A stretch of DNA of 64,000 nucleotides from the NCBI RefSeq assembly GCF_900496995.4, contig NC_044008.1, forward strand, positions 558,001 to 622,000, written 5' to 3'. The DNA comes from Aquila chrysaetos chrysaetos (lineage: Eukaryota; Chordata; Aves; Accipitriformes; Accipitridae). The translations under genes were made by a program, and so were the position numbers. Positions 1-64,000 of this stretch are shown piece after piece. Under the pieces are notes generated by a model, which was not told the DNA's origin, ran no database searches, and saw only the letters and a list, made by a program, of their open reading frames with translations. Positions within the stretch are counted from its first letter, which is position 1; the number at the start of each line of letters is the position of its first letter.

Positions 1-2654
1 GAAGAGGAGAATTACAGAGTGAGAGAGAGGAAAAAAGGCAGTTTTGAAACAGGAAGGAGACATTACATTGAGAAGCCACAAAAGGGATTATACCTCCAGG
101 GTTTTCATGGCTGGCTGTTTTTTTCCCAAATCCAGCCTCTATATTTTATTGGGATAATGTCTTATACACCATTTGGGAGAGCAAAAAAATAAACAAACCC
201 AGCAAAAGTGCAATTTGCTCTCATCTGACCACGACAGACTGGTGTGGGAAGTCTCCATAAGAAAGACACTGAATTCATAGGAGGACCTGGGGCAGTGGAC
301 AGTCCATAGGTGAATATCGTCCTTTCAGCATCTTGCCAGTTCAGGACTCTGTCTTCAGTTGCACCTTGCACTGCAACAAAACCCAAAGCCTCAGAACAGC
401 AGCTTCATCCTTCTGTTATCCAGGTACCAGCCAGGGTTCCCCATCTTCTCCTTCTTCCACCCCCCCCGCCCCAAACACACACACTGCTTCCCCACATCAG
501 CTCAAGGAAAAGTCACAACTTCTTCTCTCCTTTTCCATCAGTCCACACCTGCAGGGGTAGGCCCTATTTCCGTGTGGAGGAATTTATACAGAGTGAAGAA
601 GAAGAAAACTGTTATTTGTTATGAGAGGGAAAATGAATAGTAGCAGGAGCAACAGTTTCATCAGTGATACCATCCCATTGCTTAGATCTTCAGCTTTGTC
701 CTCCCATAATGAGGTAAAACAGTAACAGTCACCACGGCTTTTTGGAGTGGATTTTTCTACTCTGCTTAAAGTGATTAGACAAGAATCCAGAAAATCATTT
801 ATTAAACCTAGTGCGGCTTCATCCAGGTCAGTCTGAGATGCTCCTCGGGCGAGAAGAGCTTCAGGGCCCCACTGTTTGTCTCTTCAGGCATTTCCCAGAA
901 GTGCACCCAGAGCTGCCCGCTGTGCTTTGAAGGCATCCAGAGGTGGAACGGATGGGTCTTCCCCTGTTGCTTCAGTTGGGTCCACATCATCTTCCAACCT
1001 GGCACATGTTCCTTATTTTCCATTCATGTCTGCTTGCCTTTGCCTTCCACGGACTTGTTCATTTTCCTGTCCCCGCTAGACTGCGCAGAGTGTTTCATAG
1101 TTGATGTCTTCTGTGTGCGATGGTGTTCCCTGACCCTAACATTCCTCTCCGATGTTCCAGGCCAGCTGAGCTGGCTGTGCAGGTCAGACCAGGGTTCAAC
1201 CCACGCTGTCGGGATCTGCTGTGGTGGCTGTTCTCCTGACACCCGACTGTAACACACACAGGCTGCTTCCAGCACTCACCCCAACCAGAAAGCCTACCTG
1301 GTGCTGCCCATGCAGTGTAGCCATAGCAGCTCAGCCCAGCAGCAGTTTAGGAGTTATTGCCCCATGCTACGGCATGTAGGAAGTCACAGCTTAAGCAACT
1401 TAATATGTTACTCTGGTTTTCAAAAGTAATTGCCTACAGCTGTACTGTAAAGCATTCTCCCACTTGTAGCTCCTGTGCTCAGGGAGCTTCTGACTGCATC
1501 ACTGCGCTACTCTCCTGCAGTCTCAAGTGTGATCTACAAACTTCGCTGGCCCTACATGATCTGGCATTAGGGTTTATTAAAAACTTGCTTTGTTAAATGA
1601 CGGTCTCTTGCTGAACATCCAAATAGCAGCACAGAGCTGGCCTGTTTCACACCGTTGGTTGCTATGTGTTCACTTGCTGCTTAAGCTGTAGGAATCAGCT
1701 TTCCCATCTCTTTGTCATCCCCAGTGTCAAGGAAGATGCTGAATCTGCACTAGTTCTAGGACTTCCTCCCTTGTCTGCTTTTGCAATAAGCAGAAGGAAT
1801 TAAGATCCCGAGCAGACTGAAGAAATCTAGGACTTCACTTAGATGTAGAAACTGAATTCTCTCCCCTCCTTTTTCTGGAAAAAGAAAAGGTTTGCATTGT
1901 ACCATGGTGTGACATGGATGCGGGAGACACTGGCTCTAACTAGTCCCCAGTGCAGAGGTGTGTCAGTGGTACACATGCCTTCGGGCAGGACGGTTTGTCC
2001 TCTAGACTGTTTTCATTGCCTGATTATCTTCCACTTTGTCAGTGTTGGCAGGCCTGCACTCATCTGGGGACTGAAGTCTTGGTGTGCTGCCTGCATGGTG
2101 GCTGAGTGCCTCCAGCGATGTGTGAGGGATGCTTTGGGTTCCTTAGCATTCCCCTCGCCAGACAGAAAATTACAAGTGGATTGGTTGTGATTTGTTGTCT
2201 TATCCATGGTTAGACACCACCCTGAGACTTGCGCTGAATGCAGCATGCTCTGACTCTGCAGACACTTGGCTCGAGGGACCCATGTTTGTTCCACACTCGA
2301 CAATCCTCAGGAAAGTCACTCCTGGGCAGGCAAGCTTGTGCTCTCCTGCCAGCTGCCCCTCTCTCAGAAGCAAAGTCAGCAGTCCTTGTTCCAGACTGCG
2401 GTTCAGGAGCTGGGCATCGGAGGCATAGGCGAGAGATTATTAATATTGAGGAATTCTTTCAGAGCAAGAAGTAAGACTTCGGTCTGAATATGTTTTACAG
2501 AGAAAAAAATACCAGAAATGAAGAGTAGAAATAGCTTGTCAGTTTTCATTGTGGAAGAAGGTTAATAGCAGACAGGTATTTTTGTAGTAGGGTTTCATTT
2601 AATTTAATAGATTTATTAATCTTATGAAAACCACCATGATTAATGAGAATTCAT

Positions 2655-2800
2655 GATTTGCAGAAAACATGAAGTTTTGGGGGACACTGAACTTAGAGAG
2701 GACAGTGAAGAGCTAGAGGGAAACTCGCCAAGCTAAATGAGTGACCTGCATGACAGCAGAGAAAGTTCAGTGCTAATAAATGTAAAGAGATGGGCAACGG
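2655..2800 (+). repeat. Weak, old CR1 LINE fragment (RT C-terminal part)
   Basis: The stretch around gcagaaaacatgaag ... gtgctaataaatgtaaag follows the word order of the CR1 reverse-transcriptase 3' region, which reads roughly 'cagatgaaattcagtgttgataaatgcaaag' in family members I know. It is heavily diverged and short, and only this core is convincing. Orientation is plus, opposite to the better CR1 copy that starts 400 bp downstream. Ends are approximate. Confidence 0.35.
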
Positions 2801-3213
2801 AGGGCAAAAGCTGATTCTGCAGGCCAAAGAGCACAGTCCCCATGAATTGTGGCCATCTGATGGTGGCAATGTTCCTGATGACTCCAGTGCACCACAGGCA
2901 CTGAGGAATGAAAGCTGATACTGAAATGGTGGGGGCTGGCAGGGAAAGTTGGGCATTGATGGTGCTGCAGGAATATGTTGCTGTTTGCTTGCTGCATGTG
3001 CACCAAAGAAGGTTGAGGACACTGGCAGAAAGGTCTGGAGGAAGGTCTATCAGCTCAAGCACTCTCAGCGTAAAGCCTCCTAGAGGGCTCTGCCACTGGG
3101 TAGCTCCAGCAAAAAGGAATGACCTGGAATAATGGGCTTCTGCGCATTGTTACTTTCTCATCGGGGCATTTGCTGTTGGCTGATGGCAGGTCTGCACTGG
3201 CCCTCCATCGTCT

Positions 3214-4655
3214 GAATTCACAGACTCACAAAATGGTTGATGTGGAAAGGAACCTCTGGAGATCATCTGGTCCTCCCCCCTGCTCAAGCAGGGCCACCTA
3301 GAGCAGTGTGCCCAGGACATTGTTCAGTCACGTTTTTAATATCGCCAAGGATGGGGACTCCACCACCTCTCTGGGCCACCTGTGCCAGTGCTCGGTCACC
3401 CTCACAGTGAACAAGGGATTTCGTATGTTTAGATGAAATTTCCTGTGTTTCAGTCTGTGCCCATTGCCTCTTGTCCTGTCACGGGCACCACTGAGAAGAG
3501 TGTGGCTCCATCGTCTTTATTCCCCCCATCAGGTATTTATACACACTGATGAAGTCCCCTTGAACCTTCTCTTCTCCAGGCTGAACAGTCCCAGTTCTCT
3601 CAGTCTCTGCTACTGCGTCAGATGCTCCAATACCTTAATCATCTTTGTGACCCTTCACTGGACTCTCGTTCCAGTAAGTCCATGTCTCTCTTGTACTGGG
3701 GAGCCCAGTACTGGACACAGTACTCCAGGTATGCTCTATCGGTGCTGGGCAGAGAGGAAGGACCACCTCCCTCGACCTGCTGGCAATGCTGTTCCTAAAG
3801 GAACAGGACACCAACAGCCTTTTTTACTGCAGGGGCACATTGCTGGCTCACGTTCAACTTGGTGTCTGCCAGCAGCCCCAGGTCCTTCTCTGCAAAGCTG
3901 ATTTGTAGTTGGTCAGCCCCCAGCATATACTGGTGGGTGAGGTTGTTCCCACCTTCTCAGGTGCAGGACTTTGCATTTCCCTTTGTTGAACTTCATGAGA
4001 TTGCTCTGGGCCCATTCCTCTGTTCAGTCGGGGACGCTCTGAGGGGCAGCACACCCATTTGGTTTATCAGTTGCTCCTCCATTTTGTGTCATCTGCACAA
4101 AATGTGTGTTATCTCCACTTGCTGAGGATACCCTCTGCCCCATCGTCCAGGTATTTAATGAAGACATTAAGAGGTGTTGGTCCCAATAGCAACCCCGGGG
4201 AGTTGTGTACCTCACAAGTCACTAGCCTCCAGCTGGACTTTGTGCTGCTGACCACAGCCCTTCGAGTCCAGCAGTTCAGCCAATTCCCAGTCAACCTCAC
4301 CTTCCACTTGTCCTGTGCATACTTCACCAGTTTGTCAGTGAGGATGTTATGGGAGATGCTTTTTGAAAGCCTTGCTAAGTCAAGATAAACAAAATCCATT
4401 GCTCATCCCTCACCCACCAACCTAGTCAGGTTGCCTAGAAGGCTGCCAGGTTGCTCAGGCATGATTTCCCTTTTGTAAATCCATGCTGTCCACTTCCAAT
4501 CACTTTCTTGTCCTCAGTATGTTTGCAAATGGTTACCAGGATGATTTGCTCCATCATCGTCCCAGGGATTGATGTGAGGCTGGCCAGCCTGTCGTTCCCT
4601 GTGTCCTCCTCCTTGAAGACAGGAGTTCCTGTGTTGTTACGATGACCGCTTTGCC
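3214..4655 (-). repeat. CR1 LINE, 5'-truncated, minus orientation
   Basis: The low-coordinate end matches the reverse complement of the CR1 3'UTR almost phrase for phrase: aaatggttgatgtggaaagg, gatcatctggtcctcc, ctgctcaagcagggccacct, cagtgctcggtcaccctcac, cattgcctcttgtcctgtc and ctccaggctgaacagtccc. Further along, minus-strand frames encode reverse-transcriptase pieces: TPVFKEEDTGNDRLASLTS, then SQHGFTKGKSCL-like residues (4435-4650), then DFVYLDLARLSKSISHNIL and KSSWRLVTCEV (4109-4399). The frame is interrupted between these pieces and the FADD catalytic box is not intact, so the copy is dead. The 3' end near 3214 lacks clear ATTCTATG-type terminal repeats. A typical 5'-truncated copy of the dominant avian LINE family. 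Confidence 0.93.
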
Positions 4656-7600
4656 GAGCACCTGGACAGTGGCTGCAAGCCAAGACAGGCATCAAGAGTG
4701 GGCTGCCACTTGCCAAATATTAGGCTTAGACCTAAGCATGTAGGTTGCTATAACAACTCGATGGGCTGTGGAAGGAAAAGAAGAGGGATTGCTTTCTGGA
4801 TGCTGAGCTTCCTCCTCACTGATGGCCCCAGCACAAGCGGGGTGCAGCTGATTTGCTGGAGAGCCAGCATAAGGTGAAGCCCCTGCAGATACCCTCCCCT
4901 TAGCCTCCTTCTGCCTGACTGCCTCATGGCTCGCCTTACCCACCACACCGCAGAGCGTCTGGAAGGCTTTCCTGCCTGGTGCCGTATGGGCATTTTCCCA
5001 AACACCAAGTTAACAGGTTATCCACTTGATCTTTTTTGGCACTCTTACTGACCGCCTTCCTGAAGGGAACAGACCTGCAGTCTGGTCCAAAGGAGCCATC
5101 CTTGTCAGAAAAGGGGTATAGAGGTGCCCTACTTCTGAGTTCTCCCCAAAATGCATACCTTTCCAATGGAAATTTCATCTGGGCAGAATCTGAAGTTTTA
5201 GGAAGTTTACCTGGGATTCCTAGGCAGGTGGCACACTAGTCTGAATTGCTGCAGCAGAGCTGTTTCATGCATGGAGGTACCCGCTGATTATACTGTGCTT
5301 GTGCGGTACAGCAGTTGCTTTTGGAAAACATCAGCTTTATTGCTTATGCACAATGCAGTTGCTGAGCCCCTTCATAAAGTCTCTGACCCCTGTGAAAGCT
5401 CTTTCGGGAAACATTAGACCAGTTGCACGTGTTCAGCACTGCTGAGCTGTCTGTGCATTGTAAGTCCAACATGTGCCAAGAACACAAGAGCTGTGCCTGA
5501 GGTAACCGATCTTTGCAGACCATGATTCACAGTTCCAAGCTGCCTGATTTGTAGGACTTCACGCATAAGCGGTGCCCATAGGTTCTGCATTTATTTCTGC
5601 TCAGGAGACTCCATACAGAAGTGTAGCAGCCCTTAGAGTTACAAAATTTAACAGTTCTCTCCTGGTTTCCTCATTCTTGTGTTCATCTGAAGAGGAACTC
5701 TTCCAGTGCTTCTTCAGCATGATCAGCCCTCCAGATGCTGGTGGAGTTACTCATTGCCTTCAGGAGGGACAGTACATTGGGTACAATTAACCCCACTCAT
5801 TTGTATCAGTTTTGCAGGTGTTCCCTCGCAGCATCCCTTTGTTATTCTACTGTGAAAGAGAAGAACTCAGAAGTGACAGATTTATCTTCCCTAATGAAAG
5901 TACTGGCTGCACTGGTAGAGTCCTAAGAAAAAATGACAGCAGGAAATTAGATCACCTTCAGTGAAAAACCTTGTTCTCAGTAGTTCTTCAGATAAGCCTC
6001 ACGCGCTGTTGGGCACCCTTTTCCCTGTGGGCTTTCTTTATGGGGATAAGCTTATCCTCTCTTTGGATTCTTTTACTGAGAGCCAGGAACAAATTTCTTG
6101 CCAAAAGTCAGTAGTTAAGGAAGAGCAGTGGGTTGGCAAATGGTCCCTGAGAACAGCTTATCAATCTCCCAGTAACGCAGCTCTGTCTGCCACTGGTGCC
6201 GTGCCCGCTGTTGGAGCAGGGTGGCTGTGGTGCTGCCTCTTGTCCTGAGGGTTGACTGCCTGGGCAGAGCATCCAGCTCTGGGGAGAGAAGGACTTTCCT
6301 GGCTCCTTTGTGATGAGGCTTCGCTTGGCCCTCTGGTCAATGGGACTTTCTCAAGGTTCTGTGAAGAAGCGTATTTCCTTCCAGTTTTTGAAACAGGCCC
6401 ATACCCCTTCACCAGCCATCTACCAAAAGAAAACTCATCTGAACGGAGCCTGTCAGCAAGAGCTGGGGCGCAGGCAGGGGATGGGAAGTGCTTTCCCCTG
6501 GACACCGTTCTCGCTTGCAAAGCGGCGTGTGAGAGCATGCAGCTCGTGCCAGTGAGTTTATGTCCTGTTCGGGGGTCGTGTTATTTCCATGGTGACACGT
6601 AGCACAAGTGCTTTTAATTTTTGGTTTGGAGGCTCTCCAGAGAGACTTTCTTTCCTTTCTATACTCCTCCCCTTTGTCCTCCCTTTTCAAGCACAAATCT
6701 CATGAGACAATTCTGGAAGACAAAACCCTTCCAAAGATGGGAACTGTAGAGGTGTCATGTCATCTGTGCATGCACCGTTCTAGGCAGGAAGCCTCAAAGT
6801 ATCCGTCTGCATTTCAAGCGAAAAGAGAGAGACGATTAGTCTCCAGCCCTGGCCCTAAAGCACAGCCTGGCCATGGTCACAGATAGCGCCAAGGGTGATG
6901 TCAGAGCCTTTAGGTGCACCGAGCACCAATGGAGAATCACGAGAGCAGTCTCATGTCTCACTCATCAGTTAGCGAAGGTTGTTCATCACAGGAGGCAAGT
7001 CCTTCATGCAGTTCTAGTAAAAAGCAATGGAGATGCTTTTGAAGGCCGGTACGAAAACACCTGGAAGCCAACAGCAGCAACATGAAAGCGTTGCTGAGCA
7101 AAAGCAAAGCATTTCTCTTTGGAGTGATAAGTGCATTACCTCTGTTGCTGAATCAGTCGTCGCCTTTGTTACTCTTGAAGAAATTTGGACTGAGATATAG
7201 AGTTCAAAGGAAGAATCCTCATACATTAGTGACTTATTCAAGAAACCTGCTTTTTAATACCTTCAGTAAAAGTATTCCCAGAAGGCTTAATTAGCTGTCC
7301 TACAAATGCATAATCCCTCTTTCTTTGGTTAGAACTTCCTTTTTCATCAAGCTGGTGTTTCTTTGCTTGTGAGCCTGCTTCCCGTGAGACCTGTTCTCCC
7401 TCTTTGCTGATTCCAGTCAGTTCCACGTGTGTGCTGTGGTGCACGAATCAGGCCTTGTCTTCTGTGTCTCAAAAGACTAGTTTTTCTGGCTGCACTGAAG
7501 CAGCAATCCAGGCAACCGATCTACTGCAACTGCTGGTGCCAACAGACTGCCACCACTGAGCACTGCGGGACAGGGGTTGAGAGCTGCCAGAACCTGGATT

Positions 7601-9614
7601 GCACATGTTCAAAGACAACAAGCTTGAAGGCAGCACTACAACAGTGATTAGAGCTGCCACATCCCAACTCACAGAGAAACCTGTGACAACCAGCAATCCC
7701 ACCATCTCTGGGCTGCTGGTCTTCCAAGGACCAGCTGGACCACCACCAGAAATGGAAAGTGAAAAAAGCATTTCATTTTTCTTATTAAGCTCCCCAGTTA
7801 CATTGAATTGATGTTGCCTAAAGGGGAAGTGGACAATGCCATAGTGTTCATGAAACCTGACAAAGCTGAAGTCTTCGATAGCAGCATCCTAAAACGTAGA
7901 AGCACTTGGCCTCAGCTTGGCTACAGCTGGCTGGTACACATCTCTGTCGGTGTGTGTTCGTCGGGCAAAACACATGATGTGCCAACACGAACCTGCAATG
8001 AAGAAGTGCGGTGATCCAGGAAAAAACCCTCTAAGCAGATATTGTCGCTGTGCGTAATGTGCAATTCCGTGGAAGGGATAACGTGCTGAGGTGCCACTTG
8101 TGAACGATCACATCCAGAAAAACTTACCTGGCTTCAGAGCAGGATGAAGTGCCTGTGACTGAATAATTGGACTGATGGCCCATAATGAAGTCAGCTTCCA
8201 GAGCTGGACGGGACATTAAAGACTGCTGGGCTGTCTGCAACATAACGCGTGGTTGGCAGAATGGGGCTGCTGAAGGTGTTGAGAGCCAACAGTATATTGC
8301 CAACAGTACGTTGCACTGACCAAGCTGGTGCTCTGCAGAGGAGAACAGACCTACAGATTACATCTGCTGACCAGCTGTGCCGATACAGGTCTGCCGTGGC
8401 ACCACTGTCTCATCATTGCAAGGACATGCCAGCCTTGGAAGCTTGGGCACACAGCTGATTTCTCATGTGTGGTTCCACCAATCACATTCCCCAAGAGCAG
8501 GAATAACCAACTTCCCAGAACCTGTAAGCCACCAAACTAAAAAGCCAAGTGGCAGGGAGGCCTTGCAGCACAGCCTGCCACATGATGTGGGTCTCTGTGC
8601 AGCCTGCATCTCCACTCTTGGCAAAGCCTGGGCTGCCGGACAGCCATTGGGCATCTACCACTTCGGTGAGTGTGCTTGCACAGGGCTGCTGCAGGTCTCT
8701 GCAGTACACACCAGCTTAAGTCTCTCTTCTTTCACAGACTCTGACAGCAATTTCCCCCTCTGTCCCACCTTGGGCAGGTTAAACAAGCCTTTGGCACGCT
8801 GGCTGCTGTGTCTGCAGCCATTCCTGTTTGCATTTACCTTTCTTGAACATGAGTGACCAGAAGTGTGCTCAGAATTTTAAATGAGAGTGTAGCAGTGTCT
8901 CCTATGGTGACATGAATGCATCCTATGTCTGTGAGCAATGCACACCTTAGATCTTGCAGTGTTTCTTTTGCCTTTCCATGGCCATGCCACATTGGTGCCT
9001 CCCAGTCACACCTGCCCCAGGGTCTGTCAGTAGACCCAGAACTTTCTCTCCCTTCATCACTTCCAGTAAAGAGCAGAGCCTTTGCCAGCCCTCTGAGCAG
9101 GACACCGTATTTTGTACTGTCACTTTTTGTTCTGCTTCTTGTACTGCAGCCCTCAAGGTCATTCAGCTCTTCCTATTCTGTAGTGACGGAGCTTCCCAAA
9201 TGTGATTCATCGTCATGCTTCTTTATAATCCTCTTGCTTTCTGTGCCAAGGTGGCAGGAAAATAAGAATAAGAGGAAATGTGCCTGAGCCCACAGACTGT
9301 GAACAGCCCTTCATATCCACACTCAGCTAATCTTCTCGGAGCCATCTCTCTAAGAAATCATTAGTGCTTATTAACCTCGCAGAGGTGTGGATCTTGTGTC
9401 GCGTGCGCATTAGTGGCAGCGGGTCTATGCCATTAACTGTAGCCCTTGGACTCCTGTTGCCAGCAGCAGGTTTCCAGAGTGTCTGCTGTAGCAGGAGGGA
9501 CCTGAGATGGGAGGGCAGAGCTTGGGGGGTGGCAGAGAAGCAGAGGTGCCGTACTGCGCCGGGCTGCACGCGGGGCACCGTGACGACAGCCCGGAGGACT
9601 GCTTGTTTTTTAAC

Positions 9615-9622
9615 TGACGTCA
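9615..9622. promoter_or_regulatory. Palindromic CRE octamer (TGACGTCA)
   Basis: A full CREB/ATF consensus palindrome lies in a short CpG-containing patch (9540-9622) inside the presumed SHANK3 intron. A single octamer can arise by chance, and no TATA box or initiator is evident next to it. It is listed only as a candidate intronic regulatory site. Confidence 0.2.
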
Positions 9623-11194
9623 CATCCAGGCACCAGGGAGCTGCAGTTCTGTTGCATTTTATCGATTAGTTTGGAGGACGAGCAAACTGACATTGCTTGA
9701 CCCAAATGAGTGGTCATGGACTGTTTAGCACAGAGATAAGCAACCCAGCCCCGGTAATGCCGTGCCTCTTGGCCCGGGACTGTGCAGCCCTAAAGCAGTG
9801 GACTCTTCCTCCCCACTCACGCTCGGTCAGGGCTGCAGCACTTCTGCTGTGGAAGCATCCAGGCCCCTGAGCTGCTGCAGGACGTGGGCCCCTGCTGAGA
9901 GCCCTCCTCGGAGCTGAGACCCCACCAGCCTCAATCGGAGGCTACCACAGAGCAGTGACCACAGCCCCGGGGTGGAGTCAGGTTGCTGTGTTCGCTTTCG
10001 CTGCCAGGACAGAGAGACCACAGGGGAGCCCCAGGTCTCTCCCGGTCGGAGTCACATCCCCGGTCGCAGTCAGCAGTGGGTGCGAGTACCCAAAGCAGGG
10101 CACGAACAGGGCCGGGCAGCAGCATGCCTTCCTGAGGCCTCCCAGGCTGGGGCTCATTGCGCTCAAAGGACTCATCCTCCATCATCTTGCCCTGTCAGGT
10201 GCTAGATCCCTTTTTTTTTCACATACCCAGAGTACTTGTTTATGCCAGGGGAGGCAATAAAGGCAAGAGGTGAGGGCAGACGGAAGGGGTGCTTGCAGCA
10301 TGGGTTGTCCCCCATCAGAGGCTCTCGTAGTGGCGAGTGGGCAGAGCCGTGCGCTGCAGGAAGGGCTGCCCCCTGCCCAGCTCCACGGCCTGTGCCCACC
10401 ACGGCACAGGGTGCAAGCCGTGGAGGCGGACACGGCACAGCGCAAGGGGAAGACCAGTCCATACACCTCTGGGCTGCTTCAGCCCACACGAAAGGGCTGA
10501 CCGCCGTCGGGTGATGATCTGACCCTGCTGCCTCCATCCTTGGGGTGGCATGACCATCCTCCCGTCCCCACACCACTCTCTGGGGAGATGCCGGAAGGTT
10601 CCCTCTTCTCCTGGGAAGGGGCTCTGCCCCGACTGGCCGATGTTCTTCTCGGGAGCGCTGGTTTGCTCCGAGTCCATGGCAGGACCCACCCAAGAGCATG
10701 CCGATGGTAGCGCGGTTAGCGAGGGAAGATGGGGGCATTCCCGGTGGGAGGTGAGGCTGGTGGGCTTCGGTGCAGCTCCGCGGCAGCTTCTTCCTGACCA
10801 GCCGAGGCAGGGCAAGGTGCAGGGTCTTCAGCCGCAGCGAGTCTTCGTGTGTATCCAGCAGGCTGCAGGGCCACATTCATCCCTGGTAGGTCTCGATGGG
10901 CTTCAGAGCCATGGCAGCTAGGGCAGGTTTGGCTGGGAACCGGAGATACTTGGTCGAACCTCTTCTACCTCCTCTGGAACAGCCCCGGCAGGGCTTGCAA
11001 GCAAGTCTTGGCTGAAGTGCTCCGAGCCGTGTCCCCTGAGCGCTGCAGAGCCCCCTCCTGTCTCAGGCTGCCCCAGCCCTCCAGCAGCCCCCCCCATGTA
11101 TATTGTGTGTGTGCTCCTGTGTCTGGGGACCTCCGCCTCACCCCTGCCCTCTGCTCTCTCTCCTCTCTCTCTCGCTGTACCGTTCTTTCTGCAG

Positions 11195-11738
11195 ACTTTT
11201 CAGTAGTTTAGGAGAACTCAGCACCATTTCCCAGCGGAGCTCCGGGACCACCTACACAGTCCGACCTGGCAGTCGCTACCCCGTAACCCGACGTACCCCC
11301 AGCCCCGTGAAGCCGGCTCTGGATCGGACAGAGCCCCTCAGCACCGTCCGGCCCTACGGTCTGACCCCTCCCACCATCCTCAAATCTTCCAGCCTTTCCA
11401 TCCCACACGAGCCCAAGGAGGTGCGGTTTGTGGTGAGGAGCGTGAGCGCCCGGAGCCGCTCCCCGTCCCCGTCCCCCTCTCCAGGGCCACCCCTGCACAC
11501 CCTCCACCCGCCTCGGCCCTTCATGCAGAAACCCCTCCACCTGTGGAACAAGTACGACGTCGGGGACTGGCTGGAAAGCATCAATTTGGTGGAGCACCGA
11601 GACAAGTTTGAGGACCATGAAATAGAGGGCACGCACCTGCCCGCCCTCACCAAGGAGGACTTTGTGGAGTTGGGGGTGACCCGGGTCGGGCACCGGATGA
11701 ACATTGAGCGGGCACTCAAGCAGCTGGTAGACAGCTGA
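11195..11738 (+). CDS. SHANK3: SHANK3, last coding exon (C-terminal SAM domain), partial gene
   Basis: C-terminal 180 or so residues of a SHANK postsynaptic density scaffold, which links glutamate receptor complexes, Homer and the actin cytoskeleton in dendritic spines. The exon follows ttctttctgcag and begins in phase 2. It reads SLGELSTISQRSSGTTYTV, then GSRYPVTRRTPSPVKPA, then LTPPTILKSSSLSIPHEPKE, then VRFVVRSVSARSRSPSPSPS. The SAM domain follows (NKYDVGDWLESINLVEHRDK, LPALTKEDFVELGVTRVGHR, MNIERALKQLVDS) and ends at TGA 11736-11738. The SAM domain polymerises SHANK and targets it to the postsynaptic density. The HLPALTKEDFVELG wording and the flanking GELSTISQRS block fit SHANK3 better than my recollection of SHANK1 or SHANK2, and the MAPK8IP2-CHKB-CPT1B neighbours support this. 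All earlier exons lie upstream of the window. Confidence 0.9.
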
Positions 11739-11805
11739 CCGTCCCAGGCAGCACTGGCCTCTTCCAGAGCCACCGGGGGGGGGGGGGGGGCATTTCTACT
11801 AGACT

Positions 11806-11811
11806 AATAAA
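11806..11811 (+). terminator. SHANK3: Proximal poly(A) signal of SHANK3
   Basis: AATAAA lies 68 bases after the stop codon, followed by a T-rich stretch (ctttgattctctttctattctg) that could serve as the downstream element. It would give a very short 3'UTR isoform. Confidence 0.45.
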
Positions 11812-14086
11812 ACCCACTTTGATTCTCTTTCTATTCTGAGCACTGCACTGAAGGGTGCGGAGCCGAGAGGCTCCCGCCCGCTCCCACACCGCCCCGGCGT
11901 GCCACGCACACGCAGACCCCCGCTCGGCCCCGCCAGCCCCGCGACGCCTTCGGGACAAGGAATGTTGCATGAAATACATCCTCGTTTCTGTTCCTCCCAG
12001 AGAGTCTGGCCTGTATATCGCTTGATGTGCTCTTCCCCGGGGGCGTCGCTGGTGGCCGGAGGGGCCGAGGCACCACGTGCTGCCGAGCCCGGGCTCCCCG
12101 TGGTCTAAGGGCAACACCTGGTTGGGGTGGGGAGTGGGACAGGGCCAGCGGTGCAGTGAGGAGCCAAGCCCAGGCTAGGGAGAGGGCTTCAGCTGTAGGC
12201 CAAGCGCTGGCCACGTTGCCCAGGTGTGACAGGCAGGGAGACGCCGGTCGGAGCGCGGCAGGGAGCTGAGCGGGCTAGGCGCGTGCCGCCGGCCGCATCT
12301 CGGGCAGGTCGGGGCGGCCCACGGCGTGGAGACCCCCGAGCTGCTCCGAGCCGGCAGGTCTGATGGGAGCACGGCAGGGCGAAGGCTGCTGCAGGAGGCA
12401 GGCAGGTGCCGGCACTCGGCCCGCGTTGGGAAGAGCAGGCAGGAGGCACCACGGCCGCGGTGGCGGCCCCGGCCCCGTGCAGGCTGTCCCCGCCGGGGTC
12501 GGAGGCGGCCGGCCGAGCCGGGTCGTCCTGCCGGTGCTCAGAGGGAAAGGGCTCCAGCGTGCAGAGGTCTCCGTGGAAGGGCAGTCCCAGCCTGCGGTGA
12601 TGCCCAGACCCACTCCCTCCTGCGCAGAGCCGCCCCAGGGAGCAGCCAGCCTTGCCGTGCAAGCCAGAAGAGCGATTCCCGCGAGAGAGAGAGAGACTAG
12701 CCCTGGACTCTGTGCTGCTGCTCTGCCTGTCGCCCTCGGTTGCCCCGGTGAGAGAGGGACTGAAACCGCATGGATAGAAGCATGTTTGGGGATGTCGGAG
12801 GGAGGCTGGTGGGGAATCCAGCAGAAAACGCTTTGCCAACGTTTGGGAGGGAGGGGGGAGGGAGATGTTTTATTTCCTCTTGGTTTGGGGTCTTGTTTCC
12901 AAGGGGGACACATTGATGGATAATATATAATCTCCATGCATTTATATAGAGAGCAGCTGATGATCTACAAGAGATGATATTGAACTACAGGATTCCCACT
13001 CCGTCCTAGTCATCCTTATTTTGCATCTTTTTAATCAGCTATATATTTGAAAAGAGAGAACAAATATCTATATATCTATATCTATAGCTATAGCCACCTG
13101 ATTTTGTTATAATTTTACTAAATCTATATATCTCTAGACTTGTTGAGATGCTGGCGAGGCGGTGCCTGCACCCCTCCCCTGGGACGCCCATGGCTCATGG
13201 GAGTTTTTAGCGACTGACTGAATGAATGTTAAAGTCTTTTTAAAAAAAAAAACCACAAAAAAAAAAAAACCCAACAGCTCCTTTCAGACACTCTGGATTT
13301 TAAAGATTTAGAAACACAAAACAAAACTTGGTTTTTGGGACACACCGAGTCTTCCACCCCCGCCAGGCAGAGACACATGGAGCTGGCGCTTCCACCACCC
13401 CGCAGAACCCAGCGCCTCTGGCAGGCGCAGGCCCTGTGGCATCAGGTCCCTCTCCTGCCTCCGCTCCCGGGGAGCCATCGCCACCATCACGCCCAGCGCT
13501 CGCACCGCGCTGCCACCGGCACAGCCCCGCGCGGGCACCGCCGGCCCAGTCACGAGGTCCCAGTGGGGCTGCTCCTCCGGAGCGGCCGTCGGGGAGCCGG
13601 AGGAGGCCAGCGTGCGGGTCTGGGGGCCGGGCTGGCTCCCGCCACGCCGCTGGGGAGACCAAGGGCTGGCGGTGCCGCGGCCGCGAGGGCACCGGGGCGG
13701 CAGGGCTCGGCGGAAGCCGCTCCGTCGCCCGTCGGCTTCAGGGGAGCCGGAGTGACCCGGGCCAGCCCCGGCGCTGGAGGAGGTGGCATCCCCGTCCCCC
13801 CCCCAAGCGTGGTGCCCGGTGCCCCGCGTGCCCCCTCGTCGCCGCACCGTCCCCCGGCCTCGCCGTGCCCCAGCTCGGGGATGGCGAGGGCTTGCCCCGC
13901 CAGCTCGGGAGGGGATGGCTTGGTGACCGGTGTTCCCAAAAAGCTGAGTCCCCCACGAAGGCATTAACTCTTCTGGTGCTAGAGGGAAGGACAAGGAGGT
14001 TCCTTCTGACCCTCACACATCTCCGAACCTTTACAACCTTCAGCCAGGGAAAAGGCCCAGGCCCGGGACAGGGGTGGCAGCCCCTC

Positions 14087-14165
14087 CTGCGCACCAGGCC
14101 CTCCCCGGGATGGATCCTGACCTGTGCCGGCGCACCAGGCCCTCCCCGGGACGGATCCTGACGTG
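14087..14165. repeat. Two-copy tandem repeat, about 40 bp
   Basis: A unit of roughly 39-40 bp beginning gcgcaccaggccctccccgg and ending in a ggatcctgac phrase occurs twice in tandem with few differences. It lies in the presumed SHANK3 3'UTR. Confidence 0.7.
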
Positions 14166-15977
14166 CTGTGGTGCCGTCTCCTTTTCCCTGAGCTCTTGCT
14201 GGGCACATGCCCAAGCGGCTCCATCCAGAGCTCTCCGGAAGCCGACGGGCCCTGGGGGTTCGCAGCCTCTCCCCCTCCCCGGCCGCCCATCCCGCTGCTC
14301 CCAGCTGGGACGGGCGCCCAGGGACGGCGAGAGGGGCTTCAAGCTGGACCGGCAAGCAAACGGCCTGCGGTCCATGCCCCAGGGTACCCCGGGCCTCACG
14401 CCCCATAACCTGGTGAGCCAAGAGGCATCCGAATCACGATAGCAGCCATTGCGTCTGCCTGAACCCCACCGCCTGCTTTACCAGGTGTACCATCGCACCC
14501 CATCAGGTGCCCCCCAGCCCCGTTTGTGCCAACGCCGCCACTATCCCGCGTGACCTGGAGCGGGACGCTGCGGACCAGGTCCTGCCCTTTCCACCTCCCT
14601 GCCCCGTAGTCGCAGACTGGCCCATCACCCCTCTGCCGCTACGCACCCCGACCCCCTCCATTCACCCCCTTGGGCCCCCCGCCACGCGCCCTCCTCCGTA
14701 CCCGGCACCTTCACCCCTCCTGCGCACCTCCCGCCTTCATCCCTCCTGCCTACCTGGTGCCTTCACACCCCTCAAATCCGCCCCGCCGGCCCCTGCATGC
14801 CTCACCCGTGGCCAGCAGCATGTGCAGCAGCATGCGCAGATGCATGCACCCGCCTATCGCCCTGCGCCCCGGCTCAGCACCCCTCCACCCCCCATTGCCC
14901 GGGCTCCAGCTCCTTTGCCCATGCTGGCATTACTCAGCACCCTCCGGTTGCAAGGGCTTGCTGGCACGGTCCTGCACAGGCAGGGACGATGCTGCTCCAG
15001 AGACATCCCGTGCTACTGGTGCGGTCGCACCTTGCCTGCCAGCACAGCCGCTGCCACCACTGCTCTCGCGTCCCCTGGCCCCACGCTGGCTCCCTCCAGA
15101 GCCCCCCAGCTCCAGCCATCCCCTCACCTTGTCCCTCTGCCACCTCCTGCACGCTTTGCAGCACCCGCACCTCTGGTGCTGTTCGCGGACACCTGGCCGC
15201 GAACCAAACTCACCGCTTGTCCCTTGCGACCGGAGCTTGGCTCTCCAGGCTGATGCTGCTTCTCCAGCTCTGTGCCTGGCGAAGCAACACCGGCACATCC
15301 CAGGATTCCGGTGAGCATCCAGCTCCTCTGCATCCCTGTGGGCACGCCGCATGCCGGGTCTGCCACAGCACAGCCCCCGAGGAGGCCCCACTGCGCGCGG
15401 GGGCCTGGGCACGTCCCCGGGTCGGTGTTGTGCAGCCTCTTCCCCAAACTGTAGAGATCAGGTTTTCCTAGGAATTTGTTTGGCTGTTTGTTCCTTGTGC
15501 TGCTTTTATGAGGTTGGTCTGGAGCTGCCTGCTGATGTGGAAATGCTTGTTTGCAGCCCGCGGTGTGCCACGGGGGACCTGTGCCCGTTGTCTGTCTGGC
15601 TTTGGCCCCTGCTGCCGCATGCTTGCAGACCCCCCGCCCCCGGCCGCCCCCGCTCGGGCTCCATCCCCTGGGTCCCCCGGGGCCAGCTCCTGCTGCGGGA
15701 GCACGGCGGGCACGGGCAGCCCCGCGGCACAGCATCCACCAGAGCATGCTGGGCATCCGCACGCTGCGGCTTGGCCAAGCCTCTGCAGCACTGATGTCTT
15801 GTCCCCGGCTGCGCAGCCCCCGGCCCCGCTTCACGCTGCCAGCACCCTGCAGCCCCTCCGCACGCCCCAGCCCTGCCCGCCCAGCCAGCTCATCCCACTG
15901 CCACTCCTTTCACCTCTTCCCCTGCTGCGCTCCATTCCCATCGCGCTGCTGGCTCCTTCCCCACCTCACCCGCAGGT

Positions 15978-16090
15978 AACGGAGACCCCGGCAGCCCTTG
16001 GAGACCCCGGTGGTCCTTGGAGACCCCGGTGGCCCATGGAGACCCCGGTGGCCCTCGGAGACCCCGGTGGCCCCTAGAGACCTCGGTGGC
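15978..16090. repeat. Minisatellite, 18-19 bp unit, about 6 copies
   Basis: Repeated ggagaccccggtggcccty units, with ggtccttgg/ggcccatgg/ggccctcgg variants, lie in the GC-rich middle of the presumed SHANK3 3'UTR. The array is translated as repeated short peptides in several frames and is not coding. Confidence 0.85.
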
Positions 16091-18315
16091 CCTCACACCC
16101 CAGCGCAGCCCCACAGCCCGTGGCCGGCAGAGCTGCCCCATCTCCCCTCGGGGCGGTGGGCTGCTCTGCTGAGCGCTGCCCCCAAGGAGCCACCGCAGCC
16201 CCTCGGCGTGACCCTCCTTCCCGGCCCCGCGCGAGCCCCTCGGGGCAGCCAGCGGGCGCCGCTGGTGGAAGTGTGACAGTGTGTTAGCCTGAGTGCAGGC
16301 TGCTCAACGGGTTCACGCCGGGTGAACCCGGGGTCTCTGCCCCTTCTGCAGCTGTTTCTGGGGCAACCGAGAGACCCGCCTGCACCCGCCTCTTGCCGCA
16401 AGAGGCCAGAAGTCTGCAGAGTGCAACTTTTCTGCAGAAAGTTCGGTCTGGGACCAGGAAAGCTGGACGCCTTCTTGCCATTTCTGAGGAGCCCTCCTCC
16501 TCCTCCTCCCCAATTCCCCCTGCTGCCCCGATCCTCCGTGCAAGGGCTGGAAATGGTGGATGCACCGCTCTGCTCTGGCAGAGCCAGCGGCCGTGCCGCC
16601 CCGCCGTGCATCCCAGCTTCCATCACAAAGCAGCTGCAGCCGTACCTGTGTTGGCAAACACTGCGTGATCCCTCCTGCGGGACGGCGGCCGCGGCCGTCG
16701 CTCCCAGGGACACCACGGCTCGTCCCAGTCAGGCGTAACACGAAAGAAGGCGACTTCCAACCACGCTGCCACGCCATCGCCCCCATCCCCAGGGGCTGCC
16801 CGGGTCTGCCGCAAACCTGCTCCCCTGCCCCAGCAGCGACAGCTTCATCCTCCTCATCACCCTCCCACCCAGCGCCGCGCCCTCCCCGTCCCCCCCCCGT
16901 GCCCGCCACGAACACGCGCACGTGGCAGAGCTGGATGAGCATGGGCTCGGGGCTTTGGAGACAGCACCGTCCCCAGGCAGCACCGCGTGGGTCACCAGGC
17001 GAACGTGCTTCGCTTTGGGGCGGCACCTCGGGTGCCGCGGGTGGTTTCGTGCTGAGTGCCGAGGCCCCTTCAACTGACCTGATTGTTCCTCCCCAGCCGC
17101 AGAGAGCCCGCTCCCACCCTGTGCCCGTCTGCCCCCCCCCCGAGCCTGCACTGCTGGGGCGGCTGCACAGCCTGCGCTCCGCGGTACCACCGGCTCCCGG
17201 GGTGACCACGTCCCGCACCCTCCCAGCACCCGGCCAGGGTCAGGTCACTCGCCCCGGCACGGTGCCCAGCGGCGCCTTCGCCGGGGACCCCGGGTTGCCT
17301 GACGGCCAAGGGCCAAACTCTCGTCCTGTGGCCATTCCCACCCCACCGCCCTGGCAGAACCGTAACCGCCCCGCTAACGCAGCTGCTGCTACTTTACTTT
17401 TATTTTCTCAGCTGAAGCAAAGAGGATTTTCCCCAGGTGTAGATAGCGCTTTCCTGACTCTGTATCTATTCTGGCTGCATTGGCACCTCTGCTCCAAACA
17501 TCTCCAGACCCAGTGAGACATTTCATTTTGAAAAGCCATCCAGGAGAAGGCAGAGCGGTAGCGGGCGAGGAACCGACCCCACGAGCCTGCGGCGCGGCCG
17601 GCAGCGAGCACCGCACCCCTCGGCCACGCCGTCCCGGTGGTGCCGGGACCGGCCGCGCGCAGCGGTTACTGTGATTCTCATGGCTTCTCAATGACTTGGG
17701 TTATCTTCTGTAAAAAGGGATACACTTTTTTTTTTTGCTTTGAAGGGGTTTTTTTTTTAAAGTTGTTGGTATTTTTCCTTTGTCCAGACTAATGTCATCA
17801 ATCCCTGTTCTCCATCAGCTCCTGTCTGTAATTCTGACTGTAAAAGAAGAGAAAACAAAACCCAAAGCACTTTGTTCCTGGTGGTGAAGAGCTTCGCCAG
17901 CCAAAAACCATTTCTAAACAGCGACAAAGTGCAGCGTGGTTTTCTTTCTGTCCGCCCGTGGGCAGCCCTCACTGCCGCATGCATGTGTCACCCGCGGAGA
18001 CACCCCCGCACGCCCCCGGGCGCGCGCTCACACCCACTGCATGTGCATATACCGGCTCCAGCCCTCGCACACACGCGTGCGACCATGCGCGCGCGCACAC
18101 GGCTCGAACATCCACACTCTTGTTTCTTACCCAGACGGACTCACCTGTGGGTTTTTGTTCTGTTTTTAATTTTACGAGGTCAGTTTGACTTCACCCTTAT
18201 TTTGTATGGATTTTTGGAGGAGATTTCTCCTTCTCCAGAGTCATGGAGGTGTGGCCATTCGCCTCCCGCCCTTGACGTTGTGATACACATACCCCACAGA
18301 GATCTATGTTTCTTA

Positions 18316-18358
18316 TATTATATTATTATTATTATTATTAATTATTATTATTATTATG
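18316..18358. repeat. TTA trinucleotide microsatellite
   Basis: A run of TTA/TAT repeats with one interruption immediately precedes the distal poly(A) signal of the presumed SHANK3 transcript. Confidence 0.9.
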
Positions 18359-18359
18359 T

Positions 18360-18365
18360 AATAAA
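18360..18365 (+). terminator. SHANK3: Distal poly(A) signal of SHANK3 (inferred)
   Basis: AATAAA at the end of an AT-rich island, followed by a T/G-rich stretch (ctctgctttgttctgtggtg) that fits a cleavage-downstream element. Sequence past it turns GC-rich at once. I take this as the main 3' end of SHANK3. Confidence 0.55.
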
Positions 18366-18385
18366 TTTATAAGAAAGCTCTGCTT

Positions 18386-21300
18386 TGTTCTGTGGTGTCT
18401 CTCAGCTCCAGCACCCCCCCCAGACCAGGGTTGCTGTCTGGGGCGTCTCTGCCCCTCCATGGGGGATTCACCAGCACCCTGGCCATGGACAGGCGTGGGC
18501 AGCCAGCCTTCCTGCCCACTGGGGCTCCTGTTCTCCCCCAGAGCCCATGGCAGGGACAGCGGTGGGGGAGTGGGGCTGGGCAGGGGCCACGTCCCGCTGC
18601 ACTTTGTGGGGGGGACCAGGGCCGCTCGCTGCTCCCCATGGCTGCTGGTCCGTGCAGGGTGGCACAGGACAGACCTGCACCCGTCAGCCCCCTGCGCCCC
18701 AGGGCTGCCTTGCTGGGGGGGTGGCAGCTTCCCAGGACCGGTGCCCCACTGTGGGGAGCCAGGCTATCCCAGAGCCACCGTGCCAGGCTTGGCTTTGCAG
18801 GAGGGGGCAGCCCTGGAGCTGGCGCAGCGCTGCGGGCACCCTCGTGCTCCCAGCCCTGGCAGTGATCTGCACGACCAACGTCCCCTCCGGTGCCGGCCTG
18901 TCCCCTGCGCCGCCCCAAGCCTGACGTCTGGGGCTCACCCCACGGGACCAGGGCCAAGTGGGAGTCTCCCAGGAACAGACGTGCTCAGGCCAGGGTCCAG
19001 CCGCAGAGCCGGGAACCCATAGCCGCGGGGCTGGCAAGCGGCACCATGAAGCCAGCCGTGGTGGTCTGCAGGGGAGCGTGCCAGCGGCTCCAGCCCCGCA
19101 GGCTCCCACCCGTCCCACCCCGCTCATGGGGCCCCACCACCCCTGGGGACCCATTTGCAAATCCCGATGCCATTGCCCGTGTCCCTCCCCAGCACCAAGC
19201 CCTCCACCGTGCCCTGCCCCAGGGTGCCCGGCTGAGCCGTGGCCGTGCCCCCGTTCCCAGGACAGGTGGGCTGCTGAGGGGCTGGGAGCACTTGCCGTCT
19301 CCGAGGCTGCTGCGGGACTTTTACCCAGGCAAAAGGGTCGCCCTGAGCTGTGCCGCTGCAGGGCTGGGGCCACGCCAGCTCTCGGGAGCAGTGACGCCAG
19401 TGCAGGCCCTGCAGCACCTCGTGCTGAGCACTGGGTGACCTTGGGGACACGTTCCTGCCTCCTCCCTAGCACTGTCTCTTGCAGCTCCTCCTGCAGCAGC
19501 ACCGGAGCCACGGGCGGAACGAGCCAGGACCCCGCAGAGCCGCTGCCCATCTCTGCCCACGCTGCCCCGTGGCAGGCTGCCTGCCCTGGGGACAGTGACT
19601 GCATTTAGGGATGGCCCCAGCTCCCGCCAGCCTCTGGGCAGGGTGCTGGGGACTGTGCCGGGGCCGTCTGTGCTAGACAGATACATCTGCCCGGCTGCAG
19701 CCCCACCAGGCCCTGGCAGAGCCACCAGCGCCAAGCAGCATCTCACCCCAGGCTGGGGCATGGTGCCACCGTCCCCAGCCGGAGCGGGGCCGGCAGGCCA
19801 GCAGTGGGAGCAGAGGTGCAGGGACGTTACAGCAGCTCCTGGGTCCCGGCCACGTGGCACTGGGGTTCCCGGGTGCTGGGTGCCCAGAGCTGGGGGGGGG
19901 ACATGCACGAGGCACGAGGCCTCATTTGGTGTCTGCAGCTGCCGACGAACCTGGACATCATGGTTGCCTGGGGGGAAAAACAGCAGCCGAGGCTGAAGGA
20001 GTGGAGGGGAAGAGGGTAGGAGAGGTGTGCGGGGTCCTGGGGGACCCCAGCCGAGCAACCCCATGCCGGGCAGCCTCTCCAGCACAGGAGGCATTCTGGT
20101 CACCCCAGTGGCCCCCCAGGACCATCACCCTTCCACTGGCACATGCTCGAGCTGCTCAGCAGTGTTCTGGGTTCAATGGCGTTATTGGCACTGATTGGAA
20201 AAGGCTCAATTAGATTCAAATGTTGCATAATGATTGGCTGCTGCGCCTGGTGCACGTCTGTTACCCGGTGAGATTCATCGGCCGATAAAGTGACCATTAT
20301 TCACCTGTCACCTGCCAGCTCCTTGCTGGCAGCAGCAGCCAAGGGGCTGTGGGGCAAGGGGTGGGGGCCGGGAGGGAGCTGCCACCCCAGCTGGGGACAG
20401 CAGGCGAGGGGACGGAGGAGAAGGGGCAATCCAGGTGCTGAGAGCCTGGCCATTCACCCAAGACGCTGCCGCAGCAGCCTGCAAGGATGCACCAGGGCTA
20501 GGCCACCAGCACAAGCCCCAGCAGCAGCGCCGGGGAGCGGGGGACGATGCTGTGAGCCCCAGGGCTGCGGCGCAGCCCGTCCCAGTGCGATGGGGCTGAG
20601 GACGGCCGTGCTCACCTCCTGCGGCGATGGCTCCGCTCCCAAACCCAGGGCCCAGGAAAGTGCTGGGAGCTCACTGGTACCTCGGCCTCGTGCCCAGGCA
20701 CCTTCTCTAGGGTCCATCCCACTCCACTGTGATATGTTTGGGGAGGCCAGCACAGCACCTGCCCCCCCCCTCCTTGCTGCTCCTATGCCCCCCAGAGCAG
20801 AGCCCAGGCTGTGGTTCCAGCCCCCACCCAAGAAAGCCCTCCTCCCACGCAGCCCGTGGAGCTGGGCATCAAGGATGGGGCTTTGGGGCTGGGGGGTTGT
20901 CAATGCCTCACAGCAGCCCCCCCAGCAGCCATTCCCCACTGTTGCCTCTGCAGCTGGCACGGGGAGCTGGTGGGGCTGCCACCACCTCCCACCCACCACA
21001 CCGGTCCTGTGTCCCCCCCCAGCCGTGCTGCCAGCCCAGCCACGTTGTGCCCACACCCTGAGGTCCCAGTACCCGTCCGTCCCCGCAGCCATCGCTCCTG
21101 AGCCTGGCAGCCCCTGTGCCACTCCGTCCCCGAGCCCAGCTCTCCCCATGCCTGATGCTCCAGTCTCTGTGCCACATCAGCACCGCCCGTTTCGGTGACA
21201 CCAATGCCTCTTTCCCTCATAGCCATGGCCACAGGGCAAGACCCAGCACGCGTCTGTGCGGCTTCTCTGCCACGGGGTGCCACAGGCTGGGTCCTCCTGC

Positions 21301-21900
21301 TCTGGGGTAACGGCTCGCTGCCCCCAGGCTGCTTCAGCCCCCCCTCCAAAGCTGGAAAGCTGCACCCCAAACCTCAGGGCACCGCAGCGTGGCAGTGACA
21401 CTCAAGCAGAAACGGACTGCACGAGGTGACAGGGAGCGGGGGCGGCGGGAGGAGCCGTGCCACATCGGCGGTGCACCCCGCAGCACCCTGCCCACCCAGC
21501 TGAGCACCCCACACCTCCTGCAGACACAACTGTGCACCCTGCACCCCATATGCCCTATGCCTCTTGCACACATACACCCCCCCATGCACTCTGCATGCTC
21601 TGCTCCTCCTGTGCACACCCCCCCCCCCCGTGCACCCCCACCCACCCCATGCACCCTGCACACCCAGCCGTGCCCCACATTCCCCCTGCTCCTCCTGCAC
21701 AGGCACCCCCACAGCCCTTGCTGCAGTCCATGCCCCTGCACGCACTCTCGCATACCCCACTCCTGACCGCAATGTGCCTTCTCTGCACGCAGCAGTGCAC
21801 CCCACTCCCCTGGGTGCAGTGCACCCACCCTGCACCCCACACAGACTCACCCTCTCTGACCTGTTGCCCCCGCGGCACCGACAGAGCATCCCCAGGCTCG
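18386..21900. other. Intergenic region between SHANK3 and MAPK8IP2 3' ends
   Basis: No gene recognised. Frames are GC artefacts open on both strands. In mammals ARSA lies next to MAPK8IP2 on the SHANK3 side, but no sulfatase signature (CXPSR-type motif, family blocks) is visible here on either strand. 21.45-21.85 kb is C-rich low-complexity sequence (tgcaccc/ccccatgc words). The one distinctive stretch is the AT-rich island at about 20.16-20.32 kb. Confidence 0.6.
20160..20320. promoter_or_regulatory. AT-rich island, candidate conserved non-coding element
   Basis: About 160 bp of sharply lower GC sits inside a GC-rich intergenic stretch. It contains two GATTGG (CCAAT-box complement) motifs, a CAATTAG homeodomain-type core, TTGCATAATGATTGG, and CGGCCGATAAAGTGACC. 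It has no open frame and no repeat character. Density of transcription-factor-like words and resistance to GC drift suggest selective constraint. Function is inferred, not shown. Confidence 0.4.
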
Positions 21901-21904
21901 CGGT

Positions 21905-23128
21905 CACACCAAGCATATATTTTATTGAAAGACCAAGTGGATGACAAGGCAGTGAGGGGAGAACCTTTAACCAGGGTTTGTACAAGTGTCAGTTGCTCAG
22001 GACTCCTCCTGTCGTTCGAGTTACGAGATAAATATTGGTACATAGAGCGGAGTGGAGTTATAGTCACTAAACTAGCACTGGTCAGATATACGGGGCCGGC
22101 AAGCAAAATAAATCACCAGGCACAGCAGTGAGGAGCGGGGGCGGCCGCCTGCCGGGTGCCACACTCGGGCCGGACCCCGGCAGCCGCCCCGGCCGCGGGT
22201 TTTCCTCTCGCAGGGCAAATACATTCAGGCCAGGGGGGCTCCCGCGGGGCCGGCGGCATCGCCCCCCGCCCTGTGGGGAGCCCCCCAGCCCGAGTGCCGG
22301 TCCTGCGCCCCACGGCCGGCACAGCCCCCCGGGGAAGGAGGGGATGGCAGAGTGGCGGTGGGGCAGGGACGGGGGACACCGATGGAGGTGAGGGGGCTGG
22401 GGGCAGGAGGGGCCATGCTGCGCTCCCCGGGGAGCTGCAGCGCTGGGGCCGTGGAGGGGACGGGGCCAAGGTGGCCGCACTGGGGTGCAGGGCTGTTCCT
22501 GGGGGCCTGCAGCTGCGGGGGGAGACCCCCGGGGGGGGCTGGGAGGGTGGTACTGCTGCCGTGCAGGGGGACAGCATGGACTTGGGGGCTTCATGGCTGG
22601 AGACGCTCACCCCAGCACCCCCACCTCTCCATGGCCCCCATCAGCCCCCCCACAGCCTCCCTCCAGCCCCATTCATCCCCTTGAGACCCCCCCCCACTGC
22701 CCTGCTGCCCCTGCAAGCATTTGCCCCCCACGCACTCCCCCGGCATCTCCATCCCCTGCGGCAGTGGCTGGCCAGGGGCACGACAGGTCCCCGCTCCTGC
22801 GGCCACCAGGCTGGCTTTGCTCATGCAGGGGGGGCAGCTTCTCCCCCGGCCCCGAGGCTCAGCTGCAACACCCCCGTGGCCGGGGTCCCCAGGGCACAGG
22901 GCCGGGGCGATGCTGGGCGCACCTTGGATACCCACCCATGGTCCGCGGCTGCGGCCTGGCCCCCAGCCCCCCCGAGAAGCGGTGAGGATGTGCGGGGAGT
23001 CCGTTTGGGCATGGGCTGGAGCATGTGCAGGGGGGGCCAAGCCGGCTGGTTGTGGGGTCAGACAGAGTCTCTGGCCGTCTGTGGGGCTGGAGGGGGGTGC
23101 GGAAGCAGGAGACACGGTGACTGCCCCC
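21905..23128 (-). other. MAPK8IP2: MAPK8IP2 3'UTR
   Basis: Runs from the stop codon (23129) to the poly(A) signal at 21921. The distal 200 bases are lower in GC (gagataaatattggtacata and nearby) and look more constrained than the GC-rich middle. No separate gene is seen. Confidence 0.7.
21921..21926 (-). terminator. MAPK8IP2: Poly(A) signal of MAPK8IP2
   Basis: TTTATT on the plus strand reads AATAAA on the minus strand, at the end of a lower-GC stretch (21,900-22,110) downstream of the MAPK8IP2 stop. The 3'UTR would be about 1.2 kb. Confidence 0.75.
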
Positions 23129-26100
23129 TTACTCCAGGTAAATGTCCTCTGTGGGGCAGGCGTACTCCAGGTGCTCCTGGTAATATTCCTGAAACGCTCG
23201 TCTGCAAGGAAGGGCACAATGGGGTGGCTCAGGGCTGGGCCGGGGCCCGGACCCCAGCACCGCAAACCCCTGCACGCCCAGCCCCGGCACGGCCAGACCC
23301 CCCTGCACCCAGACCCCCAGCACCGCAACCCCCAGCATCCCCAGCACTGGCACGGCCAGCCCCCCACAGCCGCCCCCATCCCCATCTTACCCGACGCACT
23401 CGGCGACGTGTCGCATGGATTCCTGGGAGACGAAGACGTGGCAGGCAAAGCGGCTCAGCACCGGGTGCTTGGTGATGAACCCAAAGTAGCTGCAGGGGGA
23501 GGGCAGGGTGAGGGGGGGGACACACCCCACTCCTGCCCCATGGGGTGGTCCGGCAGCCACAGGGGGCTCTGCAGAAGGGACACCCACTCGGGCCCTGGGG
23601 CTGGGGCAGCTGGGACAGGACGGGCACCAAGCAGGAGAACCTGGCATGGCACCGCAGGAGTGTGGGTGCCCCTGGGCAGGGGATGGAAGGGGGGGTCCCT
23701 TGGGGCTGGGAGCACCCGAGGGGCTGTGGGAGAAGGGGGTCTCACCAGCTGTTCCGGGGGTGGCACCCACAGAAGGAGATGTTCTTCATCTGGAAGAAGT
23801 GGCTGCAGCGCTCAAACTGGAAGAGAAAAGCCGGCCGAGTTGTGGGCGCCCGGCTCATGGCAGGGCAGGCACCCGGCCCCCCCGCCCGTGCCCCTCACCT
23901 CCTCGTCCCGGCTGTACTCGGTGACAGTGAGGATGAGCTTGATGCCCTGCAGCGTGATCTCCAGGTCGCAGCTGGCCGGCGGGCGCAGGTGCACCGTCAG
24001 CTTCCTGGTGGTGGCAATCTGGGGGCACGGGGGTGGATGGCGGGCATGAGAGTGGAGCCCAAGCCGGCACAGGGACAGGGGGGGCCACGCTGCCATCCCC
24101 CTCCCTTGGGCTCACCTTCTGCATGGCGGCACAGAGGATGCCATTGCCCTGGTGGTACGGCACCTCCACCGAGCCCAGGAACTGCACGTTGAACCGTTCC
24201 ACCCAGCACGGGTTCCTCTTCAGGCCTGCGCGGGGAGAGGGGACGAGGAGACGGCGCCCTGAGCCTCCCGCGTCCCCCTGAGCCCCACGGCCCCCGCCAC
24301 TCCCCTACGGCCCCCAGGGCCCCGCAGGCTCCTACCAACGGCGTCCCTGGCTTGGCCGACGACCTCATGGGCGTAGAAGGCGGGGAAGATGCCCCTCTCC
24401 CCCGTCCGCATATTGTAGCCCCGGTACCAGTAGTCATCCTCCTCCAGCTCCACCAGGATGGGGTCATCCACGTCCAGCTCCAGCTCGTCCTCATGGCGGG
24501 GGATGAACCTGGGGGGGGATAGCCAGAAGGAGGACACGGGCAGGGAGGGGCAGAGCCATGGGAGAGGGGGTCCTGCAAACCCCCCCCCCCCCCCCAAGGT
24601 GCATGTGGCCAGCACGGCCAGGCTCACTGCTCACCTGAAGACAGCCCGGTGGGTTTGCTCCCGCTCCTCCCCGTTCACCATGCAGGAGAACAGCCCGAAG
24701 GACTCTGTGCCTGCAGAGGAGGAGGCTGCTGTAGGGCTGGGGGGGGCACCTCCCACCTCTGCCCACCCTGGGGAGCAGATGGCCATCACCCGTGGGATCA
24801 GGCCCCTCCTCGGAGGATCCCACCTGAGCCCCTGGCCCTGCACCCCCCACCCAGAAGCCTGGGGCCGAGGACCCCGCGGGGTGCTGGTGCAAAGGCATGT
24901 TGGGGACCGGCCACCTAGCAAAACCTCGCGGCCCCACGGGGGAGAGACCACGGCCTTCGGGTCTGGCCCCACGCCCCACACAGCCACCCTGTCCCTGCCC
25001 CACCTCCCGTGCCATGCCGTGCCGTGCTATGCCACACAGGGACGATGCCACGGCCAGGATGGCCAAGGCAGGACAGCGGAAGGCAGCCAGCCCTCCGACA
25101 GCACACTGAGCAGCCCGGGATGGCATGGCATGGCATGGCCCAGCACGGGTCACTTACTGGAGGAACGGGAGGTGCTGTTGACGAAGACATTGAGGAACTT
25201 CTTGGAGAACTGCAGGTCGGCCTCGGGGGACGAGTCCTCGGAGGAGCTGTGGGCGTCAGGGGCCACCAGCCCATCCCCGAAGGCCGCCTCGTCCTCCAGG
25301 TCGCAGCGGTCGCAGGCGCGGAGCAGGTCGCTGTCGTCGCTCAGCACCGAGGTGCAGCGCCGCAGGCTCACCAGCTCCAGCTGCGTGTGCTCGTCCACCA
25401 CCAGCGTGTACTTCATCGAGTCGTAGGCCAGGGACTCATCCAGCGCCCGCGGCTCCAGCGCCCCGGGGGCAGGTGGCAGCTCCCCCCCAAAGCTTCCCCG
25501 CAGCGGGTCCTCGGGGAAGGGGGAGCCCTTCAGGTAGGGCGCCTCGTCCTCGTCCGTGGAGTAGGCCATGGTGAAGCCGCGGTTGGTCTTGGCGGTGGAG
25601 ACATCCAGGGCGGGTGAGCCGGCGTCAGGGCCCTGCCCCTGGGGTGCTAACCGGACGTCGTCGATCATGTCGTCGGCCTCCAGGACGCCCGAGTCCAGGT
25701 CCCTGTCGACGGCCCAGTCCTCCGGGCCGGTGGCCGGCGGCGCCACGGTGGCGCGGTGCTCCCCGGCGGCAGCCTCGGTCCCGGGGGAGGCGCGCGGGGA
25801 GGCGCGGGGTGGCGCGGGGCGGCAGCCGAAGGTGGCCAGGACCTCGGAGGTGCCCAGCCTGTCGAGGGTGACGGGGCGCCCCGGGAAGACGGGCGCGATG
25901 GTGTCGTTGGTGGGATTGCTCAGGAAGAGGAAGGGGCCCGGCTCATCGGCGGGCGGCTCTGGCGCCAGCTCCGTCCCGGCACCCAGGGCCCGCTCGTCCT
26001 CGGCGCGCTGGAGGGAGCTGCGCAGCGTCTCCATGTCCACCAGCTCGATGGCGCGCTGGCAGTGGGGCAGGGCAGCCGGCTCGCCCGTGCCCACCGGGGA

Positions 26101-29100
26101 GTCCCGCGAGCCGGGCTCCCCATCCAGTGCCTCGCTCAGGATCTCGGGCTCCAGGTCGGAGGCCGGGGAGATGGTGTCGCAGAGCGAGTGGGTCTGCTGG
26201 AAGCACTCATCCGGGCACTTGATGGGGTAGGAGCCCTCGGAGATCATCTTGTTGACAAGGTTGCTGAGCAGCCAGGGCGAGTCTGAGTCCTCGCTCAGGT
26301 CGGGCTCTGACTCCGAGTCGGAGTCGTACTCGCTGTTGTCCTCCTCGTCGGCCTCGGGCATCAGCTTGGGCCCCACGGGCAGGTAGAAGGAGCGCCGGAT
26401 GCTCTCCAGGCTGTGGTCCGGGTCAATCTTCAGGTCCAGGGGGCTGGAGGTGGAGAGGTCCGTCTGGCCCGCAGGCGCAGAGGAGTCCACCGGGTTCAGG
26501 CTGTCATAGTAGCCCTCCATCTTCAGCTCCGCCAGGCTCTCCCGTCTCACCACGCCGTGCTCCGGGAGCTCCCTCTCCAGGGTCTCCTCCTCCTCCTCCT
26601 TGCCCTTGTCCAGCAGCAGGGAGTCCTTGATGCCCATCAGGCCGGGGGCCTCCAGCTCCGTCTCCAGCTCGGCCTCCGAGGTGGGCGAGCTAGCCTCCTC
26701 GATGGAGTTGGTGAGGTGGGAGGACCTGCCGCTGCTGCTGTCGCTGCTCAGGTCCAGCTCCGTCTCCGAGATGGAGGAGATCATGTTGCTGACCAGGCGC
26801 CCGCCAGCGAAGGCCGCCTCGATCTCCCCCTCCACGTCCGAGTCGGAGCCGGGCGAGCTGAGGTCTTCGCCGTGCCGGCCGCCGGGCAGGAAGGGCTTGG
26901 CGGTCCTGCTGGTGAGGTCGGCCTCGATGCCGGGGTCCGAGGAGGGCGAGGTGGTCTCCGAGGAGCCCGAGGGGTGCCCGCGCACGCTGGCCGCCCGGCC
27001 GGGCCGCAGGCCCTCCCCGTCGGAGCTGAGCGGCTCCGCGGGGCACACGTAGCCACCCGTCAGCCGGGCACCCTGCCCGTCGTGCCGCTCGGCGACGGCC
27101 CCGGCCGCCGGCTCCTCCCGAGGCCGCGGGGAGCCGGGCTGCTCGCGGGGGGCCACGGGGGACCCCGGGCTCCCGGCCCCCAGGCCGCCCCCTTCGCCGG
27201 GCACCGGCCTCTCCCGGCCGCCGGCCGCTTCGTGCTTTGGTGGGGCGCGGCGGCCGCTGGCGGCTGCGGGGGCCTGGGGTGGCGAGCCCGCGTCGGGGCC
27301 GGGAGGAGCCGCAGGCCCTGTTGGAGAGAGAGACGGTTTAGGGGGCGGCTGGTGGAGGCGCGACGGGGAGTGCGGTGCTCGGAGCGCAGAGGAGATGATA
27401 TTCATGTTATAATCTTCCCCGGCTCTCGGGGGCGATGGGTTACCATGTGCCAGGGACTCGTGGCTGTTGCCTTGCGAGTCAAAGGGGGAGGGCTGCAGCG
27501 AGGCGGGGGCCTGCCCGGCCCCGCCGGGGCTCGGCCCCTTCGGGCTCTCCAGGCAGGGTCCGTCTTGGATGCAGGCGTGGGGAGACGAGTGTCCTGCAGG
27601 GGAAAGGCAGAGCCCTGCGTCAGCCCTCCGCCCCCGGCGCCGGGGCGAAAATCCCACGGGGCTTCAACCAAAGGGGGACGGCCGTGGGACCCCCGGGCGG
27701 GAGCCGTCCCCAGCGCCGGCCCCACGGCCCCGCTCTGGACCGGGACCCCGTCCCCATCCCGCACTCACCAGTGTGTGAGGAAGAGGAGGAGGAGGAGTGG
27801 AGAAGGGCGTCCTGCCAGGTGGTGCGGTGAGCGGGCGGTGGGAAGCTGCCGTTGTTGTTCAGGGAGTCCTGGGGGAAGAGCAGAGCCAGGGTGGGTGGGC
27901 TGCCGAGCCCAGGGATGGGGCCGGAGGCACATTTGGGGACCCGGCAAGCGCAGGGGAGCCGGGGTGCCCGGCGTGGGCTGCGCAGGGGCACGGGGGTACC
28001 AAATGCGGCCGGGCCGGCCCGGGGACGCCCCTCGGCACGGCTCGGTGCTCCCCGCCGGCTTGGCAGCACCCGGGCCACGTGCCCAGGGGTTTATCAGGAT
28101 TAGGGCCACGACGTCCCCAGCGACCCTGCCCAGCCAGACGCACGCCCAGCAGCGCCTGCCACAGAGCAGGACCCGGAGACGGCACGCTGCCCGTCCCGCA
28201 CGGCCCCGGGGACACCATCTCGCAGGGGACACGCCGGCACTGGTGCTGACCCCACGGGACCCCCGGCGTGAGGCCCTGCTGAGCCCTGTCTCCCCGAGAC
28301 CGGAGCCCGACTCCAGCAAGGGGGGGCTCCGCTGCCTCCCCCAAATTGCCGCCGGCCCTGCGGTACGGGCAGGAGCTGACAGTGCCAGGGCCGCCCCGTC
28401 CGGTGTGGCGGCAGCTGTGGATTAATCCCGGCGGGAAGCGCAGGCAGCGATAATCCCGCCGAGCGGGAGATTAGCGAGCGGGGCACGCACCACGGGGCAC
28501 GCACGGCAGGGGTCCGGCGCGGCAGGGAGGGTCGGGCATCACACGGGCTGTGCCGCAGCCCCAGGGACGGGTGCCGGGGGGAGATGGGGACGGGTGCTGG
28601 GGGGACGGTGCCCAAGGATCGAGGTCTCGCCTCCTCCCAGGGCCAGAGCAGGGATTACCGGGATTTGCACCCCGGGCACACCGACGGGGGCCGGATCCAG
28701 CCATCGCCAGGGGCTCCACTCCCGTCCCCAGGGATGATGGACCAGGGTGGCCGGTGGGATCCGGCTTTGCCGGTGCATCCTGCCAGGGTGCGGCGGGTCA
28801 GGGCTGGCAGGCGCTGGGGGTGAGCCCTGGGGCTTTGTCACCCTCCTGCGCCGGCCCAGCCAAGACCCCCAGCCCCCCCGACAGCCCCCCCCCGTCCCCG
28901 ACAGCCCCAGCGGCATGCGGTGCCCCTCCCAGAAGGGGGGGTCGAGAATCCCAAAAGCCCCCCGGCACCATGGCAACGCAGCCGGATGCAGGCAGCACCG
29001 CACGCGGCTTCCCACACACTGCGGTGGCACGGCAGCTCGGGGCCGGCACCGCACACGCGTGCGCGCGGGGACACGGGGACACCCCTGCGGCTCCACGCCT

Positions 29101-32100
29101 GCGGGGACCCCCCCACCCCGGGGGAGCCCCTGACCCCAGCTCCGGGGATGGAAAAGGAGGGACGCGGCGTGCACGAGCACCCAGGCACGCGCACCCGTGC
29201 ACACACGCGTGCGACGCACGGGGCCGGCACACGGCGCTCGCTGTGCCCGCAGCCAGCAACTGCCCGCAGCACCTCGCAACCCTCTGCCACCCAGAGACAG
29301 CACGGATGACCCGCACGCCCCGGAGCCCCGCACGTGGGGATGGGGCCCCCCAGACCTGGGCCTGGCAGGGAGCGGGCAGGGGTCCCGCTGGGCACCATGC
29401 AGACCCATCCCCAACGTCCCCAGCTTGGCCCCGCCACTGCGGAGCTGGAGCCGGCGTCATCTTTGCCGTTCTCTGTGGTGCCCACCGCGCTGGGGTGGGC
29501 GCAGCCCTCGGCCCACCCCCAGGCAGAGCCCAGCTCAGTGGGGCTCCTTCCCACGCTGCACCCCACAGAGCCCCTGCTCCTCCTCTGCCGGCCCTGGGGG
29601 GCAGAGACCCCGGGGGGGGGGTGGTGGAGACCCCTCCCGGCCGCCCCCACCCTCACCTGGGTGCCCGGGGCCGTCAGGTTGAGGGTGGTGGGTCGGTGCT
29701 TCTGCGTCTCCTCCAGGGCGGGCGAGGGGATGGGTGAGGCCGAAGGGGACGGTGGAGCTTCCAGTTCATTGCCCTCCTCCTCCTCCTCCTCTTCCTCCTC
29801 CTCCTCCTCGTTGTCGTCGATCATCTCAAACTCCTGGAAGTCGTCCTGGAAGGTGCAGATGGGGTGCGGCTGCTCGCCGCGCTCCAGCACCAGACAGTCC
29901 TGGGGATGCGGCACCAGGTTAGTGGCCATGGTGCTCGCGCTCACCCCGCTCCCCAGGATGGCATGGCTGCCATGGCACAACCCTCCCCAGCGGTTCTGCT
30001 GGCACCGGGCTGGCAGTGCATCTGCTCCCCTCCACTCCTGCCCCAACAGGACGGGGGTCTCCAAGAGGAAAGTGCCCTGCGCCGGGGACTGGGGATCCCC
30101 CTGGCTCTGCCAGCACCCTGCCTGTCCCTCGCTGCCTGTCCTGGCCCCAACACCCAGCGCTTCATCCCACCCATATGCCTGCCTGGCCCCGGCCCGTTTC
30201 CCCAGCACCATCCCCCCCAGTGCTGGGCAGAGCTGGGGAGGAGCTGAGTAAGCGGGAGGCACGGGAGCCACCGGAACCAGGGAAGCGCAGTGGCAGGCAG
30301 TCACCCGGCCAGCGGGACCAACGTGGGGCTGGCTGCTGAGCCACCCCGGTTCACCGCGGCCACCCCACAGGGCTCAGCCAGAGGTGGCGGGAGGCCCCGG
30401 GGTGCCTGGCCATGCCGGGGGTCCCTGGGCTCAGGACCCTGCCTGCGCCCTGCAGTGCATCCCCTTGGTGCCCTGGCACAGAGGACCCTGCACCCTCCGC
30501 TCCGGGAGGGGCTTTGCCGGGCCGAGGCCCCCACCCGGTCCCCACCAAAGGTCTGCGCAGCAGCCATGTGCCCGGGGGGGGGCTCAGCAGCTCAGCTGGT
30601 GCACCTTCTCATAGTGGTCCGAGTCGTAGTTCAGCCCAATGCCGCAGTCGTCCGTGATCTCCGACAGGTCCTCATCATCGAACTCCTCCAGGCTGATGTC
30701 CTGGGGGGGCCTGGGGAGAGGGGCCGGGGACGTCAGGCCGGGGGTGACACGCCAACAAACCTCAGCAAAATGCCTCCCGCTCCCCCCGCAGCACTACAAG
30801 GGCCTGGAGAGCCGAAGAGCACCGTAGGCATGTGCTGCTGGCATTGTACCCGTCACCCCAGGGTGCCAGCATGGGAGCACCAGCTGGGCAGCACCACAGG
30901 GGCATGCTGCTGTAACACCATCGCCCCAGGGCGCTGGCACGGGACCACCAGCCAAGCCGACATGGCACGCTCCTGCCAGGCAGCACAGGGCCCGGAACCC
31001 CGAGCCGCAGCCTGGGCATCAACCCCATGCCAGGAGGCAGGCGAGGCCGGAGGTTACGGTGAGGGCGACGGCCGCAGCGATGCACGGGGCTGCCGCTCTC
31101 AGCACCGCGCTCCCTCCCGCCCGGCTCGCCACAAACTGCCCAGATTCACCGCCGGCCTCGTACCAGGGCGGTGAGAGCCCCGCACAGCTCAGGGCTTGTC
31201 CCCGGCCGGGCAGAGGTGCCGAGACCACCGCCACAGCGGGCAGCGCGTCTCCCAAATTCCCAGCCCAGCAAAATCCCTTGAGCCAAACCCAAGGCACGTG
31301 CCGGAGCCGAGGCGGGGAGGGGACGGCTGCTGCCGCCGCCAGCTTTGGGGTGACCCGTGCCGCAGGGCTGCTTTCTGTGCCTTGGGGGGTTTACTTTAGG
31401 TTTAACCTGAAGCAGAGCCATGCGCCGTCCCGCAGCGCTGCCTGGGCGCAGGGCCTGCCGGCGCAGGCAGGGACAGGGGGTGGCAAGGGCAGATCGACGC
31501 CCTGACACCCCAGCCTTGCCCACGCTGCCTCCCTGCCTGCCCCGCGGGCAGGACCCTGCAGGCAGGGCTGGGGCTGCCCCTGCCCGAGGTAAGGGCAGTC
31601 AGAGAAACCAAGCCGAGCTGTTCCCGTCAGGAACGGGGGTGTCATGGAAACCAGCGGTTTCTGCAGGGGAAGGGAAAAAAAAAAAAAAAAAAAAAAAGGA
31701 AAAAGACGACAACTCTTGGCAGGATTTGGTGTCAGAAAACGGAAACCAAACGTTTCTGGCGGGTCTGTAGGGTGGGAGGTGTGGCAGCGCCCAGGCGCTG
31801 GTGGGGACCCTCTGCCCACCCCCGTGGGGTCTGGGGACACCCAGGGCCCCCCACAGCCCGGCCCCAAGAGAGTACAGCAGCACCCTGGCAGGGGCCGGCA
31901 GGGCTCCTCTGGCAGGGATGGGTCTGGGGTCTCGCTGGGGCTCAGCTGGCGGCAGGAGCAGACCCCCAGGTGGTGGTGGTGGGGGGCGTCACAGCCCCTG
32001 ACAGCCACGGCTGCCTTCTGGGCTGTGCCCTCCCTTTGCCTCCCGCTTTTGCCCCAAACTCCCCTTTTCCAGCCCCTCGCCCCAGCACGGAGGCCAGGCG

Positions 32101-35100
32101 CTGACTCCCGTTTCACAGGGAGAAAGATTTCCCCTAATCACATAATTCCCAGAAGTAGGCCATGGAGACTGCATGAAATATTCGCAGATTTGTGGCGAAA
32201 GCATCAGAGCCGGCGGTGGGACCATGGCCTCGGCCTGCAGCAGGGCATGGGGCTGGGCCGGACCCCGGGCAGGGGTGGGGGAGCCCCAGGGGCACTGGGG
32301 AGCAGACCCCCAGGTGCAGTGGGGAGCAGAGCCCCAAGGGTGGCAGGGACCAGAGCCCATCTCCCCAGCCCCAGGGGACATCGGTGGCTGCTCTCCCGCA
32401 GGCAGCAGGGTGGGGGGCAGAACCCTCTGGGCTCCGCTCCCGCACCCCTGGACCCTCCTCACCCGGGGAACGAACTCCTCCACCAGCCCTCGTCCCGGCT
32501 GAGGGGACACGCACACCGGGCCAGCACGGCCCGTGCCGCGGCGTGGCACGGCACAGCAGGGCACGGCACTGCTGCCCTGCACGAGCACGACTGCGGTCCC
32601 TGCCCCACACAGGGCTGCTGCCCGCTCGCAGCCGGGCTCCGGCTGCCCTGGGGAGGCCATCTCCCCTCAGCAGGGAGCAACCGCCGCGACAAACCACGGC
32701 TGTAATTTCTAGGTCACAGCGCTCCTGAGCTGGAGCGGGCACGGTGAGATGGGGCTGCCATGGTGAGATTGGGCCACCACGGCAAGATGGGGCCGCGAGC
32801 AAGAGTCAGCCCGGCCCCGCAGCCTCCCCGAGGGGACCCTTGGGGACCCTGGCCATGGCCCCGCTGCGGCCAGAGAAGAAGCAGCACCATTGCTGCGGGT
32901 GCAGGGATACAGCAACGGGCGCCTCGGACACACCGGTGACGAACAGCAGGCGGGAAGGACGGCGTCCGTCCCTGCAATGGCCACACAGGACACCGTGGCC
33001 GGCCGGGGCAGAGGTGCAGGTGGGGAGCACCTGAGTAAGGGTCCGGAGCTGAAGTGGAGCTGAGGCAGTGGTTCGGGGAGGGGGGAGCTCACCCCAGCAC
33101 ATGGAGAGGGGGTCGGGAAGGGCAGGAGGCAGCCGGACACCCCACCGCACACCCGAGGCTGGCCTCGCCGCCTCCACTTCGGCATGTCCTGAGCTGGGCC
33201 GGACTGGAGGAGGGGAGCGGGGAGGTGGGGGCAGCACCGGGCGAGGGTCGGGAGCCGGACCCCAAAGGAGGCCCAACATCACCCACCCCTGGGGCGCAGG
33301 GAGCGGGACTGTGCAGGGATGGGGAGCAAGGCGCACACCAGGGCGCACACTGGTGTTTGCACGGGAGCTGCCGGGGGCCGGGCTTCCCAAGGAGGGAGTG
33401 ACGACCGAGCAGGCCACGGGAAGATTGAATTTCCTCATCGTTTTCAGACCAGCTCCCTGGACAGTTCGCCCTGGCAGCGGCTCTCCTGCAATGGCTTCTC
33501 CCGCAGGGACGGGCCAGGGACCGGGAGAGCAGATGTGCCTCCTGCCCCCCAACCCCTCTGCGTGCACCGGCCTCCGGCTGCTCCCAGGGGAGGGAAGAGG
33601 CTGCATGGAGGTCAGTGCTGACCCTCAGGGGCGCCTAGCCCCGGCCGGCGTCCGCCACCCCAAACCTGAGACCGGCACCCAGGGCTCCCATGGTCCAACC
33701 TGCAGCCACCCCCACCAGTGCTGGTGCCCCAGACAGAGAGGCAAGAGCCATCCTGGTGCCTCACCTTCCCTCACCAGGCCCTGCCAGGCTGTGGGGACCC
33801 GCAGGTGCTCAGCGAGACCTGGGCACACTCGCTGCCATGGCATCCCCGGGGATTTGACCCGGTTCTCCGGGCTGGTACAGGGGTGCAGCGCCGGCTCCCC
33901 AAGCTGCCTCCTCCCCGCAGCAGGGAGCAGTGCGGGCTGGGGGTCACGGTCACGGCTCCAGCCCTTTGGCATCCGCAAAGGGGCTTTGTGCTGCTCGCAG
34001 CGCTGCCCAGGGCTCGGGGCCACCGTAGGGGACCTCAGAGACCGGGTGCTCCCGTGGGAGTTGGAGTGGTGATGGACGATCCGTGGCGGGGGGGGGGGGG
34101 GAGCAGACATGGCCGGCGCAGGGGTCAGGCTTCTGCTGTCCCTCCCTCACAGGGCACAAGGGCAGAGGGAAATGTGGAGGAGCAGCAGCAAGCTCAGTCC
34201 CAGGGGGACTGAGCTCCCTGGGAGGACAGGAGAGGGTCTGGGTCAGGCTGGGGGTGGGCTCCGGCTGGGACACATCCCTGGCCCAGGCCTCAGCTGCAGC
34301 AAAGGGCAGGGACCTGCCGGGGCCAGCTCTGACCCCACATGGCAGGGCACGAGGGCTGAAGGGGGAGCACTGCCAAGGGGGACACAGCCGAGACCCCCAG
34401 AGAATCGCCCAGGGCCCAGATCCTGGGCGAGAGGCAGGCAGGAGCCGAGCAGCCACAGCAGAGGCCGTGTCCTCCCCTCCCTGCACCACCGCCAGCGGGG
34501 ACGCCCCGGGGTCCTGGTGTGCGTGGGGAAGGGGACAGCCCCGGGAAGGGGACAGCCCGGGGAGCAGCCATGAGACCTGCCCAGCGCAGGCCAGAACCAA
34601 GCGAGGGCACATCCCGCATCCCCACCAGCCCCCAGGCCCTCGGTCCAAAGCCTCCGTGCCCCCGGGCTCCCCAGATGCGCCCCCCACACACCGCCTCCCA
34701 CCCTTCCCCATCCCACTGCCGGGGCCCCCGCAGCCCCGCGCCGAGCCAGCCCATCCCGCACCCAGCTCCCGTCTGGCCCCACGGCCCCGCTCCCCACCGC
34801 TCGCCCCGGGGACCCCAACCCGGAGCCAAGGTCGGGCGAGGTGCGGGCGGAGGGGGCGAGGGCCCGGCCGCCTCCCCCCCCCCCCCCCCCCCGGACCCGC
34901 CCGGAGGACCCGGCCGCCGGCCCCGCACCTCCGGCTCCCGCGGGCCCCGCGGTAAGGTGACCCGCGGGCCCAGAGGGGCCCCGTTCCCGGGGCCGGCACC
35001 CCGGCATCCCGGCCGCCTCCGAGGCCGCTGCGGCGCCTCGGGAGAGACAAAGAGGCGGCGGTAGCGGCGGCGGCTCCCCCCGCAGCGGCGAGATGCGGCG

Positions 35101-35624
35101 GCAGCGGGGCACGGCCGAGCCGAGGCGGGGGGGGGGGGGGGTGTCTGCCCCTCCGTGAACGGGGGGCGCAGAGGGGACCCCCCCCCGAGCCCCAGCATCC
35201 CCCGCCGGGGTTGGGGCGGTGGGGATGCCGCCGGCGGCTGCTGCTGCGTTGTTAATCCCCGGGACGGGGCCGCAGCGGGAAGGGCTGCCCGGGCGGGCGG
35301 GCGGCCTGCGCGGCCCCGGCCCGGCATCCCAAGGTGAACGGGCGGGCGGGAGGCACCGCGGGGGGGGGGGGGGGGGGGGGGCCGGGCCCGCCACGCCGCC
35401 GCCTCCCCCGCCCCGGTACCCTCCGCCGCTGCCAAGGGCGGTGCACCGGGAAGGGCAGCCCCTGCACCGCAGTGCCCCGGCCCCGCCGGGCCGCCCCGCA
35501 TCGCCCCCCCACCCCCCACCCGGCCCTGCAGCCCCCTCCCCGGGCCGGGCCTGGCTCACCTGCAGCCGGGCGGGGAGAGCGAGTGGAAGGTGGAGAGCGA
35601 GAACATCTCGGCGCGATCCGCCAT
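23129..35624 (-). CDS. MAPK8IP2: MAPK8IP2 (JIP2/IB2), JNK-interacting scaffold, complete
   Basis: Scaffold that gathers MLK-MKK7-JNK and links cargo to kinesin light chain in neurons and endocrine cells. Minus-strand coding exons: 35624-35560, 30710-30605, 29899-29657, 27868-27769, 27593-25158, 24710-24635, 24508-24336, 24225-24116, 24018-23899, 23816-23746, 23489-23391, 23201-23129. All phases match, giving 1,223 aa. Start [20 protein letters not shown] agrees with the human protein. An acidic Glu run lies in exon 3. The JNK-binding D-motif is KHRPTTLNL (about 124-132). The SH3 domain (about 985-1062) includes [20 protein letters not shown] and [16 protein letters not shown]. The PTB domain (about 1073-1205) includes [20 protein letters not shown]. 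The C-terminus is [11 protein letters not shown], the kinesin-light-chain-binding tail. Exon 5 (811 codons) makes the protein much longer than human JIP2 (about 824 aa). It keeps islands such as [27 protein letters not shown] and [19 protein letters not shown]. An in-frame 126-nt intron at 27318-27443 is possible, giving 1,181 aa. Confidence 0.97.
27318..27443 (-). other. MAPK8IP2: Possible optional 126-nt intron inside MAPK8IP2 exon 5
   Basis: On the minus strand CATG|GTAACCC at 27444/27443 and ctctctctccaacag|GG at 27318/27317 form a plausible donor and acceptor. Both are in phase 1 and the length is a multiple of three, so the frame is open with or without splicing. The retained form encodes a peptide including [17 protein letters not shown]. 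The sequence alone does not decide which form is used. Confidence 0.4.
28097..28657. promoter_or_regulatory. MAPK8IP2: Cluster of TAATCC (K50 homeodomain) motifs in MAPK8IP2 intron 3
   Basis: GGATTA occurs at 28097 and 28652, TAATCC at 28451, and a palindromic GGATTAATCC at 28419-28428, with a further GATTAG near 28468. TAATCC is the core site of OTX/CRX/PITX-type homeodomains. Such AT words are otherwise rare in this GC-rich intron, so the clustering is notable. Enhancer function is inference. Confidence 0.3.
31676..31697 (+). repeat. Poly(A) tract in MAPK8IP2 intron 1
   Basis: About 22 consecutive A followed by ggaaaaagacg. No upstream retrocopy or SINE body was recognised, so this is recorded as simple sequence only. 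Confidence 0.85.
32105..32220. promoter_or_regulatory. MAPK8IP2: AT-rich island in MAPK8IP2 intron 1, candidate enhancer element
   Basis: About 110 bp of balanced composition in a very GC-rich intron, with CCTAATCACATAATTCCC, GCATGAAATATTCGCAG and TTTGTGGCGAAAGC. There is no open frame or repeat feature. The local composition break and homeobox-like words are the only evidence. Confidence 0.3.
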
Positions 35625-35720
35625 CTTCTCCCGGCCGGGGCTGCGCCGGACTGCGGAGCTGCGCGGGGAGCGCGGCCGGGCGGGGCGCGGGGGCGGGGAG
35701 CCGCGCTATGGCGGGGGGGA
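35625..35720 (-). promoter_or_regulatory. MAPK8IP2: MAPK8IP2 CpG-rich promoter / 5'UTR
   Basis: CG-dense sequence directly upstream of the start codon (35624), with no TATA box. The CpG-rich domain continues through exon 1 to about 34.8 kb. The transcription start is not defined by sequence. Confidence 0.45.
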
Positions 35721-35779
35721 GCGGGATGGCGGGGGACGGGGGGTCTTATAGCGAGGGAGGAGCCGGGGAGGGCGGGAGG

Positions 35780-36580
35780 GGGCGGGGGGCTGCCGCGGGG
35801 GGGGGGGGGGGTATAGGAAGGGGGGGGGGGGGGTATAGAGGGGGGATAGGGGAGGGGCGGGAGGCGGTATAGGGACGGGAGCGGGGAGGGGCGGGGGGGG
35901 GGTGGTTAGAGGGGGGGGGCTATGGGGGGGCGGAGTGCAGAGGGAGGGGTGCGGGCGGTGGTATAGGGAGGGGATCGGGGGATGGTATAGGCGGGGGAGG
36001 GGCTGTCTAGAGGGGAGCGGGGAGGAGCCGGGGGCTCCCTGGGGAGGGGGGGGGGGGAGCAGGAAGGGACTGGCAGCCGAACAGGGAGGGGGCCGGGGGG
36101 CTGTGTAGAGAGGGGTGAGGGGCTGCAGGGAGGGGAGCGGGGGGGGGCCGGGGGCGGTATAGGTAGGGCGGAGGGGGCCGGGGGGAGGCTGTATAGAGGG
36201 GGAGCAGGAAGGTGCTGGCCGTTCCCTATGGGGGGGAGCTGGGGCTGTATAGGGGGGGAGCGGGAGGAGTGAGGGGGGAGGGGGGTCTGCGGGGGACCCT
36301 ATAGGGAGACGCAGGGGGATGTATGGGAGAGATTCGGGGGGCTGTGCGGGGAGGTGCGGGGAACTGTCTGGGGAAGTGCAGGGGGGCACAGGGGCCTATA
36401 GGGGAGGGGCAGGGTGTGTACGGGGAGGGGCAGGACCGCGCAGGGGCCGTATAGCGGGGGGCAGGGGGTCTATAGCGGGGAGCAGGGGGTCTATAGGGAG
36501 ATGCAGGGGCCGTATAGGGAGGGGCTGGGGGTCTCTAGGGAGCTGTACGAGGGGCAGGGGGCTGTATGGGGAGGAGGAGG
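35780..36580. repeat. G-rich degenerate tandem array upstream of MAPK8IP2
   Basis: About 800 bp built from G runs punctuated by tatag words (ggggggtatagaggggg, ggaggggcggg, gggctgtatagaggg). Roughly 20 tatag/tatgg punctuations can be counted. The plus strand is almost devoid of C and has strong potential for G-quadruplexes. The complementary strand gives a proline/tyrosine-rich open frame (35706-36389) that I regard as an artefact. Confidence 0.85.
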
Positions 36581-36599
36581 CGGAGCAGACCCGGCCTGG

Positions 36600-39215
36600 G
36601 CGGGCGGAGGCGGCCCCGGGACGGCGCGGCGGGAGCTGTCCGGTCCCCGGTGCTGACGGGCCGGGGCTGTCCGGTCCCCGGTGCTGACGGGCCCCGGTGC
36701 TGACGGCGCGGGGGTGGCGGGGAGGGGATCCAGGGGGTCATGGAGGTTCCTGCTTTGGGTGCAGAGAGCAATGGGGCGGGGGGTGCAAGAGATGGTGGAG
36801 GTCAACGGGGGAGGGGGGGATACAGTGGGGGTCCATGGGGAGCGGGGTGCAGTGGGGTGTCCAGGAGGCAGCGGGGGGGCAATGGGACAGGAGGTGCAGC
36901 GGGTGCTCAGGAGGCTTTGGAGGGGGGGGGGTCTGTGCATGGAGGGGACAGGGTGAAATGGGGGGGTCAAGGGGGAGGGAGGGGGTTCTGGAAGCCGCAA
37001 GGGGCCCTGCAGGACTTGGGGGGAAGGGGGGTGTCTTTGCACTGGGGAGCAGGAGGATAAAGCAAGGGGAGGGTCAGGACAATCTGCACCAGGGGGACTG
37101 GAAAGTGCTGGGGGCACAGAGAGTGGGGGACAGGGAGGGAGAGGACATCTGGGGGGGGGGGCACAGAGTTGGTGGGGCACAGGAGGCCATAGGGGACAGT
37201 GGGTCCCACGAGACAGTGTGTGTTGGGGGGGGGCATGCAGTGGGCAATGAGATGCAATGGGGGGCCAGGAGCTGCTGTGGGTACTACAGGCAGGGGGGAC
37301 CTGAGAGGCCGCCAGGTGCCATGAGGACCTGGAGGCAGTGGGGGAATCTGTGCACTGGGGAACAGGTTGCACTGGGGGGGGGTCCAAAGGCAGTGGGGAA
37401 TGGGGGGGCTGGTGCCCCAGCCCCTCTCCACGGCCCCTTGGCCTCTGCCAGGGACTGGCTCACAGCAGGGCTGGGCCGAGCTCATCCCGGCCAGCCGGCC
37501 ACACCGTGGCCCTGTGCCGGGCCCCAGGCACCCATCGCATGGCTCCCCTTCTCCAACCCCTCTCCGCAGCTCCATGGCTGCCCGCTGCCCACCCCCACAC
37601 TGCCCCGGGGGCTGGTGACACCCTGAGACCCCCACCCTTGGAGGGGTGCTGGCCCTGCCTCTCCACCCGCTCAGGGGATGCTGGAGGGGTGCAGGGGTAA
37701 TGGCTTCCCCAGGGATCTCCCCATCTCGCAGGCAGAGCAGACCCACTCAGGAAACAGTGAGGGAGGCTGGCTGAACCCGAGAGGGTTTTTTGGATCCATT
37801 CCCAGGTGCAGGCAGCAGCTGCCTGAAAGGCGCTGCCCATCCTGTGGGACAACACCAGGGCAGCAGCAGGACACCGGGCAGCCACCACCTCTCCTTCCGC
37901 CACCGACAGCCAACGTCTGCACCGACTCCCATCCCACCCACCTTCCACGGTGCAGACGGACACCCGGGGCTCAGGGAGCATGAGATGGTGGGGCTGCACC
38001 CCAAGAATGGCTGAAGTGAGCCCCCAGCGACCCCGCTCCCTGCCTGCAGCTTCCCTGGGGGAGATGCTCTCCCAGGATGGGGCTGTTACCTCGAGGAGCC
38101 GTGCATGGGCTGCGGCTGGAGATAGCAGCGTGGGCTGCGAAGGGCCCTGGGCTCAGCAGCTGCGGAAGGGCTGAGCCCACGGCATGGCCCGGCCCTTCCA
38201 GCACCCCAAGATGTGGGCTCCTGGGGAGGAGGCTGTCAGGGGGGATGCCCTCCCCCACAAAGCTCACTCGCTCCCTTGGGAAACGCAACCAGCAAACGAG
38301 GGGCTTGGCAGCGGGACAGGTTGGGGACAAGAGCACAGACACTCCTGGGCAGAGCAGGGGCCACGGCCGATCCCCTTCTGCCAGTCACCCGGCACAGCTT
38401 CGCTGCCCGCTCCTGCCCACGGCCACCTGTGGGCCTCGTCTCTCCCGGCCTCCCTTGGCGTGGGGGTCCAGCACCACAGGCAGGGGCTGCGGCGGCTGCG
38501 CAGGTCTCTGCCAGGCTCCCGGCCTCAGGGAGGGAAGAGAAGCAGCACGGGCAGCAGCCCCTGCCCCAACAGCCCCTGCCCCTTGGCCCTCTGGCCCCAG
38601 ACCCACGTTGGCCCCACAGGTGAGCCCTGCCCCTGCCGGGGCCCCAGCCCCTGCCTCCCCTGCCCAGCTGTGCCACCCCACAGGCCCCCCAGCCCTGCCT
38701 GGCCTCCCCCCTCGGGCAGGATCAGGCAGCCACAACAGCGGCTTAGGGGACCTGCCTGCCGGCTGGCTGGCAGCAGGCAGATGGCACAGCAGCACAGATG
38801 CCTCCAGCCTCCCAGTCCCCCCCCCCCACTGACCCATCTGCTGCCGCAGCAGCCCCGAGCCCCCCCCTTCTGCCCGTGGCACTGCTGGGCTCCACAGCCG
38901 GCACAGCCCACAGCTGGTGCCAAGCGTGGCAAGAGGAGTTAATCCCAGCCCAGGGCTGAGTGCTGCTGCCCATCACAGCCCTCTCCGCCCCTCGAAGCCA
39001 AGCCAGCCACTCCTGCGCCCCTTCCCCCGGGCCCTGTGCCCCACCTGAGGAGTTTGGAGCCGTCCCAGGGCTGGCACCCATCTGCCCGCTGTGGCCTGGC
39101 CCCTCCACCGGCACAGGGTGGGCAGCAAGGGGCAACTGTGGGTGTCCTGACCTCGGCACCAAGGCCCCAGCACCCACCGGAGCGGCCAGTCCCAGGCACA
39201 GACGCCATCCATCTT
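36600..39215. other. Intergenic region upstream of MAPK8IP2, no gene recognised
   Basis: 36.6-37.4 kb is G-rich on the plus strand (aggggggtc/gcagtgggg words). 37.4-39.2 kb is mixed GC-rich sequence with glutamine/proline frames on both strands and no family match. It is bounded by the MAPK8IP2 promoter side and the 3' end of the CYTH gene. Confidence 0.55.
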
Positions 39216-39220
39216 CAGCG

Positions 39221-39226
39221 TTTATT
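39221..39226 (-). terminator. Poly(A) signal of the CYTH-domain gene
   Basis: TTTATT on the plus strand (AATAAA on the minus strand), about 140 bases past the stop at 39367, within cttcagcgtttattgtgcag. Confidence 0.8.
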
Positions 39227-39366
39227 GTGCAGTGAAGAGCATGGGGCAGCAGCCGTCCATGGGGTGGGCTGGCCCTGTCCCCACTGCTCTCAGATGTGCT
39301 GTCACAGCCCAGGTGAGGGGTGATAGTAAGGGGCTCTGCCCCTGGCATGGGGACACCAGCGAACCC

Positions 39367-40673
39367 TCATGAGCCCGACTCACCCTTGGCCAGGAGAAGG
39401 TCGAGGTAGGCACCGGAGATCAGGTCCTCCTCCCTGATCCCCAGCTCCTTCATCAGCTGGCGGGCCACATGCTCGCCATCCTCCACGGTCTGCTCCTCGG
39501 TCAGCACCACCTGCGGGCATGGGGAGGGTGAGCCCCGGGGGGCACCGGGGCCGGCACACGTGTCCCAGCTGTGTTCCACTCACCTCCAGCTCCAGGAAGT
39601 CCCCCAGCCCCTCCACGCTGTCCAGGTGCACCCGGGTCTGTCCCACAAGGTAGAGGAGACGCTCCTTCCTCACCACGCCCAGCACGCCCAGCGCCTGCGC
39701 CAGCACCGCCTGCGTACCGGGAGAGGAGCTGCCTGTGGCTGGCAGCCACCCTGGGAAGGGGCAGCCGCAGCTCCAGGTCATGCCGGGTGGCAAAGCCGAG
39801 GGCGCGAGCCCCCAGCGAGGCGCCAGCCGGGCCACCGGTGCCAGGTGTCTCACGCAGCCCCCCCGGCAGGGAGCAGCCAGCACCCCTGGGTGCACTGTCC
39901 TGGAATGGGGGGGACAGGACACCCTCAGTGCTCACCTCCAGGCCGTCAGGGTCGTCCGTGGGGGTGATGGTGAAGCAGGAGAGCTTGGGACCGGCGGCAT
40001 CGGGGCGCTCGTAGAAGATCAGCTCCCCTCGCCCGTCCTGGGAAGGTGGTGGGTCAGGGTCAGGCAGGCAGGGGCAGGGTCAGGCAGGGCAGGGGCAAGC
40101 AGGGTCAGGGTCACGGTCATTCAGGCAGGGGCAGGCAGGGACAGAGTCAGGGTCAAGCAGGGTCATATAGGCAGGGTCAGGGTCATTCAGACAGGGTCAT
40201 TCAGGTGGGGCAGGGTCATTTGGACGGGGGCAGGCAGGGTCAGGGTCATTCAGGCAGGGGCAAGGGTCAGGGTCATTCAGGCAGGGTCAGGCAGGGTCAG
40301 ACAGAGGCAGGGTCATTCAGGTAGGGGCAGGGTGACGCAGGCAGGGGCAGGCAGGGGCAGGGTCAGGCAGGGTCGGGGTCATCCAGGCAGGGTCGGGGTC
40401 GGGCAGGCCAGCCCGGCCCCACAGGCCGCCCCTCCCCATAAGCCCGACCACCCCCGCCTGCTACCCGGCAACCACCACCCCCCCCCCCCCCCTCCACCCG
40501 ACCCCCGCCCTCACCGGCCCGCGGCGGAGCTTGAGGCGGCCCCGCGGGACGCGGAAGAAGGTGTCGGCCTGCAACATCCCTCGGGCCCGGCCCGCTCCTC
40601 CGAGCCGCTCCGCCGCGGCCCGCGCCGCCTCCAGCGCCCGCAGACGCGCCTTCACCTCCACGTTCCGCGGCAT
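39367..40673 (-). CDS. CYTH-domain protein (triphosphate tunnel / CyaB-like), complete
   Basis: Four coding exons on the minus strand, 40673-40515, 40037-39936, 39709-39584 and 39510-39367, all phase 0, give 176 aa. The whole protein is one CYTH (CyaB-thiamine triphosphatase) domain. The N-terminal strand is NVEVKAR (residues 4-10), where the usual ExExK has Asn at the first position as in many CyaB-like members. DTFF follows at 37-40, GRLKLR at 45-50, then LIFYERPDAAGPKLS. The C-terminal half has VVRKERLLYLVGQTRVHLD and VEGLGDFLELE (last acidic metal ligands at about 127 and 129). Family members bind triphosphate or organic phosphate with Mg2+ in a beta-barrel tunnel. The substrate here is unknown; it is not the typical thiamine-triphosphatase sequence. 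Head-to-head with CHKB. A 19-bp duplication of the start region puts another ATG upstream at 40692, out of frame. Confidence 0.9.
40046..40400. repeat. Minisatellite filling intron 1 of the CYTH gene
   Basis: Irregular tandem copies of caggcaggggcagggtcagg and gtcagggtcattcaggcagg units, with ttcaggtgg/ttcagacagg variants, occupy most of the intron between 40037 and 40515. Confidence 0.9.
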
Positions 40674-40692
40674 CCTCCACGTTCCGCGGCAT
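40674..40692 (-). repeat. 19-bp tandem duplication of the CYTH start-codon region
   Basis: The plus-strand word cctccacgttccgcggcat occurs at 40655-40673 and again at 40674-40692. On the minus strand both copies contain ATG followed by codons for PRNVE. The spacing of 19 puts the upstream ATG out of frame, where it reads about 109 codons before a stop at 40363. Confidence 0.9.
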
Positions 40693-40785
40693 CCCCCGCG
40701 CCTATTGGCCGCCGCTTCCCTTCCCTCCCGCCCACGCCGTCGCAGGGCGCGCTTTCCTATTGGGCGGAGGTACGCCCCGCCCCGC

Positions 40786-40835
40786 CCCGCTGGGCCGCGA
40801 CGGGCGGCGGCAGCCGCCCGTCGCGGCCCAGCGGG
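40786..40835. repeat. Perfect inverted repeat (23-bp arms, 4-nt centre) in divergent promoter
   Basis: Left arm 40786-40808 starts cccgctgggccgcgacg. Right arm 40813-40835 is its exact reverse complement, ending cgtcgcggcccagcggg. The centre is ggca. Beyond the arms the GC boxes on both sides (cgccccgcccc and ggggcgggg) extend the symmetry imperfectly. As single-stranded DNA or RNA it would form a very stable hairpin. It lies just upstream of the CHKB start codon, so part may be in the 5'UTR. Confidence 0.95.
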
Positions 40836-40853
40836 ACGGGGCGGGGCGCGGCC

Positions 40854-44313
<3,460 letters not shown>

Positions 44314-45240
44314 GAGCGGCCGCCCCAGCCCTGCCTGCGCCCACCTCGACTCCACAGCCTCCCCCTGCCCACCCCGGCAGCGCCCGTGCCACGGGGCAGG
44401 CCAGGGACGAGGTGTCCCCTCCCCGGTGGGCCACCCCCCATGCTGTGAGGGGGGCTGCCCCCTGGCCTGGGTTGCCTGGATGGGTGCTGTAACGGTTTGG
44501 GGGGCTGGTGCCCACCCTGCTCCTCAGGGCTATGCAGGAGAGCAGGGAGAGAGGTGGGTCTGCCCAGGCGCGTGCCCCCTGGAAAAGGGGACGTCCTGCT
44601 TGGAGAGGTGGCATGTCGGCCGTGGGGCTGTGTCTTTGCTACTGTTCCTGTAGATATGGCCGCTGGGGGGGGGGGGGGGGGCAGTTGCCCTGTCCCCGCC
44701 TGCCCCTGCGGTGCTGTCTGTGGCTGCCCCCTCGCTGCCTCTGGCACAGCCCCTCTGTGGTGGCACGTCCCTTGCCTCTGCGCTGCTGGCACTGAGCGGG
44801 GCTTGAGCTGCGGGTCCCAGCTGGTGGGATCCCCCTGCCCCAGCCGGCAGCGGGGTGGGGGCTGGTGCAGCCCAGACCAGGGTGGGGGACGGTGGGTGCC
44901 TCGGCTGTCCTGACTGCCCCTTGCACGGTCCTGCCTGGAGCTGTGGTCCTGCCTGCTGAGAGGGGTCCAGGCAGGGATGCTGAGGGGTCCCAGGGTGCTG
45001 CTGGGGGCAGAGGGGTGTGGGGGACCTACCCTTGTATCTCATTCCCCCCCCAGACACCTCCCCAGACCTCTGGGGCCAGGGCAGCACCTGTGAGCTGCTC
45101 CGCCAGCCCCTGTGCCCCGGCCTGGCTTCCCTGCGGCTCTTGGCTGCTCGGCCGGGGCTGGGGGCTGCTCCTTCCCTCCCCTCCCGACAGCAGAATGTAA
45201 ACTCTCCTCAGACCAATAAACGCTGCGGTGGTGCACGGTG
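44314..45240 (+). other. CHKB: CHKB 3'UTR
   Basis: GC-rich, from the CHKB stop to just past the poly(A) signal at 45215. It contains a 17-base G run near 44665. The open frames here are artefacts. Confidence 0.75.
45215..45220 (+). terminator. CHKB: Poly(A) signal of CHKB
   Basis: AATAAA in actctcctcagaccaataaa, followed by GT-rich sequence (cgctgcggtggtgc). It lies about 900 bases after the stop. Confidence 0.8.
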
Positions 45241-48200
45241 CCTGCTTGCTCTCCTTGGCCCCGCGGCCACCATCTTCTCCTTGCTCGCCCAGGGCTTGCC
45301 GCAGCCCCTGCCCCGGCGTGCTACGGGCCGTCCCAGGCTGTGCTGGGCTGTCGTGGCAGGTGGGGGGGGGCTGCCCCACAGCAGCATGCGCTGACCCTCT
45401 CCCCAGATGCTGCCCCGTCTCCTCCCGCCTGCACTGCTCCAGGGCCTTTGGTTCTTCGAGGTGGGTTTCTGGGTGATGTCGGGTGCTATTTTGGCCCCCC
45501 TGCAGCCCCACCAGGGAGGAGCGATGCTCTGTGGGTGCTTGGAGGGGAGCAGGCAAGCGTGGGCTTCCCCCAGGGCCAGGGTGGCAAGTGGCTCACATCC
45601 ACCCCCTGCTCCAGGTCACCCCAGGACCTTCCCCAACACATGGTGCAGTCGGCAGAGCCACGGGGCCGTGAGCTGACCGGGGCTCACCAGGCCTGGCCAA
45701 ATGTGCTCAGCCCTGGCTCTTGGGTGCCCATGGCTGCCCAGCCCTGTTGGGGGGTCGCAGGCAGCACGGGAGCAGGGGGGAGCCGGGCTCACCCCGGACC
45801 TCAGCCCCACACCCCCGGTGCAGCCCCGGCCCCTCACCAGCCCCGGGGCTTTGGACACTGGCCCTGACCCAGTCCGTGGGTGCTGCTGCCGGGGGGGGGT
45901 CTCAGCTTGCTCCTGGCTGGGCCTGGCAGCAGGTCACGGCTCTGCCCGTCCACACCGACGAGCGGAGCTTCGGCACCGTGCAGCACCTCAATCGCGCCTT
46001 CCCCGTCGGCAGCTCCGGGGAGTGGGGGGGCTTGTGGCTTCGCCTTCTCGGTGGCTACCTGCCCACGGCCGCCTGCCTGTGGCCGCTTTCCCCTACCCAC
46101 CGAGCTGCCCACCGGCATGTGCGGAGCTGAGCATGGGGTGGCACGGGGTGGGGGGCTGCGTGGGGCTCGTCCCGCTCCCCTTTCACCCACATACCGGCTA
46201 TTGATAGCCCCGTGGCCAGCAGGCAGCTCGGTGGGCCGGGGGGCTCCTTCCCCACCGGCCTCCCGGGCCCCTCTCCCAGAGCGGGGTGGGGGGCAGAGGC
46301 CGGGGGTCTCACCCCGGGGCTGCGCAGGGGCTGAGCCCCGGCCGGGGTGGGGCACCGGACACGCAGACACACGCGTGTGCCCCCGCCATCGCCCTTCGGG
46401 ACGGGGTCCGGGCGGGGGGGGGGCGGTCCTCCTCGGCCCGCTCTGCTCCGCTGCCGTGGCGTGGCGGGATCCGGCCCCGTGGCCCCGTTATGGCCCTGCC
46501 CCGTCCACGGCCCCCCCCCCCCGGGACAGCCCCACGTTGCCCACGGAGCCGCGGTGGGGGACCGGCCCGGGGTGCGGGTCCCTACCCGGTGACGCCGGTC
46601 CGTGCCCGGAGGAGGAGCGGGGCCGCGGGCGGTGCGGGGGAGGAGCGGCGGCCGCCGCTGCCATTTCGGGCCATGGAGCGGGTCCCGCCCGCCGCCGGTG
46701 TCCGGTTACCGGTGCCGGGCCGCAGCGGGCGCAGGGAGCCGCCGCCGTCCCCGGGGCTGCCGCCCGCCGTCCGCGCCCCCCGAGAAGGTACCGGGCACCC
46801 GGGCGGGAGGACCCACGCGTGGGGTGCGGGGGGGGGGGAAGCCCCGCGGGGGCCGGGAGCCGCACGGAGCCGGGGGACCCCGCACCCGCCCCGCCCGCCG
46901 CCGGGCCCCACCCGTGTCCCCGTGGGGGAGCGTCCTCCAGACCCACCCCCCCCCCCCGCCCCACGGCTCCCCGCGCCGCTGCGGGTCCCGCCTGTGCCCC
47001 TCCCGGCCCCCGACTCCCCCCGGCCCCGCCGCGCAGCCCCGGGAGCGGGGCCCGAGGCCGCGGGGAGGGCTCCGCGGGCCGGGCGGCGGGTGCTGGCGGG
47101 GCCGCCCCTGCGGGGGGCTGCGGGGGGCTCCGCGCCCCGGCGGGCCCGGCCCGGCCCCCGGCGCCCCGGTGACCTTGCGGCGCTGGCTGCGGGGCAGGGG
47201 GGCCCGGCCCCACGGGGGCCTCGTCCCACCCGCGGGCGTGGGCCCTGCGGGCTCCCCGGGAGGGGGACTGCTGCCGTGCCAGGCAGCGCAGTGCCAGGCC
47301 GTGCCGTGCCACGCGGTGCCGTGCCGGGCGTGATTCTGTGCCGTGCCACGTCCTGGTGTGTCGTGGCGTGCTGTGCTGTGCGTGATTCCATGCAGTGCCA
47401 CGTCCTGGTGCGCTATGCCGTGCCGTGCTGTGCCGTGCTGTGCATGATTCTGTGCAGAGCCATGCCCTGGTGCGCTGTGAAGTGCTGTCCAGTGCTGTGC
47501 CGTACCGTGTAGTGCCGTGCCATGCAGTGCCGTGCATGGTTCTATGCGGTGCCACATCCTGCTGTGCTGTGCCGTGCCATGCAGTGCCATGCTGTGCGTG
47601 ATTCTATGCAGTGCCATGCCCTGGCACACTGTGCCGTGCTGTGCCATGCCTTGCACGATTCTATGCAGTGCCATGCCCTGGTGCGCTGTGCAATGCTGTG
47701 CCATACTGTGCAGTGCCGTGCCATGCAGTGCTGTGTATTATTCTATATAGTGCCGCACCCTGCTGCGCTGTGCCGCACCATGCAGTGCTCGGCCATGCAG
47801 TGCAGGGTGATTGCAAGCAACGGGGAGCGGTGCAGGGCAGCCCGCAGCCATGCTGTGCCGTGCTGTGCAGTGCAGTGCTGTGCAGTGCCATGCCATGCAG
47901 TGCTGTGCAGTGCAGGGTGATTGCCTGCAGTGGGGCACTGCAATGCACTAGCACAGGGTGATGCGGTTTAATGCAGTGCCGTGCGGGGCAGTGCAGCACA
48001 GGGCAGTGCCGTGCCATGCGGTGCAGTGTAACGTGGTGTGGTGCAGCACAGTGCCAAGCAATGCAATTCAGTGCAGCGTAACGCGCACCAGTGCGGTGCG
48101 GTGTAGCTGTGCGGTGCAGTGCAGTTCCGTGCAGCATGGTGTAGCCGTGTGGGGCAGCGGTAGCGGTGTGACTTGGCTCTTGCCGAGCTGCTGCCGTTTG

Positions 48201-48978
48201 CCTTCAGCCCAAGGACACCCATGCGAAAGGGCACCCCCCACACACCCGCACCAGCGGCTCCCCCCGCCCCAAGGCCTGGGCTCCAGCAACACCCACGGGC
48301 CCAGCAGCCCTTGGGCCGAGCCCCGGGCTGGCACCGGCTACGCCGACCCCAGAGAGTCCCCGGGGACCCTGCGGGAGCCCGTCTGTGCCCGCAGCTGGGT
48401 CCCTCCTCGCCCCACAGCTCCTGCTGGTGCCTCGGCCGGCAGCGTTCTTGGCGCAGCCGCGGCTGCCTGCGTGGGGACGGCGTGTGCCGCGTGCCGGCGC
48501 AGGGGCAGGTGCTGCCTCGTCCTCCGAAGGTTTCGCCGTGGGCAGGGGTCAGGCAGCTGCCCGCGAGCGGGGGTGTGTCCGCGCCGCCGTCCCCTCTCCC
48601 CGAGCGCTGGGGACGGTGCTGGGGCCGGCGGCGTCACTGACCCTTCCCTCAGTGGGCGCCCGGCCAGCGCCGCGTGACAGGGCCGCAGCACGCGCACCGG
48701 GCTGGCAGGATCCCACAGGATGCGGCCGTCCTGGCACCGCCGCCGGCACGCTGCCTCCGAGGCCGCTCTGGTGCCCGTGCACCGCACTGGCCCGCGCAGC
48801 GACGTGGCAGACCCCCGCTCCGGCTCGGGCAGGGGCACCCGCCACCCCCCCCGCCCCGTGGCTTTGCTCCCCAAGCCGTGGCGCTGGGGCCGGGCAGGGG
48901 TCCCCCCCGCCATCCCGGGCAGCACGTCCCTGGGGGTGACCGTCCCTGTGCTCAGCACCCCTGTGCCCCCCCCCGCAG
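45241..48978 (+). other. CPT1B: CHKB-CPT1B spacer with CpG island and probable CPT1B 5' non-coding exon
   Basis: No complete protein gene seen. 46.3-47.3 kb is a dense CpG island. Within it a candidate first exon ends at ccccgagaag|gtaccg (donor near 46787); its ATG at 46674 is not in the CPT1B frame, so it would act as leader or upstream frame. A MEF2-like CTATTGATAG lies at 46198. 47.28-48.16 kb is the TGC-rich array. CPT1B coding exon 1 has an acceptor at 48978, so at least one non-coding exon must lie in this spacer. Confidence 0.5.
47280..48160. repeat. TGC-rich satellite-like array (TGCCG/TGCCA/TGCAG pentamers)
   Basis: About 880 bp of degenerate five-base words (gtgccgtgccatgcagtgct) with a higher-order unit of roughly 55-90 bp marked by gattctatgcagtgccatgc and ccctggtgcgctgtg. 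The second half loses the higher-order unit and keeps only the pentamers. Every frame on both strands is open for long stretches and yields Cys/His/Ala peptides, which is a repeat artefact. It probably lies in CPT1B intron 1. Confidence 0.9.
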
Positions 48979-48997
48979 GTGCCGGCAGACCCCCAGG

Positions 48998-51900
48998 ATG
49001 GCGGAAGCTCACCAGGCCGTGGCCTTCCAGTTCACTGTCACCCCCGAGGGCTTGGACTTCCACCTCGGCCGCGAGGCCATCAAGCAGCTCTACCTCGCCG
49101 GCATCTCCTCCTGGAAGAAGCGCTTGGTCCGCGCCAAGGTGGGCCTGGCCGGGGACAGGCGGACGGTCGGACCCTCCCCGTCCCCACGGCCCCCGCCGCC
49201 CTGACCCCCCTGTGCCCACAGAACAGCTTCCTGACCGGCGTCTACCCCGCCTCCCCCTCCAGCTGGATGGTGGTCATGGTGGCCACCGCCGGCTCCTTCT
49301 ACTGCCAGGTCGACCCCTCCCTGGGGATGATCGCCCGCATCCGCCACTGCCTGCCCAAGAGGTGAGCGTGAGCGGCTTGGCCCGGGGGACCACCCCCCCC
49401 CAACCCATGGGCATGGCCCCACCAGCCACATCCCCCGGGGAGACCGCCTCCCATGTCCCAAGCCATGGGCAGAGTCCCACCTGCCATGCCCCTTGGTGGG
49501 GACCACCCCACGCATCCCCAACTCCATGGGGACGGCCCCACCCACCATGTCTCCCAGGGGCACCCACCCCGCATGTCCCCCAACCCCCCAGCATGACCAT
49601 GGGGGCCTGCAGCAATCCCCCGGGGGGTCCCCACCCCACACATCCTTATCCCACTGGCACAGCCCCACTTGGAGGCCTCCCCCCGGGGGGTCCCACTACA
49701 TGTCCCCCAGCGCCACGGACATGGCCCTGCATGGGGATGTCCCCTGGGGGGGGGGTCACACCCTTCATGTCCCCCCAGCCTGTCACATTCCCCCCCTCAC
49801 CCCGTCTGCTCCCACAGCCGCCTCCTGACCTACGAGAGCCGGACAATGGTGAGCACCGTGCTCTTCTCCACCGGCGTCTGGCTCTCTGCCGTCCTGCTCT
49901 TCCGGCAGGCGCTGAAGCTGCTCCTCTCCTACCACGGCTGGATGTTTGAACCCCACGGCAAGATGAGCCGCAGCACCAGGATCTGGGTGGTGAGCGGCGC
50001 CCGCAGCCAGCACCAGCACCAGCTCTGGCACCGGCACTGGCCCGGCAGGGCAAGTGGTGCCGAGTAGGGTGCTGCCAGCGTGGGTGCAGGAGGATGCTGC
50101 GGCACGGGGTGCAGAGTGTCTGCTTGTGCATGCGTGTGTGCATGTGCAGCAGTGGGTGCCGGGGCGCTGGCGGGGGCTGCGAAGCTGCTGATGGTGGGGA
50201 TGAGCTGAGCCCGCTCCGTGGCACGTGGACGGTGGGTCCCGGTGGCCCAGTGGGGCCGGGCAGCGAGGGCAGGAGCTGCCCTGAGTTGCTTTGCCCCAGG
50301 TGGGCACAGGCAGGAGCAGCTGCCTAGAGCCGGGGTGTCAGGTACAACGAGCAGGGCTGGGACCCGGCTGTGGTGCAGGGTTGGGACCTGGCTTGTGGTG
50401 CAGCAGGCGCATGCAAGACTGACGGTGCCGGCAGCAGGAGCTGGTGCGCGGGTGATGCATGGCCACACCGCGGTCCTGCAGCTCTGCCCCATCCCCTCCA
50501 TCCTCTCCACGTGCCCGGCAGGCGCTGATGAAGGTGCTGTCTATCCGCAAGCCCCTGCTCTACAGCTTCCAGACCTCTCTGCCCAAGCTCCCTGTGCCTC
50601 CCGTGGAGGCCACCATCACCCGGGTAAGGGGCTGGGATGGGACAGGGGATGGGGGGTGTCCATCTGCGGTGGGAGGGAGATGGGGGGGGTAACACTGAGC
50701 CCCCTCCCCACAGTACCTGGAGTCGGTGCGCCCACTCATGGATGACGACAAGTACAGCAAGATGGAGGCTTTGGCCAAGGAGTTCAAGGAGAAGACAGCT
50801 CCACGGCTGCAGAAGTACCTGATCCTTAAGTCCTGGTGGACAACCAACTATGTGAGTACCCTGGGCTTCGCCGGTGCTGGGGGGGGACACACGCTACTGC
50901 CGCATCCCCCCCCGACGGCTGTATGGCCATTGCGGGGGGACGCAGCGGTGGTGTCCCCCCCCAGCATCAGGGATGGTGACCCCAACCCACGCCCACGGTC
51001 CTGCTGTCCCCTCATGATCATGGGAAGGGGGGACTTGGGCCCTCCTGGGTGCCCCAGCTGGGTCATTAGGGGCAGGGGGTCCTGCACCCCATCCTTGTCC
51101 CTGTCCCCATCCTCGTCCCTGCAGGTGAGCGACTGGTGGGAGCAGTACATCTACCTGCACGGCCGCAGCCCACTCATGGTCAACAGCAACTACTATGCCA
51201 TGGTAAGGAGCTGGGGGGCGTGATCGCCGGCATGACCGAAACTCCCACCGGGTGCCCCCCGGCATCGTCACCAAGCCCCGTCCCTTGTCCCCAGGATTTC
51301 CTCTACGTGACCCCCAGCCACATCCAGGCTGCCCGGGCAGGTAACGTGGTACACGCCGTCCTGCTGTACCGCCGCAAGCTGGACCGTGGGGAGATCCCCC
51401 CTGTGAGCACCTGGGGGGCTTGGGGAGAACAGGGGGGGCAGGGGAGGCTGTGGGGCAGGGGTAGGGCCTGGGGCAAGTCACCGTGGGGCTGGCACAGGGC
51501 TGCAGCGGGGCTAGGGGGCTCAGGGGGGCCAGGGTTGGGGGGTGCAGGGGACGGAGGTGGGGGCACGGGTGCCCTGGCCCCCCCCTCACTACTGCCCCGC
51601 ACAGGTGATGGCGCTGGGCATCGTGCCCATGTGCTCCTACCAGTCGGAACGGATGTTCAACACCACCCGCATCCCCGGCAAGGAGACGGGTACGGGGGGA
51701 CGGGGGGCACCCCATCCCCCAGCGGGGCTCAGCCCCCATCCCCTGCGCAGGGTCTGTCCCGGGTGGGGTCCCGGGGCCGTGGGGGGGGGGCCGTGACACC
51801 CGTGTCCATCCCCCCCCCCAGACACACTGCTGCACCTGGTGGACAGCAAGCACCTGGCCGTCTACCACAAGGGCCGCTTCTACAAGGTCTGGCTGTACTA

Positions 51901-54900
51901 CGGGGGGCAGCTGCTGCAGCCCCGGGACCTGGAGCTGCAGTTCCAGCGCATCCTGGACGACCCCTCGCCCCCCCAGCCCGGCGAGGAGCGGCTGGCGGCA
52001 CTCACCGCCGGCGAGAGGTGCCGGCGTCCCCGCGGGTCCCCATGCTCTGGGCACGCCATGGATGCCGTGCACGCTGCCCGAGGTGGCGGGAGCAGGCGCA
52101 GGGGGATGGAGGGGATGCTCTGGGATGGGGACCCTTGGGCCACCCATGGGCGGGGGCTGCGGTGTGGGTCGGGACAGTGGGCTCGGCAGGACGGCGGTGG
52201 ATCTGGGCATCGCCAGCCCCCGGCCCTCACGCTGGCGGTGCCGGCAGGGTGCCGTGGGCCGAGGCTCGAGCCCGGTTCTTCAGCCACGGGAAGAACAAGG
52301 TGTCGCTGGACGCCATCGAGCGGGCAGCCTTCTTCCTGACGCTGGACGAGGAGGAGCATGGCTACAGCTCGGGCCGGGAGGGCTGCATGGACGCCTACGC
52401 CAAGTCCCTGCTGCACGGCCAGTGCTATGACCGGTGGGCAACCCCCCAGCCCCCCCCCACCCCAGCCACCCCCCACCCCCCGGCACCCACCCTGCCCTCA
52501 CCCCCCCTCCCCGCAGCTGGTTCGACAAGTCCTTCACCCTGGTGGTCTACAAGAACGGGAAGCTGGGGGCCAACGCCGAGCACTCCTGGGCCGATGCGCC
52601 CATCATCGGGCACCTCTGGGAGGTAACGGGGGCGTGGTGGGAGCACCCCCAGACTGGGCACCCTGTTGGGCACCTTCCTTGCGCACCCTGGGGCTAGGGA
52701 CCCCCATTGTACACCCCCAATTGGGCACCCCCCCAGTTGGGCATCCCTATGGGGCACCCCGGGGCTGGGGACCCCCATTTAGGCAACCCCCAAAGGTTGG
52801 CACCCCCAGGCTGGGTACCCCCAGTTGGGCACCCCCAGGCTGGGGACCCCTCTCCTGGGGGCAGGGGGACGTCGGAGGGGGCTGCCCTGGGGGGAGCCCT
52901 GGGGCAGCCTGGGGTGAGTGGGGCTGCGGTGGGGGGGGGGGGGCATGGGGCCACGCTAGGGCAAGTGGGGCAGCCAGGGGGGTGGACTGGGGGTGGATGG
53001 GGTAACGCTGGGGAGGCTGGTGCCCCGCATTCAGGGGCATCTCTCCCCCCAGTTCATGCTGGCGACAGACAAATTCCAGCTGGGCTACACCGAGGGGGGG
53101 CACTGCCTGGGGGAGCCCAAAACCCTGCTCGCCCCCCCCCAGCGGCTCCAGTGGGACATCCCCCAGGAGGTGGGTCTCACCCCCCACCCTGGCCCTGCAG
53201 GCAGGCTCTCGGGGTCCCCCTCCACTCCGCGGCACTGGGGTGGGCTCTCTGCACCCCAGCCACCCCAGTGCCCCATGGCACCGGTGCACCAGTGCCCCTG
53301 GCTGTGCCCAGGGCTGGGGCTGAGCCGTTGGCGTTCCCCGGCCCCGGGTGACGGGGCGGGGGGGTCCGGGGTCCGGTGCCGTGCACCCCATCCTCCACGG
53401 CTGCGCCTCTCCGCAGTGCTGTGCCGCCATCGAGAGCTCGTACCGCCTGGCCAAGGCGCTGGCTGACGACGTGGACTTCTGCTGCTTCCAGTTCTCCGAC
53501 TTCGGGAAGGGGCTGATCAAGAAGTGCCGGACCAGCCCCGACGCCTTCATCCAGATCTCTCTGCAGCTCGCCCACTTCCGCGTGAGCTGCCCCGGGTGGG
53601 ACGGGACGGGGACGGGGACGGGGACGGGGACGGGGACAGCATTCCCTGGTCTGACCTGGCCTCTCCGCAGGACAAGGGCTGCTTCTGCCTCACCTACGAG
53701 GCCTCCATGACACGGCTCTTCCGCGAGGGCCGGACAGAGACGGTGAGATCCTGCACCGCCGAGTCCACCGCCTTCGTGCGCAGCATGGCGGACACCCGGC
53801 AGACCGTGAGCAATGCGCAAGGGTCCGGGTCTACAGCCCCCCAAGCCCTCCAGACCTCCTCTCCGAGCCTTCGGCTCCATCCTGCTGTCCCCAGCCGGGT
53901 TGGGGCTGTCGCTCCACAGCCAGCACCTCCCCTCGCTCGGCTGGTCCCATCCCTTGGGGAGGTCCCCATCTCTCATAGAGGTCCCTGTCACTGGGGGGGG
54001 GGTCCCCATGCCTCACAGTGGTCATCATCCCTTGGGGAGGTCCCCATCTCTGGCAGATGTTCCTATTCCTGGGGAACGACCCTGTCCCTGGAGAAAGTGC
54101 CCATCTCTGGAGGAGGTCCCTGTCCCTGTGGAGGTCCCCATCCCTTGGGGACATCCATTTCCCTGGGGAGGTTCCCATCCCTCGAGACCATCTCCCCCAG
54201 AGCTGCGCAGCCGCTCCTGGCCAGGACCGGGAGCGCTCGCCCCACGCGGAGCACCCGGGGCGGCTGGATTGGGGGTGACAGGACCCTGACCCTGAGCCCA
54301 ACTCTCCCCGCAGCGAGCAGAGCGCCAGCGGCTCTTCAAGCTGGCGGCCGAAAAGCACCAGCACATGTACCGCCTGGCCATGACCGGGGCCGGCATCGAC
54401 CGGCACCTCTTCTGCCTCTACGTCGTGTCCCGCTACCTGGGGGTGCAGTCCCCCTTCCTGGCCCAGGTGAGCCCGGGCGGGCGCGGGGGCACGCGCAGCG
54501 CAGCGCCGCGCCGTGACAGCAACACGCATGGCACACGGGACACCGCATGGGCACGCGGGGGAGAAAAACTGCTACCCGTACATGTGTCACCAGCGCATGC
54601 GTGTGCAAGGGCTGCAGGCACTGCATCCGGCCCGGGCGCGTGTGTCCAGCCGCCATCACCGGCGTGTCGCCGGGGCGCAGCGGGGCGCAGCGGGGCGCTC
54701 AGCCGGCGGCACTGACGCCCGGTGCGGGCAGGTGCTGTCGGAGCCCTGGCGCCTCTCCACCAGCCAGACGCCGCAGCAGCAGCTGAAGATGTTCGACCTG
54801 AACAAATACCCTGACCACGTCTCCACCGGCGGCGGCTTCGGCCCCGTGAGCATCCTCTGGGGGAGCAGGGGGGGGGGCCCTGGGGGGTCAGCAGGGCTGG

Positions 54901-55690
54901 GGGGGGAGCCAGGAGGGTGGGGGTGTGCAAGGGGGAAGGCAGGTGGGTGCGCAAGGGCAGGAGCGTGTGTCTGTAGCACATACCCCCCCCCCACGGCTCT
55001 GGGGCAGGCACGTGCCCCACAGTGGGTGCCCCCTGCCCCACAGCCGAGGTGGGTGCCCCCAGGGGTGCCATGGCCCCGCTCATCCCCCCACCACAGGTGG
55101 CAGATGACGGCTACGGCGTCTCCTACATCATTGCCGGTGAGAACCTCATCACCTTCCACATCTCCAGCAAGTTCTCCAGCAATGAGACGGTGAGAGCCCC
55201 GGGGCGGAGAGGCTGGGGGGGGGGATCCCCTGAGCAGGGGGTGCAGGGGCTGGGGGCTCCCCAGGCGGGGAAGGGCAGGGCAGGCAGCGGTGCCTCTCCT
55301 GGTGCTGCAGTTGCCATCCATGCTGTAGGGTCTCCTGTGGGGTCCCCAGGGGTCTGGGGCAGCCCCTGACCCTGACCCTGCTGCATCCCAGCCCCTCTCC
55401 TTTGGGACCCTCACCCTGCTGCATCCCAGCACCCTCCTGTGGGACCCCCCCCCCCCCCCCTGCTCGAGGCTTGTGGTGCTGCCTGTGCAGGACCTGCTGG
55501 GGGTCCCAGGGCGCAAGGGGTGCCCCAGGGGCAGGGGGGGGCCGTGTCCCGCTCTCGGGGGGGCCGGGGAGTCAGTGGGATCACGGGTGCTGCCCCACAG
55601 GACTCGAAGCGCTTTGGGAGGAACATCCGGCAGGCCATGCTGGACATCGCTGAGCTCTTCGACAAGCCGGCCGAGAAGGCGAGGAAGTGA
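48998..55690 (+). CDS. CPT1B: CPT1B, muscle carnitine palmitoyltransferase 1, complete
   Basis: Outer-mitochondrial-membrane enzyme that forms acylcarnitine from long-chain acyl-CoA, the rate-limiting, malonyl-CoA-inhibited step of beta-oxidation. Eighteen coding exons: 48998-49138, 49222-49361, 49818-49989, 50522-50623, 50714-50851, 51125-51202, 51295-51402, 51605-51689, 51832-52018, 52248-52433, 52517-52622, 53053-53169, 53417-53581, 53671-53805, 54314-54466, 54732-54845, 55097-55189, 55601-55690. Total 769 aa (human 772). N-terminus [14 protein letters not shown] is the malonyl-CoA-sensing region. Two membrane spans are near residues 53-75 and 103-125. [18 protein letters not shown] and [20 protein letters not shown] follow. 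Catalytic His is in [16 protein letters not shown] (about residue 468). Then [40 protein letters not shown] and the C-terminal [15 protein letters not shown]. Clearly CPT1B rather than CPT1A or CPT1C by the N-terminus and by following CHKB. Several introns carry minisatellites. Confidence 0.98.
52640..52865. repeat. Minisatellite in CPT1B intron 12
   Basis: Irregular copies of ttgggcaccccc and ggctggggaccccc words (about 24-27 bp unit) fill the first half of the intron after 52622. Confidence 0.85.
53595..53640. repeat. GGGACG hexamer run in CPT1B intron 14
   Basis: Six to seven tandem ggggac/gggacg hexamers right after the donor at 53581, in a very short intron (53582-53670). Confidence 0.9.
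53930..54190. repeat. Minisatellite in CPT1B intron 15
   Basis: Repeated cccttggggaggtccccatc, cctgtccctggagaaagtgc and related units of about 28-30 bp. Confidence 0.85.
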
Positions 55691-55822
55691 GGGGGGAGCG
55701 GGCTCAGGCCTCAGCCCGAGCGGGGGGGGACGCAGAGCCGGGGCTGGCGGGGGCCGCTCCGAGCTCCAGCACTGGGTGAGGGGGGGGCACAGCGAGGGCG
55801 TTGCTGCTCTGTACATGCTTCC

Positions 55823-55828
55823 AATAAA
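55823..55828 (+). terminator. CPT1B: Poly(A) signal of CPT1B
   Basis: AATAAA in catgcttccaataaaggctg, about 135 bases past the stop, followed by a tgttggtgtg GT-rich element. Confidence 0.85.
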
Positions 55829-55844
55829 GGCTGTTGGTGTGAGC

Positions 55845-58285
55845 CCCTGCCCAGCTCCGCACCCGCCATCGGGCTGGGGTCCCCCGCGTCGCGTCGGGCA
55901 GGCGCACCCCACGCTGGGGTTCCCTGCGCCCACCGTTGTCCCCATGGGGGTCCCGGCAGCCCCCCCTGCAGCCGATGGGCACCGGCCAGCGGGCACGGGC
56001 GGCGGGTGCGTCAGCGGCTCCTCGGGCAGTGGATGAAAGGCACCGTGGGGCGGCGAGCGGTGAGCCGTGCCCGCCGGCGAGCTGTGCCCGCCGGTGAGCC
56101 GTGCCCGCCGGCCACCTGCGTAGCGGTGACGGGGAGTGTGCAGCGGGGCACGGCGGCAGGGACGCGCGCTGCGCAGAGCCCCTCGGCCGTGTCCAGCACA
56201 CGGCGGGACGCCTCGCCCCATGCGGTGCCCGAGGGTTGGAGGCGGCCGGCACCGTCCTCCCACCGGCTGCCCGCACCCGGAGACCTCGCAGAGCTCAGGG
56301 GGGGCCAGCCGGCCCAGAGCTGCGTGGCAGGCGAGGGGCCAGGCAGGCCTGGCACAGGGCTTGGAGCCCCCCCCACTATGGGCACCTCCTCGTCCTGGGA
56401 TGCTCTGGCTCTGGGATGCAGGCTGAGACCCCACTTGGCACCCACACCCTGCCTTACCCCCCCCCCTTTTCTGCACCCCTGCCCGCTTCCCCTCCTGCGC
56501 TGCCAGAACTGCCCGATGTCCCCGCGCAGAGGGACACAGTGAGGAGGTGACAGGGAGGGGGCACCGCAGTGACATCCCCAGAGCTGGCATGGGTGCTGTG
56601 CCCACCATGGGCTGCTGAGCTGGGGTCCCTCCTGTGGGCGGGCGCAGGGGCCACCATCACCCTCACCCCCAAGGAGGGGTTGTGACGCCCGGCCGTGCAC
56701 CCCAACTCAGCCAAGGGTGGTCTGAGCATCGACCAGACGTGGGGACAGAGGGCGGGAGCTGCCATCTGCCCACACTGGTGCAAATCTCCTCATGTGAGCC
56801 CCTGCCAGCCCTTGCCCTGGGCCACATCCTGCACCCCGACCCCACATTGGGGCTGCACCCCAACCCCACATTGGGGCTGCACCCTGCCACCCACATTGGG
56901 GCTGCATCCTGCACCTGCGCCCCACAGCCCAGCTCAGCCCCATGGCCAGGGGTCTCGGAGTTGGGACCTGGAGCCTCCTAAGTGCGGTGGGGACCCCGGA
57001 GGCCACAGGCGGGTGCCTCTGCCAGGTGGCTGTGCCGGATCCCCAGGGGGGAGCAGGAGCTGCCGGTGCGTGTCTGGAGCCACGATGCATGTCTGTCGGG
57101 AGCCACGGCTGGAGCCGCGCCGGGAGCCGCTGGTCCCTGCTCCCTTATCTGATCCCAGGCTGCGGGCAGCAAGCCCAGCCCTGGCCCCGGTCCTCTCCCC
57201 AACACTGCAACAGGGTGCTCCCTCCCGGCACCCCCTGTCTCCCCACGGGTCCCTCCCCATCACCCCGCTCCCCCCCGCGGGTCCGTGCCCATCGCTTGGC
57301 GTCGCTTGGCGTCGCTTGGCCCATGCGTCATGTCGTGCCAAGGTGCGGTGCTGCCCGGCGGTCCTGGCCGCTGCCACCCCCCCACCCGTGGGGCAGTGAC
57401 CCAGCACCCATGTTGGCTGGTGCTCACGCCAGAGCCTTGGGTGCTCGCGCTGGAGCGGTGGGTGCCACGCTGGTGTGGTGGGTGCTCTTGCTGGAGCGGT
57501 GGGTGCTCACGCCGGAGCTGTGCATGTTCACACCGGCTCGGTGCACGCCTACGCCGGTGCGGTGCGTGCTGCAGGGGGCTGGGGCCGGGGCTGGGCACAG
57601 AGGAGACAGCCCGGCGAGGCGCAGCCCAGCGCTGGGCACCATCGTTGGGGTGAACACCAGAAGCTGCCCGAGAAGCACCGGCACGGGCAGGGCTCTGCCG
57701 GGACAGTCGCTGTGACACCCGGGGACCACGAGCGGGGCCGGGGCCAGTTGCGTTGCTGGACCGATGTTGCCCCCCAGCACAGCCCAGCTCTCCCGTGCTG
57801 GTCGGTGTTGTCACCCTGGAGGGTGCCCTGCCCCGGCACCCCGGCTGCAGAGAGCGAGGGCAGCACCCCGGGGGTGCCGGGGGGCTCGGGGCAGTGGGGC
57901 CAGGACTGGGGTTCGGCTGGGCACGGGGGCTCGGGGCTCCCGGTGTGGTTGGAAACATTGCCCACAGCCGGTGCCAGCGGCACTCGCTGCTGGGGGTGCA
58001 GAGGTGGCCCCGGGACGAGGGGGCTCTGCTACGGGCTCGTGGGGTTCCATCCAGGGACCGTGCCTCTGGGGGTGTTCGGGTGAGGGGAGGCCTGGGCTGG
58101 GGGTCCTGCCGCAGGGGCTGTGCCCGCTCCGGGCCTCCCGCCCGCACGTGGCAAGCAGGAGCCGTGGGGCGGCCGCCTCTCCCCTTTGATCTGGCTGCCA
58201 GCGGAGCCGGGCGGCTCCCAGGAGTGGGTGCCACCCGCCCCGTCTCCCACGCTGCCCGACGCCCCGCGCCCCTGGCCGCAGCGCC
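55845..58285. other. Intergenic region CPT1B to lectin 1, repeat-bearing, no gene recognised
   Basis: Short tandem repeats occur at 56050-56115 (gagccgtgcccgccggygag units), 56830-56905 (29-bp unit with cccacattggggctgcaccc, three copies), 57296-57320 (cgcttggcgt, three copies) and 57410-57570 (gagcggtgggtgctcacgcc-type units of about 30 bp). Long frames on the minus strand here are repeat and GC artefacts. In human, SYCE3 and KLHDC7B lie beyond CPT1B; neither is seen. Confidence 0.55.
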
Positions 58286-58291
58286 TATAAA
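58286..58291 (+). promoter_or_regulatory. TATA box of lectin gene 1
   Basis: TATAAA in gcagcgcctataaaggcgtc, the only clear TATA element in the window. A start site is expected near 58315, about 385 bp before the start codon. TATA-type promoters suit strongly tissue-restricted secretory genes. The leader is probably spliced (acceptor ccgttgcag at 58687). Confidence 0.7.
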
Positions 58292-58348
58292 GGCGTCAGG
58301 GCGGCCGCGTCCTGCTCCAGCTGGGCTCGTCTCCACGTCGCTCCCACG

Positions 58349-58640
58349 GGTGCTGGGTGGGTGCTGGGGCAGGCGATGGGGTGGCGGGTGTTGGGGCAGG
58401 CGGTGGGTGTTGGGGCAGGCGATGGGTGCTGGGGCGGGTGGTGGGGTGTTGGGGCAGGCGGTGGGTGTTGGGGCAGGCGATGGGTGCTGGGGCGGGGTGG
58501 TGGGTGTTGGGGCAGGCGGTGGGTGTTGGGGCAGGCGATGGGTGCTGGGGCGGGTGGTGGGTGTTGGGGCAGGCGATGGGTGTTGGGGCGGGCGGTGGGT
58601 GCTGGGGCGGGCGGTGGGTGCTGGGGCAGGCGGTGGGTGC
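58349..58640. repeat. 19-bp minisatellite between TATA box and coding start of lectin 1
   Basis: About 15 copies of ggtgggtgttggggcaggc, with gatgggtgctggggcgggt variants, in the first intron or leader. It is G-rich on the coding strand with quadruplex potential. It opens long spurious frames on both strands. Confidence 0.95.
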
Positions 58641-58699
58641 CCGGGCCGGCCCCACGTCACCCTGCTCCAGCCGCCCCTCCGTTGCAGGGAAGGGAGAGG

Positions 58700-60033
58700 A
58701 TGGGACCAGCCGCTTTCCTGGGGCTCTGCCTGCTGGGCTGCCTGGCCCTGCACCCCTCACTGCAAGGTGAGCCCCTGCCCGCACCCTCCCCTCTGCCCTG
58801 GCCCTTCGTGCACGCTAACCCACCCCCCGCGGCACCCCCCCCCCCCCGCCTTGCTGCCTCCCCTCCCCAGCTCCCCACCCGGCCCGGAGATGGGGATCCC
58901 CGAAACGCAGGGGCTGGGGATCAGCCTCCCCAAATGGGGGCGAGGGGTGCCCCGAGCCCCCCCCCCCGGCGCTGCTGCCCACCGGGTCCCGGCTGCAGCC
59001 AGGCGCTGCTGGGGGGGGGGGGGGGGTGTCACAGCAAAGGCCCTAACACTCCCCCCGCCCCGAGCAGGGGCGCAGGCGAACAAGTGCCCCCGGGGCTGGC
59101 TGGACTTCGGGGGACACTGCTACGGGTACTTCGGGCAGGAGCTCACCTGGAGGCAGGCAGAGGTAGGTGCTGGGGGGTTGCGGGGGGGGGGGGGGGGAAT
59201 GACCCCGGGGGGGGCTCCCCGGTGCGCAGGCAGCGCTGCCAGCCCCCCCCCGACCTGCCTGTCCCTGCCAGGCCTGGTGCAGGTCCTCCCGCGGGGGGTG
59301 TCACCTGGCCTCGCTGCACACCCCCGAGGAGCACCGCGCCCTCGCCGCCTTCATCGCCCGGCGCCAGCGCCGGGAGGAGGAGGAGGAGGAGAACGTCTGG
59401 ATCGGCCTCTACCACCGGGTGGGTGTCCCCGCGCCCGCAGCGCTGCCCGCAGCCGCCCCCCCCTCCCCTGGGGCCGGGGGGGCAGCACCCCCTGCCCCAG
59501 CCCCTTCCCACGCGTGGGGCTGCCGCACGCACGGCCCCGGCCCGGAGAGGTGCCCGTGCCCTGCCCGCACCCACGCGTGTTCCGTCCGTCTGTTCCTCCT
59601 CTCCCCATCTGCACACCCCCCCCGTGCTGGCTGCCGCTTGCCCACCCTGGCCAGCCCCCCGCACCCTCGCTGTCCCCAGCCCCGTGCCCCCCCCCCATTG
59701 CTGCCTAACGCCTGCCTTGCCTCCTGCCCGTCCCGGGCTGCCAGAGCCAGGCTTGGATGTGGGTGGACGGGTCGCAGACGCGCTACTCGGCCTGGGAGGG
59801 GGACGACCCCCCCAAGAGGAAACACTGCGCCGCGCTGGACGACTCCTCGGGTGAGAGGGGGGGGCCCCGGGACGGGCGGCGGAACACCCCCCCCCCCGGT
59901 GACAGAGGAGGGGAGGAGGGGAGGCTCCCCTGGCCCCCCCAGCACCCACTTCTCTTCTCCTGCAGGTTTCATGTCCTGGGAGGACGAGTCCTGCGGCGAG
60001 AGGAAACCCTTCGTCTGCAAATACGCGGCCTAG
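58700..60033 (+). CDS. Secreted C-type lectin, struthiocalcin/dromaiocalcin-like
   Basis: Five coding exons, 58700-58766, 59068-59162, 59272-59418, 59745-59850 and 59966-60033, give 160 aa. Signal peptide [20 protein letters not shown], then a mature N-terminus near [11 protein letters not shown]. One long-form C-type lectin domain: [16 protein letters not shown], then [40 protein letters not shown], a run of six Glu, [29 protein letters not shown], and [11 protein letters not shown]. The wording is close to ostrich and emu struthiocalcin/dromaiocalcin eggshell-matrix proteins, and more distantly to ovocleidin-17 and REG4. These are laid down with calcite by the uterus and can steer crystal growth. 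The usual EPN/QPD calcium-sugar tripeptide is replaced by GDDPP, so classical sugar binding is unlikely. Uterine expression is inference from the family. Confidence 0.92.
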
Positions 60034-60225
60034 GAGGGGGCCCTGCGAGGCAGCCACCCCCCCCGGACCGCGCCCTGCACCCCAAACCCCGCGTCCCCCC
60101 ACATCACTCCTCATTCCCCAACCCTGGACCCCATTGCACTGTGCATCACCACAGCCCCGGCCCCCCAAACCCTGCACCCTTCTGCCCCATTGCACCGTGC
60201 ATCACAGCCCAGACCCCCAAACCCC

Positions 60226-60440
60226 TCTGCCCCATTGCACCCATCACAACCTGGACCCCCAAACCCCTCTGCCCCATTGCACCCGTCACAACCTGGACCC
60301 CCAGACCCCTCTGCCCCATTGCACCCATCACAACCTGGACCCCCAGACCCCTCTGCCCCATTGCACCCATCACAACCTGGACCCCCAGACCCCTCTGCCC
60401 CATTGCACCCATCACAACCTGGACCCCCAAACCCCTCTTC
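60226..60440. repeat. 42-bp tandem repeat in the lectin 1 3'UTR
   Basis: About five copies of a 42-bp unit containing gccccattgcacccatcaca and acctggacccccagacccct. The length is a multiple of three, so all frames stay open, but the array lies after the stop and before the poly(A) signal. Confidence 0.95.
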
Positions 60441-60611
60441 CCCATTGCACCGTGCAGCACAGCCCAACCCCGTACCCCATATCCCAGTGCCCCATTGCAC
60501 AGTGCATCCCCACAGCCCAGACCCCCAGCCCCCTGCACCCCTCTGCCCCATTGCCCCCAGAGCCCCCCAGCTCCCTTGCCACCGCGGGCGGCCCCCGCCC
60601 CCCACCCTCAC

Positions 60612-60617
60612 AATAAA
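60612..60617 (+). terminator. Poly(A) signal of lectin gene 1
   Basis: AATAAA in caccctcacaataaagcgtg, about 580 bases past the stop, with a downstream tgtggtgccgtgtcttcctcc element. Confidence 0.85.
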
Positions 60618-60639
60618 GCGTGCCGACAGACCTGTGGTG

Positions 60640-61430
60640 CCGTGTCTTCCTCCGTCGTGTCCGTGGCCCCGGCACTGCCCACCCTGCCGGGCCCTGGCTG
60701 GGCATGACTGGCCCCCATGGGTGGCACCAATGGGGGACGGGGACCCGGCAGCACCATGTGTACCCCAGGCCTGGCCCCGGGGAGGGGGGGCACAGCAGAG
60801 CGCAGGGACCCCCCATCCCTTCATGCCATGGTTCGGGGACCCACTGGCATCCCAGCTGGACCCCAGCCCCCCCAGCTCCTCTCCGCCTGCTCTGGGGCTG
60901 CCCCGGGGGGGGCTCAGCACCGGCCCCCACGTGGTAGCGGTGTGGGGAGCAGGGGGGGCTCCGTGGGGTGCCCCATGGGTGCGTTCCTGGAGGCGCGTGC
61001 CCAGGGGGTCCACGCAGGGATGGTGCAAACCTGCAGCAGGGACCCTGTTGCCCCCAGCCCCTCCCGCTCTGCTCTGCACAGGTTTTCTACAGATTTTCTC
61101 CATTTTATGGTCAAAATGAATAAGCCCAGAGGGTTCCCCCGGCTGCCACACCGCCGCAGGCCTGCAGTGTCCAGTGTCAAGTAGCAGGGCTAAGCGCTGG
61201 CCCCATGGGGCAGGATGTGTCCCCGGGGCAGGGGGTGTCCCCAGGGCAGGACGTGTCCCCAGCAGGATGTGTCCCCAGCAGGATGTGTCCCCGGGGCAGG
61301 GGGTGTCCCTGGCCGTGGGGCTGGGCACCAGCCGCTATGGGGCACGAGTGGCTTTGGCGGTGGCACCGCCTGTGCCCACGCGTGCCGGGGAAGGAGGACA
61401 GGCGCAGGTGGGTGCTGGGCTCTCAAGCCA
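60640..61430. other. Spacer between the convergent lectin genes, no gene
   Basis: It contains a small tandem repeat at about 61205-61312 (ggcaggatgtgtccccag and gggcagggggtgtcccc units). A lower-GC patch around 61080-61125 (ttctacagattttctccat) is the only composition break. No coding signal was found. Confidence 0.6.
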
Positions 61431-61433
61431 ACG

Positions 61434-61439
61434 TTTATT
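61434..61439 (-). terminator. Poly(A) signal of lectin gene 2
   Basis: TTTATT in ccaacgtttattgcatgctg (AATAAA on the minus strand), about 150 bases past the stop at 61587. Confidence 0.8.
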
Positions 61440-61586
61440 GCATGCTGGTCGTGCGGGGAGCCCGGCGGGGTCGGAGCCTGGCAGGGCCAGGAGGTCCCCA
61501 GTCGGGCAGTGGGCAGGGAGGGGCGCGGGGGTGGCAGGGAGGGGGGTGTGGGGGCACCCCCAGACACCAGCGGGACCAGCCCCCCC

Positions 61587-63043
61587 TCAGAGCTGGTGAC
61601 TGCACAGGAAGGGGAACTTGTAGTCGCAGGGGTAGTCGTGCCAGAACTCGAAACCTGGGCAGGGAGGGGGGCAGAGAGTCACCCCGAGCCCTGTCACCCC
61701 CCCAGCACACCCCCCTTTTACCTCCGTCACCCCCCACCTCCATCACGCCTCCCCTCCATCACCCCTTTTATCTCCATCGCTCCCCACCTGCATCACCCCT
61801 TCTATCTCCACCACCCCTCCCCCCCTTTACACCAGGCACCCCAACTGTCCCGCAGTGCCCGGGGGTCCCGGCTCCACCAGGGGTGGCCACGCCAGCCCCC
61901 CCACTGCTCCCCGGGACCAGGCTCACCCGAGAGCTTGTCCAGCACCACGCAGTCCTCCTTGTCCCAAAGGTTGTTGGGCTGCCCCTGGTCCCAGCGCTGG
62001 TAGTCGAAGGCAGAGTTATCCGACCACTTCCACTGCCTGGTCTGTGGGTGCCGGGGGGGGAGGACAGGGGTCAGTGGGTGCCCGGGGTGGGGGGCCAGGG
62101 CAGCCCCCAGGCAGAGGTGCAGCCCCCCCCCGGTGACTCACATGCTCATCGTCCCGCAGCCCGATCCAGATGTTGTCCCTGTTGCTCTGGCGGGCGATGT
62201 AGCTGGAGAGGACCTTGCTGGCCCCCCGGCTGTGGATGGAGGCCAGCCGCCCCATGGGGCCATACCGGCTGCACTCATCCTGGGGGGGGGGGGGCATGGG
62301 CGGCTCAGCACCCAGCGCCTGCACCCACCCAGGCACTGGGTGCTGGGTACCCCTGCACGGAAAGCCCCTGGGGTAGGGGGGGGGGGGGAGTGCAGCAGAG
62401 CCCCCCCGACTGCATCTGGGGTGCATAAAGCAATGCCCCCAGGCCTCAGCCGCCGTCCTTCCCTGGGGACCCCCACCAGTGTCCCCCGGCAGTGCCAGCA
62501 CCCACCTCGGCCTCAGCCCAGGTCTTCCTCTCGGTGAAGTACCCGTAGCAGTACCCCCGGTAGTAGAGCCACTTATGGGGGCAGGTGGTTGCCCACCTCC
62601 TCGGTGGGGCACGGCTGGGGCGGCCGGCGAGGGCACCTTCAAAAACGCAGGCAGAGCTGCCGTTGGTCCCACGGGAGGGGGGCACCCACCACCGCCCCAC
62701 GGCCCGTGCCCGCCACCACCGTGGGGAGGGAGCCGGGATGTCTGCCGCGGGTGCGGGGCCAGATGGGCAGCACCCCCACCCAGGGACACCCCCACCCAGG
62801 GACACCCCACAGACAGGACTGGGCACCAGGGGCTGCCACGGGATGCGGATGGGGAATGGGGATGAGGGACTGGGGAGCAAGGATGAGGGATCAGGGTGGG
62901 CTGGATCGGACGCTGCTGCTGGAGGGGGAATGGCACCCGTGTCCCGTGGGGGGCCGTGGCCCGGGCAGGGAATCACCTGCCATGAAGGCCATGAGGAGCA
63001 GGCAGCCGAGCAGGCAGTGGGGGAGCTTGGGCCCTGCACTCAT
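61587..63043 (-). CDS. Secreted C-type lectin, REG4/ansocalcin-like, with QPN site
   Basis: Five coding exons on the minus strand, 63043-62977, 62636-62506, 62279-62142, 62041-61927 and 61654-61587, give 172 aa. Exon phases are the same as in lectin 1 next door. Signal peptide MSAGPKLPHCLLGCLLLMAF. The mature N-terminus is basic (GRPSRAPPRRWATT). The C-type lectin domain follows: CPHKWLYYRGYCYGYF, TERKTWAEAEDECSRYG, RLASIHSRGASKVLSSYIAR, DNIWIGLRDDEHTRQWKWSD, YQRWDQGQPNNLWDKEDC and GFEFWHDYPCDYKFPFLC. Unlike lectin 1 it keeps a QPN tripeptide plus ED before the Cys, so a calcium-dependent sugar site is plausible. The acceptor at 62637 was chosen because only it joins exon 1 in frame. Family resemblance is to small secreted REG4-like and eggshell lectins; ligand and tissue are unknown. 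Confidence 0.9.
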
Positions 63044-63084
63044 ATCTTCAGCTGCAGAGAGAGCAGAGGAAGGGCATGAGCAGC

Positions 63085-63375
63085 TGGACAGAGGGCAGGG
63101 GATGCTCAGCTCCATTCCGGATGGAGGGCAGGGGATGCCCAGCTCCATCCCAGATGGAAGGCAGAGGATGCCCAGCTCCATCCCAGATGGAGGTCAGGGG
63201 ATGCTCAGCTCCATCCCAGATGGAGGGCAGAGGATGCTCAGCTCCATCCCAGATGGAGGGCAGAGGATGCCCAGCTCCATCCCAGATGGAGGTCAGGGGA
63301 TGCTCAGCTCCATCCCAGATGGAGGGCAGAGGATGCCCAGCTCCATCCCAGATGGAGGGCACGGGATGCCCAGCT
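63085..63375. repeat. 33-bp minisatellite upstream of lectin gene 2
   Basis: Eight to nine copies of a 33-bp unit with gctcagctccatcccagatg and gagggcagaggat words, some alternating gaggtcagggga. It sits within the leader intron or proximal upstream region of lectin 2 (a leader acceptor, ctctctgcag, ends at 63053). Confidence 0.95.
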
Positions 63376-63754
63376 CAGCACCCCGAGGATTGGAGCTGGG
63401 GTGCAGCAGGACACTGCACCCATCAGGGTGAGGGAGGGCCAGGCCAGGGAAGGGACTCACCGGAGCGTGGCTCTGGGCAGGCAGGAAGGTCAGGGATGGC
63501 CTTTGGGGACCGTGCTGTGGTGGCTGCCCTGGGGAGAGGTTACAGCCGGGTTACGGGTTCCTCCGAGGGTAGCCGGTGGTCCCTCAGGAGCCCAGAGGGC
63601 AAATGCCACTCTCAGGCTTTACAGCCACCAGCGGGGAGGGCAGCAGCGGCTCCGGTTCCCTGGAAGCGAGGACGTGCTGGGGATGCGCTCGAGGCGACGC
63701 TGCTGCCCGTGGGCCCGTGAAGGCACCCTGGAGTCCCGCCATGTCCCACCCCAG

Positions 63755-63972
63755 AGGGCAGGTTTAGGTTGGGCAGAGGGAGGAAAGGTTTTAGGCTGAG
63801 GGCGATAAGACACTGGAACAGGCTGCCCAGAGAAGCTGTGGTTGCCTCATGATTGGAAGGGTTCAAGGTCAGGTTGGCTGGGGCTTTGGGCAACCTGATC
63901 GAGCGGGAGATGTCCCTGCCCATGGCAGGGGGTGGGCGGGATGGTCTCTGAAGGTCCCTTCAACCCCACACA
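63755..63972 (+). repeat. CR1 LINE 3' end, plus orientation, strongly 5'-truncated
   Basis: The wording follows the CR1 3' terminal region: ggcaggtttaggttgggcag, aagacactggaacaggctgc, ccagagaagctgtggttgcc, ttcaaggtcaggttggctgg, ggctttgggcaacctgatcg, ggagatgtccctgcccatgg and gaaggtcccttcaacccc. Only about 215 bp remain, with no coding part. Orientation is opposite to the copy at 3.2-4.65 kb. Confidence 0.93.
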
Positions 63973-64000
63973 GTCTGGGTCTCTGGTGCAGTCTTCCCAG

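Follow-up and report, generated by a model that had tools for sequence, protein, structure and literature searches.

Two C-type lectin genes stand on opposite strands beyond CPT1B in the eagle Aquila chrysaetos chrysaetos, and the question raised by this locus is whether both encode eggshell lectins, related to each other by duplication with inversion, as was proposed in the first-pass annotation. The DNA analyzed is a stretch of 64,000 nucleotides (NC_044008.1, positions 558,001 to 622,000), referred to here as the window; coordinates are window positions unless given on contig C5. The impression of a "pair" proves to be an accident of the window end: a third lectin gene of the same layout, gene 3, follows ~6 kb farther on (C5:627851-629595), on the forward strand like gene 1. 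The reading favored here, with a probability of roughly 0.78, is that of an eggshell-lectin locus in which gene 1 is XCA-1, gene 3 is XCA-2/ovocleidin-17 (OC-17), and gene 2, the inverted middle gene, is a separate, older REG-like glycan lectin.

Locus and gene structures

The order of genes is CHKB, CPT1B, XCA1 (+), REG-like lectin (−), XCA2 (+), ODF3B-like, TYMP, SCO2. The exons of a CHKB-like choline/ethanolamine kinase (42232..43594, forward strand, as delimited by the best Pfam Choline_kinase stretches) match PF01633 in three frames over profile positions 74-233. They are followed by a CPT1 gene (48998..55690, forward strand, the span between its CPT_N match and stop codon) comprising CPT_N and carnitine acyltransferase domains (PF16484, PF00755), which is named CPT1B rather than another CPT1 because CHKB adjoins it. 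TYMP and SCO2 are found on the far flank of the lectin cluster; ODF3B was named by eye, a 105-residue piece having given no Pfam family. Elsewhere in the window, no Pfam domain was detected at 12-21 kb or 27-36 kb on either strand. TTAGGG and CCCTAA are absent from the terminal 6 kb at either end of C5.

In the available text of PMC8144736, the eggshell-lectin cluster is flanked by LMF2, NCAPH2, TYMP, ODF3B, CPT1B, and CHKB, and the locus CHKB, CPT1B, XCA1/XCA2, ODF3B, TYMP has been in print there since 2021. The CPT1B linkage noted at first pass agrees with this address and with the CHKB, CPT1, TYMP, and SCO2 genes seen here. The locus is the sauropsid eggshell-lectin locus, and eagle gene 1, lying between CPT1B and ODF3B/TYMP, sits at its published address. 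The usefulness then claimed for an anchored genomic position has been overtaken by papers of 2021-2023; with the locus and its eggshell lectins already published, what is left to report is the middle gene, a REG-like lectin. The order XCA1, REG-like, XCA2 is resolved here without gaps in a GC-rich region whose genes were long missing from assemblies.

Gene 1 (forward strand, 160 amino acids) and gene 2 (reverse strand, 172 amino acids) are two intact single-domain C-type lectin genes placed tail-to-tail downstream of CHKB-CPT1, as had been claimed. The introns between their coding exons are GT..AG, and their Pfam Lectin_C scores of 74.5 and 74.1 bits, respectively, lie far beyond chance (cut-off, 22.6 bits). 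A candidate TATA box of gene 1 (TATAAA, 58286..58291, forward strand), its poly(A) signal (AATAAA, 60612..60617, forward strand), and the poly(A) signal of gene 2 (AATAAA, 61434..61439, reverse strand) fit the tail-to-tail reading. The products of both genes are apparently secreted, their hydrophobic leaders having been judged by eye.

The coding exons of gene 1, all on the forward strand, are exon 2 with the leader peptide (58700..58766), exon 3 (59068..59162), exon 4 with an acidic EEEEEE loop (59272..59418), exon 5 (59745..59850), and exon 6 with the stop codon (59966..60033). Those of gene 2, all on the reverse strand, are exon 2 with the leader peptide (62977..63043), exon 3, which exceeds its counterparts in genes 1 and 3 by 36 bases (62506..62636), exon 4 (62142..62279), exon 5 with QPN...KED (61927..62041), and exon 6 with WHD and the stop codon (61587..61654). 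The exon-end phases are 1,0,0,1 in both genes, so that the phase identity reported earlier stands; however, gene 2 departs from gene 1 in the lengths of exon 3 (131 versus 95 bases), exon 4 (138 versus 147 bases), and exon 5 (115 versus 106 bases). Exon lengths of 67, 95, 106, and 68 are common to genes 1 and 3, which differ in the length of exon 4.

A TBLASTN search with seven lectin domains (E up to 1) of the window and stretches L011-L014 and L022 gave no lectin exons beyond these three genes, the leftover matches having E values of 0.073 or worse. Of five places examined among 31 rows outside the cluster, none is a near copy: those on C12, at C5:52.9 Mb, on C9, and on C37 look like what we take to be lectican (aggrecan-type) domains, and the place on C25 resembles another CTLD.

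Two probable eggshell lectins, genes 1 and 3

Crystal structures exist for struthiocalcin-1 (SCA-1) and OC-17, the lectins to which genes 1 and 3 are compared. By its sequence, gene 1 is XCA-1, an eggshell lectin of the SCA-1 type, and the earlier assignment to the struthiocalcins is upheld. It scores 194.5 bits against SCA-1, 95.2 against REG4, and 86.8 against OC-17, and is 62% identical to SCA-1 over 131 columns and 37% identical to gene 2 over 129. The calcite-binding segments of SCA-1 and SCA-2 were taken from Table 2 of PMC5039028, as far as that table was available. The first of the two segments in gene 1 is 6/14 acidic, with the acidic loop fully kept, and the second is weaker (3/12 acidic, versus 4/12 in SCA-1). 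Gene 1 has acidic loops, EEEEEE before VWI and EGDDPP further on, and no recognizable sugar site. Its protein would most likely be secreted by the shell gland and bind growing calcite through these loops.

Gene 3 is likely the second eggshell gene, XCA-2/ovocleidin-17. OC-17 is its best single-domain match (144.5 bits; SCA-1, 111.1 bits), and the multi-domain receptor LY75 appears in two rows with summed scores of 145.9 and 145.7 bits. Gene 3 is 49% identical to OC-17 over 139 columns and forms a clade with it at 99% bootstrap, closer to OC-17 than to SCA-1. Its first calcite-binding segment is 9/19 acidic, with ASVHSVEEHRAII in gene 3 versus ASIHSEEEHQAIV in SCA-2. The second SCA-1-type segment is without acidic residues in both gene 3 (0/12) and OC-17 (0/13), and the first segment of OC-17 shows weak acidity (3/17); from these counts, acidity alone cannot define an eggshell lectin. 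The gene 3 protein most likely acts like XCA-1 on calcite, which would be by way of its Ser/Asp/Glu-rich loop.

The inverted middle gene

Gene 2 stands inverted between XCA-1 and XCA-2, in a divergent arrangement with the latter. The proposal that the eggshell lectins XCA-1 and XCA-2 are encoded by genes 1 and 2 and arose by duplication with inversion draws on their adjacency on opposite strands, their shared exon phases, and the two eggshell lectins of ratites (described in the available text of PMC8144736). We consider it very unlikely. The gene that matches XCA-2 sits elsewhere, as gene 3, and is the partner of gene 1 by sequence. The best single-domain PDB match of gene 2, among the best 60 of 214 rows, is the galactose-specific lectin 1jzn (112.5 bits), followed by lithostathine (91.2 bits), REG4 (82.3 bits), and SCA-1 (58.7 bits), and OC-17 does not appear in those 60. 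At 28% identity, gene 2 is not nearer to OC-17 than to other lectins (32% to human REG4 and 34% to REG1A). The acidic calcite-binding segments sought in gene 2 are lacking, the corresponding stretches being 1/9 and 2/15 acidic. What is corrected is an easy misannotation, an inverted neighbor mistaken for a second eggshell lectin.

Instead, gene 2 consists of a leader and one Lectin_C domain, as in REG-like single-domain lectins, and groups with REG1A and REG4 at 87% bootstrap in an unrooted tree of seven sequences with long branches that contains no other bird or reptile REG-like lectins. Weaker supports in the same tree are 66% for gene 2 with REG1A and 74% for the gene 1/SCA-1 split. Gene 2 carries the motif set QPN...ED...WHD, absent from genes 1 and 3; it has QPN and KED, and its WHD retains the D of WND with H in place of N. 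We take this set to be most of a candidate Ca2+/sugar site, imperfect in having QPN rather than EPN or QPD and WHD rather than WND. From these features, gene 2 looks like a lectin of the sugar-binding type and not an eggshell lectin. It would be a separate, older REG-like lectin, most likely binding glycans rather than mineral, and its site of action is plausibly the gut mucosa. REG4 is among the matches of gene 2, but human REG4 is no closer in identity than REG1A, and in birds, according to the available text of PMC8144736, REG4 occupies a conserved locus of its own on a different chromosome; the identification of gene 2 as REG4, or as a copy of REG4 that has moved here, is hardly credible.

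The proposed duplication with inversion fares differently in its recent and old forms. Exclusive sisterhood of genes 1 and 2 is rejected (AU p=0.02), BLASTN of the gene 1 block against the gene 2 block gives two short exonic matches (25 and 58 columns), and the longest of 77 inverted-repeat pairs over 58000-64000 is 56 nt at 73% and joins the two leader exons, so that a recent event is rejected; many other pairs among the 25 longest are of low complexity. An old inverted duplication may have taken place. On this account, gene 2 would be a fast-evolving, drifted member of XCA-1 or XCA-2, an old local inverted duplicate that is possibly still expressed in the oviduct. Its location between XCA1 and XCA2 fits this reading, as do the AU values of 0.121 for a position of gene 2 within the XCA-1 group and 0.105 for one within the XCA-2 group, neither placement being rejected, and a 33-base minisatellite found both in the first intron of gene 2 and, inverted, upstream of gene 3. 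However, the minisatellite could have spread without gene duplication, the QPN...ED...WHD set missing from genes 1 and 3 would have to have been regained, and the best tree joins gene 2 to the REG proteins, outside the XCA group and thus outside the XCA-2 clade. We regard such drift as improbable and retain gene 2 as a separate REG-like lectin.

A more speculative extension, to which we assign a low but not negligible probability, is that the cluster keeps an ancestral-type, glycan-binding REG-like lectin beside two calcite-binding lectins of the same stock, recording the recruitment of a mucosal lectin to the eggshell, and that the inverted middle gene is a conserved, overlooked third member, a REG1-like lectin of birds. 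The REG1-like part contradicts the available text of PMC8144736, according to which reptiles and birds lack REG1/lithostathine. None of the titles and abstract openings listed names a REG-like lectin lying inverted between the two XCA genes; Figure 9 of PMC8144736 may already show the middle gene. If the middle gene proves to be conserved and expressed in the gut, the locus would permit a direct test of the origin of mineral-binding lectins from sugar-binding ones.

Comparison with known lectins

Gene 1 resembles the XCA-1 (type I) lectins SCA-1, dromaiocalcin-1, and ansocalcin in its single domain of similar length and in the CPT1B locus; within this type, the sequence comparison covers SCA-1. 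The acidic loop before VWI is common to gene 1 and SCA-1, and the second acidic stretch is DDDDYP in SCA-1 and EGDDPP in gene 1. Of the XCA-2 (type II) lectins OC-17 and SCA-2, gene 3 shares WIGLHRP.GSR with OC-17, along with a Ser-rich loop. The computed pI of the gene 3 domain is acidic (5.4), whereas that of the OC-17 domain is basic (10.1); gene 3 is acidic like SCA-2, for which the available text of PMC5039028 gives a charge of -10.

Gene 2 is like the REG family (REG1/lithostathine and REG4) and the galactose-type lectins in having a leader and one CTLD, and its best single-domain matches, among the best 60 of 214 rows, are 1jzn, BJcuL, REG1, and REG4. It has QPN in place of QPD or EPN. 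Its identity to human REG4 and REG1A is just 32-34%, and it lies inverted at the eggshell-lectin locus. The available text of PMC8505442 counts the type III lectins, pigeon CCA-3 and zebra finch TCA, among OC-17-like genes highly similar to OC-17 and names REG4 apart, and type III may therefore lie closer to XCA than gene 2 does. In the same text, types I and II are uterus-specific in duck and pigeon, and type III is strongly expressed in zebra finch gut. Our guess is that gene 2 might be this published, gut-expressed lectin, the third and mainly non-uterine member of the OC-17-like set.

Two Convergent Lectin Genes in the Window

Within the 1.23-Gb assembly, the window (C5:558001-622000, where C5 is contig NC_044008.1) contains two convergent C-type lectin genes, as observed in the first-pass annotation. 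Both are intact and single-domain, and they lie in the same locus as CHKB and CPT1. Gene 1 (+ strand) and gene 2 (- strand) each comprise five coding exons, including a leader exon with 67 coding bases. In both, the exon-end phases are 1, 0, 0, and 1, the splice sites are standard, the reading frame is unbroken, and the encoded protein has one C-type lectin domain. Approximately 0.8 kb separates their poly(A) signals, and the third-position GC of the coding exons is 91.9% in gene 1 and 89.0% in gene 2. Signals read by eye, a TATAAA at 58286 (+) for gene 1 and a splice donor at 63461 (-) for gene 2, make a noncoding first exon likely in each.

A tandem array with a 19/58-base unit is located at 58379-58639, directly 5' of the first coding exon of gene 1 (likely first intron), and 6.5 copies of a 42-base unit are located at 60176-60451, 3' of its stop codon but ahead of the poly(A) signal. 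The GC content steps up at ~10 kb, from 0.48-0.53 (1-10000) to 0.63-0.78 (10001-64000). A Pfam search of both strands at 12-21 kb and 27-36 kb of the window returned no families.

The Probable Eggshell Pair, Genes 1 and 3

By sequence, gene 1 is XCA-1, an eggshell lectin at a known address, and its eggshell partner is gene 3, an XCA-2/ovocleidin-17 (OC-17)-like lectin beyond the window. The best PDB match of gene 1 is struthiocalcin-1 (SCA-1; 194.5 bits; 62% identity across 131 columns), with human REG4 at 95.2 bits and OC-17 at 86.8 bits. As a whole-genome query, gene 1 gave 40 matches (E up to 1), of which nine form one cluster: five in gene 1, one in gene 2, and three in gene 3 (C5:627991-628939). 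Gene 3, read from the 10 kb after the window, is intact, with five coding exons on the + strand (C5:627851-627917, 627998-628092, 628544-628711, 628832-628937, and 629528-629595), 5.9 to 7.6 kb from the window's end (5851-7595 of the following DNA, L011). Its product has 167 residues, its phases are those of genes 1 and 2, and its exon lengths are identical to those of gene 1 except in exon 4 (168 versus 147); exons 3, 4, and 5 of gene 2 are not of the same length as those of gene 1. The top single-domain PDB match of gene 3 is OC-17 (144.5 bits; SCA-1, 111.1). In an unrooted maximum likelihood tree of seven sequences (genes 1-3, SCA-1, OC-17, REG4, and REG1A; 200 bootstraps), gene 3 and OC-17 are joined with 99% support. 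The eggshell pair proposed in the first-pass annotation is half borne out: it holds by sequence for gene 1, and the partner is most likely gene 3 rather than the REG-like gene 2.

A 33-base minisatellite at 63091-63376, in what is probably the first intron of gene 2, is found again, inverted, upstream of gene 3 (L011:4349-4508; longest alignment 86% identical), and may reflect either segmental duplication or the dispersal of a repeat.

A REG-like Lectin between XCA1 and XCA2

Judged from its matches, gene 2 is a REG-like lectin, placed in inverted orientation between XCA1 and XCA2. Among the best 60 of its 214 PDB matches, the top single-domain proteins are a galactose-specific lectin (112.5 bits) and BJcuL (104), followed by lithostathine (91.2 and 90.5) and REG4 (82.3); SCA-1 scores 58.7, OC-17 is absent from these 60, and the summed scores of several multi-domain receptors exceed those of the single-domain proteins. 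The seven-sequence unrooted tree separates gene 1, SCA-1, gene 3, and OC-17 from gene 2, REG4, and REG1A in 87% of bootstraps and pairs gene 2 with REG1A in 66%. An exclusive sister relationship of genes 1 and 2 is rejected (AU p=0.02). Placements of gene 2 within the XCA-1 (p=0.121) or XCA-2 (p=0.105) group are not rejected, which leaves room for gene 2 to have arisen earlier from within the XCA stock. Gene 2 is most likely no eggshell lectin, and the second eggshell gene is, by sequence, gene 3. PMC8144736 reports REG1/lithostathine to be absent from reptiles and birds; gene 2 either qualifies that absence or represents a separate kind of REG-like lectin.

Simulated calcite-binding segments are described in PMC5039028 for SCA-1 (YHHGEEEEDVWI, YSALDDDDYPKG) and SCA-2 (SDSEEEAGEEVW, ASIHSEEEHQAIV), the DDDD segment being the best-preserved piece in fossil ostrich shell. 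At these alignment columns, gene 1 has stretches of 14 and 12 residues, and gene 3 has SHSSEDSEEEEDWDDGIWI, YGSWHRQPSPRR, and ASVHSVEEHRAII; the gene 2 counterparts are QSNRDNIWI, YQRWDQGQPNNLWDK, and ASIHSRGASKVLS. Only 3 of 17 residues in the first segment of OC-17, and none in the second, are acidic, which counts against a simple acidity rule. Gene 2 retains QPN...KED...WHD, which we take to be a near-standard sugar/calcium site. From the segment comparison, the gene 1 protein would bind mineral; with this motif, the gene 2 protein would bind sugar.

Comparison with Published Loci

The locus order is CHKB, CPT1, the three lectins, an ODF3B-like gene (named by eye; Pfam found no family on a 105-residue piece), TYMP, and SCO2. 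The locus is already known: in PMC8144736, XCA1 and OC17-like/XCA2 lie together, flanked by LMF2, NCAPH2, TYMP, ODF3B, CPT1B, and CHKB, which bears out the proposed linkage of the lectins to CPT1B. That arrangement is described for birds and reptiles and is absent from mammals and amphibians. Chicken OC17 is placed at 0-3 Mb of chromosome 1 (PMC10700341).

According to PMC8505442, the type I and II genes are near each other in duck and uterus-specific in duck and pigeon. A third class, type III, is widespread across pigeon tissues and, in zebra finch (TCA), strong in gut and very low in uterus. The same paper describes its cDNAs as highly similar to OC-17 orthologues, which counts against gene 2 being type III. 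A further point against it is that PMC8144736 gives XCA-1 alone for zebra finch, so TCA and this XCA-1 may be two names for a single gene. In PMC4666066, a 17-kDa zebra finch shell protein has an N terminus 70-75% identical to three XCA-1 proteins; taken together with the type III account, this suggests the presence in zebra finch of an eggshell XCA-1 alongside a type III lectin of the gut. Such a combination would fit genes 1 and 2.
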